A stretch of 64,000 bases of DNA from positions 50,737,825 through 50,801,824 of the forward strand of contig OY997591.1 of the NCBI GenBank assembly GCA_963921825.1. Reading direction: 5' to 3'. This stretch comes from Erodium maritimum. Lineage: Eukaryota > Streptophyta > Magnoliopsida > Geraniales > Geraniaceae. The position numbers and the translations under genes are program-made. Each line of letters opens with the position of its first letter. The stretch's first letter is position 1. Positions 1-64,000 of the stretch are shown here, piece by piece. The notes below the pieces were generated by a model. It was not told the DNA's origin, ran no database searches, and saw nothing but the letters and a program-made list of their open reading frames with translations.

Positions 1-480
1 CTCCCATTAGGCATTTCACGTAGCCACTTACTTGATTTATCCTTCAATGAGAAAGGAAAAAGCCGAAGGCGCACTGCATAAGTTGACACTCCATTATACC
101 TGAATGTATCACACAACTCGAGGAACGTTGTTAAGTGTTCCAACGGATCCTCGTGTGCATTCTCATGGAATGGGTCACCTCGCACCCGATTGATAACTGA
201 TGTCTTGATCTCAAATGTCGGGTTCGTGACCGGTGGTGCGACAATGCTGCTTTGAATGCCTCGAAATGATGTAGTTCCATACTCCATTAGTGCCCTTTTC
301 CTAGGTGGTTCCTCTGGAGAAAAAAGGCGGATTAAAGCCAGGAGGGATTGGATTTCGCTCCCTAATTGGGTTCTCATTTCTTGGCTGGATCACATCCCTG
401 TGGTTGCCATCCTAGTTATCTTCATTATCTGAGTGATGACCCGAACCAGAGTGATGACTTGAACCAGAGTGATGACTCAT
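1..480 (-). mobile_element. gag: Ty3/gypsy (Athila/Tat type) gag, 5' part, runs off the window
   Basis: The minus strand encodes the start of a plant Ty3/gypsy capsid polyprotein. Visible hallmarks are an HHSG-rich N-terminus, NPTFEIKTSVI, EDPLEHLTTFLELCDTF and RLRLFPFSLKD, in the order expected for the Athila/Tat gag. It lies just downstream of a primer-binding site and LTR on the same strand (687-2079). Only the 5' end of the element is in the window, so wholeness cannot be judged. At least one break is likely in this short stretch. Treated as a fossil virus-like element. Confidence 0.82.
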
Positions 481-664
481 AGCTTGCTTCCCTTGACGCT
501 TCACGATCCGAGTGTTTCTCTCGACCTCTTCAATATCTGTAGTTAACAAACTCGAAGAGGGGTGAGACCACAATTGCATCAATAAGTTAAATTAAATACA
601 ATAAATAAATAAATAAAATGAAATAGTCTTAACACGAATTAAAAACGTACCAGAGTTTCCTTAG

Positions 665-686
665 TTGCTCCCCGGTAACGACGCCA
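665..686 (-). other. Primer-binding site of the Athila/Tat-type element
   Basis: Read on the minus strand, TGGCGTCGTTACCGGGGA directly follows the LTR end. It closely matches the tRNA-Asp-type primer site that is typical of Athila and Tat elements. It fixes the inner LTR boundary and the element's orientation. Confidence 0.8.
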
Positions 687-2079
687 TGAACTTGACACTC
701 TGAGAATTAACCCTCAGAATGGCACGACAAGCGTACCGGTCGTCAAGTAGTATTCGAGGTTTAGTCCGAGATATCGTACTCAAGGGAGCAATTAGACAAC
801 CACTTTAGTTAATTAACTCGATGGTCAAGCTATTCCTATAATGGTATTTGTTTTTTTTAGAAAATAATAAGTTCATGCAAGTAATGAGAATATATGAATG
901 ATCCGAAAACAAAGCACAAAATCACAGCAGGATTGTAAATCAGAGATAAAAAACGATCTAGGACATTAACGGGGTTCGAATGTGATGAACAACTTAACAG
1001 GGTTCGATATACATTCGCGACTAATATTATTCTAAGGGCAACGAGAATTCTCTCAATGTAGTCCTAACCATCTCTCGATCGTATTAGGACCCTAATATAC
1101 TCAGTCCACCTAATTATCTCTAATCTAGGTGTATAGCGGTATATAGCATTATAATCTATGAATTCCTCTAACTTTCGGGTTTTACTCCTATAGTTATTGC
1201 ACTCGGGTCAGTCTAACCGTATTCCGGCTTAGATTAAAACCCGAGCTATCTAATTCCTTTTTCCTCTCTTAACCTCATTTCTCAATTGTTGGTTAACAAG
1301 ATTAGATCATACATATACATGATCAGGGTAATGTAGCATTACGAACAAAATTAAATAAACACTTTCCTAGATACTAGTTTGACAAATGTACACACGATTA
1401 TGTTAACTCAATTCATCACATCGTTCCCCTAGCCCTAGATCAATATAGGTTCAGTTCATAGCACAAGAATAAGAACAAAGGAGATGAATAAACCACTGAA
1501 ATTCATATTAAACATTAAGTGTAATATAAATATCAAGTTTTGAATCCAATCTACACAAAACCTTTGATGTTCTAATATCTTGCTTTCGATCTTCTCTCCA
1601 AATACTCCAAGCTCCAAAGTGTGTTTTTCTCCCTAATTTCATGATCCCATCAAATCTGACCTAAAGTCTCTTTTATATGACGAGTTAAATTTGATTAAGA
1701 ATGAAAAACGCAACTGGAAATCGCGTTTCTAACGCTTCCACGGTTGCTTGCACGCCGTGCATTTGCCAGTGCATCTTAAGTTGAACGGCAACTTGCACGC
1801 CGTGCAAGTTTCTGGTGCATTTTCTGGCGCCTCCATCCAGAATGCACTGGTTAGATGCACGGCGTGCAACAAATCGGTGCATTTTACTGGCACTTCTGCC
1901 CAACTTCCAATTTCGCTCCCGGATTGCTCCTTTTTGTTCCAAATGCTTGGCGAACCCTGAAATAAGACCAATTACGTCATACGAGAGTAAAATGCATCAA
2001 CTTATACTGACTTGGGACTAAAAAGAACATAAATGTGAGCTAATGACATATAAAATAGATGTATTTTATGTCCACATCA
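687..2079 (-). repeat. 5' LTR of the Athila/Tat-type element, about 1.39 kb
   Basis: On the minus strand the repeat begins TGATGTGGACATAAA at 2079 and ends in CA at 687, directly before the primer-binding site. The partner LTR lies outside the window, so neither target duplication nor age can be measured. Between about 1745 and 1875 it contains three copies of a 13-bp near-palindrome, TGCACG-C/G-CGTGCA, spaced roughly 55-60 bp apart. Confidence 0.72.
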
Positions 2080-2897
2080 ATAGAGTGAAGAGGGAGTGAG
2101 TATGAAATGAGAGAATACGATTGACAAAAAATGAAATTTAGAAGAAAAACAAGTACATACGCATTAGTATTTGATACGATTCTCAACCTAAGACATGTCT
2201 GTTATACACCAACCTATGACCCAAATCTTATAGTCATGGTTATTTTTAATAATCGAGATGGTCTTATTGATAGAAAAACTCAAATGCTCCAAGACGGAGA
2301 GTAAGAACAAAGGTAAACCTCCAAAAAACTTACACAACACTCTAACAACACTATGATAAGAAAAATAAAGAAGAAACATAGAAAGAACCTTCCACGGTCT
2401 AATAAAAGAAGAAAAACCCTTCGTATAAATTTCTCTTATTTCCTCTATTTATGAAACATAGCGGAGGCCTCCTCCAAACATCAAAAACCACTTATTCCTA
2501 GTGGAATGCGCCGTCTCAAAGCAAGCCAAAGACATGATGTTGGATCCGAAGAAACACATCATCCGTCAACGATAGCACAACTGAATAAAGAGCTAAAATC
2601 CGTAGGAGTCAAATATGCTACATTGTAACTAGCACTATTGCCCACCAAACCCGGATGGGTTTTTTCGGCACAATATCGAACTAGATCAATAAAGCTCCCT
2701 GAAATTTTTTCGACGTGACCTAGAGGCTCTCTAGCAGTTCTAAATTTTCCCCTAGATGAACCAAGAAAGAGTTCAGTGCAATAATAGATGATCGATTTCC
2801 TCAAAATCCACCTCGCACGGGGAATAGAGCATTGCATTCAGATCAATCGATACCCCACAAAATTTCAGAAACACTTTTATTGGAGATACATCTTGTG
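2080..2897. other. Unassigned flank, possibly an ancient LINE relic
   Basis: No intact gene is visible. On the minus strand near 2780-2830 a short stretch reads CEVDFEEIDHLLLH, which resembles the zinc-binding domain found after plant LINE reverse transcriptases (zf-RVT), but it is interrupted by stops. It may be the same old sequence as 9050-9274 and 17322-17752, now separated by later insertions. The assignment is weak. Confidence 0.3.
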
Positions 2898-3907
2898 TTT
2901 TTTTTTATCAGCAAAGAAAATTTAAATTAAAACCTCCTTTGAGTTAAAAGAGGAGTTACAAAATAAAACAAAACACCCAAACCCAAAGAGTAGAGCCTAA
3001 CCCATAACAAGCAAGGGGTTACAAAGGATTACAAAGAACTAATCACAACACAAGTACACTATCAGTCCAAAACTACCCACCCAACAACAAAAGAAGGATA
3101 ATGGCCAAACAAGGAGTCCTAAGCTTCATATGAAGTTCAAAACTAAGGCCAACAAATCAAATTTCTTGCTTGCTTGCGACCCAAGGAACAACAGCCGCAA
3201 AAACCAACTCAAATCTTTCTTTCAATCTTGAAGTCCAGTACACAGTAGCAGCACCACAATTAAAAGTTTGAATGTAACACAAGGACCACAAAAGCCGGAA
3301 CAATACCAATGTTGATTTTCTCGCAACATCAATATGAGAATGAGACTTGCAACACAAGGAGGAGAATATGCAGGAAGGTTTCAGTGAAGAAATTGTGGCT
3401 TCAGTTGTGTTGTATTTGAAACCAGTCTAAGTGGAGTATAGCAGCTACAAAAGGCTTGAGGATGCACTCATACTCCATCAAAATCAGCAAACAAGGAAGT
3501 AACTGAATACAAAAGGGAGGTCGGACCTGCAGAAGAAACAAAGGCCAAACTGCACAAATGCCAAACTGGGCCTCCCCTAAAGGTCAGAGGAAATAGAAGC
3601 AAAGAAAAAAACACTCTTAACAACCTAAAAAATTACCCTCAGACAGAGAAAGAGATAAAAAGGGGGAGAGAGGAAAGAAAACTCACACATAGAGCCAAAA
3701 CTGAATAGAGCTAAGAGAAGAAACTTACCAAACTCACACAGTACCCATCCCCCCAAGCCCATCCCAGACCCTAAACCCAAGAGAAAGGAAGAGAGACAGC
3801 AACCACAACACCTTAATGGACCAAGGGGGATAAAACAAGGACAACAACAGATTGCACAAAGTCCACTTGAAGGATCAATTGAGAATAGAGGTGCAACTTA
3901 ATTAACT

Positions 3908-4720
3908 TCAGCAAGAAAACCATAAGGATGAAAACAGATCAGTCCAAAACTCAGATCTACATGAAGAGGATGATGATTCAAGTCCCAACCAAAGCCAATC
4001 TCCAAAAGCTTCTCTGGCTATGATTAGAGAATCATAAGGCCTATGAAGCAATTCTTCTAGCATGGCAGGATTTAGGAGAAAAAAGGCCCAGGAGCTAAAG
4101 GAGAAATAATGTCCAGACTTTTTGAATTTTGCCCATTCCCAAGAGTATGCTTGATTCTGAATTTTGGCAAATAGTTCCTCTGAGGTGAGGAAGGAATTTT
4201 CAAATATGGCTTGATTTCTAGCTAGCCATACCTGCCAGCAAGTAATGTGTAATATGTTTGTCCATGGTATTTTGCAGTAAGAAGGGACCATAGAGCTCCA
4301 GGATGTGAAAAAGTTGTTTGATGCTAGAAGGAGTTGCCCAATGAATTCCCCACCAAGAGAAGATAAGCCCCCAAGTTTTCCAGGCTCTAACACAGTGCAA
4401 CAAGGTATGTGATGTATCCTCCAAATCATTATTGCAGACAAGACAAAGCAATCCTTGTAAAGACAATTTCAAACCTCTAGAATCCAGAAAGCATCTTGTG
4501 GGTATGGCCTCAAGACAAGCAAGCCAACAAAATGCTGACATTTGGGGGGGATTCCAGGGATCCAAAGAGACTTGGTCCAAGGAGCAATCATGGATGTAGA
4601 AGATATTTGATTATCCAAAAGCATATAAAATCTTTTGACTGTGAATCCTTTTGGATCACCCACCCAAGTTAATAAATCTAGTTGTTGGGTTAATATAGCT
4701 CCAGAAAGAATGAGATTCAA
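3908..4720 (-). pseudogene. LINE zf-RVT region (C-terminal part)
   Basis: Overlapping open stretches on the minus strand encode the zinc-binding region that follows plant LINE reverse transcriptases. The motif CLVCNNDLEDTSHTLLHC gives the C-x2-C ... H-x4-C pattern, with tryptophan-rich sequence before it (SLDPWNPPQMSAFCWLACL). The reading frame changes at least twice across the region, so it is not translatable as one piece. No RNase H domain follows it, unlike the LINE at 29590-32598. Confidence 0.8.
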
Positions 4721-5142
4721 TGCAATAAGATCTGATTCAGCTCTCCCTCTAGGGGTTCTTCTAAAGACCAGCTCCTACTCACCCTCTAAACAGGCCTGAG
4801 CAACTACCATCTTCTTATTCATAGATATGGAATGCAATCTTGGGAATAGAGTTTTGAATGAGGCATCTCCCCACCAAATGTCAGTCCAGAATAGGGCTGT
4901 ATCTCCTTTTCCAATTTTCCAGGACAAACCTCTAATACCAAATAGATTTTGGAAGGCTGGATCAGCGTTAATGGCCAAAATATGATGCATAAAACTAGAG
5001 CTTCCTATTTCTGAGAAGGAAGTGAGGTCCCAATCTGTAACACTGCAGCCATATTTACTGCAAATTACCCTTTTCTAGAGAGAATTAACATCCAGTGCAA
5101 ACCTCCACCACCACTTGGCAAGGAGGGCTATATTCATTCTGG

Positions 5143-6345
5143 CTAGATTTTTAATACCAAGGCCTCCATCCTTCTTTGGCCTACACACATTGTTCCATTT
5201 AACTTTGCAGAAAGCTCTAGGGGTAGATGTACCATGCCATAAAATCTCATTTGCCAAGACTCCATTTCTTTCAAGACTTTCGTTGGAGCCTTTATAACTG
5301 AGAATAAATATAGTGGGAGTGCACTCAAGGTTGATTCGATAAGAGTTATTCTCCCCCCTAGTGGTAGGAGTTTTGCCTCCCATAGTCCTAGTGCATTTTT
5401 GAATTTCTGAAAAATCATGTCCCAGGTTTTGATCTTTTTAGGATTTGCTCCTAAGGGAAACCCAAGATGAGTAATTGGTAATTTTCCAGAAGCACAGTCC
5501 AGGGTCTGTAATATAGAATGATCCTCATCTTCCTCAAGGTTCATTAGAATGGCTATAGATTTATCATAATTCACTTCTAACCCAGAAGATACCTTGAACA
5601 TTGTTAATGCTAACTTGAGGCACATAGCACCCTCATCAGAGGCTTGGATAAAGAAGATAGTGTCATCTACAAATTGTAGATGGGAGATTGTTGGGCCAAC
5701 TTGATTAAAGTGAATGCCTTTAAAGAGGCCTTGCTGTAGACTGGCCTTTATAATCTGGTTTAGACCCTCAGCTGCAATTACAAACAATAATGGAGAAAGA
5801 GCACATCCTTGTCTAAATCCTCTGGATAATTGGAAGTCGGGACTTGGTGATCCATTGACTAGAATTGAGACATTTTCCCTGAGACATGAAATTATCCAAA
5901 ACTTCCATTTCCTACCAAACCCCATCCTGGTCATTATTTTCATGAGATAACTCCAGCTAACATTGTCAAAGGCTTTCTCAAAGTCTGCTTTAAATATAAT
6001 GGCCTTTTGCTTTACAGATTTGATGTAGTCCACAACCTTAAAAGCTATAAGAATCCCATCAATAATCTTTCTTTGTTGTATAAAACCATATTGTTCCTCC
6101 CTTACAATATAGCTGATAACCTGTTTGAGTCTGGAAGATAGAAGTTTGGATAGAATTTTGTATGCTCCACCCATAAGACTTATAGGCCTATAGTCATCAA
6201 ATGTCAATGGGGCTTTGTTTTTTGGAATCAAGGTAAGGGAAGAAGAATTTAAGCCTTTTCCAAGCTGGCCAGTGTGATAGAAGCTGTAGATAAAATTCAA
6301 GAGGTCTTCCTTTATAATTGTCCAGCATACTTGGAAGAATTTCAA
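5143..6345 (-). pseudogene. LINE reverse transcriptase domain
   Basis: This is the longest open stretch of the LINE, 400 codons. It contains the reverse transcriptase palm motifs in order: YRPISLMGGAYKILSKLL, motif A FKADFEKAFDNVSW with its catalytic Asp, motif B RGFRQGCALSPLLF, and motif C FVDD in place of the usual FADD. A thumb region with LPLGGRITLIESTLSALP follows. In life it would copy the element RNA at the nicked target in the nucleus. The catalytic aspartates are kept, but flanking frames are broken, so the whole protein cannot be made. Confidence 0.92.
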
Positions 6346-6892
6346 GGTAAAGCCATCAGGGCATGTTGCTTTTTCAGCACTACATGTCGTTACTACCTAT
6401 AGGATTTCATCCTCAGAGAAAGGAGCTTCTAACCAGTTAGATTGGTTTGTAGACAGAGTTGAGAAAGGCAACTCATCTAGAGATACATCTGAATTCTTGT
6501 CTGCAGTAAATCTTTGAGCAAAATGCTCAGCAACAACCTCTTTTATTTCTTGAGGAGAGGAAAGGAGTCTGTCCTTAAACCAGACTAATTGATCTTCTTC
6601 CCAGCTCCTTTAAAGTTAGCCACCATGTGATAGTATCTTGAACCTTTATCACCCTCATCAAACCACTTTTTCCTAGCCTTTTGACTCCACAACTTTGATA
6701 GCTGCTTATATTTCTGGATCAAGATAGCCTTAAGCTCTCCTCTATTTGCACATTCCGCTGAAGTAAGAGGCCTTAATTCCACAAGAGAGTCAAGTTTATC
6801 AATGGAGTTTGTTAATACAGAAATAAGAGTTTCCAGATGGCCAAATACTTCCAAGTTCCATTTTTTTAGATCAGCTTTAAACAACTTGAGCT

Positions 6893-7600
6893 TCATCCAT
6901 AGCACATAATGAGGTTGGCCAAGTTTTTATAGGATGACCAGAATCCTTGAACTGCTTCAAAAAATTTGGGATCCTCTGTCCATATATTTAGGAACTTAAA
7001 GGGTCTAGGACCCCAATCCATCAGATTATCAAATAAAATTAAGGACATATGATATGAGATTGATCTAGGAAGACAACCTTGGGATAAATTGTTGAACTTG
7101 GCCAGAAAATCCTGGGAGATGAGGTACCTGTTTAATCTAGAGGCTCTAGATTCAGGGCCAAACCAGGTGTATTGTCCACCATTTAAAGGTAGATTGATCA
7201 GTCTTGTATTGAGAATAAATTCTTGGAATAGCCTCATATCTGATCCACTTGACCTCTGAAAAGATCTTTCAATCACTGAGAAGACCACATTAAAATCTCC
7301 ACCCAATAATAAAAGAATATAAGAGGGGAGAGCCTTGATCAAGACCTCCAAATCAACCCATAACATTTTCCTCTCTGCAGTTGTAGAAGGGGCATATATA
7401 TATTTATGATGCAGCATTGAGTATTGCATTTGACTAACTTGCCATGCCAGATTAAAGCCCCTTTTTTTCCTCAGAATAGATAAAAGAGAATTCACTTGAA
7501 TTCCATAAGGAGATTAAACCTCCAGAAGTATCTACACCATCTATATGACAAGAAACCCAGCCCCAAGGAAGGCCAATGCTTCTGAGAAAATTGACTGGGA
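6893..7600 (-). pseudogene. LINE APE-type endonuclease domain
   Basis: The minus strand encodes the later part of an apurinic-type endonuclease: GGDFNVVFSVIERS, LPLNGGQYTWFG and then SYHMSLILFD. The last motif normally reads S-D-H, so the acidic residue next to the catalytic His is replaced by Tyr. In active LINEs this domain nicks target DNA. The region before codon 1 of the open stretch (7496-7600) holds more of the same domain in another frame. Confidence 0.82.
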
Positions 7601-9050
7601 AATTATCAAGCTTTGATTCTTGAATGAGAATAAAGCAAGGGGCTTGCTAGGATATCAAGGAACTGATACTTCTCCTCTTCTGTTGAGAGGAGATTCCTCT
7701 CATATTCCATGAGAGGAATTTCATGCTTCTTATAGAGTGTGAGTAAAGTTGGATCCTTTGTCCAACTTGATCTCAGAATCTGACTCTTTTTCCAAATCTA
7801 CAAACTCATCTTCTGATCCCCCTTCAAAGTCCACTGAATGATTTTTGTAGTCTACAAGATCATTGATCTGATTTAAGATGATATGATTTTTGCTATTGTA
7901 TCTTCTAAGAAATTTCTTCTTTTTTTTGAGCTGGGCAGGAGAATGAACAGTATCTGGAGCAATAGTTGAGCCTGCAATCTTGAGTTTTGACCTAGTGTTG
8001 TAAGCATGAGGAGGTGTGCTTTTGATTCCTTTTTTCTTCTTGTGGCTAACCTTATAATTCAGAGGAGGAGATGATTTTCTCAGCCCTAGGAAGTCTGCAT
8101 CCTCATTAACATGGAGTTGCTCAATTTGATTTTGGAGGGAAAATTGAAGTTCTGATTGAGCCTTCCCACTTAACAGGTTGTCAAGGCCCACCAGATCCTT
8201 TGATGTGGAAGCAAAGAGACCAATATCCTCTTCTATGTAAGATGTAGTCAAGGATTTTTTGTAATTCATATAGCTTTCTCCTTGAGCGTCACCCTTCATT
8301 AAATGCTCATCAACCTCTGTCCTTGTTTGCAATATAATAAGAGAATGTGATTTGGTAGGGTCCAGGATATTAGCATTGTCCTCAAGATTAAGAGAGAAGC
8401 CAGTAGATGCATCCTTTAAGCTTAGAAAAGTGAGTGGGATGATAGGACTAATGATCTGAGAGGATGGAGCATAAACCTTTTGATTTGAAAATTGAGTTTC
8501 AAATTCTGAAGAGGCAATCTGAATAGAATCTGCAGGAGGTTCTAAGTTGACCAAGGGAGATATTGGGGTTGAAACTTTAGGTGTAGAAACCAGAACTGTA
8601 GAGATTGGAGCTGGTTCAGTAGCTTGGTTTTGAATTGCATCAGAATCAAATGTGTCTTGCACAACTTGTTCCTCTAATATTGGGGAGAGAGCAGGTCTTG
8701 TCTCAACAACCTGAAGAGAAGACTGAAGAAGAGACTGTTGTAAACCAACCTCATTTAAAGCCTTGGATTGCAGAGGAATGTTTGTTGGTGGAATAAATGA
8801 TGTCTACTGCACCAAAGAAAGTAATTGATTTTCCTTGTCCAAAGGTTCTAAGCCAACCAAAACTGAATTCCCAGGGATCAACTCATTGTCCTTATCCAAG
8901 TTGTCGTCCAGATAAAGGCACTTATCTACGGAGGGATCCCCAATAAACAAAGTACTCGTGTCCACTGATACTCTAGTCGATTCTCCTGATGAGTCAATTC
9001 CTTGTAAGCTTTGGCAATCGAGAAGCTCGTTGGAGACGAGGAACATATAA

Positions 9051-9274
9051 GCTTGCCATACCGAGTATGTGAAACTGGGTATAGGTCATGACATCAAACA
9101 TTTCAACCAACTTATCTTCTTCCTATACCCATAATTCCTTATGACACTCCAAGATTCTACAAGAACATGTTCAATATGATTGACCTTACCATGCTTATGC
9201 ACGCAGAGATTAAAAAGCCTCTTGTGATGAATACATAACCGTTAATTTTCCACCCAAAGACATCCCCAGAAATC
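9051..9274. other. Unassigned segment between LINE and Copia
   Basis: This short stretch lies between the LINE 5' end and the Copia 5' LTR. The minus strand shows a weak, stop-broken resemblance to LINE zf-RVT sequence (CVHKHGKVNHIEHVLVESW). It probably continues across the Copia insertion into 17322-17752. Confidence 0.3.
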
Positions 9275-9612
9275 GGTTAGGGTTTGGTGGAGACTTTCTA
9301 TTAGTTTTAAAAAAGCTTCACTCTTCCTAACATGTTTAGGTAAAAGGTTTAGGTAGGTAATTAGAAGATATAACCTAATAGGATTAGGAAACCTAATTCC
9401 TACCTATTTACCCATTGTCTTCTCCTATAAATACCATGTACTTGTAAACCCAAAACTATTCGTTCATATTAAGAGAAATAAGAAGAGAGTAGTGAGGCCG
9501 TGGACGTAGACAAACTACCGAACCACGTAAATTCTTGTGTTCTTGTGTGGTTGCTAATTTTCTCTTGGCTTCTTTTTACTTGAACATTGTTCCACGTTGT
9601 TATACCCCAACA
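9275..9612 (+). repeat. Copia 5' LTR
   Basis: This 338-bp repeat starts GGTTAGGGTTTGG (the partner starts TGTTAGGG) and ends TACCCCAACA. A primer-site-like stretch, TAGTATCAAA, follows directly, as expected for initiator-tRNA-Met priming in Copia elements. Confidence 0.9.
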
Positions 9613-9815
9613 ACTAGTATCAAATCTCGGTTCGTGGCAAGTGGGAGCAATGAAAGAAGATGATAAAGTTTGATGGGAAAGATTTTGGGTTCTGAAAGAT
9701 GCAAATTGAGGATTATCTGTACCAAAAGAAGCTACAAGAACCCTTGTTAGAGACAAAACCAAAGAAGCTAAGTTCGGCCGATTGGCAGTTGCTAGATCGA
9801 TAAGCACTTGGTGCG

Positions 9816-10330
9816 GTGAGGTTGACATTAACGATTAATGTTGCCTATAACTTCATGAAGGAGACGAATTCCTACAGAATGATAAAGACGTTATCAAATA
9901 TGTACGAAAAATCTTCTGCATCAAACAAGGTATATTTGATTCACCAATTAGTTAATGCGAAGATGAGGGAAGGTGCTAGTGTTATCGATCATGTGAACGA
10001 ATTTAATATGGTATTATTCAGATTAGTGTTAGTGGACATTAAATTCAAAGATGAGGTACAAGCCTTGTTGTTGTTGTCTTCGTTACCTGATAGTTGGTCA
10101 GGAACCGTCACAACAGTTAGTAGTTCATCTAGATCTACTAAGTTGTCGTTGAAGGGGATAAGGGACTTGATTCTCAAAGAAGATATTCGTAGAAGGAATC
10201 TCGCAGAATCGTCAGGCTTCATGTTGAACATTGACGGAAGAGGTAGGAATTCTAAAAGAGGGAAGAACAAAGGGCGAGGTATCTCGAAGTCCAGGAGGAG
10301 AGAAAATCTAAAAGCAAAGCAGATGTGAGT
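9816..10330 (+). mobile_element. gag: Copia gag region
   Basis: A 170-codon open stretch carries the plant Copia gag fold (UBN2/retrotran_gag type), with SNMYEKSSASNKVYLIHQL, LSSLPDSWSG and LILKEDIRRRNL. A zinc-knuckle-like segment follows (near 10340-10390), and then a protease active-site segment with D-S-G-A (near 10480-10510). These are parts of a broken fossil element. Confidence 0.88.
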
Positions 10331-10734
10331 AGCTATAATTGTCAACAAACTAGCCACTCCAAGAATCAATGCACGAACCCGAAGAAAGAGAGAAAGGAGA
10401 ACAACTCGGTGAATGCGGTAGAGGAATTTGAAGATGACGCTTTAATATGTTGTGTAGAGAGCTCGTTTTAGTTATGGATCATGGATTCAGGTGCTTCTTT
10501 CCATACTACCCATTATAAATATATGCTAGCGAACTTTAGACCTATAAAACATATTGTTCATTTAGGTAATGATCAAACAAAAGAAATTGCATGCATAAGA
10601 GATGTGAATCTCAAAACTCTTATGGGTACAATTTGGACATAAAATATGTAAGGTATATTCCTACCATAAGGAGAATGTTGATCTCCATAAGTCACATGGA
10701 TAGTTTAGGATACGTTGTAACCTTTGAGGACGAC

Positions 10735-13700
10735 TGTCACACCCCAATTTCAGTAAACCGAACTCGGGACGCGAACATTTAAAACATAAAAACACTTGAA
10801 ACCTGTTTTGAATAAATGCTTTGAATTACCATTTAGTTATCAAAATAATAATCTTTACAATACAAAAACGTCCCAACAAGTGGACAAGGCACAATATCCA
10901 TCACTAGACTAAAAAAAAAGACCAGACTCCGCTCCTAGCTCCACAAGCTTCAAGAGCTAACCTAGTCCGTCCGGTGATCAGTACCTGTAGGAAAAGCAGC
11001 TAGGGGTGAGCGTTCGCTCACCACCACAGATAACAGACTGACTATGGCATAATTAGTAGATAAAGCCAGTAACACCAAAACCAAACCCAACACCGGGACT
11101 ACAGTCCCCAACTCAAGTACCCAACTGACCCACAACCCGTTACTTTCCCCAACAGACTCAACACTTGATAAAGTAATGTAGACCCGACACAACTATCGAC
11201 GACCTCCTCCAAGGACACGACAGAAAGACTACACAACGCCAAACAAGATCACAAAGGATCGCACACCAGCTGCTCAGTAACCAATCTCAATCAGGTCAGG
11301 GTTCGACCTATCGCAATTCCTCGACATGAAGTCGGATCAGGCTGTCGACCTTTCGAACTCGCAATTCATCGACACTAAGTCGGATCAGGCTGTCGACCTT
11401 TCGAACTCGCAATTCATCGACACTAAGTCGGATCAGGCTGTCGACCTTTCGAACTCGCAATTCATCGACACTAAGTCGGATCAGGCTGTCGACCTTTCGA
11501 ACTCACAACTTCAGGTAACCACAATCACAATCACAGGCAAGTTCAACCACACAGGCGCTCAAGGCCACTCAAGACACCTAATCAATCAAGACTCGGGTTC
11601 AACAACCCCACGGGCACTCACTGCCACTCAAGACACACCAACGGTCAAGACTCGGGTTCAAAAACCCCACGGCACTCACTGCCACTCAAGACAAACCAAC
11701 GGTCAAGACTCGGGTTCAACAACCCCACGGCACTCACTGCCACTCAAGACACACCAACGGTCAAGACTCGGGTTCAATAACCCCACGGCACTCACTACCA
11801 CTCAAGACACACCAACGGTCAAGACTCGGGTTCAACAACCCCACGACACTCACTGCCACTCAAGACACACCAACGGTCAAGACTCGGGTTCAACAACCCC
11901 ACGGCACTCACGACCACTCCAAAACATCAACAGTAAGACACGGGCACTCATGGCCACCCAAGACACCAATTTAAATACACGGGCTCTCATGGCCACCCAA
12001 GACACCAACAATTAAAATACGGGCTCTCATGGCCACCCAAGACACCAACAATTAAATACGGGCTCTCATGGCCACCCAAGACACCAATTTAAATACACGG
12101 GCTCTCAAGGCCACCCAAACTCAACAATAAATAACGCACAACAACCTCTGGCATACTCGATGCCTCCAACAGTCCTAAGATCACTAGTTTCACAAACAAC
12201 CTCCGGGCATGGTCATATGCCTCCAGTAATTCAATTATCGCTAAGTTCTCTGTTCCTACGACACTACTAAGTGTCACATGCCTTTCTCTTAAACGCTACA
12301 ATCCCGTATCATGCTTTTCTAATATTTAAATAAATCTACTCAACCCACGACACCCCGGTGTCACATGCAATTCTACTATTAACCTTCCCTAATCAGGGCC
12401 GAGATCCGGCTACTTTTCCCTACCTCAACCGAACAGCACCTGCTACGTTTCCTAGCTGCTGACGTTCTGGCTCGCTACCTCCGGGCTTCACTTCGATCGA
12501 AGCCGGACGCTAAAGAAAACACGAAAGCCATACTGAGAGGCGGTTCCCAGGTTAATTCAAAGGTCACGATTTGTCCAGTTTAAAACCGACAGTTGTCCCT
12601 TAAACTCGAGCGGGATAAAAGCGGAATTACGGCGAATCGGGTTTGAGTCCCCGAGCATCGAAATCGGTGCATGTTTCCGAAGCATGGTCCTAATGCACGA
12701 ATCCCGAGGTCCGGTTCAGCGGTCCGCTTTTGTTCCGTTCTAGGTCCGGTTAACGTCCAGTTTAAACACTCGGTTACCAAAAACGACTTCGGTTCGTTCC
12801 AGAGTCTAAAACCGTCTAAAAACAAAACTGATTTCAAACCCTTTTTTATTTCACTGCTTTTCGTTTTAAAACCTTTTAAATTAAACCAGATCCAGTTTTA
12901 TCTTGATTTTCCTTTCAATTTCAAATGATTTTTTTTCCAACCGAAACAGATCAAAAAGAACTCGTTTTCAACAAATCGAAACTGAAACTCTTTTCTTTTT
13001 ATTTCTTTTCAACAAATCCCTTTTCTGATCTTTTCCATTCTCAAAGGTTCAAGTCCAGAATCCACAAGACGTTCCAGATCTACAATTTTATGTCCGAAAT
13101 ACAAAGATCGAACCTTTATTTCAAAACTCGTTTTATTTTCTTTCGTTCTATCTTTCTTTGATTTTTCTGTCTCAACCAAACCGATCCGGAACGACTCGGG
13201 AACAACCAAAAAAAAGAGAGGAAAACGGATTTGGTTCGGCCGGCCACCAGCGGAGACACTGCCGGCGACCTAAAGCCTCAAGGGCTCGAAACTCTCACTA
13301 TGGGGAACGGTGACGGGGACGGGTGTGGTGCGACGGACCACAGTGACCCTCCATCGCCACAGATCTGGACGATGTCGTCTCGTCCCAGATCTGGCGAGTT
13401 CGCCGGCGAGTCTGCGTGCGCGGCGACGGTGAAGCGTCCGGCCACATGCTGGAGAAGGAGGCTCGAGGGAGCTCGGGCGTGAGGACGCCGGAGAGCTCGG
13501 CTGAATCGCCGGTTGCGGATCTCACGGAGGGCGACGGTTCCGGGACGGAACCTGTGGGGCTTCTTCACGCCGCCGGTTGCTTAGAACCGAGAGAGATCTC
13601 GGGATTAGGACGAGGGAGATCGAATCTGGACGGAGAAGAGGCGGAGGCTCGGTGGTGGCATGGTGGCTGGACGGAGAGGGAAGGGAGATGGGGGCGGCGT

Positions 13701-14008
13701 GTCGTGCGGTGGTGGTCGGAAACAGACTCGGAGACGGCTGGAAGGTCGGATCTAAGGGAGGGCGGCGACGGACGTGAAGAGGGAGGTGGAGAGGGTCGGG
13801 TCAGAGAGAGGATGGAGGCGTGAGTTTAGGGTGAGACGAAGTCAAAGGGTTCAAACCCTAAAACTGAAGTTAAATACTTCAGGGCTTGGGCCGGGTCGCT
13901 AGTCGGGTCTGGCCCAGCCCGGTCCAGCTTTTTTTTTTAACAGACTCGTTCCCAACCTCGACGTTATTATTTAATAATTTAAACGTTAAACTTTTCTCGG
14001 TCTTTACA
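10735..14008 (-). mobile_element. Tekay-like Ty3/gypsy solo LTR no. 1 (inside Copia)
   Basis: A 3274-bp LTR on the minus strand begins TGTAAAGACCG at 14008 and ends TTGGGGTGTGACA at 10735. Perfect 5-bp target duplications, ACGAC, flank it at 10730-10734 and 14009-14013. No primer site or internal region is attached, so it is a solo LTR left by recombination. Its size and ends are typical of long-LTR Tekay/Del-type elements. The half near 10735-12420 is shared with the solo LTRs at 38982 and 60000. The half near 12425-14008 is not; it matches the LTR fragment at 59491-63790 instead. Confidence 0.88.
11326..12120. repeat. Tandem repeats inside solo LTR no. 1
   Basis: Three arrays follow each other. 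A unit of about 48 bp containing AAGTCGGATCAGGCTGTCGA occurs four times (11326-11510). A unit of about 59 bp containing CAAGACTCGGGTTCAACA occurs about six times (11580-11930). A unit of about 33 bp containing GGGCTCTCATGGCCACCCAA occurs about five times (11935-12120). The open reading frame running through them is a by-product of repeat periodicity. Confidence 0.85.
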
Positions 14009-14079
14009 ACGACCAATGTAAAGTATCAAAAGAGAATTTTATTATTTATCGAAGATGTAAGAAGGGAACTTTGTACATG

Positions 14080-14635
14080 GTAGAGATGCCAATACAAGAT
14101 ATTAATGTAGTTACCGATGAACCAGATCCTTTAACTCTATGACACCAACGACTTGTGCATATGAGTGAGAAAGGAATAAAGATGCCAGCTTCAAAAGGGA
14201 AGATTCCAGAACTGAAGAATGTGAAAATTAGTTTTTGAGAATCACGTGAATTCGAAAAGTAGAAACGAGTTAGCTATGTAAATTCTGGAAAGCCTCATAG
14301 GGTTACGAAGTTGGAAATGGTGCATTCGGACGTGTATGGACCCACTAAAGTTCCATCCATTGGATACTACACCACCTTAATCGATGATTCCACAAGAAAT
14401 GTATGGGTTTACTTTCTAAATCACAAAGATGAAGTTTTTAATACCTTTAAGAAGTGGAAAACTGTTGTTGAAGATGAAACTAACTTAAAAGTGAAGTGTT
14501 TAAAGTCTGACAATAGTGGTGAGTATAGTAGTGATGAGTTTATTTATTATTGTGATGAGCATGGTATGAACAGAACGTTGAACGAAAGAGCAAAAAGTAT
14601 GAGGATTCAAGAAGTATTGCCAAAAAGGTTATAGG
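14080..14635 (+). mobile_element. Copia integrase region
   Basis: To the right of the nested solo LTR lie the GAG-pre-integrase zinc region and the start of the integrase core, with LEMVHSDVYGP, YYTTLIDDSTRNVWVYFL and LKSDNSGEY, which are diagnostic of Copia integrases. Broken fossil. Confidence 0.88.
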
Positions 14636-15339
14636 CAGATGCAGTGAACACAGCAACATACCTAATCAATGTGGACCCTCAGTTCCTTTAGGATTCAAGA
14701 AGAAGAATGGTGTGGAAAAGAGGTAAATCTTTAATATTTGTGAGTCTTTGTTTGTGTTTCTTATGTTAGAGTAAAGGATTCTTGCAGAGACAAGCTAGAT
14801 CCAAAAGAAAGGAAGTGTGTATTAATTGGTTATGGATATGATGACAACGAGTATAGATTCTGGGATGAGTCAAAGATGAAAGTCATCAGAAGTAGAGATG
14901 TCACGTTATGTGAAAGTGCTATGTATAAAGATCGCTTGGGTGTGGAACAGGAAACCGCTAAAGAACCTGAAGGAAAAGAAGAAGCAATGTTGGAAGATAT
15001 TACAGAAGAATATCTTACAGGCAGTAGTGAGAGTTAAGTATAGAAAAATAACGAAGAGATACTACCGGCTACCCAATAGATGAAGGGAGGAGATCGAGTA
15101 GAATTTTAAGACCTCCCAAACGTTTCTCTCCATCATGCTCTTCTTGGGCCTGTCTCAAGGTGGGGGTCAAAATGTTTGGGTGCTCCCTTACTTCTACATA
15201 AGTATAGGTTGAGACCAAATATTTCTTGATAAATCAACCTTAAAAATTTCTTTAAGAATCAAAAAAGTTTGGTGCACCCTTGCTTCTACATAAGTAAGGT
15301 GGAGACCAAATAATCTTGATACACCTTACTTTGTGGATA

Positions 15340-16870
15340 AAAAAAAGATGGGTGATTCGATTAAGCAGGAGTCAGCCATAGATGAAAAGATGAAGTCTTT
15401 TGAAAAGAATGAAACTTGGTCATTGACTAAGTTACTGGTTGGGAAGAAGACTTCACAAAATAAATGGTGTTCAGGGTTAAGGAAGAACATGATGGTTGGA
15501 AGAGGTATAAGGCAAGGTTAGTGGTCAAAGGCTTTCAACAGAAAAAAGAGATTGGCTACAACGAGATATTCTCTCCGGTAGTCAAGATGACTACTATTAG
15601 TCTTGTATTGGTATTGTGGTTGTAGAGGATCTTCATCTATAACAAATAGATATGAAGACCATGTTCTTACATGGTGATCTTGATTAAGATATGTATATGG
15701 TACAACCCGATGGTTTTTAGAGAGCTAGGAGTGAAGACCTAGTTTGCAAACTGTAGAAAAGTTTGTATGCTTTGAAACAAGCACCAAGACAATGGTACTT
15801 GAAGTTTAAAATTTTTATGATAAGGAGTGTATACTCAAGGTGTGTCATGGATCATTGTTGCTATGTCAAGCATTTCAATGGATCCTACATCATATTATTG
15901 TTGTACGTTGATGACATGTTGAGTACATGATCCAACATGGTGGAAACTAACAACTTAAAGAGAAAGATGCCTGAAGAGTTTGAGATGGAGGACTTAGGCG
16001 CAACGAAGAAAATAATCGTAATGAATATTAGTAGGGATCAGTCTGATGGAAGTTTAAAGTTATCTCAAGAGAAGTACATTGAGAATATTTTGAACAACTT
16101 TAGTCTCCAAGATGCTAAGATAAGAAATACAGCGTTGGGAAGTCACTTCAAACTCACTCAAAAGAAGTCACCTAAAACGGATAAAGACAAGGATAAAATG
16201 GCTAAGGTCTCGTACACATCGGTAGTGGGCAGTTTGATGTATGCAATGGTTTGAACAAGGACAAACACTGCACATGCAGTGGGAGTTGTTAGTAGATTTG
16301 TGTCTAATCATGGTAGAGGGCATTGTGAAGGAGTCAAGTGGTTGTTTCGCGACTTGAAAGGCATTTAAAATGTTGCACTACATTTTTAGAAGAAGGAAAT
16401 GATGTATAATGGTTTTCTAATGAAAACTTAAGTGTATGCTTGGATATAAGGAAGATTACTACGGGATACATCTTCACTTTGGTTGGCACGATAGTTAATT
16501 GTATGTCTCGACTACAGGAGATTGTTTCTGTTTCAACCACTGAAGTAGAGTGCATGGATATTTCAAAAGCCAGAAAGGAAATGATTTGGCTGAAGAATTT
16601 CTTGGAGGACTTAAGAAAGAAATAGGCGGACAATGCTTTGTATAATGACATTCAGAGCGTCATTCATCTTGTCAAGAATCTCGTATTTCATGCTAGGACA
16701 AAGCATATCCAGTTGAGATATCATTTCATTAGAGGATTAATGAATGATGGTACTTTATCCTTGACAAAAATTCTTGGGTCAAATAATCCTGCAGATATGT
16801 TGACCAAGGTGGTTACCATGGAGAAGATGAAGTTATGTGTAACTTTAGCTGGCCTTCTCAATTAGTTTAA
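15340..16870 (+). mobile_element. Copia reverse transcriptase and RNase H region
   Basis: Plus-strand pieces match plant Copia reverse transcriptase (FEKNETWSLTKL; MPEEFEMEDLGATKKI; YTSVVGSLMYAM) and RNase H (TGYIFTLVGTIVNCMSRLQE; TEVECMDISKARKEMIWLK; RTKHIQLRYHFIR; NPADMLTKV). The order and spacing to the 3' LTR are normal for Copia. Broken in several places. Confidence 0.9.
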
Positions 16871-16982
16871 GGAAGATTCACACTATCTTAGGAGCTTATT
16901 AATTGAGCATTGGGGGTGTTATTGGAGTTACATGAGTGGGAGTGAAGTGAAGACATTCATGAACAGTCTCCAAGTGAGAGAT

Positions 16983-17321
16983 TGTTAGGGTTTGGTGGAG
17001 ACTTCCTATTAGTTTTAGGAAAGTTATATTCTTCCTAATAGGTTTAGGTAAGCGGCTAGGGTATGTAATTAGAACATATAACCTGATAGGATTAGGAAAC
17101 CTAATTCCTATCTATTTACCAATTGTCTTCTCCTATAAACATCATGTACTTGTAAACCCAAAATTTGTTCATTTTTAGCAAGAACAATAAGAAGAGAGTA
17201 GTGAGGCCATGGACGTAGGCCAATTGTCGAATCACGTAAATTCTCGTGTTCTTGTATGATTGCTTATTTTCTCTTGGTTTCTTCTTGCTTGAACATTGTT
17301 CCATGTTTTTATACCCCAACA
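16983..17321 (+). repeat. Copia 3' LTR
   Basis: This 339-bp direct repeat of the 5' LTR begins TGTTAGGGTTTGG after a purine-rich stretch (CCAAGTGAGAGAT, the likely polypurine tract) and ends TACCCCAACA. It contains the likely promoter and polyadenylation regions in the same arrangement as the left copy. Confidence 0.92.
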
Positions 17322-17752
17322 AAATTCACCCTAGAACCTCCACCAAGCTTCTAGTGTATCCCAACATACCCGAACAGGGAGCTAAACTCATAATCATTTG
17401 ACATAAACAAGATATGGCTAAACGTGAAAGAGTTCTCTGGTTTATCCAATTGGCTGAGTTCTAATCAGAAGAATCTTATAATTATGGTTTGTAACCCGAG
17501 AAGTGGGGATTGAAGATTACTGAAGGGGGGTGGATTAACGAGTTTTTTCTTTTTGCACACTTATACCAATTTAAAATGAGATCTCCATTCTTCACAACAA
17601 TTACAACGTCGGGTAGTGGAATGCGTGGATATCTAGGGGATAGGCAACGATTGGATCTATTAAGATGATGATCAAAAATGTCTCAAACATCATTACCCGT
17701 CAGTTGTAGAAAATTCTTTGATATGAAATTATAATCGGGTCCTCAAATATTC
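17322..17752. other. Unassigned segment right of Copia
   Basis: AT-rich sequence without a convincing gene. It is probably the continuation of 9051-9274 on the far side of the Copia insertion. I see no domain in either strand that I can name. Confidence 0.3.
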
Positions 17753-17766
17753 CTTTGATCTTATAA

Positions 17767-19415
17767 ATTTTTTTTTATCAGCAATTTTTTTTTATAAAAC
17801 CAATCAGCTACAAAGTGTAGCCAATGGTCAAGGGCGAGGCCCTCAGTACAACCAAACAAACAGATATTTCCAACAAGGGGAAAACAAACTACAACCAGGT
17901 CTCAGAAACACAAAGGGAACACAGCCCAACAACTACACAACAATGGGCCAAGCCCAACTAACAGACCACCAAAGCCCACGCAGGGGCAAACCAGAAACAG
18001 AAAACGAGCCACACAGGCCCAACCAGAAAAAATAAACCTAAGCCTACACGAAGGAAGACCCAAACTCGAGCCCCACGCCTGCCAAACGCGCCCCGAACCG
18101 GCACCGGACAGCTTCCGACACCACACTCCTCAAACGAGTCCGACCACCACCGGCCGGGCAAAACCACGAACCAAGAGAGAGTCGGCGCAGTAGACATCCA
18201 ATACAGATCCGAGCACTCCACCAAAGCAGTACCACAATGGCACTTCCGCTTCCAAGTCTCCTCCCCAAACCAAGATAACTCTTTCTCCACAAAACACCAA
18301 CCAAATACCCGGAACCCCAAAAAGGAATTACCAGGACGACTAACCCTCACCCTTAGTCCTCAATTCAAGCCTCTAGAACCTCTATTCACCGGTCTTCATC
18401 ACGCCGTTAGGCTACATCCCAACAAAGGCCAACACCTATTATTGGGCCTCACCCACACGAGGATGAGGGTATGAAGCATGTGACAGAAGTAATGGAGGCT
18501 GAATTAAAACGACAAAGGAAAGAGGAAGAAGACTAGTCAGATCTGGTGGCTCTCAGATCTCAGATGAGATCCCGACGGTGGTCAACACCAAACCGACGAC
18601 CCGAAGGGGAGAGATCAAGCTCATTAGAGCTGATTTTCCAGATCTGATAGAGAAGTAGTAAAGTGAAGAGAGGAAGAGCAACTCTTACCGAGGAAGAGAG
18701 AAACCACTCCAGCAACACCAGATCTGACGACCCGAAGAGGAGAAAATCCGCCCAGATCTCCGAACACTCCACCACAAGGCCACACACAAGGCCCAAACCC
18801 CTCGCACGCCGACGAGGCTCGGAATCACCCAAGAACAGAAGTGAAGGGAACGGAATCGACGCAGAGCACCCCACCGCAAGCAGTCGGCGACCGGAGAAGA
18901 CAAGGAGCAAAGACGACGAGCAAAGCCCAAAAACTCGTCATCCACCCAGAGGTAGAAAAACGCCCCACCCAGAGCAGGGACAAACGCCGCCGAAGAAGGA
19001 GAACCACCGTGTCACCGAAGGAGGAAGGAAATCGCAGAGGAAGAGGGGTAGGGATCTAGGGTTAAGAGGGGAGAAAAAGTGACGCCGCCCACCGATTAAG
19101 GTGTAGATCTGGAGCCAACGCCTCCAAGGATGAAGGCGAAGGCTTCCCACATCCAGATCTACAAATCAAGTCGGCCGGAGACGCGGAGAGAGGGCGGAGT
19201 CGCGGAAAAAGGTGAAGGAAGAAGCGGAAAGAGGGGCTCCGAAGCTAGGAAGAAAGGAAGGGAGACGGAGGAGAGGAACCCGACGATAACCATGGCCGGA
19301 AGCCATGGCCACCGCCGGGAACCGAAGGAAAGCGAGAAAACGAAGCGGCGCGGTTAGGGTTAGGAGAAGAGAGAAGCGAGAGCTTCTCACTCTATTGGGA
19401 ACAAACTTGTTTTTA
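17767..19415 (-). mobile_element. Non-autonomous LINE-mobilised element, 1.65 kb
   Basis: This element has the hallmarks of target-primed retrotransposition. A T-run at the left (an A-tail on the minus strand) is preceded by TTGCTGATA, and identical 14-bp target duplications, CTTTGATCTTATAA, lie at 17753-17766 and 19416-19429. The body is GC-rich and encodes no endonuclease or reverse transcriptase. The 5' part resembles a leader (TCTCCTAACCCTAACC) followed by short open stretches. It shares the tail motif with the LINE ending at 2898, so it was probably moved by that kind of LINE. It could be an internally deleted LINE or a retrocopied transcript. Confidence 0.75.
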
Positions 19416-19429
19416 CTTTGATCTTATAA

Positions 19430-19990
19430 TTGAAACGACCCTTTAACATTGTATCAGGATAACGGCTTCTCATGAACATGCTTTCGAATCTCATTCTTTT
19501 CAAAATACTAATTATTTATCTAATAATCCCTAACGTGGATTTCTATTTCGTTATCCTTGGTCTCAAAATTTCGACTATTCTTTTTCCAGCTTCCTATTAA
19601 AGATGAGTGAGCTACAAGAGGAAAGAAAAGATGGAATAGATTTAGAGAGAGCCGGTAAGATACTCCCGCAGGCTAACACCTTATTCCAAACACGCCATGA
19701 TCGGTCATAGAGCAGTAGAAGATGACTGCAGTCTTTGAATGCCATGTTGCAGAATGGGCAGAAACTGTAGGAAATGGAGATGCTCGTGCCTCTATCCTCC
19801 AAACAAACACTTCCGAGGATAGTTTAAGAGGAACTCGACTTAAATTGTGGATCAGCTATGAACACATTAAGGGAACAAACATGTATGAATTTTTTATATT
19901 GAAATTGATTTTACATGCACACACACATTGGATAATAGTTTCCCCAAAGGGACTATGACTTTGAGTATCAAGTTGCAACACCATACATTC
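19430..19990. other. Spacer with a LINE zf-RVT relic
   Basis: On the minus strand (about 19590-19800) one stretch reads SFCPFCNMAFKDCSHLLLL followed by SWRVWNKVL, matching the zinc region of plant LINE proteins (C-x2-C ... C-x-H) but lacking the final Cys. The remainder, next to the kinase gene's 3' end, includes a short TATC microsatellite at about 20017-20030 and probably the gene's 3' untranslated region. Confidence 0.5.
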
Positions 19991-20024
19991 ACATTACAAC
20001 ACACCGCTGCTACAATCTATCTAT

Positions 20025-23000
20025 CTATCTGGGCATAATGGTGGGAACATATCCACTAACAAGATTACTGCCAGATACATCATCCAACGACACGTAAAGA
20101 TTCTTCATTGTAGATGATGAAGATGCAGACACTGCCTTTCCAGGGTCACTGATCACTGAATCTGGAGTTCGGCTATCCGATTCAGGTGTCATCACCCATA
20201 TGTTTTCAAGCTCCCTCACCACCTCTGCCATGGACGGCCGCTCGTCAGTCTCATCTTGGCAACACCTCAGCGCCAATGTCATGAACTTCTCTATGCATTC
20301 CGAAGGATATGATCCCATTTGTTGATCGATCACTGAGAAGATCAACCCAGATTGATACGCTGTATTCACCTGATATGCACCAAAACTCTACATTACCTAT
20401 GGATCCATGATGACAAACAAGAACAATAACAATTACAATAATAATGACATAAAAACAAAGGCCCATTTTCCCATAGTAATAATACCTCGTTACTTCATCC
20501 TTAACTGGTGTATTCCAAGAGATCAAACATAAAAGGTTTAAATGTAGAACACTACCCTTATGTATTGGTCACGAACAATAAGCTATCTAAAGTTTAAAAG
20601 TGTTAAAGGAAGGACCTTATGTTTTGGTTTACATGCCTTTATTAGTTGGTCGCATACCATTTACATGTCTTATGAATTGGTCACAGATCTTTTGCATATC
20701 TCCAATAATGACTAATATTTTAGGGTAGCTTACTATTCGTGACCAATACATAAGGGTAGGTTTCTACATTTAACCCAACATAAAATACAGCTCCATTAAC
20801 ATTTGCAAGGGATCAATGTTAAAGGTGAAGAATTCTATAATTACCTCTCGAACAATGTTTTTGCCATGCGAGATTGGATGCATCCCAGTCAAGAGCTCCA
20901 AAAATACAACACCAAGGCTATAAACATCACTCTTGTCTGTCAACTTGTGAGTTAAAAAGTACTCCGGGTCAAGGTAACCCTGCAATATTATTCCAAAGTA
21001 AGTGTTTATCAAACCCATAATCCCCGTCATCAAAATCTCTATATGCAATGGGTTAGATTGTGAATTATTACCATACACATACTTTAAAAAAGAAATGAAC
21101 TTACTGGGGTCCCTTTTACAACGGTAGAAACATGAGCAGGCAAGTTTCCTTCTAATTCTGGAACGGGCGCCAGGCGTGATAGTCCAAAATCAGCAACTTT
21201 AGCAGTAAATTTGGAATCCAGCAATATGTTGGTGGCCTTGATATCCCGGTGGAATATTGGAGGATCAGCTTCACTATGAAGATAAAGGATGCCCTTGGCT
21301 GAACCTATTGCTATTCTAATTCTCATAGCAAAACTCAACGGCGCTTTAGTTTTGCCTATACAATTCGGATAAATCAATATACAGACCTTAAACATTAGTC
21401 AAACCTTAATACACATTAGTAGTTCAAAGGACATGTACCTGAAAGGTGATCCCTCAAAGTGCCATTTGACATGAATTCATACACCAACATCTGTGTTCAC
21501 AATTATGCATTATCAACACAAAGAACATTGGTGCAGTGTATTTACTTTGGAAAAAGAATTACCTGTTCCCCTTCTTCATCACAAAATCCAAGCAAAGACA
21601 CAAGGTTACGGTGATGTAACCTGGACAACAATTCTATTTCCGTCAAGAACTCCTTCTCACCCTGTAACGATCCTTCCTGTGCACGCTTGATGGCCACAAC
21701 TGTCCCATCAGCTAGAGTGCCTTTATAGACCTTTCCATACCCACCTTGCCCAACTTGAGCGGAACTGTCAAAATTGTTTGTAGCGTGGGCCAGTTCTCCA
21801 TAGCTAAAACTCTTCACACCTTCAATCTTTAGGGATGCCCTTGATACTGCATATAATACCAGTGATTTTTTTTAAGAACAATACCCACAGATATAATGAT
21901 GTATTTTACAGTGGATCCATTTTGTGATGCACACCTTTACGTCTTTGTGAACCTGCATGGTGCTTCTTTAAGTGTGCTCTCAAGATAAGAAGAGTAACAA
22001 CTGCAGACAACGTAACAGCACCTGCAATTGTCCCTAGTACTATCCCGGCCAACGCACCCTTGCTTAAATTATATTTTGGAGAGGATGGAAATACTGCAAG
22101 ATTAATAAAAACAAAGTTTTACCATACCCTTCATCACATTTATGGCCTGTTTCAGGAAAGATCTATGACAGCATATTGAAAAGAAGAAGATTTATTAGAC
22201 TAACCATCCTTGTAAGGATCCAAGAGATCGATGCCTATAAGCTCATAAGGTCCAAAGATGTCGCTATCTGGGATAGTCCATCCTGTGAACATGCTCAGTA
22301 TGCGCCGGACCTCACTTCTGTTGAAAGTATTAGAGCTGTTAACATCGACATATATGGGGAAAAACTTCAAGTCAATTCCCAGTCGAGGTCCCTCCTCCCA
22401 AACAAAGGAGGCAATGTCCAGCTGGTAATGATGCAATAGGAGGCCACCAGTTATGTAATCCACAAATCTATCAAGGTATGGAGCAAAGTCCCAAAATCCA
22501 GGACTCTTCAACCGGTATTCAATTAGGAGAGGAGCAGCACAAAAGCAAGATACAGGATTGGTTCTCGAATATTCATATGGGGGTGGACATGCTTGAGCTG
22601 GACACTCATCACTTGTGTTTGTTGGACTCAAGAAGTCGCTTTCTTTCTCATCCTGAGAGCCACAGAACTGCTGACCAAAGTTGCTATTTGAGCATAAAGG
22701 ATTGCCTTGAAGCCTAGAAATTATTTGAAATTGCCACGTCTTAATGAACTAAAAATACTTGGGATATGAAGACTATGAAAGGGAGCAGGTAAAGAAACAT
22801 ACACAACAGTAACGTTCGGAGGTGGGTTTGTACTGCCTGAAATATTGGAAATCATATTGTTCTGAAAATCTCTGCAAAGGGAAACAGGCACAAAGCAGTG
22901 CTTAAGAAAACAAACATATGATATTCAACTCTGATCTAAAATAGTCGTCCACAGATTAGTAACTTTCTGACTCAGATAAAGGATGACAAGTTTGTAAAGA

Positions 23001-25571
23001 GCTTGCAAGTTCATGACTTCAAACCTTGGGACATACAAATTTCCCACAAAAATTAAATAAGAGGGGGAGAGAAATGCAAATTTAACCACCCATTTATACA
23101 CTATACACACAACCAAGAGAATCTTGTTTGAGTTCTTACAAAGTAAGTCTTTCCGTGGCATTGAAGGTTCTATTTTGCCAAAGTGCTGATGAAATAGACC
23201 CACTCAGTGAATTGTTTGCAACTGACCTGCAAAATGTAAATAAGGATATTTATTTTAAAACACCATTGGTATTAAGTTAAGTAGCACCTTCCCAATCTTG
23301 GTTTTGTATGGAGCAATGAGAAGAATTCGGAAAACTAAAATGCCAAGCAAAAAAAAGCTCACAATCTCTGAAGCTGAGGAAGTTCCGAAAAGTAGGAAGG
23401 AATTGTTCCATTAAGATTGTTATTGGAAAAGTCGCTGCACATATTGCACAATATTAAAAATATCAGGAACAAATACAAAATGTTGGAGCCATAGACTACT
23501 AGCTATTCCAAAACTTTAAGGACGCTTTGAGAGGATGCAAAAACTGAAGAAACTTACATTGTGGTGATATTCTGAGCGAGCTTATTTGGAGGTATAGTTC
23601 CATTGAGCTGGTTTGAACTTAGATCTCTGTAAGGAACAAATAAAATCTTATTCAGTTATGTGAATTTCCTCATTGGAAGGCCCATTTTTCATCATAAAAT
23701 GACTAACAAGACATAAACTTACAGGTAACCGAGGCCTGGTATCCTGCTCAGATCAGGGATTGGTCCTTGCAAGCTGCAATTTCTGAGACTCCTGACAAAG
23801 ACATAAAAAATTGACACAATTATTTTTTTTAATACATATTCATAAATACGTATGGACAATCAAATTTAAAGCATATGAAGAAGATTAGAAGAGAGAGGTC
23901 TTCAAATGCTAGTTGAAATCCAATTAAGCTAGAGCAAATCTCTCAGATTGTATTTACAATATGCACTTACAACTTCAACAGCTTAGACATGTTGCCATAT
24001 GATTCTGGAATTGTGGTCCCATCGAAGTGGTTGTTGTCAAGTTGACTGCAAAAACAAAATTGTTAGAAACTCAAAGATGCATTATCAAAATTGTGGGAAT
24101 TCATATAGTGTAAGTAGGAAGGCATACACTATAAGTAAGCTTGGCAAATTCGAGAACTCTGGCGGAAGATAACCCGACAAATTGTTGTTATCAAGAAGGC
24201 TGAAAAGATTAGATTAATTAAAAACTACAAATGGGCATGTATTATACAGAGCTTATGATATACAAGGAAAAGCCCAATTATAAACTTACAAGTGAACAAG
24301 ACTTGGCAATCTGGATAGCTCGGGAGGGATCTGCCCACTAATCGAATTGTTGTTCATATGACTGCATCAGTTGGGAAAATGAATATAAGCATTAGTGAAA
24401 GAGTAGTTGAGACGCTCTAGCACGGCATTAGTCTTAAATGTGTTGGAAACACCCTTACAAATGCTTTGTTTTGCTTAAATTTGCAAATGAGGTAGGGATT
24501 GGTCCTGATATATGGTTCTGATCGATTTGTATCCTGTCCAAGTTAGGAAGATAACCCAACTCTTCAGGCAACGGACCTGTTAACTGGTTCCCATTCAGGA
24601 GCCTAAAATAACCATTATAAAAAAATAATGAGTCCAAGTAGATTTACAGTGTCAATAGTAAGAACAGGTATATATAATCATGTGACAGAACAGAAACAAG
24701 AAGATAAACTTACAATAGTTCCAAAGATGTTATATTTCCTATCTCCTTTGGTATGCTTCCGCTTATTTTGTTCCACATAAAATCCCTTTTGGCAACATAC
24801 ATATGGAAAAACATATCAGCATGAAAAGAAATGAAACTAGAAAATTTGAGGGGAAAAATATATGAATAGGTTTCGGGAAAGTTTTGTCCTCACAGTATTT
24901 TCATGTAAGATAAGCGACCCAGCTGAGGTGATAAAGTTCCCTCAAGATCCATGTCTAGTAGCTGCCTGCACAGAAGAAAAGGTCAAACAAAAGACCATTG
25001 AAGAAAGAAACAACACTAAGTAAATGAATAGACGTTCAAGTCTAATTTGTGAGCATCGAGTATTAGCAGCAAAACACTTGGCACTAATGTCCACTTCCTC
25101 AAGTGCTTCAACGTTTGGCCAAGTGATTTTGAGCAATGAAAGATTAATGATGTATCCATCCTACGGCCACATGGGAAGATCAAGAAAAGCAACTTTTGAT
25201 CACATACAACATGAAGTATATTAGTAATGATCTTACAGTTCCCGGACATGTAGATACCCATCATTTAGGGTTTCGTTGAAGCACAGAACTCCAGTCCAAT
25301 TTGAAGTGCAGGGGTCGCCTTTCCAATTGCTTAGATTTTTATTGACATCAACCAAGCTTTTCTTGATAGCTTTCAGAGCATTCACTGCAGAATAAGGTGT
25401 AATGATTTATTGAGAACTAGTAAATTACAAGTAAAAGAAAACCTAAGTACCTTCCACAGGATGGGTAATATTATTTAAACCCTGGCCTTGAACAAGCAGT
25501 GAAGAGCAGCTGAGCCATAGAGACACAGTGAAGAACAAAACTATGAAGCTTCTTCTTCTTGGGAGAGACAT
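20025..25571 (-). CDS. LRR receptor-like protein kinase, subfamily VIII-1 type
   Basis: A plasma-membrane receptor kinase of about 957 aa in 20 exons: 25571-25451, 25384-25237, 24965-24894, 24785-24714, 24602-24459, 24361-24290, 24199-24130, 24045-23971, 23791-23723, 23626-23558, 23434-23363, 23226-23140, 22871-22803, 22713-22205, 22093-21935, 21846-21563, 21490-21439, 21355-21105, 20979-20845, 20369-20025. In order it has a signal peptide, LRRNT (NWKGDPC, NWTGVLC), about ten LRRs mostly one per 69-75 bp exon, a Cys-rich juxtamembrane region, a membrane segment ([19 protein letters not shown]) and an RD kinase. The kinase shows [28 protein letters not shown] and [11 protein letters not shown], with all catalytic residues present. 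It resembles Arabidopsis At1g06840-type proteins; the ligand is unknown. The exon at 24130-24199 reads one base too long with a GT donor (see findings). Confidence 0.93.
20535..20776. mobile_element. Mutator-like MITE in the last intron of the kinase gene
   Basis: This 242-bp fold-back has terminal inverted repeats beginning GGTTTAAATGTAGAA at the left and GGGTTAAATGTAGAA at the right (read inward). The arms share CTTATGTATTGGTCACGAA. Perfect 9-bp duplications, AACATAAAA, flank it at 20526-20534 and 20777-20785. The 9-bp duplication is the Mutator-superfamily signature. It codes for nothing. Confidence 0.88.
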
Positions 25572-26200
25572 CAAAACAAGATTAGCAGAAATGTTAATCA
25601 TACTGCTGCTACTGGTTTTGTACTATCATGAACACAAACTCAATGAACAAAGTGTTGGCAGTTTCTGTTCATCAAAATTCAGAACACAGCAACTCCAAAA
25701 CCTTAAATTACAGAGAATCTGAAACAGACAGACAGAGAAATAGGAAGCCAGAAATGAATAAATTAAAGCAACAGACTTGGAATAAGGTAATTAAAAATGT
25801 GTAAAATAAACAGTGGGAGATTGAAGCAGACCATGTGTTGTGTTGATACATATCTGACCAGGTCACACCCCCAGAAATTCAATGCTTGTACCATTGCTGC
25901 TGTTTCTGCAAAAAAAGGAATTGATGATGGAAATTTTGGGTGCGCACTGGTAGTTGGTTGGCTGGTTGGGCCATTTTGAATTACTCGCTATATTTTATTT
26001 ATTGATTCCTTGACTCTACATTTGTTCACTTTCTGGGTTTAGCTTTTTGGCCGCGGTCAATGTAGTTGGTTTACCTGGTTGTTTCGCATAAGCTTTTGAA
26101 ACTATGTATTTAGTTGTTTATTTCACATGATATCGGCACTGAACATATACACGGATGCGCCGAAATGAAGACCTTCTTTTATCTTCTTCTTTTCAATAAG
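25572..26200. promoter_or_regulatory. Upstream region of the kinase gene
   Basis: About 630 bp between the kinase start codon and the first fold-back element to the right. It must contain the 5' untranslated region and core promoter of the minus-strand gene. I could not pick a transcription start or TATA box with confidence. Confidence 0.45.
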
Positions 26201-26560
26201 TGTAAAGTACAAATACCTACCCCAAATTTGTAGTGTTTAATTGATACATACTCTAGAGTTTTTTTTATAACTGATACCTACTCAGATGTTTAGTTTTTTA
26301 ACTGATAGCCCAATCATACAGGTAAAATGACGAAAATGCCCTGGAGTGATTTTTAAAAAAATAAGGGTAAATTACAAATGCATACCCTTAAGTATGCATG
26401 TTTAACCGATGATTTCACTTAAATTTAAAGTTAACTGATGCATACCCTGAAGATTCATTTATTAACCCAGAACCCCTTCCGTCCAATTTTTCATCCAAAT
26501 TCTATTATCTTTTTTTAAAATACCCAAAATACCCCCACATCTTTGAATAGATTAAAGTTA

Positions 26561-27807
26561 GGGGAAACTACCAAAATATACCTCCTATCGACCTTTCTTC
26601 CCAAAAACTTACCCGCATTCAACCTTTTTACCAAACACATACCTGGTGAAAGATCACTAACCCACATACTACATATTTTCGTCAGAAACCCAAACAGAAT
26701 CTATTTAACAACGTGAAAAATACTAAATTACCCTTGTCCAATCTTTCCTTTCTACAGTATCCCTTATTTATAAATATTTCTATCAGCGAAAATATATCAG
26801 TTTTATCCTGCGTATGGGTTCGTTCATTGGTTGGAAACAATAATCAAGTCCAATCCGTATATACTTGGATGACTAGAAACATAAATATAATTCTTCTATA
26901 TACTTGGTTCTTATGTGAATTTCGAAGAAGCAACTGAGGAACACCACAGCTGCACAACAACCACTGCAAAGGCATGTTGTGCGAATATTATGTTGTTCTT
27001 CGATCCTATCTTTGAACATAAAGAAAGTAGAACAAAGCCTAGCTCTGTGCATAATCTACAAATAAAAATTCTTCCTCATCTTGTCACCATTCAAATGAAG
27101 AAAATTTCTATTTTCAATACATGTTCCAACAAGTAATAGATATAAAATATTCGTGTCCAGCACAAGCTATATAACCTTTAAATTGGTCATCATGAACCCC
27201 CCTGGGATCTCTCGCCCAAAGAGTCATGTTCGTAGGAGGGCCGCACATATCATCTCTCGCATAAGTGGTCGCACGCGCCGCCGCGATTCAACCCAACTTT
27301 TCTTTCTTCACGCAATACCATAACCTCTTTTCATTGTCCTCCTCCACGAACATCACCCACATCTCGTGGCCTCTTTCTATGAGAGAAGTGGATATGCCCC
27401 GACCTGTGGCTGAGACGAATCGGACCTCATCGGAGGATCCGAGCAAGTGCTTGGTCCAAGGTAAGGGGTTGCGGTCTTGTTCGGGACTACTAGGGTTGAT
27501 CTCAGACTCAGGCCATCGGAAGACCTGGAAGGTGTAAGAGGCGCGGAGGTGGGTGAGTGGAGGGTAATAAAGCCGGCACCGGATTCGTATTATACGGAGG
27601 AGTTGAGGAAGACATATCATAAGAAGTGGTTGTTGGGGTAATTCAGTCTTTTTCAAGTTGTTAACATATTATGGTTGAGTTTCTAACGGAAATGCATAGT
27701 ATGTGAGTTATTGATCTTTCCCCAGGTATGTAAGTGGTAAGAAATATAAAAGCGGGTAAGTTTTTGGGAAAAAAGGTCAATAGGAGGTATATTTTGGTAG
27801 TTTCCCC
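26561..27807. mobile_element. Mutator-like element (level 3) with captured sequence
   Basis: A 1247-bp element bounded by GGGGAAACTACC and GGTAGTTTCCCC, with inverted repeats of about 150 bp. Perfect 9-bp duplications, TTAAAGTTA, lie at 26552-26560 and 27808-27816. The middle (about 27190-27650) is GC-richer and holds a 122-codon open stretch on the minus strand (27288-27656), including FRWPESEINPSSPEQDRN. I do not recognise it. It looks like a captured host gene fragment. Confidence 0.85.
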
Positions 27808-28759
27808 TTAAAGTTAAACTAAAATAATTATAAATTATAGATTATAAAATAAATAAATAAAACAAAAAAACCTAATCTATATATCATTCGGTGCTTCATG
27901 TTCGCAGCTCCTCTATCCCTTGCAAATCTTCAGATCTACACCGCTCGAGGAAGAACACGATTGTGGGAGAAGCACCGCGTGGCGAGGAGAGAGAGACGAC
28001 TCAACTCAGGTAAGGGAAGAGAGAGGGGCGACGAGGGCAGTGAGGGAGGAGTCGTGTTCATGGGTTTTGAATTTGGGAGATTTTGTATCTGAATCTGGGT
28101 TTCGATTTTTGGCTCATGGGTTTTGAAATTTTGTTTTCGATTTCGATTTTTGGGGCGTTTTGTATATGAATCTGGGGTTTGGTTCTATTTCTATCTTCTC
28201 TTTTGTGTCTTGTTGTTCTTGCTTCTGGCTCTTCCCCAAATCTCCCAATTGTTTTGACTGAAATTGTTTTTCAAGGTGGGTTTATGACTGAAATTGTATT
28301 GAGGTGTTTTTCATTCTCATATGATTTTCAAGAGGGGGGAGGTTAAGGAATTTGAATTTAGTTGATTAGGCTTTATGCTCTGTTTCGTAGCCGAGAAAAT
28401 TGTGGGAGGAGAAGTAAAGGGACAATTGTTTTTAATTTATTTGTGTTCATTGTCATTTGATTTTTTCTCCATCACTTTTGGAGTTTTGTTACTTCATTTA
28501 TTGACTTCATTTCTTGTGGGGAAACTGAGTTCGTGGTTTCTGGTGGCACTCCAACAAGGTGGCGGCGTTGGCCGGTGTTGCAGGAGAAGCTCGACGGAGA
28601 AAAGGTGGTGTTGCAGGAGAAGCTCGCCGGAGACGAAGACCTCGTCGGCGAGATGAAGCTGGATAGAGAAGGAATGGTGATGAAGATCAAGAAGGCGTGC
28701 TCAAGATGAAATAGATCTGAAACGTTAATATTGAAATAGATTTGAAGAAGTACAGTAGG

Positions 28760-29150
28760 TTTGTAATATATAAATCTATTTTTAAATTTAATTTGATTGA
28801 TTTATTATTTAATTTAATTTAATTTAATATGTTTATTATTTTACATGTATATTTTAGTTATATATATGAAAAATTGAAAAAATAATGAGTTATAAAAAAA
28901 TTGATATAAAAAATAAATGCAAATTTAAAAATAAAACTTATTTTATCAAATAAAAATATGATTTTTAAAATTAAAAATAAAATGTGAAATTAATTAATGA
29001 TAAAAAAATAATTAAATAAAATGAATTAAATTAATTAATGAGAAGAAAAAAATTAAAGAAAATGAATTAAAAATAAAGAATAATAATGGCAGGTTGTGTA
29101 ATATTGATAGGTAGTTGAGGGTATTTTCGTCATTAACAAAAAAAGACTAA
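28760..29150. other. Very AT-rich tail of the level-2 element
   Basis: Mostly A, T and short TTAAT/AAATAAA runs between the cargo and the right inverted repeat. No gene or further structure is visible. Confidence 0.6.
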
Positions 29151-29589
29151 CCCTGACTGACGGAAGGGGTTCTGGGTTAATAAATGAAACTTCAGGGTAT
29201 GCATCAATTAACTTTAAACTTCAGGGTAATCATCGGTTAAACGTGCATACTTAAGGGTATGCATTTTTAATTTACATTAAAAATAAAACTGAAGTGATTT
29301 TTTAAATAAAACTGAAGTGATTTTTTTAAATAAAACTGAAGTGATTTAATAAGTACATATATATACCTAACAAAAGTGATTTTTTTAATTTTTTTTAAAG
29401 TAATTACTAAAATGTAGTTGAGGGCATTTTCGTCATTTTACCTGTCTGCTTGGGCTATCAGTTAAAAAACTAAACATCTGAGTGGGTATCAGTTATGAGC
29501 ATATGCCTTTTACTCAAGAAATATTTTTTAACAAGTTGTAAGCAAGTGCATCAGGTTGATCACATAGGGACGGACAAAAAAAGAACAGT

Positions 29590-32500
29590 TATGGCTAGTC
29601 AGTGAGCTGCGGTATTCGTAAATCTCTTAATATACACGGGTTTTATATTCTCGATGGAGTTTAATAACACTTTATAATCCTACATAATTCCTCTAAGAGT
29701 AGAGGAGAGGGTCATATTTTTCACAATCAAATTAATCACAACTTGAGCATCAGATTGAATTATTACTTTGGAGAGATTTGCAGCTTTGATCTATTGGAGT
29801 GCTTGACAAATAGCCATAGCTTCAATAATAGGTGGACATAATAAGTTTGGGTGCCATAGCGTCCGTCCTTAATATCCTCTTTCTTGTTTGTACAAACAAA
29901 ACCCTAATTGGTTTGGTTTAAATCTCTAAACATTTCTCCATCGGTATTTACGACCAACCAAGGAGATGAAGCAGGAGTCCGGGTCAAATTTTCCAGATTA
30001 GTCGGAGTAGAGCCATGTCCTGGGTTGATAATTTCCGCCTTCCAGCATTAAAGTAGACCTTTGTCGATATCACCATCGAAGCTGGGACTAACGGCTCTTC
30101 ATCCTACACAAAATCATTACTCTTCTTCTACAAATTCCATAACCATATAATAATCTCCGATTTTTTTATCATAATCAGGTAATTGCAAAACTTTTTCCCA
30201 CCAAAACTGAAAATCCGTACCTGGAGAGATGAGTTGTGGTAGATCAGATTGGGTCCAACAATCTCGTGCAAGCGGACAATTGAGGAATAAATGGGAGACG
30301 GATTCTTATTCTTCCAAGCAGATATGACACATGGGAGAAATCCGGACTTACCTCGAGTTAAAATTTTCAACCACTTGGAGCGATCCTGTAAGAGATCTCC
30401 AAAGGAAAACCTTGACTCTCGGAGGGGCTTTGATGTCCCATGAGCCTTCCCAAAAAGACTTTGTACCTACTACATGCCAATTTCCCTAGAATTGTTGGAT
30501 TTTCCACTACCTACTCTTTGTAGTATAAAGACTCTTTGAATCACTGAACCGATTCCAACCATCATCCACCCTTGAGGCGAAGAAAGGAATTGCCAGTATT
30601 TGCTCCTGATCCCTTTCAATAAAAATTCTTTTAACCACCTCTTCATTCCACTTTCTTTATCCTTAAACTAATAACGAGCTGATATATTGTCATTCCAATT
30701 CGACATCGTCCAACTATATCCAAGGATAATCACCCATAAGCCAAGGAGCACCCGAAATAAAAGTGGATATTCCTGGACCCATGCTATCCTTGCTCTTTAA
30801 GCTAGTAATGCTTGAGCTGACCTTACCCTAGTCCAAAGGAAACTTGGATTAGCCCCCTTACCAGCAGCCAAAAAATCCCCATCTGGGAAACATTTAGCTT
30901 TAAGAATCCGAGAAAGCAAAGAATTTAGTTCCATCATAAATTTCTAGCCCATCTTGTCAAAGAGTGCAACACTAAAATCTCCTAGGTTTCAAAACCCCAT
31001 TCCTCCATGAGATTTTGGCATACTACTTAGCCCAATCTTTCTAGACAATAAGTCGAGGCTCTAGAGTTTCCGACCCACCATAATTTAGCCAAAGTACGTG
31101 AATCTTTGATATCAAAGATTGAGGGAACAAAAAAAACCTTATAGTAAAAATCGGGAGAATCATTAGAATAGATCTAATCATAACCTCCTTTCCACCTTGA
31201 GATAAGAGCTGATTATCCCAGGTATTAGTTCTACTGAGAACTCTATCAACAATAAATTGAAGGGCATGAGTTCTATATCTTCCAATCAAATTTGTGGCTC
31301 TCAGATAAGTGGAAGCCTCTGAAATTTCAGGGACACCCGAAATATTACAGCAAGAAGCCCTATCGCCTTGAGATGTATTAGTATTGAATAAGATGGAAGA
31401 TTTGTCCTGACTTATCTGTTGGTCTGACATAATCCCAATGGTATTAAGAATGCTCTAAAGATTAGTCACTTCCCTTTGATCAATCCTGCAAAAAAAAATA
31501 ACAATCTTCTGCAAACAACATGTGAGAAACTATGAGGGCTCCCGTAGCAATAGAGATCATATGAATGTTACCTTGAGCCTCTTCTTTTCGAAGCATACAT
31601 GAAAGCAAATCCATACAAAAGAGGAAGAAGTAAGGGGATAATGGGTCCCCTATTCTAATCCCTCGGTCTGGAGTAATCTTAGTTGTCATCTCCCCCCTGA
31701 AGCCACGGTATACTGAACCGAGATGACACATGCTCTCATTAGTTTTATCCACCTTTCCCCAAACTTGAAATTTTGCATCATTTACTCAAGAAACGACAGT
31801 TCCACTCGATCATAAATATTTCACATATCGAGTTTTAAGGCCATAAAGCCTTTTTCTCCTTGCGTTTTCCGAAGTAGGAAATGTATAATCCCAAAACTCG
31901 TGAAAGTATTGTCCTGAATTGCATGTCCCGGGACAAAAACACCATGATTTTCCGATATCAACTGATGAAGGGTAGGTTTAAATCCATTCGCCAAGACTTT
32001 AAAGAGGATTCAGAAAATTACACTGCAAAGAGCAATTGGTCTTAGATCTTTTATCTTCTTCGAGCCTATTTGTTTGGAATCAAGGCCAGAGTAGTATCAT
32101 TGTGCTCGGCCGAGAAGTCCCCTTTCTCGATTTTCATTGTAATAAAAAAATGTCACCTGATCCCAGAGTATGCTCCTATAATTTTGATAAAAGTACAGAT
32201 TTTGACCATCTGGCCCCGGAGATTTATTGGGCCCATTTGAAAAACCGATGTTCTTACTTCCTTTGGCTCGACCACGCCATCAAGAGATTATTTTGGGCCT
32301 CCGAGACAAATTTTCGGACTTGAAAAGGGAGATCGTTGTTTGAGTTAAGAGAAATGTGAAAATGTCACGGAAATACGATGTTATGAATTCCCTCAGCCCC
32401 GTCTCCCAAGTCATATGATTGCCTCCATCATCCTCAATGACTGTAATTTTATTTATTCTTCGTCGTCTTGTCGTTGCATTGAAGATTTTTTTTTTTTGTA

Positions 32501-32598
32501 TTTTTTCACCATCCTTCAACCACTGCTCTTTTTTCCTTTGTCTCCAAAAAATTTCCTGATTTTTTAGAAGAATAACATATTACTTCTTAATAGCTTCC
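29590..32598 (-). mobile_element. Second LINE relic (RT, zf-RVT, RNase H)
   Basis: Minus-strand pieces in LINE order. A pre-RT segment (WLKDGEKIQ ... FNATTRRRRINKITV, about 32300-32560) comes first. RT follows, with motif B GIRIGDPLSPYFFLFCMDLL and motif C LFAED in place of FADD (31480-31752), then a thumb segment LLSQGGKEVMIRSILM (31041-31430). A zf-RVT segment ESVSHLFLNCPLARDCW lies near 30240-30340. Last comes an RNase H-like C-terminus with EAMAICQALQ and VIIQSDAQVVI (about 29640-29860). Stops and frameshifts are many, roughly ten. The 5' end is cut where the LTR sequence begins at 32600. Confidence 0.85.
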
Positions 32599-32599
32599 C

Positions 32600-34049
32600 T
32601 GTCACGCCTCAAATCCGGTTTTGGCCGGACTCGAGACGTGACCTGAAACAAAAAAGATAAAAGTAGTGAAACAGTAATAAACTCTTTTAAGGCTGAAAGC
32701 GAGTCCAAAATATTTCTCAATAATTCGATCCTAAATTTCAAATACAGTGTCAAAACTTGACAAGTAACATAGGATAAATAAAGTTCAACAATGTGGACCA
32801 ACACATCTCTAATACAACCCTCAAGACATCCGGAAGCTCTAGAGCCTCGAATTCCCTAGATCTCAAATACACATGTACACACAATAAATAAACAAATAGG
32901 GTTGAGCTTACGCTCAGTAGGGAAAATCGTAAACAACTTTAGCCTCCAAGTTTAATAATAAAATTGCTTTAGATCGATGTCACAAAAGTGCTTAAAACCC
33001 TTAGACCAAAAGATATAATAAACAAATAAAAAGCAACGAGAATAATAGCGCATCCTCAAGGATAACGATAACTTCCCAGAGAACAAATAGAGAACATTAT
33101 AATAAAATAGAAAACCATCACAACTGGGAACGAGTAAACACTTTTAATCAATGAAAAGCTATGGAATCAGTGTAATGAAATAGTATCGCTTTTTCAACGA
33201 TAACAGTAACTTAAAAGATTCCATGAAAATACTATAACGAATCATAACTCATTAAAATGGGAGCAATTAATATCACGCCAACCACTCGCTTTTTCAAGCC
33301 TCCAATCCATGGGTAGATTCTGGGATCACATCGGTTCCCATATTCCGATCCACCAGAGTTCCCATATCATATCATATTTTCCCTCGGTCCAGAGGAGGCA
33401 CATACAACGGGGCACCGGAAACCATCCCACAAGGACGCTCATCGTCGAGATTCTCGGAAATGCCTCCAAAGGACCATAAGTCATAGGGAATCAAGGTAGT
33501 GCTCCCGTGGGACGCGTACACTTGGGTGAAACCTCAGTAACCATTTCTCACGAAGTAATCCAACCAACTGTCTCGTAAAGTCCATCTCCAATAACCAATG
33601 CCCTCAGGCTCCAATAATCAATATCCCATAAAGTCCAATAACCAATGCCATCAGGCTCCAATAACCAATCCACGTAGTATCCAATAACTGATGCCCTCAG
33701 ACTCCAATAACCAACCAATATCCCATAGAATCTGCCAACCTCCAACGACCATAACACCACCGGATTACCCCCCCCCCCCCCCCCGGTGTAGTACCAAATC
33801 GAACAACCAAACATTTCAAGAATAAGAATAAGGAAAAATACACTATAACTTATCCACCAATCAACACTTATCGGATCACACTTTCACCACAACACATCAA
33901 AGACATTCACTTAATCATCAATATTAGAAGTACACACGTTCATAAATACACACTACACGGGATTCATACCCACAATTACCCTTACTGTCATACTTACCTG
34001 TCACGAACCATCTGTCCATCGATCACCTGATCGTACCATTTGGCACAAT
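32600..34049 (-). repeat. Inverted partial LTR copy (left arm)
   Basis: About 1.45 kb that is the reverse complement of 35507-36951, by eye above 90 percent identical. It begins TGTCACGCCTCAAATCCGG, the LTR 3' end read backwards. No primer site lies outside it, and it abuts the relic LINE directly. It contains a run of 17 C (33768-33784) where the right arm has only five G. Confidence 0.85.
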
Positions 34050-36951
34050 GCTGGACCGGACTGGGCCGGTCAGAAGACCGAGCCCAACCCAGCGAGACGG
34101 GCCCGGCCCACACCAGACGAGCTCGATAGCCGGCCCACGCGAGACACGCCCTAAACCCTACTCGACTCTTCAGCGTCATTGCGCACTGCGTTTCCCGAGG
34201 AAACACACAGATCTCTCTCCCTCATCTCACACGCCTCTCTCTCTCGCGAACCCTCCTCCTTCTCCTGACCTTCTCAACGCCGGCGACACCCCCTCCCGGC
34301 CTCGAAATCGCACCGCCATGACACGTGAAGGACATCGCCCTCGCCACGGTCGTCCACCACGCCCAGTTCGAGCAACACCAGGGGTGCATCGAGGGCTCCG
34401 TCTTCCCGAGTTCCTCGGGCGATTTCAGACTCGATTCGAATCGTCCTGGACCGTCTGTTGACAGTGTCAGGCACCAGCAACGCCGGGGGAAGGTGCCCGA
34501 GTCGCCAAGAGTTGTGCCTCCCCGTGCCTTTCCAGATCTCGAACGTCCGCGTCGTCCCGTCACCGGAGAAGGCACGAACCGTACGATTGTACACAAGGGT
34601 CGCCGGTTCCGTGAGTTCTCGCCGTCAGCGCCATCGCCGAAGCTCTGTGAGCTCACCGTCGGGCGTCCGTCCTCCCTCCAAGCTTCCTGCCGGCGCCGCC
34701 ACGGAAGAAGGAGCTGAACCCTAGCACCGCCCGTGCAAGGGTCGTGACTGGATGAGACCGTGTGGGTCTTGGGCCAGACAAATCAAGGTGGGCCTTAGGA
34801 CGGGCTAGACCAAGCATCAGCCCAAGCTGAGCCAGGTTGGGCCTGGGTCTGGGTTTCGGATCCGGGTCAAATCCGGGTCAGACTTTTAATTAATTATTTA
34901 TTTTGATTTAAATGGTTAAAAATGGATAATTAAAAGACAATTTTGGTCAATTCAGAGGACCTTTGGACAATTACCGGTTTTGATTGGACTTTTTATTTGT
35001 CAAACCTAGACGGGACTTCGCCCGAGAAGACGAAGACCACTCCGGAACCCGTGTGAAGAACGGAGGAGAGACTGATAGACTGTACGTCAGAGTATTATTA
35101 GAGGAAGACCACAAGGTAGGGGAAATCCTAACTACTCGAGCAATTTCAATAATAGTATGCATGTTAGGTTAATAAAATCGGAAAGGTCCTAGAATTGCAT
35201 ATAGGATGCGAATAACTAGAATAATCGTCCTTCAATTACTAATAATCGGATGTGTCTAGAATGCATGCTTAGGATGAGAATAACTAGTGTAACTCGCTTT
35301 CAATATTTGGGAATTGATTTACTGGTAGAGAGGTCGTGATGAGGCCTCGGATTAGTTGTTGTGTTAGGTTCACATGCTTGATTGCTTAAGTAGAATAAGT
35401 TAAGAGTCTAACGAAACTAGCTAAATCGTATGCTTGACTGATTGAGTGAATGTTTACATGATTGGTTGAATGATTGAATGCTTGAACGGATGATCGAGTA
35501 TGACTGATTGTGCCAAATGGTACGATCAGGTGATTGATGGACCGATGGTTCGTGACAGGTAAGTATGACGGTAAGGGTAATTGTGGGTATGAATCCCGTG
35601 TAGTGTGTATTGATGAACGTGTGTACTTCTAAGATTGATGATTAAGTGAATGTCTTTGATGTGTTGTGGTGAAAGTGTGATCCGATAAGTGTTGATTGGT
35701 GGATAAGTTATAGTGTATTTTTCCTTATTCTTATTCTTATTCTTGAAATGTTTGGTTGTTCGATTTGGTACTACACCAGGGGGTAATCCGGTGGTGTTAT
35801 GGTCGTTGGAGGTTGCCAGATTCTATGGGATATCGGTTTGTTATTGGAGCCTGAGGGCATCAGTTATTGGATACTACGTGGATTGGTTATTGGAGCCTGA
35901 TGGCATTGGTTATTGGACTTTATGGGATATTGATTATTGGAGCCTGAGAGCATTGGTTATTGGAGATGGACTTTACGAGACAGTTGGTTGGATTACTTCG
36001 TGAGAAATGGTTACTGAGGTTTCACCCAAGTGTACGCGTCCCACGGGAGCACTACCTTGGTTCCCTATGACTTATGGTCCTTTGAAGGCATTTCCGAGAA
36101 TCCCGACGATGAGCATCCCTATAGGATGGTTTCCGGTGCCTCGATGTATGTGCCTCCTCTGGACCGAGGGAAAATCTGATATGATATGGGTACTCTGATG
36201 GATCGGAATATGGGAACCGATGTGATCCCAGAATCTACCCATGGATCGGAGGCTTGAAAAAGCGAGTGGTTGGCGTGATATTAATTGCTCCCATTTTAAT
36301 GAGTTATGATTCGTTATAGTATTTTCATGGAATCTTTTAAGTTACTGTTATCGTTGAAAAAGCGATATTATTTCATTACACTGATTCCATATCTTTTCAT
36401 TGATTAATAGTGTTTACTCGTTCCCAGTTGTGATGGTTTTCTATTTTATTATAATGTTCTCTATTTGTTCTCTGTGAAGTTATCGTTATTCTTGAGAATG
36501 CGCTATTATTCTCGTTGCTTTTTATTTGTTTATTATATCTTTTGGTCTAAGGGTTTTATGCACTTTTGTGACATCGATCTAAAGCAATTTTATTATTAAA
36601 CTTGGAGGCTAAAGTTGTTTACGATTTTCCCTACTGAGCGTAAGCTCACCCCTATTTGTTTATTTATTGTGTGTACAGGTGTACTTGAGATCTGGGGAAT
36701 TCGAGGCTCGGGAGCTTCCGGATGTCTTAAGGGTTGTATTAGAGATGTGTTGGTCCACATTGTTGAACTTTATTTATCCTATGTTACTTGTCAAGTTTTG
36801 ACACTGTATTTGAAATTTAGGATCGAATTATTGAGAAATATTTCGGACTCGCTTTCAGCCTTAAAAGAGTTTATTACTGTTTCGCTACTTTTATCTTGTT
36901 TGTTTCAGGTCACGTCTCGAGTCCGGCCAAAACCGGATTTGGGGCGTGACA
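34050..36951 (+). repeat. Tekay-like Ty3/gypsy LTR (5' LTR, plus strand)
   Basis: This LTR-like sequence reads in plus orientation and ends GGATTTGGGGCGTGACA. A primer-site-like ATTTGGTATCAGAGCC (initiator tRNA-Met type) follows directly at 36952, which identifies it as a 5' LTR. The part near 34050-34260 resembles the U3/promoter side of the other Tekay-like LTRs (GGACCGGACTGGGCCGG, then a CTCTCTCTCTCG leader). Its length, about 2.9 kb, agrees with the family. The internal region is cut short, so the element is broken. Confidence 0.7.
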
Positions 36952-37394
36952 ATTTGGTATCAGAGCCTGGTTTCGTTTGAAACAGGTTTCTAATTTTGAA
37001 CTTGTTTTCAAAACCTCGGACCAACGTCAATTAGGTGGGTAGAGTTAGGAGGTCTAAGTCGTGTACTCGGTGACGCAAGTGAAAACGTTTGATGCGTAGA
37101 GTGGGGACGACACGAGTCCCGATTGTTCAAATGGTTTCTTAAGTTAAATCTCTTGGTTATGATGGTTACATTGCTTGATTGGTATCCTTACCCTATGGAC
37201 TGTAAGATACAGTGATCGGTGAAGCCGAACGGTTGAGATCGATATTGGATTAACGAGCAATGGTCGGACCGTTATAAAGTGGTTGTTGAGTAAATTCCTT
37301 GTAAAGTGTGTTACCGCCGTGATTGGTCGTTCCATGATAGATGAGGTTGAAGGGTTGATCTATTGAAGTGTTGACTTATCGAGGTGTTGATTTA
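36952..37394 (+). mobile_element. Leader of the Tekay-like element
   Basis: Starts with the primer-site-like ATTTGGTATCAGAGCC and continues as about 440 bp of leader without coding potential before running into an inverted LTR fragment at 37395. No gag or pol is present. Confidence 0.65.
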
Positions 37395-37520
37395 CTGAAG
37401 AGTCGAGTAGGGTTTAGGGCGTGTCTCGCGTGGGCCGGCTATCGAGCTCGTCTGGTGTGGGCTGGGCCCATCTCGCTGGGTTGGGCTCGGTCTTCTGACC
37501 GGCCCAGTCCGGTCCAGCAT
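37395..37520 (-). repeat. Inverted LTR U3 fragment, 126 bp
   Basis: This is the reverse complement of 34048-34173 and includes CCGGCCCAGTCCGGTCCAGC. Together the two form a second inverted pair around the LTR, bounding a segment of about 3.47 kb. Confidence 0.85.
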
Positions 37521-38270
37521 CACCCTTTTTCCTTTCTTTCTCTTTCTTTTTTTTATTTTTTTTTATTTTTCTTCTCAAATTTCACTCGTTGCAAAAATCT
37601 ACCCCGGCGTTTCAAGTTTGTGAGAGATTAATCTTTAGTAAGAAGTGGGGTTTTACATTCCCTTTCAATGATTTCGGCCCCTATCAATTCTTCCATTCAA
37701 AAAAGCAAGCTTCTTTTGACTCTATTTAATTCCGGGCCATATCATTTCCATGATTCCGAGGATCCAGTGTCATCGATATATATCCCCCGCACCAGGTGTG
37801 GTCTGCGAGGGTTGCGACCTGACGGGACAAAGGAACACTGGGATTGTAATTCTGACAACGACTGCAGACGGCGCAGGAGCGACGGTGACAGGGAAAAACT
37901 CCATAGCGGCTAGGGGCTAAGACTAGGGTTAGTAAATCAAAGAATCGAGAGAGTTTTACTTTCCGCACTAAGAAAGTGTATCAACCAAAATTTGTGAAAC
38001 AAAAAATTATATAATATAAGGTGCACAAATATAGTGTAGGAATATAGTAAAATCTAGGGCGGAGTATACAATGAGATCCAAGTCTAATGTCATCAACTAG
38101 ACGTAGCTATAATATAGTTAATATAGTTTATGACCAATTTAGATGCAAGAGAAATTGTATGTTACCATCATGTATTTAACTATCATTAATTCATTATCAT
38201 ATGGTTATTATATCAATTCAATTGTTTTAATATAAATTATTTTTGTTTCAATTTATCTTAATTTCAAGTT
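37521..38270. other. Unassigned spacer
   Basis: A pyrimidine-rich stretch (37525-37575) is followed by unrecognised sequence with short open stretches on both strands and then AT-rich DNA. No domain or repeat structure could be named. Confidence 0.4.
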
Positions 38271-38981
38271 AAAAAAGGTTTTTTTTTTAGAAGAACAAGT
38301 TGCAATATTATTATCAAATAAGATTGTTTGATAGACACACATGTGTACCCATCATACAAAAGCAAAGCCAACTAACAAGCAGAAAAGTAAATTGTGCTCT
38401 GGTACTGGGGGCGGACGAAGGGGGTATCTGCGGTAGCGTCCAAGGACACCGATACAACATGCTTCTTCCAAAAGGCATTGGGCGAGCCAACCAAGTGAAG
38501 GGGGAATACTGGTGGACCTACATCTCCCCCGGTATGTCAGCGTGCGTCGTCCTCCCTGGACTGATAATGGTAGGGCTCCTGAACGCGGGTGTGCTGACTC
38601 CGGACTGGCAGGGGAGACAATTATCGACTGATGATGGTGCCATCGCCATCCATCCGCCGGGAAGGGATCAAAGTCGACCCACCCCTCCCCGGGCCACCTC
38701 AGACTCATTCTTGTAGGCGAGGGTGCTTGAAGCCCCCCGCCGATGCTGCTTGTGACTCACCATCTGACGCTTTCGAATCCTCTGACTCGTCCAGAACATC
38801 CTCCCGTGCTAGGCGTTTCTTCCCAGACAATGTCGGGCTCGCCTCATTCTCCAATCATTCAGACGGAATGTCCTCAGTTCCCGTCGCATAGGCCTCATCC
38901 TACTCCCTACGTGAAGCATACCGCGGGGACGGTGTGCGGGGACCACCCCGACCTCCCTTGGTCCTCATCTCCAAGTAGCTC

Positions 38982-41896
38982 TGTCACGCCCCAATTTCAG
39001 CGAACCGAACTCGGGACGCGAACTTTTAAAAACATGAACACTTGAAACCTGTTTTCAATAAAAGCTTTGACATTTCCATTTACTTCTCAAAATAATAGTA
39101 TTTACAATACAAAAACGTCCCAACAAGTGGACAAGGTACAACATCCGTCACTAGACTCAACAAAAGTAAAGACCAGACTCCGCTCCAAGCTCCATGAACT
39201 TCAAGAGCTAACCTAGTCCGTCCGGTGATCAGTACCTGTAGGAAAAGCAGCTAGGGGTGAGCGTTCGCTCACCTCCACGGATAACAGACTGACTATGGCA
39301 TAATTAGCAGAAAAAGCCAGTAACACTAAAACCAAACCCAACACCGGGACTACAATCCCCAACTCAAATACTCAACTGACCCACAACCCGTCACCTTCCT
39401 CAACAGACTCGACACTCGATAAAAACAGTGTAAACCCGACACAACTATCGACGACCTCCTCAAGGACACGACAGAAAGACTACACAACGCCAAACAAGAT
39501 CACAAAGGATCGCACACCAGCTGCTCAATAACCAATCTCAATCAGGTCAGGGTTCGACCTATCGCAATTCCTCGACACGAAGTCGGATCAGGCTGTCGAC
39601 CTTTCAAACTCGCAATTCATCGACACTAAGTCGGATCAGGCTGTCGACCTTTAGAACTCGCAATTCATCGACACTAAGTCGGATCAGGCTGTCGACCTTT
39701 AGAACTCACCACCCCAGGTAACCACAATCACAATCACAGGCAAGTTCAATCACACAGGCACTCAAGACCACTCAAGACACCTCAACAGTCAAGACTCGGG
39801 TTCAACAACCTCACGGGCACTCGCTGCCACTCATGACACTTCAACAGTCAAGACTCGGGTTCAACAACCCCACGGGCACTCACTGCCACTCAAGACACCA
39901 AATTAAATACACGGCTCTCATGGCCACCCAGACTCAACAATAAATAACACGGGCTCTCAAGGCCACCCAAACTCAACAATTAAAATACGGGCTCTCAAGG
40001 CCACCCAAACTCAACAATTAAATACGGGCTCTCAAGGCCACCCAAACTCAACAATTAAATACGGGCTCTCAAGGCCACCCAAACTCAACAATTTAAATAA
40101 AACGCACGCCAACCTCCGGCATACTCGATGCCTCCAACGGTCCTAAAATCACTAGTTTCACAAACAACCTCCGGGCATGGTCATATGCCTCCAGTAATTC
40201 AATTATCGCTAAGTTCTCTGTTCCTACGACACTACTAAGTGTCACATGCTTTTCTCTTAAACGCTACAATCCCGTATCATGCTTTTCTAATAATTAAATA
40301 AATCTACTCAACCCACGACACCCCGGTGTCACATGCAATTCTACTATTAACTTTCCCTAATCAGGGCCGAGATCCGGCTACTTTTCCCTACCTCGTATAC
40401 AATCCCAAAAGCGCTCCAACAACACCCGAAGCACACTCAGTCACTCGCCGAGCTTCCCCTTGCCTCGGTCCGTAGCACGATCTAGAAGAACACAAATTTA
40501 AAGTACTTTTAAACTAGTACGAATAAACCAAAAATTTACATACTTAACGCCCAAACGTAACCCCGACAATGTCGGTCACTCCCAAACTTCCCAATTATTC
40601 GATATTGCCGAAAAAGGACCCGTAAGGGCCAGATTCGCCCGACATGGCGAATCTGCCCGGTTTTGGTTAATTGCCTTCCGGGGCTCCAAAAGCCCCCGTT
40701 TTCGTTTCTACGGTCTTAGAATATTTCAAGGAACCCAACGCACTTGACGGAATTGAATTCCGACTTCTAAGTCAATTAATTAACGTTTAAAGTTTCCCAA
40801 AACCCGTTAATTACAACTTCTCCAAATTAATTCCAAATTTCGATTCGATTAGGAAAAAGTGGTCCGGGGAACGTTTTAAACTACCCGAGTAATTAAAACA
40901 CGAACAACCGAGCACGTGGGCCCCACCCAAAGGGCTTGGCCGTGCCCTAGGGTTTGAGGGAGGGGCTCGGCCACCAAGTGGTGGCTGCTGCCACCTCCGG
41001 CCAGCCACCACATGGCCGGCCGGCCACCACCCACGGTGGCCGGAGCTCCTCCCGAGCCTCCGGTCACCGGAAAACGTGCCCTTACACCCCCAAACACCTC
41101 TAAAACGTCTCCAACACCTCCCAAACTCTACACAACCCTAAGTATTAGTTTAAAACTCAAACCCTAGCTTTCAAGAAAATAAACGAAACGAGAATCGGGT
41201 TAGTGCTTACTCGAGAGGAAGACGAGGGGAAGAGATTTGCTCCTTGCTTCGAATCGATCCAAGGGTTGAAAATCAAACCCTAACTCCACTTCATTTCTTC
41301 TCTCTTCTTCTCCTTCTTCTTCTCTCTCTAAAACCTCTCTTCTTCTTTCTAATTTAATTAAAACTAACAACTAACTCCAAAAACTCCCCCCTTTTACCCA
41401 TGTTCGGCCAACACACCACAACCACCCATTTTCCCCCCAAAACTAACACCACCACATTTAGGACATGTGTCAAGGTGGGTCCCACACCTTTTGAAAAATA
41501 TCTAGTTGATATTTTCCAATCAGATTCGCGAAAAACGGACGTTTCGGGCCCCGAACGGGCACTTTTCCCAAGAAATTTTTAAACTGGACGGGCTTCAAGG
41601 AAACGGACCAACTAAGACCGCTACGACGACGGCTAAGCTTTTCGGGTCCAAAACGGTCCTCGAATGGACCAAAACGTCGCTCGGGTGACTTTTCCAGCGA
41701 AGAATCAATCTTTCCCAAATTGACCAGAAAGTTGCCCTGAGTCCCCCGTAACTCATTTTAGTCGATAACGGGGTCAACTTAAGTCCGACATGACCCTCGG
41801 GGTCAATTTAAGTTAAGTTAAGTGTCTGTCTTAAAATTTTTAAATTTTCCTGTTTTTCGCAGGTTTGACTGACGTTGACCAGAAGTGGTTATTACA
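38982..41896 (-). mobile_element. Tekay-like Ty3/gypsy solo LTR no. 2
   Basis: A 2915-bp LTR on the minus strand, from TGTAATAACCACTTCTGG at 41896 to TTGGGGCGTGACA at 38982. Perfect 5-bp duplications, AGCTC, lie at 38977-38981 and 41897-41901. Both halves match solo LTR no. 3 (60000-62968). It has about three copies of the 48-bp tandem unit, where no. 1 has four. No internal region is attached. Confidence 0.92.
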
Positions 41897-43532
41897 AGCT
41901 CCAATTTGTCCCAAGGATCGTCTTCCCATGCTTAGCCTTCTCGAGGGCCGACCTCGGGATCCCGGGGCTCGCAGCGAGTGACCCTTGACCCCTCCCGCTA
42001 CCGGGCACGACGGGAAAAGATGTCCCGCGCAGCTACATCCATAACAATGATCTAGTAAATGTTCATAAGACACTTTGAGTAGCGTTCACACCTGCGATTC
42101 CGACAGTCGGAACCAAACTTGGCTCTGTAGAGGCAGTCGGATATCAGCCCGGATCCGGATCCGCATGAAATCTCCCCAGCAACGCCCCGATCCGTCCACA
42201 TCCACTGCCTGGCATGTACCCAGGGCACTCCCGATCCGAAATCCCACTTCTCTGTTCCAGGCCCCCACAGGTAGATTGGAGACTCTAGACCAGACCGAGA
42301 AATGGTGCAAGCTCAACTCGCCCACCTGCATGTGAGCCCGCAGGTCTGTAAAGAGCATCAGGGACTCCCAGAAATCCCATGGCTCCCCAGCCAAGACACG
42401 CGCTCGCTCCCGCGCCGTGCGAAAAAAGAATCCAACTAAACCCCCTTCGAGAGGTCTAGCATCCACCTTCATTCCCCACAAGTCCTCCATTCTATCCACC
42501 AGGGATTTCCAGAAAAAATGCTTTGAAGTCAAAACCTTAGCCGCGAGCGCAAACTGAAACTGCCCTCCAGCCTTAGCGATATCCCAGTTGGGATCACCAT
42601 TTCCTTAATACAGAGCAAGAAGAGGCGTGAACCTAGGACAGGCACCCCCCCCCCCCAAGGCCCCACCAAGCTCCCCGAGAGGATCTTCATGGCCACCCGG
42701 ACCTAGCGGATCGTCCGGTCTTCGGGCTTGGACCACCCGCTCCGACCCCGCCCCACCAGCTCCATTCCTACCCGACCCATAACGGGCCGCCCACCTTTCC
42801 ACATCGCCCGGCCCAGATGGCCCATCTCTACCGCCCCGACCCGCCCGAGGGATCCAGTTCCCACAGCCCGGTCCACTTCGACCTGCACGACGCGCATCCC
42901 CCATGAACGTCCCCCCACGGCCCAGCCCAAACCGCTGCTCCAGATCCGGCTCCACCTCGTTAGGGTTGTCCCCTACCTCGGCCACCGCCTTCCCCTTCAG
43001 CCGCCGCCGCTCCTGCGCCGCCGGAGACTACGGAGTCTAACGGAACCCGGATCAGCACCCGGCCCTCCGCCCCGTCTGCATGCAACACCCCCGCCGGGCA
43101 AACGTGCGATCCCCTACGAGCCCGAGTGCCCAGGCCCCTCGCTGGAACCCGACGAGGCTCAGTCACCGCCCTGGTTCGCCCGTCCCCTCCACGAGCCTCC
43201 TCTTCCGTCCGCCGGACCGATGAGAACATCAGATCCGGCTTCAATGCCTCCCTCGCCGTCACCGTCAATTGCGTCGTCAGGGACTCCCTGTCTCCATCCT
43301 TCCCCACGCCGTCGGACAACAACGGGATCACTGGCACCGCCGCCAGTCCCGACACGACCGTCCGATCGATACGATCAGAACGCTCCGCGCCAGCCACCAC
43401 GCCCGCATCCACGACGCATGTACCAGTCGCAGCACCACCCACATGCATCGCGTCCTCCTCCGGATCGACCCACAGAGAAGAAGCACCAAAGAGGCTGGAA
43501 AGTCTCGCCGCTGAGTTCGCCATCACCTCCAA
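41897..43532 (-). pseudogene. DUF4283 / zf-CCHC_4 protein relic
   Basis: Three minus-strand pieces. 42960-43532 is a low-complexity N-terminus (190 codons; starts MEVMANSAARLSSLFGAS). 42086-42532 is a DUF4283 domain, with VDRMEDLWGMKVDARPL, GGLVGFFFRTARERARVLAG, FSVWSRVSNLPVGAWN and WGDFMRIRIRADI. 41840-42073 begins in the knuckle region, with LLDHCYGCSCAGHLFPSCP. The last piece continues past the LTR junction at 41897 only as chance reading. In L1-type elements this part binds RNA. It is broken by at least two frame changes and by the LTR insertion. Confidence 0.8.
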
Positions 43533-43599
43533 AAGCCAAGCCCTAGGGTTTTTTCGCAGAGAGCAAAAACGAGAAAAAAAAAGGTTATCCTTAAATGGA

Positions 43600-44001
43600 A
43601 AAGATGAAATGAATAAATAAAATTACAAAAATAAATAAACACACTAGTCTTCTTAGTTTAATTCTTAGTTCTTCTTTTTCCCGTTTTTTCAAGCTTTTTA
43701 TTTTTTATATGAGGAGATTTCGTCATTAAAAATTAAATCATAATAATAAATTAAAACAAAGATAAAGTATAACGAAATGAATTAATACGATGTGAAATAT
43801 TCGAAAATAAATTGATAATAGTTTAAAACATGGATGATAATAATCTATAATTTCTCTTTATTTTATGGTGACTTTTTGAGACAGGAACAAGAATTAGGAA
43901 TCTGTATTTAGCTAAAAACAAATGATGAACCCTAACTTTACTGCGTATTAGTGGTAAGGTTGGGCTCGTTTTTCCTTACTAGCTTTATATATTTGAACAT
44001 A
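43600..44001. other. AT-rich spacer
   Basis: Mostly AT-rich sequence with short TTAATTTA-type runs. No gene or repeat boundaries recognised. Confidence 0.5.
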
Positions 44002-44425
44002 GGGTAAACTACAAATGTATACTTTGAAGTTGGTACGTTTAACCGATAATTATCTTGAAGTTCAAAAACTATTGATTCATACTCTGAAGTTACAACTTGT
44101 AACTGGAAACTTTTTCGTCAGTTAAAATGACGAAAATACCTTCAATGATTTTTTTAAATATTTTTTTAAAAATAAAACTGAAGTGATTTTTTAAATAAAA
44201 ATGAAGTCATTTAATAAGTATATATATATAACAGAAGTGATTTTTAAATAATTTTTTATAAAATAATTATTGAAGTGTAGTTGAGGGTATTTTCATCATT
44301 TTAGCTGACGGAAGGAGTTTTTAGTTACAAGTTGTAACTTTAAAGTATGCATTAATAGTTTTTGAACTTTAGCGTAAACATCGGTGAAACGTGTCAACTT
44401 AAGAATAGTAATTTGTAGTTTACCC
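44002..44425. mobile_element. Mutator-like MITE, 424 bp
   Basis: Starts GGGTAAACTACAAATGTATA and ends GTAGTTTACCC, with long inverted arms of about 170 bp that share GTCAGTTAAAATGACGAAAA-type sequence. Perfect 9-bp duplications, TTGAACATA, lie at 43993-44001 and 44426-44434. It is related to the fold-backs at 26201-29513 (same TGACGAAAAT core and same AAATAAAACTGAAGTGATTT filler). Non-coding. Confidence 0.93.
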
Positions 44426-44434
44426 TTGAACATA

Positions 44435-46022
44435 TACAGGTATAAAGCTCCTATTTTTCTTGATGTATACACATCATCCTCTCATTATCATATTTGATAA
44501 AGTTAAAACTTCCCCATCAAATGGATAATATAAGTATGTAAATGTCACTACTAGCTGCAGGTCGTGTCTTTTATCTAATTTGATCACAAACCAACCATAC
44601 CGAGTAATGCGCAAGTAACCGATTAATTGGATGCCCTAATTATAATTAAAAGGATTGTTGGTCATAATAACAAGCAGTAGTCCTGATAATATTATTGAAG
44701 ATAATGGGAGACTAATTCAATTACTTGGTAAAACACGCATTTCTTCGTAGACTTTTGCAACTAACAATAATATTAAATATTAATCGCAACTAAACAATTA
44801 ATTAAGACAAGCATCGCATTGCAAATTTCAATTGAAGGCAACGATCAGAAGTTGACAGTTGCACGACATACCGCACTCGTCGCGCTACTTGTCTTGCTTG
44901 TTCATACAATTAAGGAAGGATTCATTCGACTGAAGTACTTCTCCCCACAACGGCTCGTTACTCTTCTCAATCAATAAGCCCAACAGTTGAGTTGGTGCTA
45001 GTTTGGTGGGCTTGGGCCTGGTAGAAGTTGGCTAATTAAGCTAGGTTTTATTTGAGTTGAGAAATGCGTATTAGGTCGTCTAAATGTAGACATGATGAAT
45101 TGGGCTGTGTCTGAAATTGAGCTGGCCTTCTTTATATTCGTAAGACCATGATGACCATCTTTGAGGAAAATGATTAGAATATTGGAGGACCGATTCAATT
45201 AAAAATTCAAACTGATAGATCATAGGTTGAAGATGAATCGCTTCGAAGAGGGGATGAGCCATTGAGAAGATAGATAAAAGCTGACTTACTAGGGAAAAAT
45301 TTGATAAATTGATTTTTTTTTAGAGAGAGTGGGGTTTGAACTCGGGTCCATGAGGTACAAAAATCTGGTACCATACTAAAAACCAACTCAACTAAAAACT
45401 CAAACTGATGGTTCAAGGCCTAATTGTAATTATATTCTAATAGGTTAAGCTTTAAGAGCATCAATAATCGACAGTAGAGAGAAGGGCATCGATTAGTCCA
45501 AAAATGATCCTTAGGTCAAGCGTTGTTGGATACCAATCGAGCAAAAGGGATCGAAATCGGTCAACGTGAGTATCGGCCAACATCGACGTTAAGAGGTCGG
45601 TTAATTCTAGCATGTCCTAATAGCAAGCTTACACATGGCACCAATTTTCTTTTTTGAAAAATAAAACAATCATTAGGACCAACGATCATATATTCAAATT
45701 TCATATATTAGATTACGGAAAAAAATCAACAAAATATTAATTTCCCTACAAACACTCGAACAAGCATCTTGAACGTGGACATAAAGAAAAGGACATGTAT
45801 ATGATATATTAATGTTGTCGATGAAGTTAGGGGAAGTTTCGTCAGTTGGCTCGGAAGGGTACAATTCACAAGAGCGTGATGAACTTCATCGATTTTGCAT
45901 TGAAATTCCTAGACTAGGAACTGTAGACGTTTTTTGGGTTCAAGGACGGATAAGAAAGTTGGGCATAAGTCGTGCTGAGGAGGCATTATGCAAACTTTGT
46001 TTGAAGCAATTTGTGTCACAAA
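44435..46022. other. Unassigned spacer left of CACTA-2
   Basis: Mostly AT-rich. A possible tRNA-derived SINE lies within it (see separate entry). An open stretch starting at 45812 contains EVSSVGSEGYNSQERDELHR and runs into the CACTA-2 end. It could be the edge of an interrupted host gene, but I do not recognise it. Confidence 0.35.
45310..45470 (-). repeat. Possible tRNA-derived SINE
   Basis: The minus strand has a pol III B-box-like GTTCAAACC (in GAGTTCAAACCCC), about 30 bp upstream of it TATGGTACCAGA, and a short A-run after CTCTCTCT. A similar piece (CAATTAAAAATTCAAACTGAT) lies at about 45197-45217. The layout fits a plant SINE, but no target duplication was confirmed. Confidence 0.3.
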
Positions 46023-46039
46023 CACTACAAGGGATTGTT

Positions 46040-46440
46040 ACTTCTAAGACTAACATATGGCGTCTTAGAGGTTAGTTATGGCGCCTTAGAAGTTAGCGCT
46101 AAAACTTCTAACACGCCAGAGTCGGGCGTGTTAGTGAATTTCCTGAAATAAACTTCTAAGAAGTCATATACAACGTCTTAGAGGTTTTAACACTTCTACA
46201 ACGCAAAATATGGCGTCTTAGAGATTTTAAGGCTTCTATAACATCATATTTGGCGTCTTAGAGGTAATAAAACCTCTAAGACGCCATTGTTGATGTGGTA
46301 GAAGTTGTTAAACCTCTAAAACGCTTTAATGGACGTTGTATAAGAGTTAAAACCTCTTAGACGCCTTAGATGACGTATTAGAGGTAATACCACCTCTATA
46401 CTTCTCCAACGGGATAGATGTGTTGAAGTAGTATGTATGG
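46040..46440. repeat. Subterminal repeats of CACTA-2
   Basis: About ten copies, in both orientations, of a 12-15 bp motif with core CTCTAAGACGCCAT / ATGGCGTCTTAGAG, with variants such as CTCTAAAACGC and ATTTGGCGTCTTAGAGG. Such arrays next to the CACTA termini are the known binding sites of the TnpA-like protein in En/Spm. Confidence 0.85.
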
Positions 46441-46504
46441 ACGTTGTAGAAGAAAAACGCAGAAATTAAAAAAAGTATTCATAAAACCACTACACCAGGT
46501 TTGC

Positions 46505-46830
46505 GCTTCTACGATAGGGTCTTTTTATATAGTCGTAGAAGTCAACAACTTCTACGACTCCATACCATGTAGTCGTAGTAGAAAAATCTTCTACGACTAC
46601 ATTTAATGGAGTCGTAGAGGCACTACACCTCTACGACTCCATTGGATGGAGTCGTAGAAGATCAGTGCCTCTATGACTCCATTTAATGCAGTCATAGAGG
46701 TTCGGTGCCTCTACGACTACATAAAATGGAGTCGTAGAGGTTCGGTGCATCTACGACTCCACTGAATGGAGTCGGAGAAGATCAGTGCCTCTACGACTCC
46801 ATTGAATGAAGTCGTAAAGGTTCCCGTATT
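46505..46830. repeat. Left subterminal repeats of CACTA-1
   Basis: More than ten copies in both orientations of CTCTACGACTCCAT / ATGGAGTCGTAGAG, with variants CTACGACTACAT and GAGTCGGAGAAG. The spacing between inverted neighbours is short, so pairs can form hairpins. The motif differs from that of CACTA-2 by a few bases. Confidence 0.9.
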
Positions 46831-47224
46831 TAAAACCAAACCAACTCCTTTTAAAACCAAACAAACACCTATGCAAGTCCAATCGTATATGTATTGAATC
46901 GGCTGGTGGAGAACTTGAAAGATGTCAGTGTCAGAATTTGACAAAACCCTAGCATTTTTTGGTTTGTAGAGGGTCAAATTCGTACTTTTAGATTCCGGGG
47001 TTGTATTTCCGTTTTTGGGGGGGTTTTTTTATTTCCTTTATTTGTATTGGGACTTTGGGATTACTTTCCTTAGGTTTAGGGTTTATTTTAGGGTTTAAGG
47101 TTTAGTTTTTAGGGTTTAACTGTAAATCAGTTTTTCTGATTTTATAAACATTGTACCAGCACTTGTGTGCTTATTGTACCAGCACCCGTGTATATGAACT
47201 ACCAGCACATGTGTGCGTTGTGTA

Positions 47225-47400
47225 TGCGGTTTGAGAAAATATCAGCCCCGGTTTGAGATGAATATTCTCAGACAAAAAATTTCTCAAACCAGAATAGTTA
47301 TTTTCTCAAAGTAAAATGTTGTCTTCTCAAACTTTTTTTTCCTCAAACTGAGATGCTATTTTCTCAAACCATGTTCGCGATTTTTTCAAACGAGATTTGA
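47225..47400. repeat. Cluster of TTCTCAAAC motifs in CACTA-1
   Basis: About eight copies of TTCTCAAAC or close variants (TTTGAGAAA, CCTCAAACT) at intervals of 15-30 bp. They are preceded at 47155-47220 by three units of ACCAGCACnnGTGTG. The function is unknown. It may be the edge of a further insertion. Confidence 0.7.
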
Positions 47401-47447
47401 GGTTCGCTGGTCCACAACGTAAGGGAGGTTCGCATGTGATTGTCTCC

Positions 47448-47495
<48 letters not shown>

Positions 47496-47497
47496 GG

Positions 47498-47972
47498 TAG
47501 CTATCCAGTAAAAACCACCCTTATTGTGCAAACTACAAACCAATCTAAGCCACAGGATGCGGTCAAAGTGACGTCAGCAGAGCGCGTGCGATGCTGACAC
47601 GTGGCCGCTTCGCGCGAGTCTCTGCCCGCGCGCGTGCGCGTGTTGTCCACGCGCGCGCGGGGGTGGTGATCGTTTACAAGCACGGTGCTAATAGTTTAGT
47701 ACAAATGCAAACTATCAGCACTGTGCGCGCAAACTATCAACATCGTGCTACGCAAACTATCAGTGTTGTGCGCGCGTGCATCAGCAGCGCGCTCGCCCAC
47801 GTGTCAGCGCCTGGTGAGTTTGTAGTTTGCACAATAAAGTGCGGTGTTTTATATATTTATTGCCCACGTGTCAGCATCTGGTGCGCTCTGCCGACATCAC
47901 TTTGGGGGATCCTATGGCTCAGATTGGTTCGTAGTTTGGACAATAAGGGGTGGTTTGTACCTGATACCAACC
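47498..47972. mobile_element. Fold-back MITE copy 1, in a (TA)n tract
   Basis: The left end GGTAGCTATCCAGTAAAAACC and the right end GGTTTGTACCTGATACC form inverted repeats of about 100 bp that share CTTATTGTGCAAACTAC. Flanks are (TA)n on both sides (plus (GA)n on the left). The body is rich in CGCG and contains CACGTG cores (GACACGTGGC, CCACGTGTC). It belongs to the same family as 58219-58542. An internal piece repeats the right end, so this copy looks rearranged. Confidence 0.78.
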
Positions 47973-48024
47973 CTATATATATACATATATACATACATAT
48001 ATCATTCGACGTTACTCAAACAAA

Positions 48025-48112
48025 TATTTATTTATCTTCTACACATGTATTCTATGTTGACGATCCGAATTTGGGTAGACATTACAAGGTTGTGCGCATT
48101 CAACGTTAATTC
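48025..48112 (+). pseudogene. TNP2/DUF4216 remnant of CACTA-1
   Basis: The peptide HVFYVDDPNLGRHYKVV matches the DUF4216 region that follows the TNP2 transposase core in plant CACTA elements. The equivalent on the minus strand at about 56450-56520 reads VLYVDDPKLG then HYKIVNKV. It lies upstream of the Transposase_24 gene in the same orientation, as expected. The rest of TNP2 is missing. Confidence 0.78.
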
Positions 48113-48147
48113 TCTTTATTTCTAAATTAATAATTATTGTTACTCAC

Positions 48148-49100
48148 TACTAGGGGTGGGCAAAAAAATCCACACCGCATGCAACCGACCGAAACCGACC
48201 GTTTCTACCACCGGAAAAACCGGAACCGGTGGTTTCTGGTGCGTTCGTGGTGCCAAAATCGCCAAACCGGTAATAATTTTGTCGGAGGCCGGTTTATAAT
48301 ATCCCAAACCGGTGGATCCAAAAAACCGACCGCACATTGGGCTATTAAGGCACTGCCCAACCCCCAAGCCATTAACACAAATAGAATAAGCTGTAGATAA
48401 ATTATATTTAAATAAATAAAGAAAGCTTATAATATATATTTAATACATATGATTATTTATTAAATAGGACAAAAATAGCCCATAAGTCTTTGCAAACTAG
48501 TCAGAGTCTAATTCAATGGTAATGGTCTATTCTCTGCTTAATTTAATATTTATATATAAATTAATAAAATCATCATTATCTAATCGACTTTACTACACGT
48601 ATCATCTCAGTCCTTATCAAACCAACACATCACCCTCTTAGTAAATATCAACCGCTAATTATAGGGTTCAATCTCAATCCTCCACTTCATTTGGAACCGT
48701 TCTGTTTCTCCCTCATTTCACAAGCGGCCGTTTCACTCTTGCATCTCAACTGGTAGATATGTACTCTAGTATATGGCAACAAACTATTATTGAGCCTGCT
48801 GGGACTTACTCCACTCACCGATAGGATCAGCTTCCTCACAGAGTAAGTCTAAGTCATCGATCTGTCACCATACATATTTGTTTTTTTTTTGTGTTACACA
48901 TGTACACTACTTGATTCTTATCTGGTAATTTAAATTTTGTGGCTTATGACGGGCAAATTGCTTTCTACACTGGTCCTGCTGGTAATTGTCTGATTCACTC
49001 TTCTGCAATTTCTATGGAGTTTTAGACTAGTATTGATGATATGATCTGTTTTTTTGTTCAGTAAGGGTGGGTGGTCGGCTCAGACCGCAAAACCGACTGA
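48148..49100 (+). mobile_element. hAT-like sequence inside CACTA-1
   Basis: CTAGGGGTGGGCAAAA at 48148 is the classic terminus of plant hAT elements, followed by GACCGAAACCGACCG and ACCGGTGG-type repeats. A second similar start, TAAGGGTGGGTGG with AAAACCGAC, occurs at about 49063 in the same orientation. No matching 3' terminus or 8-bp duplication was found, so boundaries and copy number are uncertain. Confidence 0.45.
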
Positions 49101-49330
49101 AAATCGTGGTGAAAGGAATTTTTTTAATTTCAATTACTTTCCTTATCCCAATCATTTAATCGTAATTATTTTATATTTTATATATACCATTAAAAAACAA
49201 TTAGAATTATCCTCTTTCTCTTTTCACCTTCGTTTCTTTCTTTCTCTCTCTATAAGTCATAACATGGATAACAGAGGGTTCTACAAAGGAGTAAAGTGCA
49301 CCACAGAAATCGTCCACCAATCCATAACTA

Positions 49331-51214
49331 TTGATTTTCCCTCTCAATTATTTTACTTTCCCACTCAATTCTCTCTCGTTTATAGAAACCCCCTCTTCTC
49401 TTTCTCTTATTATGTTTTCCTCTCACAAAATTTCTCTCTCTCGTCTTAGTCCCGAGCTCACCCCGACGACCGTCCAGCCTCCGTCTCAGTCACGAGCTCC
49501 CTCCGGGCCCGACGACGTGATTCTCTATGCAGCACCCAGGACCAAAAGCAACTCCAGTTCATCTTCTTCTCCGACCAAGGTAAATGAGTTAAGGGTTTAG
49601 ATTAATTTGTTCACATGTTGATTCTAGCTTATTTGATGCAGACTTTAGGGGTTAGGGTTTTCTCTATTTGCAATGTGCCTCCTTCATTTGAGCATTTCTT
49701 GTTTATTCTATGATTAATTTATATCAAATTTATTTGTTTATCTATTACTCTTTTACATCAAAGAAATGAGATGGAAGTATGATTTGCTGGTTTTGATCTT
49801 GTATTTGGGTGAAATGAGTAATTTATTCAAATTTCATTGTATTAGCATTACTTTCATTGTAGTACTCTAGTATTAATAGAAGTGGACCATTATGTTTACT
49901 GGTAATGTGCCTGAGATAAGTATGTTACACTCGTTTTTGCCAAGTGTATCGTTGATGTGAAGCCAAACAATTATTTGTGTCGTTTCAGTTTCTATGTAAC
50001 TCTTACATTGAATAGTCATCAGTCAGCCTAATCAGTTCAACCAATATTAGGCGAGACAATTCCCTTCTAAATAACTCAATTAACAAAACAGAAGCTTGAA
50101 ATGAATATACGTGTAAGAATTTGTCGGTGTAAGCATTGTTCATTTGTTTAATAATTGTGCCTATATTAATATGTAATTGTTTTGTAGTGTTTATATCTCT
50201 ATACCGACGATGACGACGAAGTCTGCGAGTATATCCAATCAGAATGTCGACATCGGTACAAGGATTGGAAGTCCAAGATCAATACGGCCAGGATCGCCCA
50301 AATCAAGAAAAAGGCGACCCCAACAAATCAAAACCTGAAGATCTCAGTTCCAGTGGAGTTCAATCGTCTTGACGAGTGGAAGTGGCTTTCCGACCACTTT
50401 GATTCCTCGGCATTCAAGGTAATGAATTAAATAATTTCCATACATAAATACTTTATTTTACTATTCTAATTAATTAACGTAAGTCGTATTTTGCAAATGT
50501 TAGGCCAAGTCTGACAAAGCCGTAGTGGCGCGGAAAAGGTGAAGACTAAGCAACGAGGCGGGTCTTGTTCGATACGCGACCATGCGGCAGCGATCTTGGC
50601 GAAGGATGCCTCTAACAAGACGCCGATATTGGCTGCTTGCGCAAAAGTGTTCCCCCCAAAGGACAAGAACAAGTACAACCGTAGCAAAGGGGTAAGTATA
50701 TTTTATTTCAATACATAATTTGCATTTCTTTTCCTTATTTCAATCATTTCCTTAATCTAAGATTTAGAATTTTTTTATTCTCAGCGAAAGATTGTCCAAG
50801 CAATGAAAGAAGTGCAGGAATCGTGCGACATCTCATTCCTCAGCCCTGTGTCGGACTTTTTTCAGGCTGAAGCCTTAGCTACCAAGTTGGGCTTATTAAG
50901 GAAGGGGAGCACGCAGCCGGGATGTGGCAAGATTCATTCTCCCAACGCCCAAGGAGAAGAGGTCTTCCTCGACCACCGCTTATGTGGAGGTTTCTCGAGG
51001 GACGCAGGATTCGGTTGCGCATATCGAGGACCGAGTGAGGGTGGATATAGAGTGTCGTTTCAAGGAACAAGAGGAACAGATGACGGCCAGTCAAGCAACG
51101 ATGGAAGCCAAACAAGCGGAGTTGGATGAGTCATTGAGAAAGGTGACGGAGATCCTGTCCGACATTATGCATCCACAACCTAACAGTGATGGAACAAGAT
51201 CGAGTAACACATGA
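49331..51214 (+). pseudogene. Transposase_24-type (TnpA-like) gene of CACTA-1
   Basis: Proposed exons: a first exon ending at 49579 (AGSPTK-like end SSSSSPTK, donor GTAAATG), 50188-50418, 50504-50691 and 50785-51214. Exon 2 has LYLYTDDDDEVCEYIQSECR and DEWKWLSDHFDSSAFK. Exon 3 has GGSCSIRDHAAAIL. Exon 4 has QAEALATKLGLLRKGSTQPG, the hallmark of the plant En/Spm Transposase_24 family, and a C-terminal coiled coil (KQAELDESLRKVTEIL). In En/Spm the partner of the transposase binds the subterminal repeats. Exon 3 (near 50535) and exon 4 (near 50925) each need a frame change, so this copy looks dead. The same exon plan is seen at 52135-54144. Confidence 0.82.
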
Positions 51215-51404
51215 CGATCTTATGTAGTGACAATTACTTTTGCTTTTTTGGTTTGAATTATGTTTCGTATTGTGGATATTAATATTTTCATGATTGACAT
51301 TACTAGTGCGTAGTAAATTGTTACTATTGGCTTATTATTAATCGAATTCATTTTATATAAGTTTTGCACGTTTTATAAATTTTTTTTAAAATATTGTATT
51401 AATT

Positions 51405-51960
51405 TTCTACGACTGCATAAATAATCTCTGCGACTACAACGATGGAGTTGTAGAGGATTGCATATCACAACCTCTACGACCATGTATATGTAGTCGTCAA
51501 GGTGTCAACCATTTGCGACACCATTTATGGAGTCGTAGAGGATTATATATCATAACTTCTATGACCACAAACATGAAGTCGCAGAGGTAAGACATACCAC
51601 CCTCTACGACACCATAGATGTAGCCACATAGGATTGAAAGCTCGACGACTACATCTACATGGTCGTAGAGGTTATGATATAAAATCCTCTTCGACTCCAT
51701 CGTTGTAGTCGTAGAGGTTATGACATATTACTTCTCTGACTCCATCTTTGACGTCATAGGAGTTATTTATCTCTACGACGCCATATAAGTCGTCGTAGAG
51801 GCTTCAACTACTACGACAACAATGTATGTAGTCGTAGAAGTGAAATGGCGACGACCTACAGTGCGACTCCGGGTTATGGAGTCGTAGAAGTTACTAAGAA
51901 ACTTCTACGACTACATAAGAGGCCTCTGCGACTCCATAATGGAGTAGCAGGAGCTACTTT
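51405..51960. repeat. Right subterminal repeats of CACTA-1
   Basis: The same motif family as the left end (TAGTCGTAGAGG, CTACGACTCCA), about 15-18 copies over some 550 bp, more diverged than on the left. It ends at the terminal inverted repeat at 51971. Confidence 0.9.
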
Positions 51961-52134
51961 TCCTTGTAGTGAACGTGTACCCGAACGTGCAAAACCTGCA
52001 TAAACGTGCATCCAAGCCGTCACATTCATAACTAAAACATAGTTATATATATACACACAGTAGTACAAAAGTTATACGCATCAAAAGTCTCCAAAAGTTA
52101 TACGCACCAAATGTCTCCAACAGTGTCCTAACAG

Positions 52135-54144
52135 TTATAATACAAACTTCGACCCGTCCTTACCCTTCCCATCCATACCCGTCCTGTCCTTTGTCTGCCC
52201 TTCTTGATGAATAATACGTTGTTGCAATAGCGGGACATATGCGTGTAAGTTTCTTACGATGTCATTTACCTTTTTGAGTGACTCGGCCACATCCGCTTCC
52301 CTCAATGCCATCCGTTTCTCCAAGGTCGTTGTGGTCAAGGCCAGCTGTTCCTTCTCTAGCTTCATTTGGTTCGCCAATTGTTCCTTCTCCTGCTTCAATT
52401 GCTCCCTCATTTGGTTCGCCAGCTGGTCCCTCTCATCCCTCAATTGCTCCCTCATTTGGTTCTTCAACCGTTCCTTCTCTTCCCTCAGTTGGTTCGCAAT
52501 CTCCTCCTTCATTTTCTCCTCAAGTCACGCTTGTACTCTTTCTTCGGCGGCGGTCGAGGTGGAACACACGCCATCGACTCCGGCGTCGAGAGGACGACTC
52601 AGTTGCCACATCCTACTTGCATGCTGCCCTTCCTCGGTTTGCCTAACTTGGCAGCTAGTGCCTCTGCCTGAACCAGGGTCGGGACAACACGGGTCGAGAC
52701 GGTTGAAGAGATGTCGGTCGATCGTCGGACTTCACGGATCATAGCAATGAGCTTTTTCTGAGCATAAACAAACCAGGATTTTGACAAAAAAATGATGGAA
52801 CGTCGCAAAATATATATTAGAGTTAATGGAATAAAATGCGCTAACCACTTTGATGCGGTTGGCCTTCTTCCTGTCGGTTAGAGGGAAGGCTTTCAGGTTG
52901 GCTTGCAGGAGCGGCGTCGGGTTGGAGGGTCTGCTCTTCGCGATCTTCTCAGCGTGGGTTGCGATCGGGCAGGACCCAACTCGGTGCACGGTAGTGACAT
53001 TTTTCTTGGCAGCTGATGCCTGCTTCGACTTGTCCTACCATTTGAGCAAAAAACATATAAATTAATTGAATAATTAGAAAAAAGTAATTAAAAATATATT
53101 TACGAATATTATTATTTACCTTGAAGTCCTTGGAATCGAAGTGCTTGCAAAGCCATGTCCACTCTTCCAAACGACATATGAACTCATTCGGCGGGTTGAT
53201 ATGCTGGGTCTTCATTTCCTCAATTCTGGCGATGCGGGCCCGGTTAATGTAAGATTTCCATGCCTAGAACCGACCTTGACACTCAATCTGGATCCAATTA
53301 CAAGTCTTGTGTTCGTCTTCTTCATAGAGATAGAGTTCCTACAAAGAAAACCATGGGAAATTAATTAAGAAAAGATTTGAAACCCAAAATAAAAATACTT
53401 ACACGGAAAAATACTTACCATAATCTTCCTTTGTAAATCAAATCGATGTCGTTGTTCAGTTTGATCCCACGTGGGTTTCAACATGGGAAAGTGTGCCCGG
53501 ATGAGACACCCGATATCTTGGACCACTCTTTGGTGGTCGATTGTTAAGTCGTCCGGGCAGAAAACCCATTTCTTCTCGGGGTCATATTCGAGCCGAAACT
53601 TTGCCTTCCTTGTATGCACCAGTTTACGTGTCTGGGAGTTCGACACGAATCCCCGTTTACCACCCCTCTTCTTTTTAGTAGAGGCGGTCTCACTCTCGAG
53701 AGTGGCAGGAACGGCCTCACTCTCGGAAATGGCAGCATCGGCCTCACTCTCGACAGTGGTGTCAACGCCCTCACTGTCTTCGTCAAACACAAAGTCGGAC
53801 ATGTCGTCGGACTCGTTCTCGCTTCCGGACACGTCAAAGTATATTTCCACTGTTTTAGCACGTTTGGTAGGCTTCCTCTTTTTCAGCGCCTTACGGACGT
53901 ACCAAACATCGTTTGCAGCAGTGGAGCTTGACGTCATTCCCGGACTAGGTCCCCCTTGTAATGTAGGAGTCGTAGATGGTATAACCAACGCACGCATCGC
54001 CGGGTATAGTATTTGAGGGGAGTTGGGTTGCGAAGTATCTGCAGTCCCCTCAGCCTAGGCGGCGGGGGCAGTGACAGAGGTAGTAGTGGGCGTAGTTTCG
54101 AGGGCCTAATCCTCAGGCATTGGAACTCTCGTCTTTGGCGGCAT
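52135..54144 (-). pseudogene. Transposase_24-type (TnpA-like) gene of CACTA-2
   Basis: Four proposed exons, 54144-53419, 53338-53120, 53034-52846 and 52757-52135, have canonical GT/AG borders. Exon 1 starts MPPKTRVPMPED and carries an acidic, Ser-rich region (SGSENESDDMSDFVFDEDSE) and a basic patch (TKKKRGGKRG). Exon 2 has LYLYEEDEHKTCNWIQIECQ and EEWTWLCKHFDSKDFK. Exon 4 has QAEALAAKLGKPRKGSMQVG and then a long coiled coil (LANQMREQLKQEKEQL). Stops in exon 1 (two, near 54105 and 54055), in exon 2 and in exon 4 show it is inactive. It is homologous to the CACTA-1 gene exon by exon, but clearly diverged. Confidence 0.84.
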
Positions 54145-55119
54145 CCTACATTTTAAAACGAAAAACATTCTTTAAAAAAAGTAACACACATAAATTAACA
54201 AACATATAAAAATTGAAATTTTAGTAAACATAACATGTCCCGAGACCCCTAATAAAGACACCAACCTCTTTTCCCCAACATTTTTAACTGTCAAAACAGT
54301 TACACTTGAAATGGGTGAATCAACCAAGCTTCACAAAAAGAAAGGGCCTTTTCCATGTTTTGGTCCCTTAAAAAGAATTGAAGTAACATGATTTTGTTTT
54401 CAAGAGTTAACAACTAACTTCAAGAGTCAATTTCCAAACCAACAGTTTTGACAAACTATTTATTGCACCGCTTATAACGAAAAAAACAGCTTCAAGCACA
54501 AAATCTAATGAAACATTAAGCAGTGAAGTGCAATGCAAAGAAAACTCTATTCATATGTATACAAAACAAACTGTATATTATTTCCAAGTAACACCACCAG
54601 TTTTATACTAAACCGGATTGAAATCTCCCCGTTCCTCCTATACCAACTATATAAAAGGAATTCATAGGCATCTCATCCAACATGTCTCACCATCATCAAA
54701 TAAATTTGAAAAATAAAATCAGATATGCACCCAGTTACATGTAGAATATAAAAAAGCATGTTGCACTAAGTACTGAAGGTTTCAAACTTGAAATAATTAA
54801 GAAACAATAAGATTGTGCATAAATGAATGTCAGTACATAGACATACACAGGGATTGAATACGCAAATTGCTAATTGCATTTCAACACACATGAAAGAGCA
54901 AAACGGATATTTATGAAGGCCATACATCATGACACATATTTGTGTTAGATCAGAGATAGAGAAGGACACAGAGATGATATTACTTCAAAAAAAAGTCCAA
55001 TATAAAAACCACATGTAACAACCACCCAATTTTAACGGTAACAACCCTTGTAAAGAAGACCTTACTTCTGCCGGCGATGGGGTTTTGTTTGCCGCCGTCG
55101 GCGAGCTCGTGACTGAGAG

Positions 55120-55340
55120 AGGGACGTCGGCGTGGACCGGTGGTGGCGTGGACCGGTGGTGGCATGGATCGGTGGTGGCGCGCACGGTGGTGGCGTGGAC
55201 CGGTGGTGGCGTGGACCGGTGGTGGCATGGATCGGTGGTGGCGCGCACGGTGGTGGCGTGGACCGGTGGTGGCGTGGACCGGTGGTGGCGCGGACGGTGG
55301 TGGCGTGGACGGAGTTGGCGTGGACCGGTGCTGGCGTGGC
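55120..55340. repeat. GC-rich minisatellite upstream of the CACTA-2 gene
   Basis: Tandem units built from GTGGACCGGTGGTGGC and GCGCACGGTGGTGGC (15-18 bp, grouped in larger units of about 63 bp) occur some 12 times. It lies 1 kb upstream of the minus-strand gene start, near a CT-rich leader. All six reading frames stay largely open across it because of the repeat, so the ORFs there are not genes. A run of 19 G follows at about 55401-55419. Confidence 0.85.
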
Positions 55341-55486
55341 AGAGAGGGTCGGTAGAGAGGGTTTGAGTTTGGGGAAACGAAATTAAAACGAGAGAGAGAT
55401 CGGGGGGGGGGGGGGGGGAAATGAAAACGAGAGAGAGAGGGCTGACCTAAATGCCTCTAACTTCTAAGACGCCATATATAAGCTAT

Positions 55487-56130
55487 CTTAGATGTATTTT
55501 AAAAAATAAAATCAAATTTTGAGGACGGGATTAAAATAATTCAAATGTTCATACTCGGGACATTGATACTGGTCTAAAACTATTATTTATGGTCAGTTTT
55601 TATTTAAAACTAGTTATCTAGATGTTCAAAACGACGATACGGTCGGAAAAAAACCTAAATTCCTCACTGTCCTGTTTCCTTCTGCAAGGCCATGGAAAAT
55701 CATCTGCAACGCTATATTAACGTCTTAGATGTATTTTAAAAAATAAAATCAAATTTTGAGGACGAGGGTAAAATAATTCAGAAGTTCATACTCGGGACAT
55801 TGATACTGGCATAAAACTATTTTTACATAAAACTAGTTATCTAAAAGTTCAAAACGACGATACGGTCGAAAAAAAAACCTAAATTCCTCATTGTCCTGTT
55901 TTCCTCTACAACGCCATGAACAATCATCTGCAACGCCATATTAACGTCTTAGATGTATTAAAAAAATATATCAAATTTGTGGACGAGATTAAAATAATTC
56001 AAACGTTCATACTCAGGACATTGATACTGGCCTAAAACTATTATTTATGGTCAATTTTCACATAAAACTAGTAGTTATCAAGATGTTCAAAACGAAGAAA
56101 CGTACGGCCAGAGAAAAATCCTAATTAAAA
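55487..56130. repeat. Three tandem repeats of about 225-240 bp in CACTA-2
   Basis: Units begin near 55487, 55724 and 55948 with CTTAGATGTATT and share TCATACTCGGGACATTGATA-like and AAAACTAGT segments. Each boundary carries AACGCCATATTAACGTCTTA, which resembles the CACTA-2 subterminal motif in inverted pairs. The array separates the Transposase_24 gene from the TNP2 remnant. Confidence 0.85.
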
Positions 56131-56133
56131 TCC

Positions 56134-56530
56134 TTAATCGTTGTCTTCATCATCAGACATTATCTCATCATTAAACTCTTGTTCATCAGAGATGTCATAC
56201 TCTTCCTCGTCTTCGTCATTTAAGAAAAAATCTTCTTCGTGGACGAGATCGTCGTCATCGTCGACATCAATCATCATGGCATCATGATCGTCGTCGTCCT
56301 CGTCGACTTTGTCGACGTCCTCTAATTCTAACACAGCACCTACAGGTTGAATGGATGACACTGGCTCTTGATAAGGTTGAGCAACCTGGTACGATGGCCT
56401 TGGAACAATATATATAGAAAAATCACTGTATTTTTCCCGAGGTGCTACCTTGTTCACGATCTTGTAATGTCAGCCCAATTTTGGATCGTCAACGTAGAGT
56501 ACCTATAAGACAAATAATTACAAAGTTTTT
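56134..56530 (-). pseudogene. TNP2 C-terminal (DUF4216) region of CACTA-2
   Basis: The minus strand reads VLYVDDPKLG, a stop, then HYKIVNKVAPREKYSDFSIY and a very acidic tail (VDEDDDDHDAMMIDVDDDDD). The YVDDPKLG segment is typical of the DUF4216 region after the TNP2 core. The 5' part of the gene is cut off at the (TA)n tract near 56560. In intact elements TNP2 cuts the termini. This copy is dead. Confidence 0.75.
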
Positions 56531-56584
56531 TTTTCCATCGAGAACAACGACGGCGAGTCATATATAAATATATATATATATATA

Positions 56585-58200
56585 CACACGCTCACACGTT
56601 ACCCCTTCTTAAAATGTTACCTGTTACCCAAATCTATACCATTCAATTTTATAATCTAATGGCTGTAATTTTTTACCTTCAATTATCCAAAAAGTAAATA
56701 GAAAAATCTGTAAAAGGATAATTTGGTAAATCCATCTTTTTTTGCTTTATAAATCTGAATTATTAATTTATTATTTGTATATGATTTCAATTGTTTTTCT
56801 ATATTTCGTAATGCATGTTACAGAATGTTACAAATTTTTTTTAACCAAAATTACATATTTTGGAGCCGATGTTACAGATTTTTGGAGCTGAAGTTATAGA
56901 ATTTTGGAGTTGATGTTACAGTTTTTTAACCCGATATTATAGATTCATAAACCTTCGTTTCAAATACATGTGCCCGATATTCCAGATCACTGTACTCAGA
57001 ATCACATATTTTAAAAAACAACGTTACATAATATACTTTGACAGTTATCCATCACCACAATTATAAATAGGGGAACATGTTACAAATAACCACAAGGAAA
57101 GATACATGATTTTCTATAAAATGTTACAAAATCATATACTGATATAAAAAACGTAGACAGACAACTAAAAAATGTTACAAATAAATACCTAGAAAGTTAC
57201 AACATTTTATATAAAATGTTACAAATAATTACACTCAAAGATACAAAATTTTCTGCCAAAATCATAGCCAATCTGAATTGTTCAGATTAGGAACTCTGAT
57301 CTTAATCATCATATTAACAGAACACTAAAACCCAAAAATTATGCATAGACATAGCTCTGATTTTTCCAGATTGTGTATCAATTCGAAATCTGCAACATCG
57401 TTCCAATTCCATTTTACATACCAATTTGAAGCACAACAACTCTACTGGCCGACGAGACTTCCTTTCTTGTAAAACACAACTCAAATAGGAAAAAAATGAT
57501 GACAAGAAATAGTACAACAGAGTCAACAGACACGGTGAGAACCTCAAGTCACGGCGGCGTCGAGTCACAGTGATGTTGCAGCAGTGGGGAACTCAGGCTC
57601 GGTCGGGGAGTGGGGCGGCGGAGATGCGGAGCCGAGGTGCTTCACGGTGGAAGACCGGAGCTCGGGGAGACACGTCCAACTTCAGATCTCGTCCTTGGAG
57701 GCGAGGTCTCGGGGCGTGCATCTTCGCGGTGGTGCTTCCCCGTCACGGATGCTTCTTCCCAGTCGAGGAGGTTTACAGATCAGCCGGCCATGTTCACTGT
57801 TGGCACGACGAGCGGAGGACGAGCTTGGCGACGGCGGCTTCGCACGCAGGAGCAGCTGTAGAGGCGAGGCTTGACATGGGGTGGAGTGTGTGGACGGCGT
57901 GGAGAAGACGGAGCGGCGCTAGAGGTTGGCCGAAATCTGCTGGTCCCGGTGAATGCAAGGGAGTTGTGTGAGGTTTAGGAGAGAAAGTGAGGCGTGTGAT
58001 AGATAGGTTAGGGTTAGTGTGGAGAGGAATTCAAAATTACGTCTCTACCCTTGACTAAAGTGAAATTACAAAAAGAGATTATGGTATTGAGTTATTTACG
58101 TTTGTATGCCATTATATAAAGAACCATTGATTTCAGCTTATCCAATGGTTCACAATCAGGTAACAGGTAACAATGTAAATATGGGTAACACCTGAGTGTG
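56585..58200. mobile_element. TIR element in a (TA)n tract with GC-rich cargo
   Basis: The ends CACACGCTCACACGTTACC (left) and CACACTCAGGTGTTACCC (right, read inward) form imperfect inverted repeats of about 45 bp that share TGTTACCTGTTACC. (TA)n flanks both sides. The left half (56800-57250) is dotted with about ten ATGTTACAAA-type motifs. The right half carries GC-rich cargo (57540-57975) with open stretches that I do not recognise, probably captured host sequence. No transposase is present. Confidence 0.7.
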
Positions 58201-58218
58201 TTCATATATATATATATA

Positions 58219-58542
58219 GTAGCTATCCAGTAAAAACCATCCTTATTGTGCAAACTACGAACCAATCTAAGCCACAGGATGCGGTCAAAGTGACGTCAGC
58301 AGAGCGCGCGCGATGCTGACACGTGGCCGCTTCGCGCGCGTGAGCGTGTTGACCACGCGCGCGCACAGTGCTAATAGTTTGGGCGCACAGTGCTAATAGT
58401 TTAGCACAGTGCCAAACTATTAGCACTGTGCGCCCAAACTATTAGCACTATGCGCGCCACGTGTCAGCAATGTGCGCGCGCGCCCACGTGTCAGCACCTG
58501 GTGAGTTCGTAGTTTGCACAATAAGGGGTGGTTTGTACCTGA
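58219..58542. mobile_element. Fold-back MITE copy 2, in the same (TA)n tract
   Basis: Left end GTAGCTATCCAGTAAAAACC; right end GGTTTGTACCTGA. The inner arms share CTTATTGTGCAAACTACGAA, and (TA)n lies on both sides. The centre is a near-perfect palindrome built from GCACAGTGCTAATAGTTT units (about 58365-58460). It is related to 47498-47972 and keeps the same GACACGTGGCCGC segment. Confidence 0.8.
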
Positions 58543-58716
58543 TATATATATATATAAGATCACTATCAGGTACAAACCTTACAAATTGGTCAGAACGTAG
58601 AACTAATCTCATCCTTTGAAATATTTTATTAGATGGGTGAGATTTATTTTCCAATTTTAACTACACGCGCATAAAAATATGCTGAAATTGGTTTTAATTT
58701 CGAATTTGAGGGTAAT

Positions 58717-59396
58717 TTTCACCTTTTTTTTTCACCAAGTTTACTATTTTTATCTTTCCCGCTTCGTTTCAACTCCGATTTAATTTTTTCTTGCGCCAAT
58801 AATTTTCTTTTTCTAAGACCTATCTATCAAGTAGCATATTGAATACGTTTTGAAGCAATAAAAAAACGATTTACTCAAACAAAAAAGAAGAAATGAAATG
58901 AATGTATGTTTTGTAATTTTCAGTTGTATGTGTACGCTAAACTTAATGTATGTTTATGTTGTAAAATGAAAAGTTATGGGTCGTATACATACAAATGCAT
59001 TTGCAAAAACATACATTAAGGTTAACTTAGACATACATATGAAAATGGTAAAAACATACCTTCAGTTCAACTTACACATACAAATGAAAATGGGAAGAAC
59101 ATACATTATGTTTAGTTTACACATACGCAATTGCGAAAACATAAAAACATACATTAAGTTTAGCCTACACATACAAATGAAAATGACAAGAACATACATT
59201 GATTTTAGCTCCTATAAACATACATTAGGTTTAGCGTACACATACAACTGAAAATTACAAAATATACATTAATTTCGTTTATTTTTTTTTTGTTTGAGTA
59301 AATCGCTTTTTTATTGCTTCAAAACGTATTCAATAAATCGGAGTTGAAACGAAGCGGGAAAGATCAAAATAGTAAACTTGGTGAAAAAAAAACGAA
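58717..59396. repeat. Long inverted repeat around a tandem array
   Basis: The arms (58717-58935 and 59213-59396) share TTTCCCGCTTCGTTTCAACT and GAATACGTTTTGAAGCAATA. The left arm has about 80 bp extra. Between them are about six imperfect units of some 50-55 bp with ACATACATTAAGTTTAG and ACACATACAAATGAAAATG. This is a MITE-like fold-back of unknown superfamily. A possible outer left end at 58556 (ATCACTATCAGGTACAAACC) resembles the end of the neighbouring MITE. Confidence 0.72.
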
Positions 59397-59490
59397 AATA
59401 GCAGCCAATTTCGATTTCCCACTTGAATTTTACGATTTCCCACTATTTTTTTCCCGAAAATACCCACAAACAAAGCGCGTGAGCCTATTT

Positions 59491-62400
59491 TGGAATTTGA
59501 AGACCGCCTCGGTCAAAAGGTTAATTTAATTAAATTTAAATCGTTCGGGGCGGCGAGGTTGAAAATTGGGTCCATTGTTGGTAACGACGTGGTTGAAATT
59601 CGAGTTAATTCTTAATCCGTTTTTTTAAAAAAAAATACACAAGAAAAAAAAAAGAAAAGCAAAAAAAAAAGAGGAAGTCGGACCGGATCAGACCCGACCC
59701 GACCAGCAGGTCCGGCCGAGCCAGACCAACCCGGCCATGTGGTTCGTGGTTGGGCCGTGCGGCCTTTTCCCTACAGTGGCCAAGGAGCCAAGCCCGCCCA
59801 GCTCCCCTATGTGGGCCGCGAAGCCCGTTTACCGTCTGAGGCCCTTTTAGCTTCGACCCGTGTTATTTAAGGCACGAAATAGGGTTTCGAACCGTATTTT
59901 CTTCCCTCAGTCTCGCCGACACTCTTCTCTCTCTCTCCCAACTCCCGATCCGTTCTCTATCTCTGGTCTCAACTCCGGCCGCCATCGCCGGCCGCCCTAT
60001 GTCACGCCCCAATTTCAGCGAACCGAACTCGGGACGCGAACATTTAAAATAAAGAACACTTGAAACCTTTTTCCATTAAATTACTTTAAAATGCCAGTTT
60101 AGTTCAACAAAATAATAATTTACATCTCAAAATAAGTCCCAACAATTGGACAAAACGAGGTACACGTCACTAGACTCAAAATACCCAGAAACCCGCTCCA
60201 AGCTCTTCAGGCTTCAGAAGCTCACCTAGTCCATACTGCGAACCGTACCTGTAGGAAAAGAAGCTAGGGGTGAGCGTTCGCTCACCACCACAGATAACAG
60301 ACTGACTACGGCATACTTAGCAGACAAAGCCGGTGACACCAACAACGACTCAAATGACACCCACACGACCAATACTTTTCTCAACCGACTCAACACTCGG
60401 ACACGTGAAGTAGACCCCACACAACAATTGACGACCTCTTCCAAAGACACGACAGACAACCACGCAACACCCAAGATCACAAAGGATCGCACACCAAACA
60501 AGATCACAAAGGATCGCATACCAGCTGCTCAGTAACCATCTCTGTCTCTCGCCCTTTACCGATCCCAGTAAGGTCAGGCGGTCGACCTGTCGCGCAACTT
60601 CTCCCGATCCCAGTCGGGAGGCTAACCCACAACCTCTCCGCTTCACCCGATCCCAGTCGGGTGGTTAGCCACACCCGCGCGTCCTTCCCCCGATCCCAAT
60701 CGGGGAGCTAGCCCACAACCTCTCCGCTTCTCCCGATCCCAGTCGGGAGGCTAGCTACACCACACAACCTCCACCAGTATCAAGTAACCAATCACAATCA
60801 CAAACAAAGTTCAACAGACAGTAACAACACCAGTCCCAACTCCACATGCACTCAAGGCCACCAAGAAACCAACAACCAAACACGGGTTCAACAACCCTAC
60901 GGGCCCTCATGGCCACCCAAGACACCAACGGTAAAGTACGGGTTCACAACCCCACGGGCACTCACGGCCACCCAAAACACCAATAATAACAACACGGGCT
61001 CTCATGGCCACCCAAGACTCAACAATAATAACACGGACTCTCAAGGCCACCCAAAACTCAACAATAATAATACGGGCTCTCAAGGCCACCCAAAACTCAA
61101 CAATAAAAATACGGGCTCTCAAGGCCACCCAAACTCAACAATAATAACACGGGCTCTTAAGGCCACCCAAAACTCAACAATAATAATACGGGCTCTCAAG
61201 GCCACCCAAACTCAACAATAATAACACGGGCTCTCAAGGCCACCCAAAACTCAACAATAATAACACACAAAAACCTCCGGCATAAACAATGCCTCCAACA
61301 GTCCTAAGATCACTAGTTTCACAAACAACCTCCGGGCATGGTCATATGCCTCCAGTAATTCTAATAACGCTAAGTTCTCTGCTCCTACGACACTACTAAG
61401 TGTCACATGCATTTCCAATAATCGCTACGTTCCCGTATCATGCATTTCTAATATTCGATAACCTAAATAACCCACGACACATCAGTGTCACATGCAATTC
61501 TACAGGTAACTTTCCCTAGTCAGGGCCGAGATCCGGCTACTTTTCTCTACCTTGTATATAACTCCAAAAGTGCTCCACTAAGTCTCGATGTGATCCCAGT
61601 CACTCGCCGAGCTTCCCTTTACCTCGGTCCGCAGCACGATCTAAAAGAACACAATTTTTAAAGCACTTTAAACTCGCAGGAAATAAACCGGAAATTAATA
61701 AACTTAACGCCCAAACGTAACCCCGACAATGTCGATCACTCCTAAACTTCCCAATTGCTCGACATTATCGATAAAGGACCCGTAAAGGCCCGATTCGTCC
61801 GACATGGCGAATATGACCGGGTTTTGTAAATGCCCTTCCGGGGCTCCAAAAATTCCCGTTTTCGTTTCTACGGTCTTAGAATAATTCAAGGAACCCAAGG
61901 CACTTGACGGAATCGAATTCCGACTTCCGAGTCAATTAATTAACATTTAAAGTTTCTAAAACCCGTTAATTACAACTTCTCCAATTTAATTCCAATTTTC
62001 GATTCGGTTAAGGATAAATGGTCCGGAGGACGTTTTAAACCTCCCGAACACTAAACCCGATCACCCGAGCACGTGGGCCCCACCCGACCTACTTGGCCGT
62101 GAGCCCTAGGGTTCAAGGGGGGCTCGGCCACCATGGTGGTGGCTGGTCCCAGCTCCGGCCAGCCACCCCATGGCCGGCCGGCCACCACCCACGGTGGCCG
62201 GAGCTCCTCCCGAGCCTCCGGTCACCGGAAAACGTCATCCTTCCCCTCCAAACACCTCCAAAACGTCTCTAACACCTCCCCAACCTCAATACAACCCTAA
62301 ACTAATCAATTATAACCAAACCCTAACAATTGGAAACTACCAAAACAACGATCGGTTTAGTACAAACCGTAGAGGAAGACGAGGGGAAGACGATTGCTCC

Positions 62401-63790
62401 TTGTCTTGAGACGATCCAATGGTTCAATCTCTCCCAACACTAACCCTTTTCTCCTTCTCTCTCTAAAACACTCTCTTCTTTTCTATTTCAAACAACTAAC
62501 TCATTTTTCTCTTTTTCTTTTTCTTTTAACCACATGTGGCCGGCCACCCTCCCTCACCACTCATTTTCCCCCCAAAACTAACACCACCAATCAGATTCGC
62601 GAAAATCAGACGTTTCGGGCCCTGAACGGGCACTTTTTCCAAGAAAATTACGAAACTTGGCGGGCTACAAGGAAACAGCTCAACAAAGATCGCTGCGACG
62701 ACGGCTAAGCTTTTTGGATCCAAAACGGTCCTTGAATGGACCAAAACGTCGCTCGGTTGACTTTTCCAACGAAAAGTCAACATTTCCCAGATTGATCAGA
62801 AAGTTGCCCCGAGTCCCCCGGAACTCATTTTGGTCGATAACGGGGTCAACTTAAGTCCGGTATGACCCTCGGGGTCAATTTAGGTTAAGTTAAGTGTCTG
62901 TCTTAAAATTTTTAAATTTTCCTGTTTTTCGCAGGTTTGACTGTCGTTGACCGGGAGTGGTTCTTACACCCTCACTCGTCCCTCACCTCCCACTCCCTAT
63001 CTCACCTATTGTCCTCTCCGTTACTCTTACCGACGTCCTCGTCCCGACCCTCGCATCGCTAGCGTCACCCCCTTCTCTCCCGAGTCCACCGACGCTTCTC
63101 TCCCTCTCGTCTTCTCCGATCTGAAGAGTTCTCCGGACACAACCGTGCACGGCCTGAGGCGATTCAACTCGCCGGCGAACTCGTCGGATCTGGGACGGGA
63201 CCTACCGCACCGTCCAGATCTGAAGCGAGAGAGGGCCACCCGTAACCGCCGCGCTCAACCCGTCCGCCTCCGTTGTCTTTTTCCACACGGTGAGCTTTGC
63301 ACCGTGAGACCTCGGCGGGTTTGGTCATCGTCGATGGTTGGCCGGTTTCTGAACCGAATCTCTCTACTTCCCTCTTTCTTCTTGTCTTGAACTTCGTGGA
63401 TCTGGAAACAGGAATCCCTTCGGATCTGAACGTGTTGTTTCAGAAACTAAATAAATTAAAAGAAATGAAATTAAAAATGAAAATAAGTCTTAAAGGTCAA
63501 GTTGTTAGAACGAATTTCAGATATAAAACAGGAAGGGTTTAAAATAAGTTTGGATTTAAAACGGTTTTGAACGTTGGGACGTTGATGAACTGAACGTTAA
63601 ATTGAACTTGGAACGGGACAAAAACTGAACGCAGAATCAGACCTAGAAATCCGTGCATTGGGACCCGTGCCTCGGAAAACGTGCACCGGTTCGTTGCTCG
63701 GGTGCTCGAACCCGATTCGTCGTAATCCCGCTTTTAGCCCGTTCGAGTTCAAAAGACAAATGTCGGTTTTAAAATGTAAATCCTTGCGCG
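59491..63790 (+). mobile_element. Tekay-like LTR fragment, interrupted by solo LTR no. 3
   Basis: The plus-strand pieces 59491-59999 and 62974-63790 together match, reversed, the 12560-14008 half of solo LTR no. 1 (for example GCCCGTTCGAGTTCAAAAGA against its counterpart near 12600). A promoter-like region with GTGTTATTTAAGG and a CTCTCTCTCTCCC leader lies at 59860-59930. The fragment breaks off at about 63790 against CACTA sequence. Broken fossil. Confidence 0.75.
60000..62968 (-). mobile_element. Tekay-like Ty3/gypsy solo LTR no. 3
   Basis: A 2969-bp LTR on the minus strand, from TGTAAGAACCACTCCCGG at 62968 to TTGGGGCGTGACA at 60000. Target duplications are CCCTA (59995-59999) and CCCTC (62969-62973), one mismatch. 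It aligns with solo LTR no. 2 over its whole length. Its tandem region (60545-60765) uses a different unit, CCCGATCCCAGTCGGGAGGC, repeated five to six times. It sits inside an oppositely oriented LTR fragment of a related lineage. Confidence 0.88.
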
Positions 63791-63794
63791 CCCC

Positions 63795-64000
63795 GTAATA
63801 GTACGTCATGTTGTGGCTGTGACGAGAATCCAGGTCATACAAGCATATCGGGCATGTCAAGTAACCCTTAGTCTGAATTCCACCTAACATCCCTAGCCCT
63901 TGTAAATTGCTAATGGTCCACAATACTGCTGCTCGCAACTAGAAGCAATCATCAGCGGACATGTCATGGGTCACAATCCCATCATCCCACAACATGCGGA
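63795..64000 (-). pseudogene. CACTA TNP2 transposase core fragment, at the window edge
   Basis: The minus strand reads LWDDGIVTHDMSADDCF, one stop codon, then LRAAVLWTISNLQGLGMLGG and TKGYLTCPICLYDL. This is the TNP2 pattern L-R-A-x-x-L-W-T-I-N-D-F-x-A-Y-G followed by the C-P-x-C zinc segment. It breaks off at YYYG against LTR sequence. Orientation agrees with CACTA-2, so it is probably the same element. The in-frame stop shows decay. Confidence 0.8.

Follow-up and report, generated by a model that had tools for sequence, protein, structure and literature searches.

The subterminal repeats of CACTA transposons in Erodium maritimum fall into motif classes that follow the phylogeny of the linked Transposase_24-type protein. 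The repeats are altered alike at both ends of an element, and the spacing of their half-sites is specific for each end. We consider it probable that the arrays are docking sites of the element's own TnpA-like protein, whose half-site preference shifted with the clades, and that both ends followed. The window, the whole stretch of DNA that was analysed, comprises 64,000 nt (GCA_963921825.1, contig OY997591.1:50,737,825-50,801,824, forward strand) and holds two such elements, CACTA-1 and CACTA-2.

As the earlier note had proposed, CACTA-1 lies within CACTA-2; it sits 465 bp in from the 3' end of the latter. The target duplication is AAC on both flanks of CACTA-1 and AAA on both flanks of CACTA-2. 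The latter runs 4.4 kb past the window edge, to a 5' end at 68419 (L009:4419) on coordinates continued beyond the window. The termini of CACTA-1 read CACTACACCAGG and, on the reverse strand, CACTACAAGGAA, and the termini CACTACACCAG and CACTACAAGG are common to both elements. These CACTA termini, together with the 3-bp target site duplications and the short subterminal repeats in direct and inverted orientation, are those of the CACTA (En/Spm) superfamily; both elements are ordinary, decayed plant CACTA elements from one large group. The features are collected in Table 1.

Table 1. Features of the nested CACTA elements, in positions of the window.
Feature	Position	Strand	Remarks
CACTA-1, whole element	46488..51971	+	AAC at 46485-46487 and 51972-51974 as target duplication; both ends and the triplets beside them read
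CACTA-1 5' subterminal array	46527..46820	+	15 sites, CTACGACT(C/A)CAT type, paired in inverted orientation with a gap of 3; period 40 bp
CACTA-1 Transposase_24-type gene, exon 2	50191..50418	+	tblastn E 1e-19 to CACTA-2 exon 2; own-genome search
CACTA-1 Transposase_24-type gene, exon 3	50515..50688	+	tblastn E 1.6e-10; frame differs from exon start; decayed
CACTA-1 Transposase_24-type gene, exon 4	50779..50928	+	tblastn E 1.9e-11
CACTA-1 3' subterminal array	51405..51952	+	20 sites; gap 2 in 5/6 pairs; base at position 9 mixed
CACTA-2, part in window	46023..64000	-	AAA duplication at 46020-46022; interrupted by CACTA-1
CACTA-2 3' subterminal array	46036..46454	-	15 sites of the CTAAGACGCCAT type, minority of CTACAACG half-sites; gap 2 in 3/4 pairs
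CACTA-2 charged, coiled-coil-like C-terminal exon	52219..52524	-	open frame; putative reading
CACTA-2 Transposase_24-type gene, exon 4	52602..52763	-	tblastn
CACTA-2 Transposase_24-type gene, exon 3	52849..53034	-	tblastn; PF03004 13.2 bits, under cut-off
CACTA-2 Transposase_24-type gene, exon 2	53120..53338	-	contains one in-frame TAG
CACTA-2 Transposase_24-type gene, exon 1	53419..54144	-	probable limits, from open frame
CACTA-2 tnp2 fragment (Transposase_21)	63597..63938	-	Pfam 30.3 and 52.6 bits; continues at L009:1-504 (-)

Remnants of tnp2 (DUF4216) had been claimed for both elements. In CACTA-2, a tnp2 fragment is indeed present, with both Transposase_21 scores above the cut-off of 28.6 bits, and the frame at 56134-56469 gave no Pfam match. 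In CACTA-1, neither tblastn with the CACTA-2 pieces nor Pfam on 10 open frames detected tnp2 or DUF4216, so that this half of the claim is not confirmed. The termini, the target duplication, the arrays, and the second gene place CACTA-1 in the superfamily as a defective member. The exon-by-exon alignment of the two Transposase_24-type genes was confirmed, with identities of 49% for exon 2, 43% for exon 3, and 49% for exon 4; the C-terminal exon of CACTA-2 has no clear counterpart in CACTA-1 (best E 0.086). The Transposase_24 (PF03004) score of CACTA-2 exon 3 is below the Pfam gathering cut-off of 28.7 bits, and the CACTA-1 pieces do not match. L011, a spliced relative from the CACTA-2 clade, reaches 33.2 bits and is the sole relative scored above the cut-off, L019 and L028 being below it (20.9 and 18.2 bits). 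A PF03004 family search across the genome gave no match, nor did the control genomes, and exon 2 proteins were therefore taken as search queries. Exon 2 has a dN/dS of 0.23-0.40 in three clades but 0.98 in the CACTA-2 clade, which tells against the explanation favoured above.

The two elements carry different motifs, as the earlier note had read them, and the difference is present at both ends of each: mostly CTACGACT(C/A)CAT in CACTA-1 and CTAAGACG(C/T)CAT in CACTA-2. For CACTA-1, the site scan found 15 sites at the 5' end and 20 at the 3' end; for CACTA-2, the numbers were 21 and 15. Shuffled sequences gave means of 0.4-0.6 sites and a maximum of 3. Position 5 of the motif is A in 15/21 (5') and 10/15 (3') of the CACTA-2 sites and in 0/15 and 0/20 of those of CACTA-1. 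Position 9 is T in 15/15 (5') and 14/20 (3') of the CACTA-1 sites and in 2/21 and 0/15 of those of CACTA-2. Both motifs are majority states: C occupies position 5 in 5/21 and 4/15 CACTA-2 sites, and the 20 sites of the CACTA-1 3' array have T 14, G 3, A 2, and C 1 at position 9, with the G in inner sites. Within each element, the majority base is identical at the 5' and 3' ends.

The comparison was extended to 46 elements, of which 36 have scorable arrays, the other 10 having fewer than 7 sites. The protein tree, built from exons 2-4, is unrooted; changes on it were counted for 20 representatives under 90% identity. The commonest base at position 5 is A in 9/9 elements of the CACTA-2 clade and in 0/27 others. 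For the 20 representatives, position 5 needs one change on the tree and position 9 three, and T at position 9 was accordingly dropped as a single shared trait. The six motif classes need 6 changes vs 12.8 when shuffled (p about 2e-4, 20 representatives), and a Mantel test gives r 0.43 (p 1e-4). Among the 36 scored elements, no well-supported clade is divided between the two majority motifs, and no scatter of motif classes across the tree was seen; co-divergence of gene and sites is thus supported. Motif class tracks the protein tree, which bears out the paired divergence of protein and sites proposed in the earlier note as far as the pattern goes, but agreement alone does not show co-adaptation, since linkage passes gene and sites on as one unit, and some agreement is expected regardless. 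A private code for each family does not hold up: the distant L026 clade and the CACTA-1 clade share nearly one motif, CTACGACT(A/C)CAT, AAGAC half-sites being a minority in the former, and position 9 switches between G and T at least two times on the unrooted tree.

Over the whole genome, TCTAAGACGCCAT occurs 79 times, vs 4 for the reversed-pattern control. Listed genes are near 44 of the 79 occurrences, and 41 of these are at CACTA-2-clade genes, with all nine such genes represented. The other 3 are nearest the nested CACTA-1 gene, yet lie inside CACTA-2's own array. None is at the remaining 129 gene places, and 35/79 occurrences are near no listed gene. For CTCTACGACTACAT, 46 sites are near genes among the first 100 of 373 places, none of these 100 being near the 3 CACTA-2-clade genes on C1-C2; the gene L031, which is of a different class, has one such site 15 kb upstream, and this counts against the pattern. 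Of nine positionally matched 3' sites, A is found at 7 in the CACTA-2 clade (7/9 elements used), at 0 in the CACTA-1 and L019 clades, at 2 in L026, and at 1/8 in L048. A further point against the pattern is that A takes position 5 in no more than roughly half to two thirds of the sites of CACTA-2-clade arrays (9/17 in L014).

The half-sites form dyads, 39 of the 107 listed being linked to genes. The gap is 3 bp in 24/24 linked dyads upstream of 13 genes and 2 bp in 15/15 linked dyads downstream of 10 genes. This like change at both ends on end-specific scaffolds favours trans-acting recognition over end-to-end copying. Furthermore, the alteration of both ends alike with retention of the end-specific spacing is a stronger hint of co-adaptation than the tree agreement. 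In the library and with the terms searched, we came across no description of such a difference in half-site spacing between the ends of CACTA arrays.

These spacings bear on passive co-inheritance with array turnover, a somewhat unlikely explanation, in which the units of each array duplicate and become homogeneous by slippage or conversion and a spreading variant is inherited with the linked gene, so that a change of specificity is unneeded. Gene and arrays do form one linked unit; the 40-bp units of the CACTA-1 5' array are similar (77-85% identical over overlapping 114-nt stretches), and the targets of VANC proteins are described as having changed via tandem-repeat formation (PMC5735166). 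In a spacer-orthology test designed to exclude such turnover, the likeness of spacers at matched positions is 0.471 (46 comparisons, one further site) or 0.435 without that site, vs 0.400 at unmatched positions, which is not significant (p 0.10), and duplication of units within an array is for that reason compatible with the data. However, in CACTA-1 and likewise in CACTA-2, the element's two arrays are kilobases apart and share a majority base yet differ in half-site gap, so simple copying of one array from its partner does not account for them, and independent turnover at each end must choose the same variant twice.

It is unlikely, and rather more so, that binding depends on the shared core alone, the variable positions being neutral and sister families cross-mobilising freely. 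One motif skeleton fits every scorable clade, the CACTA-1 3' array tolerates all four bases at position 9 and the CACTA-2 arrays C at position 5, and the termini of CACTA-1 and CACTA-2 are shared. However, elements of a clade agree in their majority base at position 5, both at matched sites and at the two ends, and neutral sites should not co-switch. Quite improbable is a reading of the arrays by the tnp2 transposase, a host factor, or the silencing machinery, with incidental agreement with the Transposase_24-type gene: one spliced relative matched nothing in a PDB sequence search, DNA binding by this protein is suggested by gene position and En/Spm only, and tnp2 could fit as well as the Transposase_24-type exons on which alone the tree was built, but a host factor alone leaves clade-following motif classes in one genome unexplained.

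We therefore return to docking of the element's own protein. The TnpA-like (Transposase_24-type) protein most likely docks on the subterminal arrays, where a dimer probably occupies each inverted pair of half-sites, one pair per 40 bp. The preferred half-site would have shifted between CTACGAC and CTAAGAC along the CACTA-2 clade's branch, and two or more shifts of preference between G and T at position 9 may have taken place elsewhere; the tree being unrooted, the direction of these changes is conjectural. The sites at both ends would have followed the shifted preference as the clades split, possibly under selection, and the scaffold would have stayed: the 3'-end site positions, the 40-bp period, and the gaps of 3 bp at the 5' end and 2 bp at the 3' end. 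More tentatively, there may be two separable codes, in which the half-site bases name the family, being rewritten at both ends with the binding protein, and the spacing (3 bp 5', 2 bp 3', 40-bp period), kept across clades, names the end, by which a dimeric TnpA-like protein could tell left from right. Motif divergence may also reduce cross-mobilisation.

VANDALs are Mutator-like elements, unlike CACTA. In Arabidopsis, related DNA-binding VANC proteins and the repeated motifs of their VANDAL targets are described as co-diverging in one genome (PMC5735166), and in the present case, too, an element-encoded protein and the element's repeated sites diverge jointly within one genome, motif class agreeing with protein phylogeny. 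VANC differs in being an anti-silencing protein whose specificity was demonstrated with ChIP-seq and gel-shift and whose targets change by tandem repeat formation (PMC5735166).

For maize En/Spm, TnpA, the second protein encoded by the element, is described as binding short repeats near both ends, which function in cis during excision and transposition; it reportedly does not resemble its counterparts in Tam1 and the soybean element (PMC2613891). Binding is established in maize, and by analogy would apply to the E. maritimum arrays. Soybean Tgmt* and Tgm1 resemble the present case: they are two CACTA subfamilies that share a genome, and their subterminal motifs differ at 6 positions (Zabala and Vodkin 2008, PMC2613891). 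The soybean study gives consensus motifs of few elements, whereas here a protein tree covers 36 elements and the spacing at each end was measured. With those subfamilies, its authors raised how fast repeats and tnpA-like exons coevolve and whether the protein of one subfamily can act on the other (PMC2613891). Because six motif classes, forming a graded series, are present with their genes in E. maritimum, binding specificity, its change, and the effect on cross-mobilisation are directly testable, and the end-specific half-site spacing suggests a concrete way in which the two ends could be distinguished.

The two elements are nested as the earlier note had proposed: CACTA-1 is inserted in CACTA-2, 465 bp from the 3' end of the latter. 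Both are bounded by flanking triplets and have the same termini, CACTACACCAG at the 5' end and CACTACAAGG at the 3' end. The pair is ordinary in kind. A palindromic insertion occurs within both elements, its other copies being 72-91% identical to the copy in CACTA-1. By eye, the stretch TGTCACGCCCC...TTCTTACA in CACTA-2 is possibly a solo-LTR-like insertion; short words of it reappear about 9 kb on, outside CACTA-2, in L009, the stretch that continues CACTA-2 past the window. A GC-rich minisatellite of GGTGGCGTGGACCGGT-like units, also found by eye, lies directly upstream of the CACTA-2 Transposase_24-type gene.

Positions of the two elements and of other features (window positions unless a contig or L009 is named)
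Feature	Position	Strand	Remark
Window	G000:C4:50737825-50801824		genome 763 Mb
CACTA-1	46488-51971	plus	AAC flanking both sides
CACTA-2	46023-68419 (extended coordinates, past window)	minus	AAA flanking both sides
CACTA-2 tnp2 (Transposase_21)	63597-63938, onward into L009		Pfam
Palindromic insertion	47550-47994; 58219-58551; L009:1517-1934; L009:3254-3698
Possible solo-LTR-like insertion	60000-62968		words reappear at L009, about 6178-6313
Minisatellite	about 55125-55330
Tandem exon 2 run	G000:C6:67800564-67814072		part in L017
Gene-less motif cluster	C3:41330895-41336156

All four ends carry half-sites of the skeleton YTCTRNNACNNCAT, in inverted pairs with a period near 40 bp (15 and 20 half-sites in CACTA-1, 21 and 15 in CACTA-2; about 0.5 in shuffled sequence). 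The majority in CACTA-2 are CTAAGACG(C/T)CAT and a minority CTACAACG, while those of CACTA-1 are CTACGACT(C/A)CAT. The difference in repeat motif is seen at both ends of each element, at positions 5 and 9. A at position 5 is found in 15/21 and 10/15 half-sites at the CACTA-2 ends and in 0/15 and 0/20 at those of CACTA-1; T at position 9 is found in 15/15 and 14/20 for CACTA-1 (a slight difference between its ends, p 0.03) and in 2/21 and 0/15 for CACTA-2. The inner 3' sites of CACTA-1 have G at position 9, and its array is a mixture of motif variants. In the 3' arrays of two other elements, L015 and L026, inverted pairs appear often to join unlike half-sites (AAGAC with ACAAC in L015, AAGAC with ACGAC in L026).

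The Transposase_24-type genes of the two elements align exon by exon for exons 2, 3 and 4, with 49, 43 and 49% identity. The gene is decayed in both, with one in-frame TAG in exon 2 of CACTA-2 and a frame change in exon 3 of CACTA-1. Only the spliced gene of L011, a CACTA-2 relative, passes the Pfam Transposase_24 cut-off of 28.7 bits (33.2), with L019 (20.9), L028 (18.2) and CACTA-2 exon 3 alone (13.2) below it. TNP2 (DUF4216) remnants had been proposed for both elements. A tnp2 match is present in CACTA-2, together with a sub-threshold Transpos_assoc match (23.6, cut-off 27.7), but the frame at 56134-56469 had no Pfam match, and neither tnp2 nor DUF4216 was found in CACTA-1 by tblastn with the CACTA-2 pieces or by Pfam on 10 CACTA-1 open frames. 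This point of the earlier note is therefore unconfirmed. The dN/dS of exon 2 in the CACTA-1 (0.23), L019 (0.38) and L026 (0.40) clades is compatible with selection having acted on the protein in the past; the CACTA-2 clade gives 0.98. Exon 3 gives 0.45-0.80, and between-clade comparisons are near saturation, with dN > dS in one of four.

Exon 2 was used as query from each element. These searches found 134 and 147 places after scoring 150 candidates out of 447 and 517, which means that the family exceeds these counts. Ten of the exon 2 matches, on contig C6, have identical scores and an exact 1477-bp period: here part of a CACTA element has been tandemly amplified. Sequence around 44 places, with the two window elements, gave 46 elements, 36 of them with at least seven sites. 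In the tree of exons 2-4, nine rows form the CACTA-2 clade and five the CACTA-1 clade, each set apart by a branch with support 99-100. At position 5, A is the most frequent base in 9/9 CACTA-2-clade elements and C in 27/27 others; within single CACTA-2-clade arrays, A occupies about half to two thirds of sites. For 20 representatives (<90% identity), one change on the tree suffices at position 5, and three are needed at each of positions 9 and 10. All six motif classes together take six changes, compared with 12.8 when labels are shuffled (p about 2e-4), and motif and protein distances are correlated (Mantel r 0.43, p 1e-4). In the protein-against-motif comparison that the earlier note had suggested, motif class follows protein clade genome-wide. 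The tree is unrooted and gives no direction to the changes.

In the CACTA-2, CACTA-1, L026, L019 and L048 groups, the nine 3'-most sites keep corresponding distances to the terminus. At these matched sites, A at position 5 occurs at 7/9 in the CACTA-2 clade, 0 in the CACTA-1 and L019 groups, 2 in L026 and 1/8 in L048. The comparison covers groups with called ends (L033 and others fall outside it), using 7/9 CACTA-2-clade and 4/5 CACTA-1-clade elements; L011 and L029 were dropped for a shifted register and L052 for lack of a called end within the array.

Exact-motif searches agree with the tree result. A place was linked to a gene if it fell within 25 kb upstream or 8 kb downstream of one of 139 gene places; nine C6 tandem copies, 16 of the weakest CACTA-1 exon 2 matches and second pieces of split matches were left out. 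TCTAAGACGCCAT has 79 exact places in the full listing (reversed-pattern control, 4). Of these, 41 neighbour the nine CACTA-2-clade genes, 35 have no listed gene nearby, and 3 are nearest the nested CACTA-1 gene yet within CACTA-2's own array. CTCTACGACTACAT has 373 (control, 12); among the first 100, the only ones listed, 46 are near nine genes and 54 near no gene, and the three CACTA-2-clade genes on the contigs covered have none. One of the 46 is 15 kb upstream of L031, which itself carries a 3' array of a different class. Some gene-less motif clusters, such as that on C3, resemble elements without a detected gene.

The motifs are clade-bound, not unique. In the L026 clade, which is distant from CACTA-1 on the tree, the motif is CTACGACTACAT, almost that of CACTA-1, and AAGAC half-sites occur at 2/9 matched positions. 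L046 and L048, branching beside the CACTA-1 clade, carry G at position 9, which requires at least two G/T switches on the tree. Thus, of the proposal that private protein-site codes could keep sister families apart, the tie of motif to clade is supported, but exclusiveness is not, given the L026 motif and the mixed CACTA-1 array.

The gap between paired half-sites is end-specific. At 5' ends it is 3 bp in 7/7 CACTA-1 and 10/10 CACTA-2 pairs; at 3' ends it is mostly 2 bp (87/124 pairs, 35 elements with a called end), the others comprise 23 pairs with 5 bp, which we take to be register effects in near-palindromic motifs, 12 with 1 bp and 2 with 3 bp. Genome-wide dyad searches allowing either gap listed 107 dyads (50 of 65 for one class). 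Thirty-nine were linked: 24 lie upstream of 13 genes and have gap 3 throughout; the 15 found downstream of 10 genes have gap 2 without exception (Fisher 9e-7 by gene, with related copies non-independent: six of these 13 genes belong to the CACTA-2 clade, and five of these 10 are the near-identical L018-L022). The 68 unlinked dyads show both gaps. At clade level, CACTA-1, CACTA-2 and L026 follow this rule at both ends; for L026 the two ends come from different members (5' ends of L030 and L044, 3' ends of L026 and others).

A base preference shared by the two ends, with end-specific scaffolds kept, fits one trans-acting reader for both. The analogy with En/Spm, for which PMC2613891 describes a second protein reading subterminal sites, makes the element's second protein the most likely candidate for this reader. 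Turnover of units inside the array may have helped to spread the motif change, since the CACTA-1 5' array holds similar tandem units and a spacer test, able in principle to exclude turnover, fell short of significance. Such a role is reported for VANC targets (PMC5735166), which change by tandem-repeat formation. Copying of one end onto the other is hard to reconcile with an equal base preference on scaffolds that stay end-specific. Binding, selection and isolation in the CACTA families are inferences. Two points are worth following: motif class that tracks protein clade across the genome, and half-site spacing that depends on the end.
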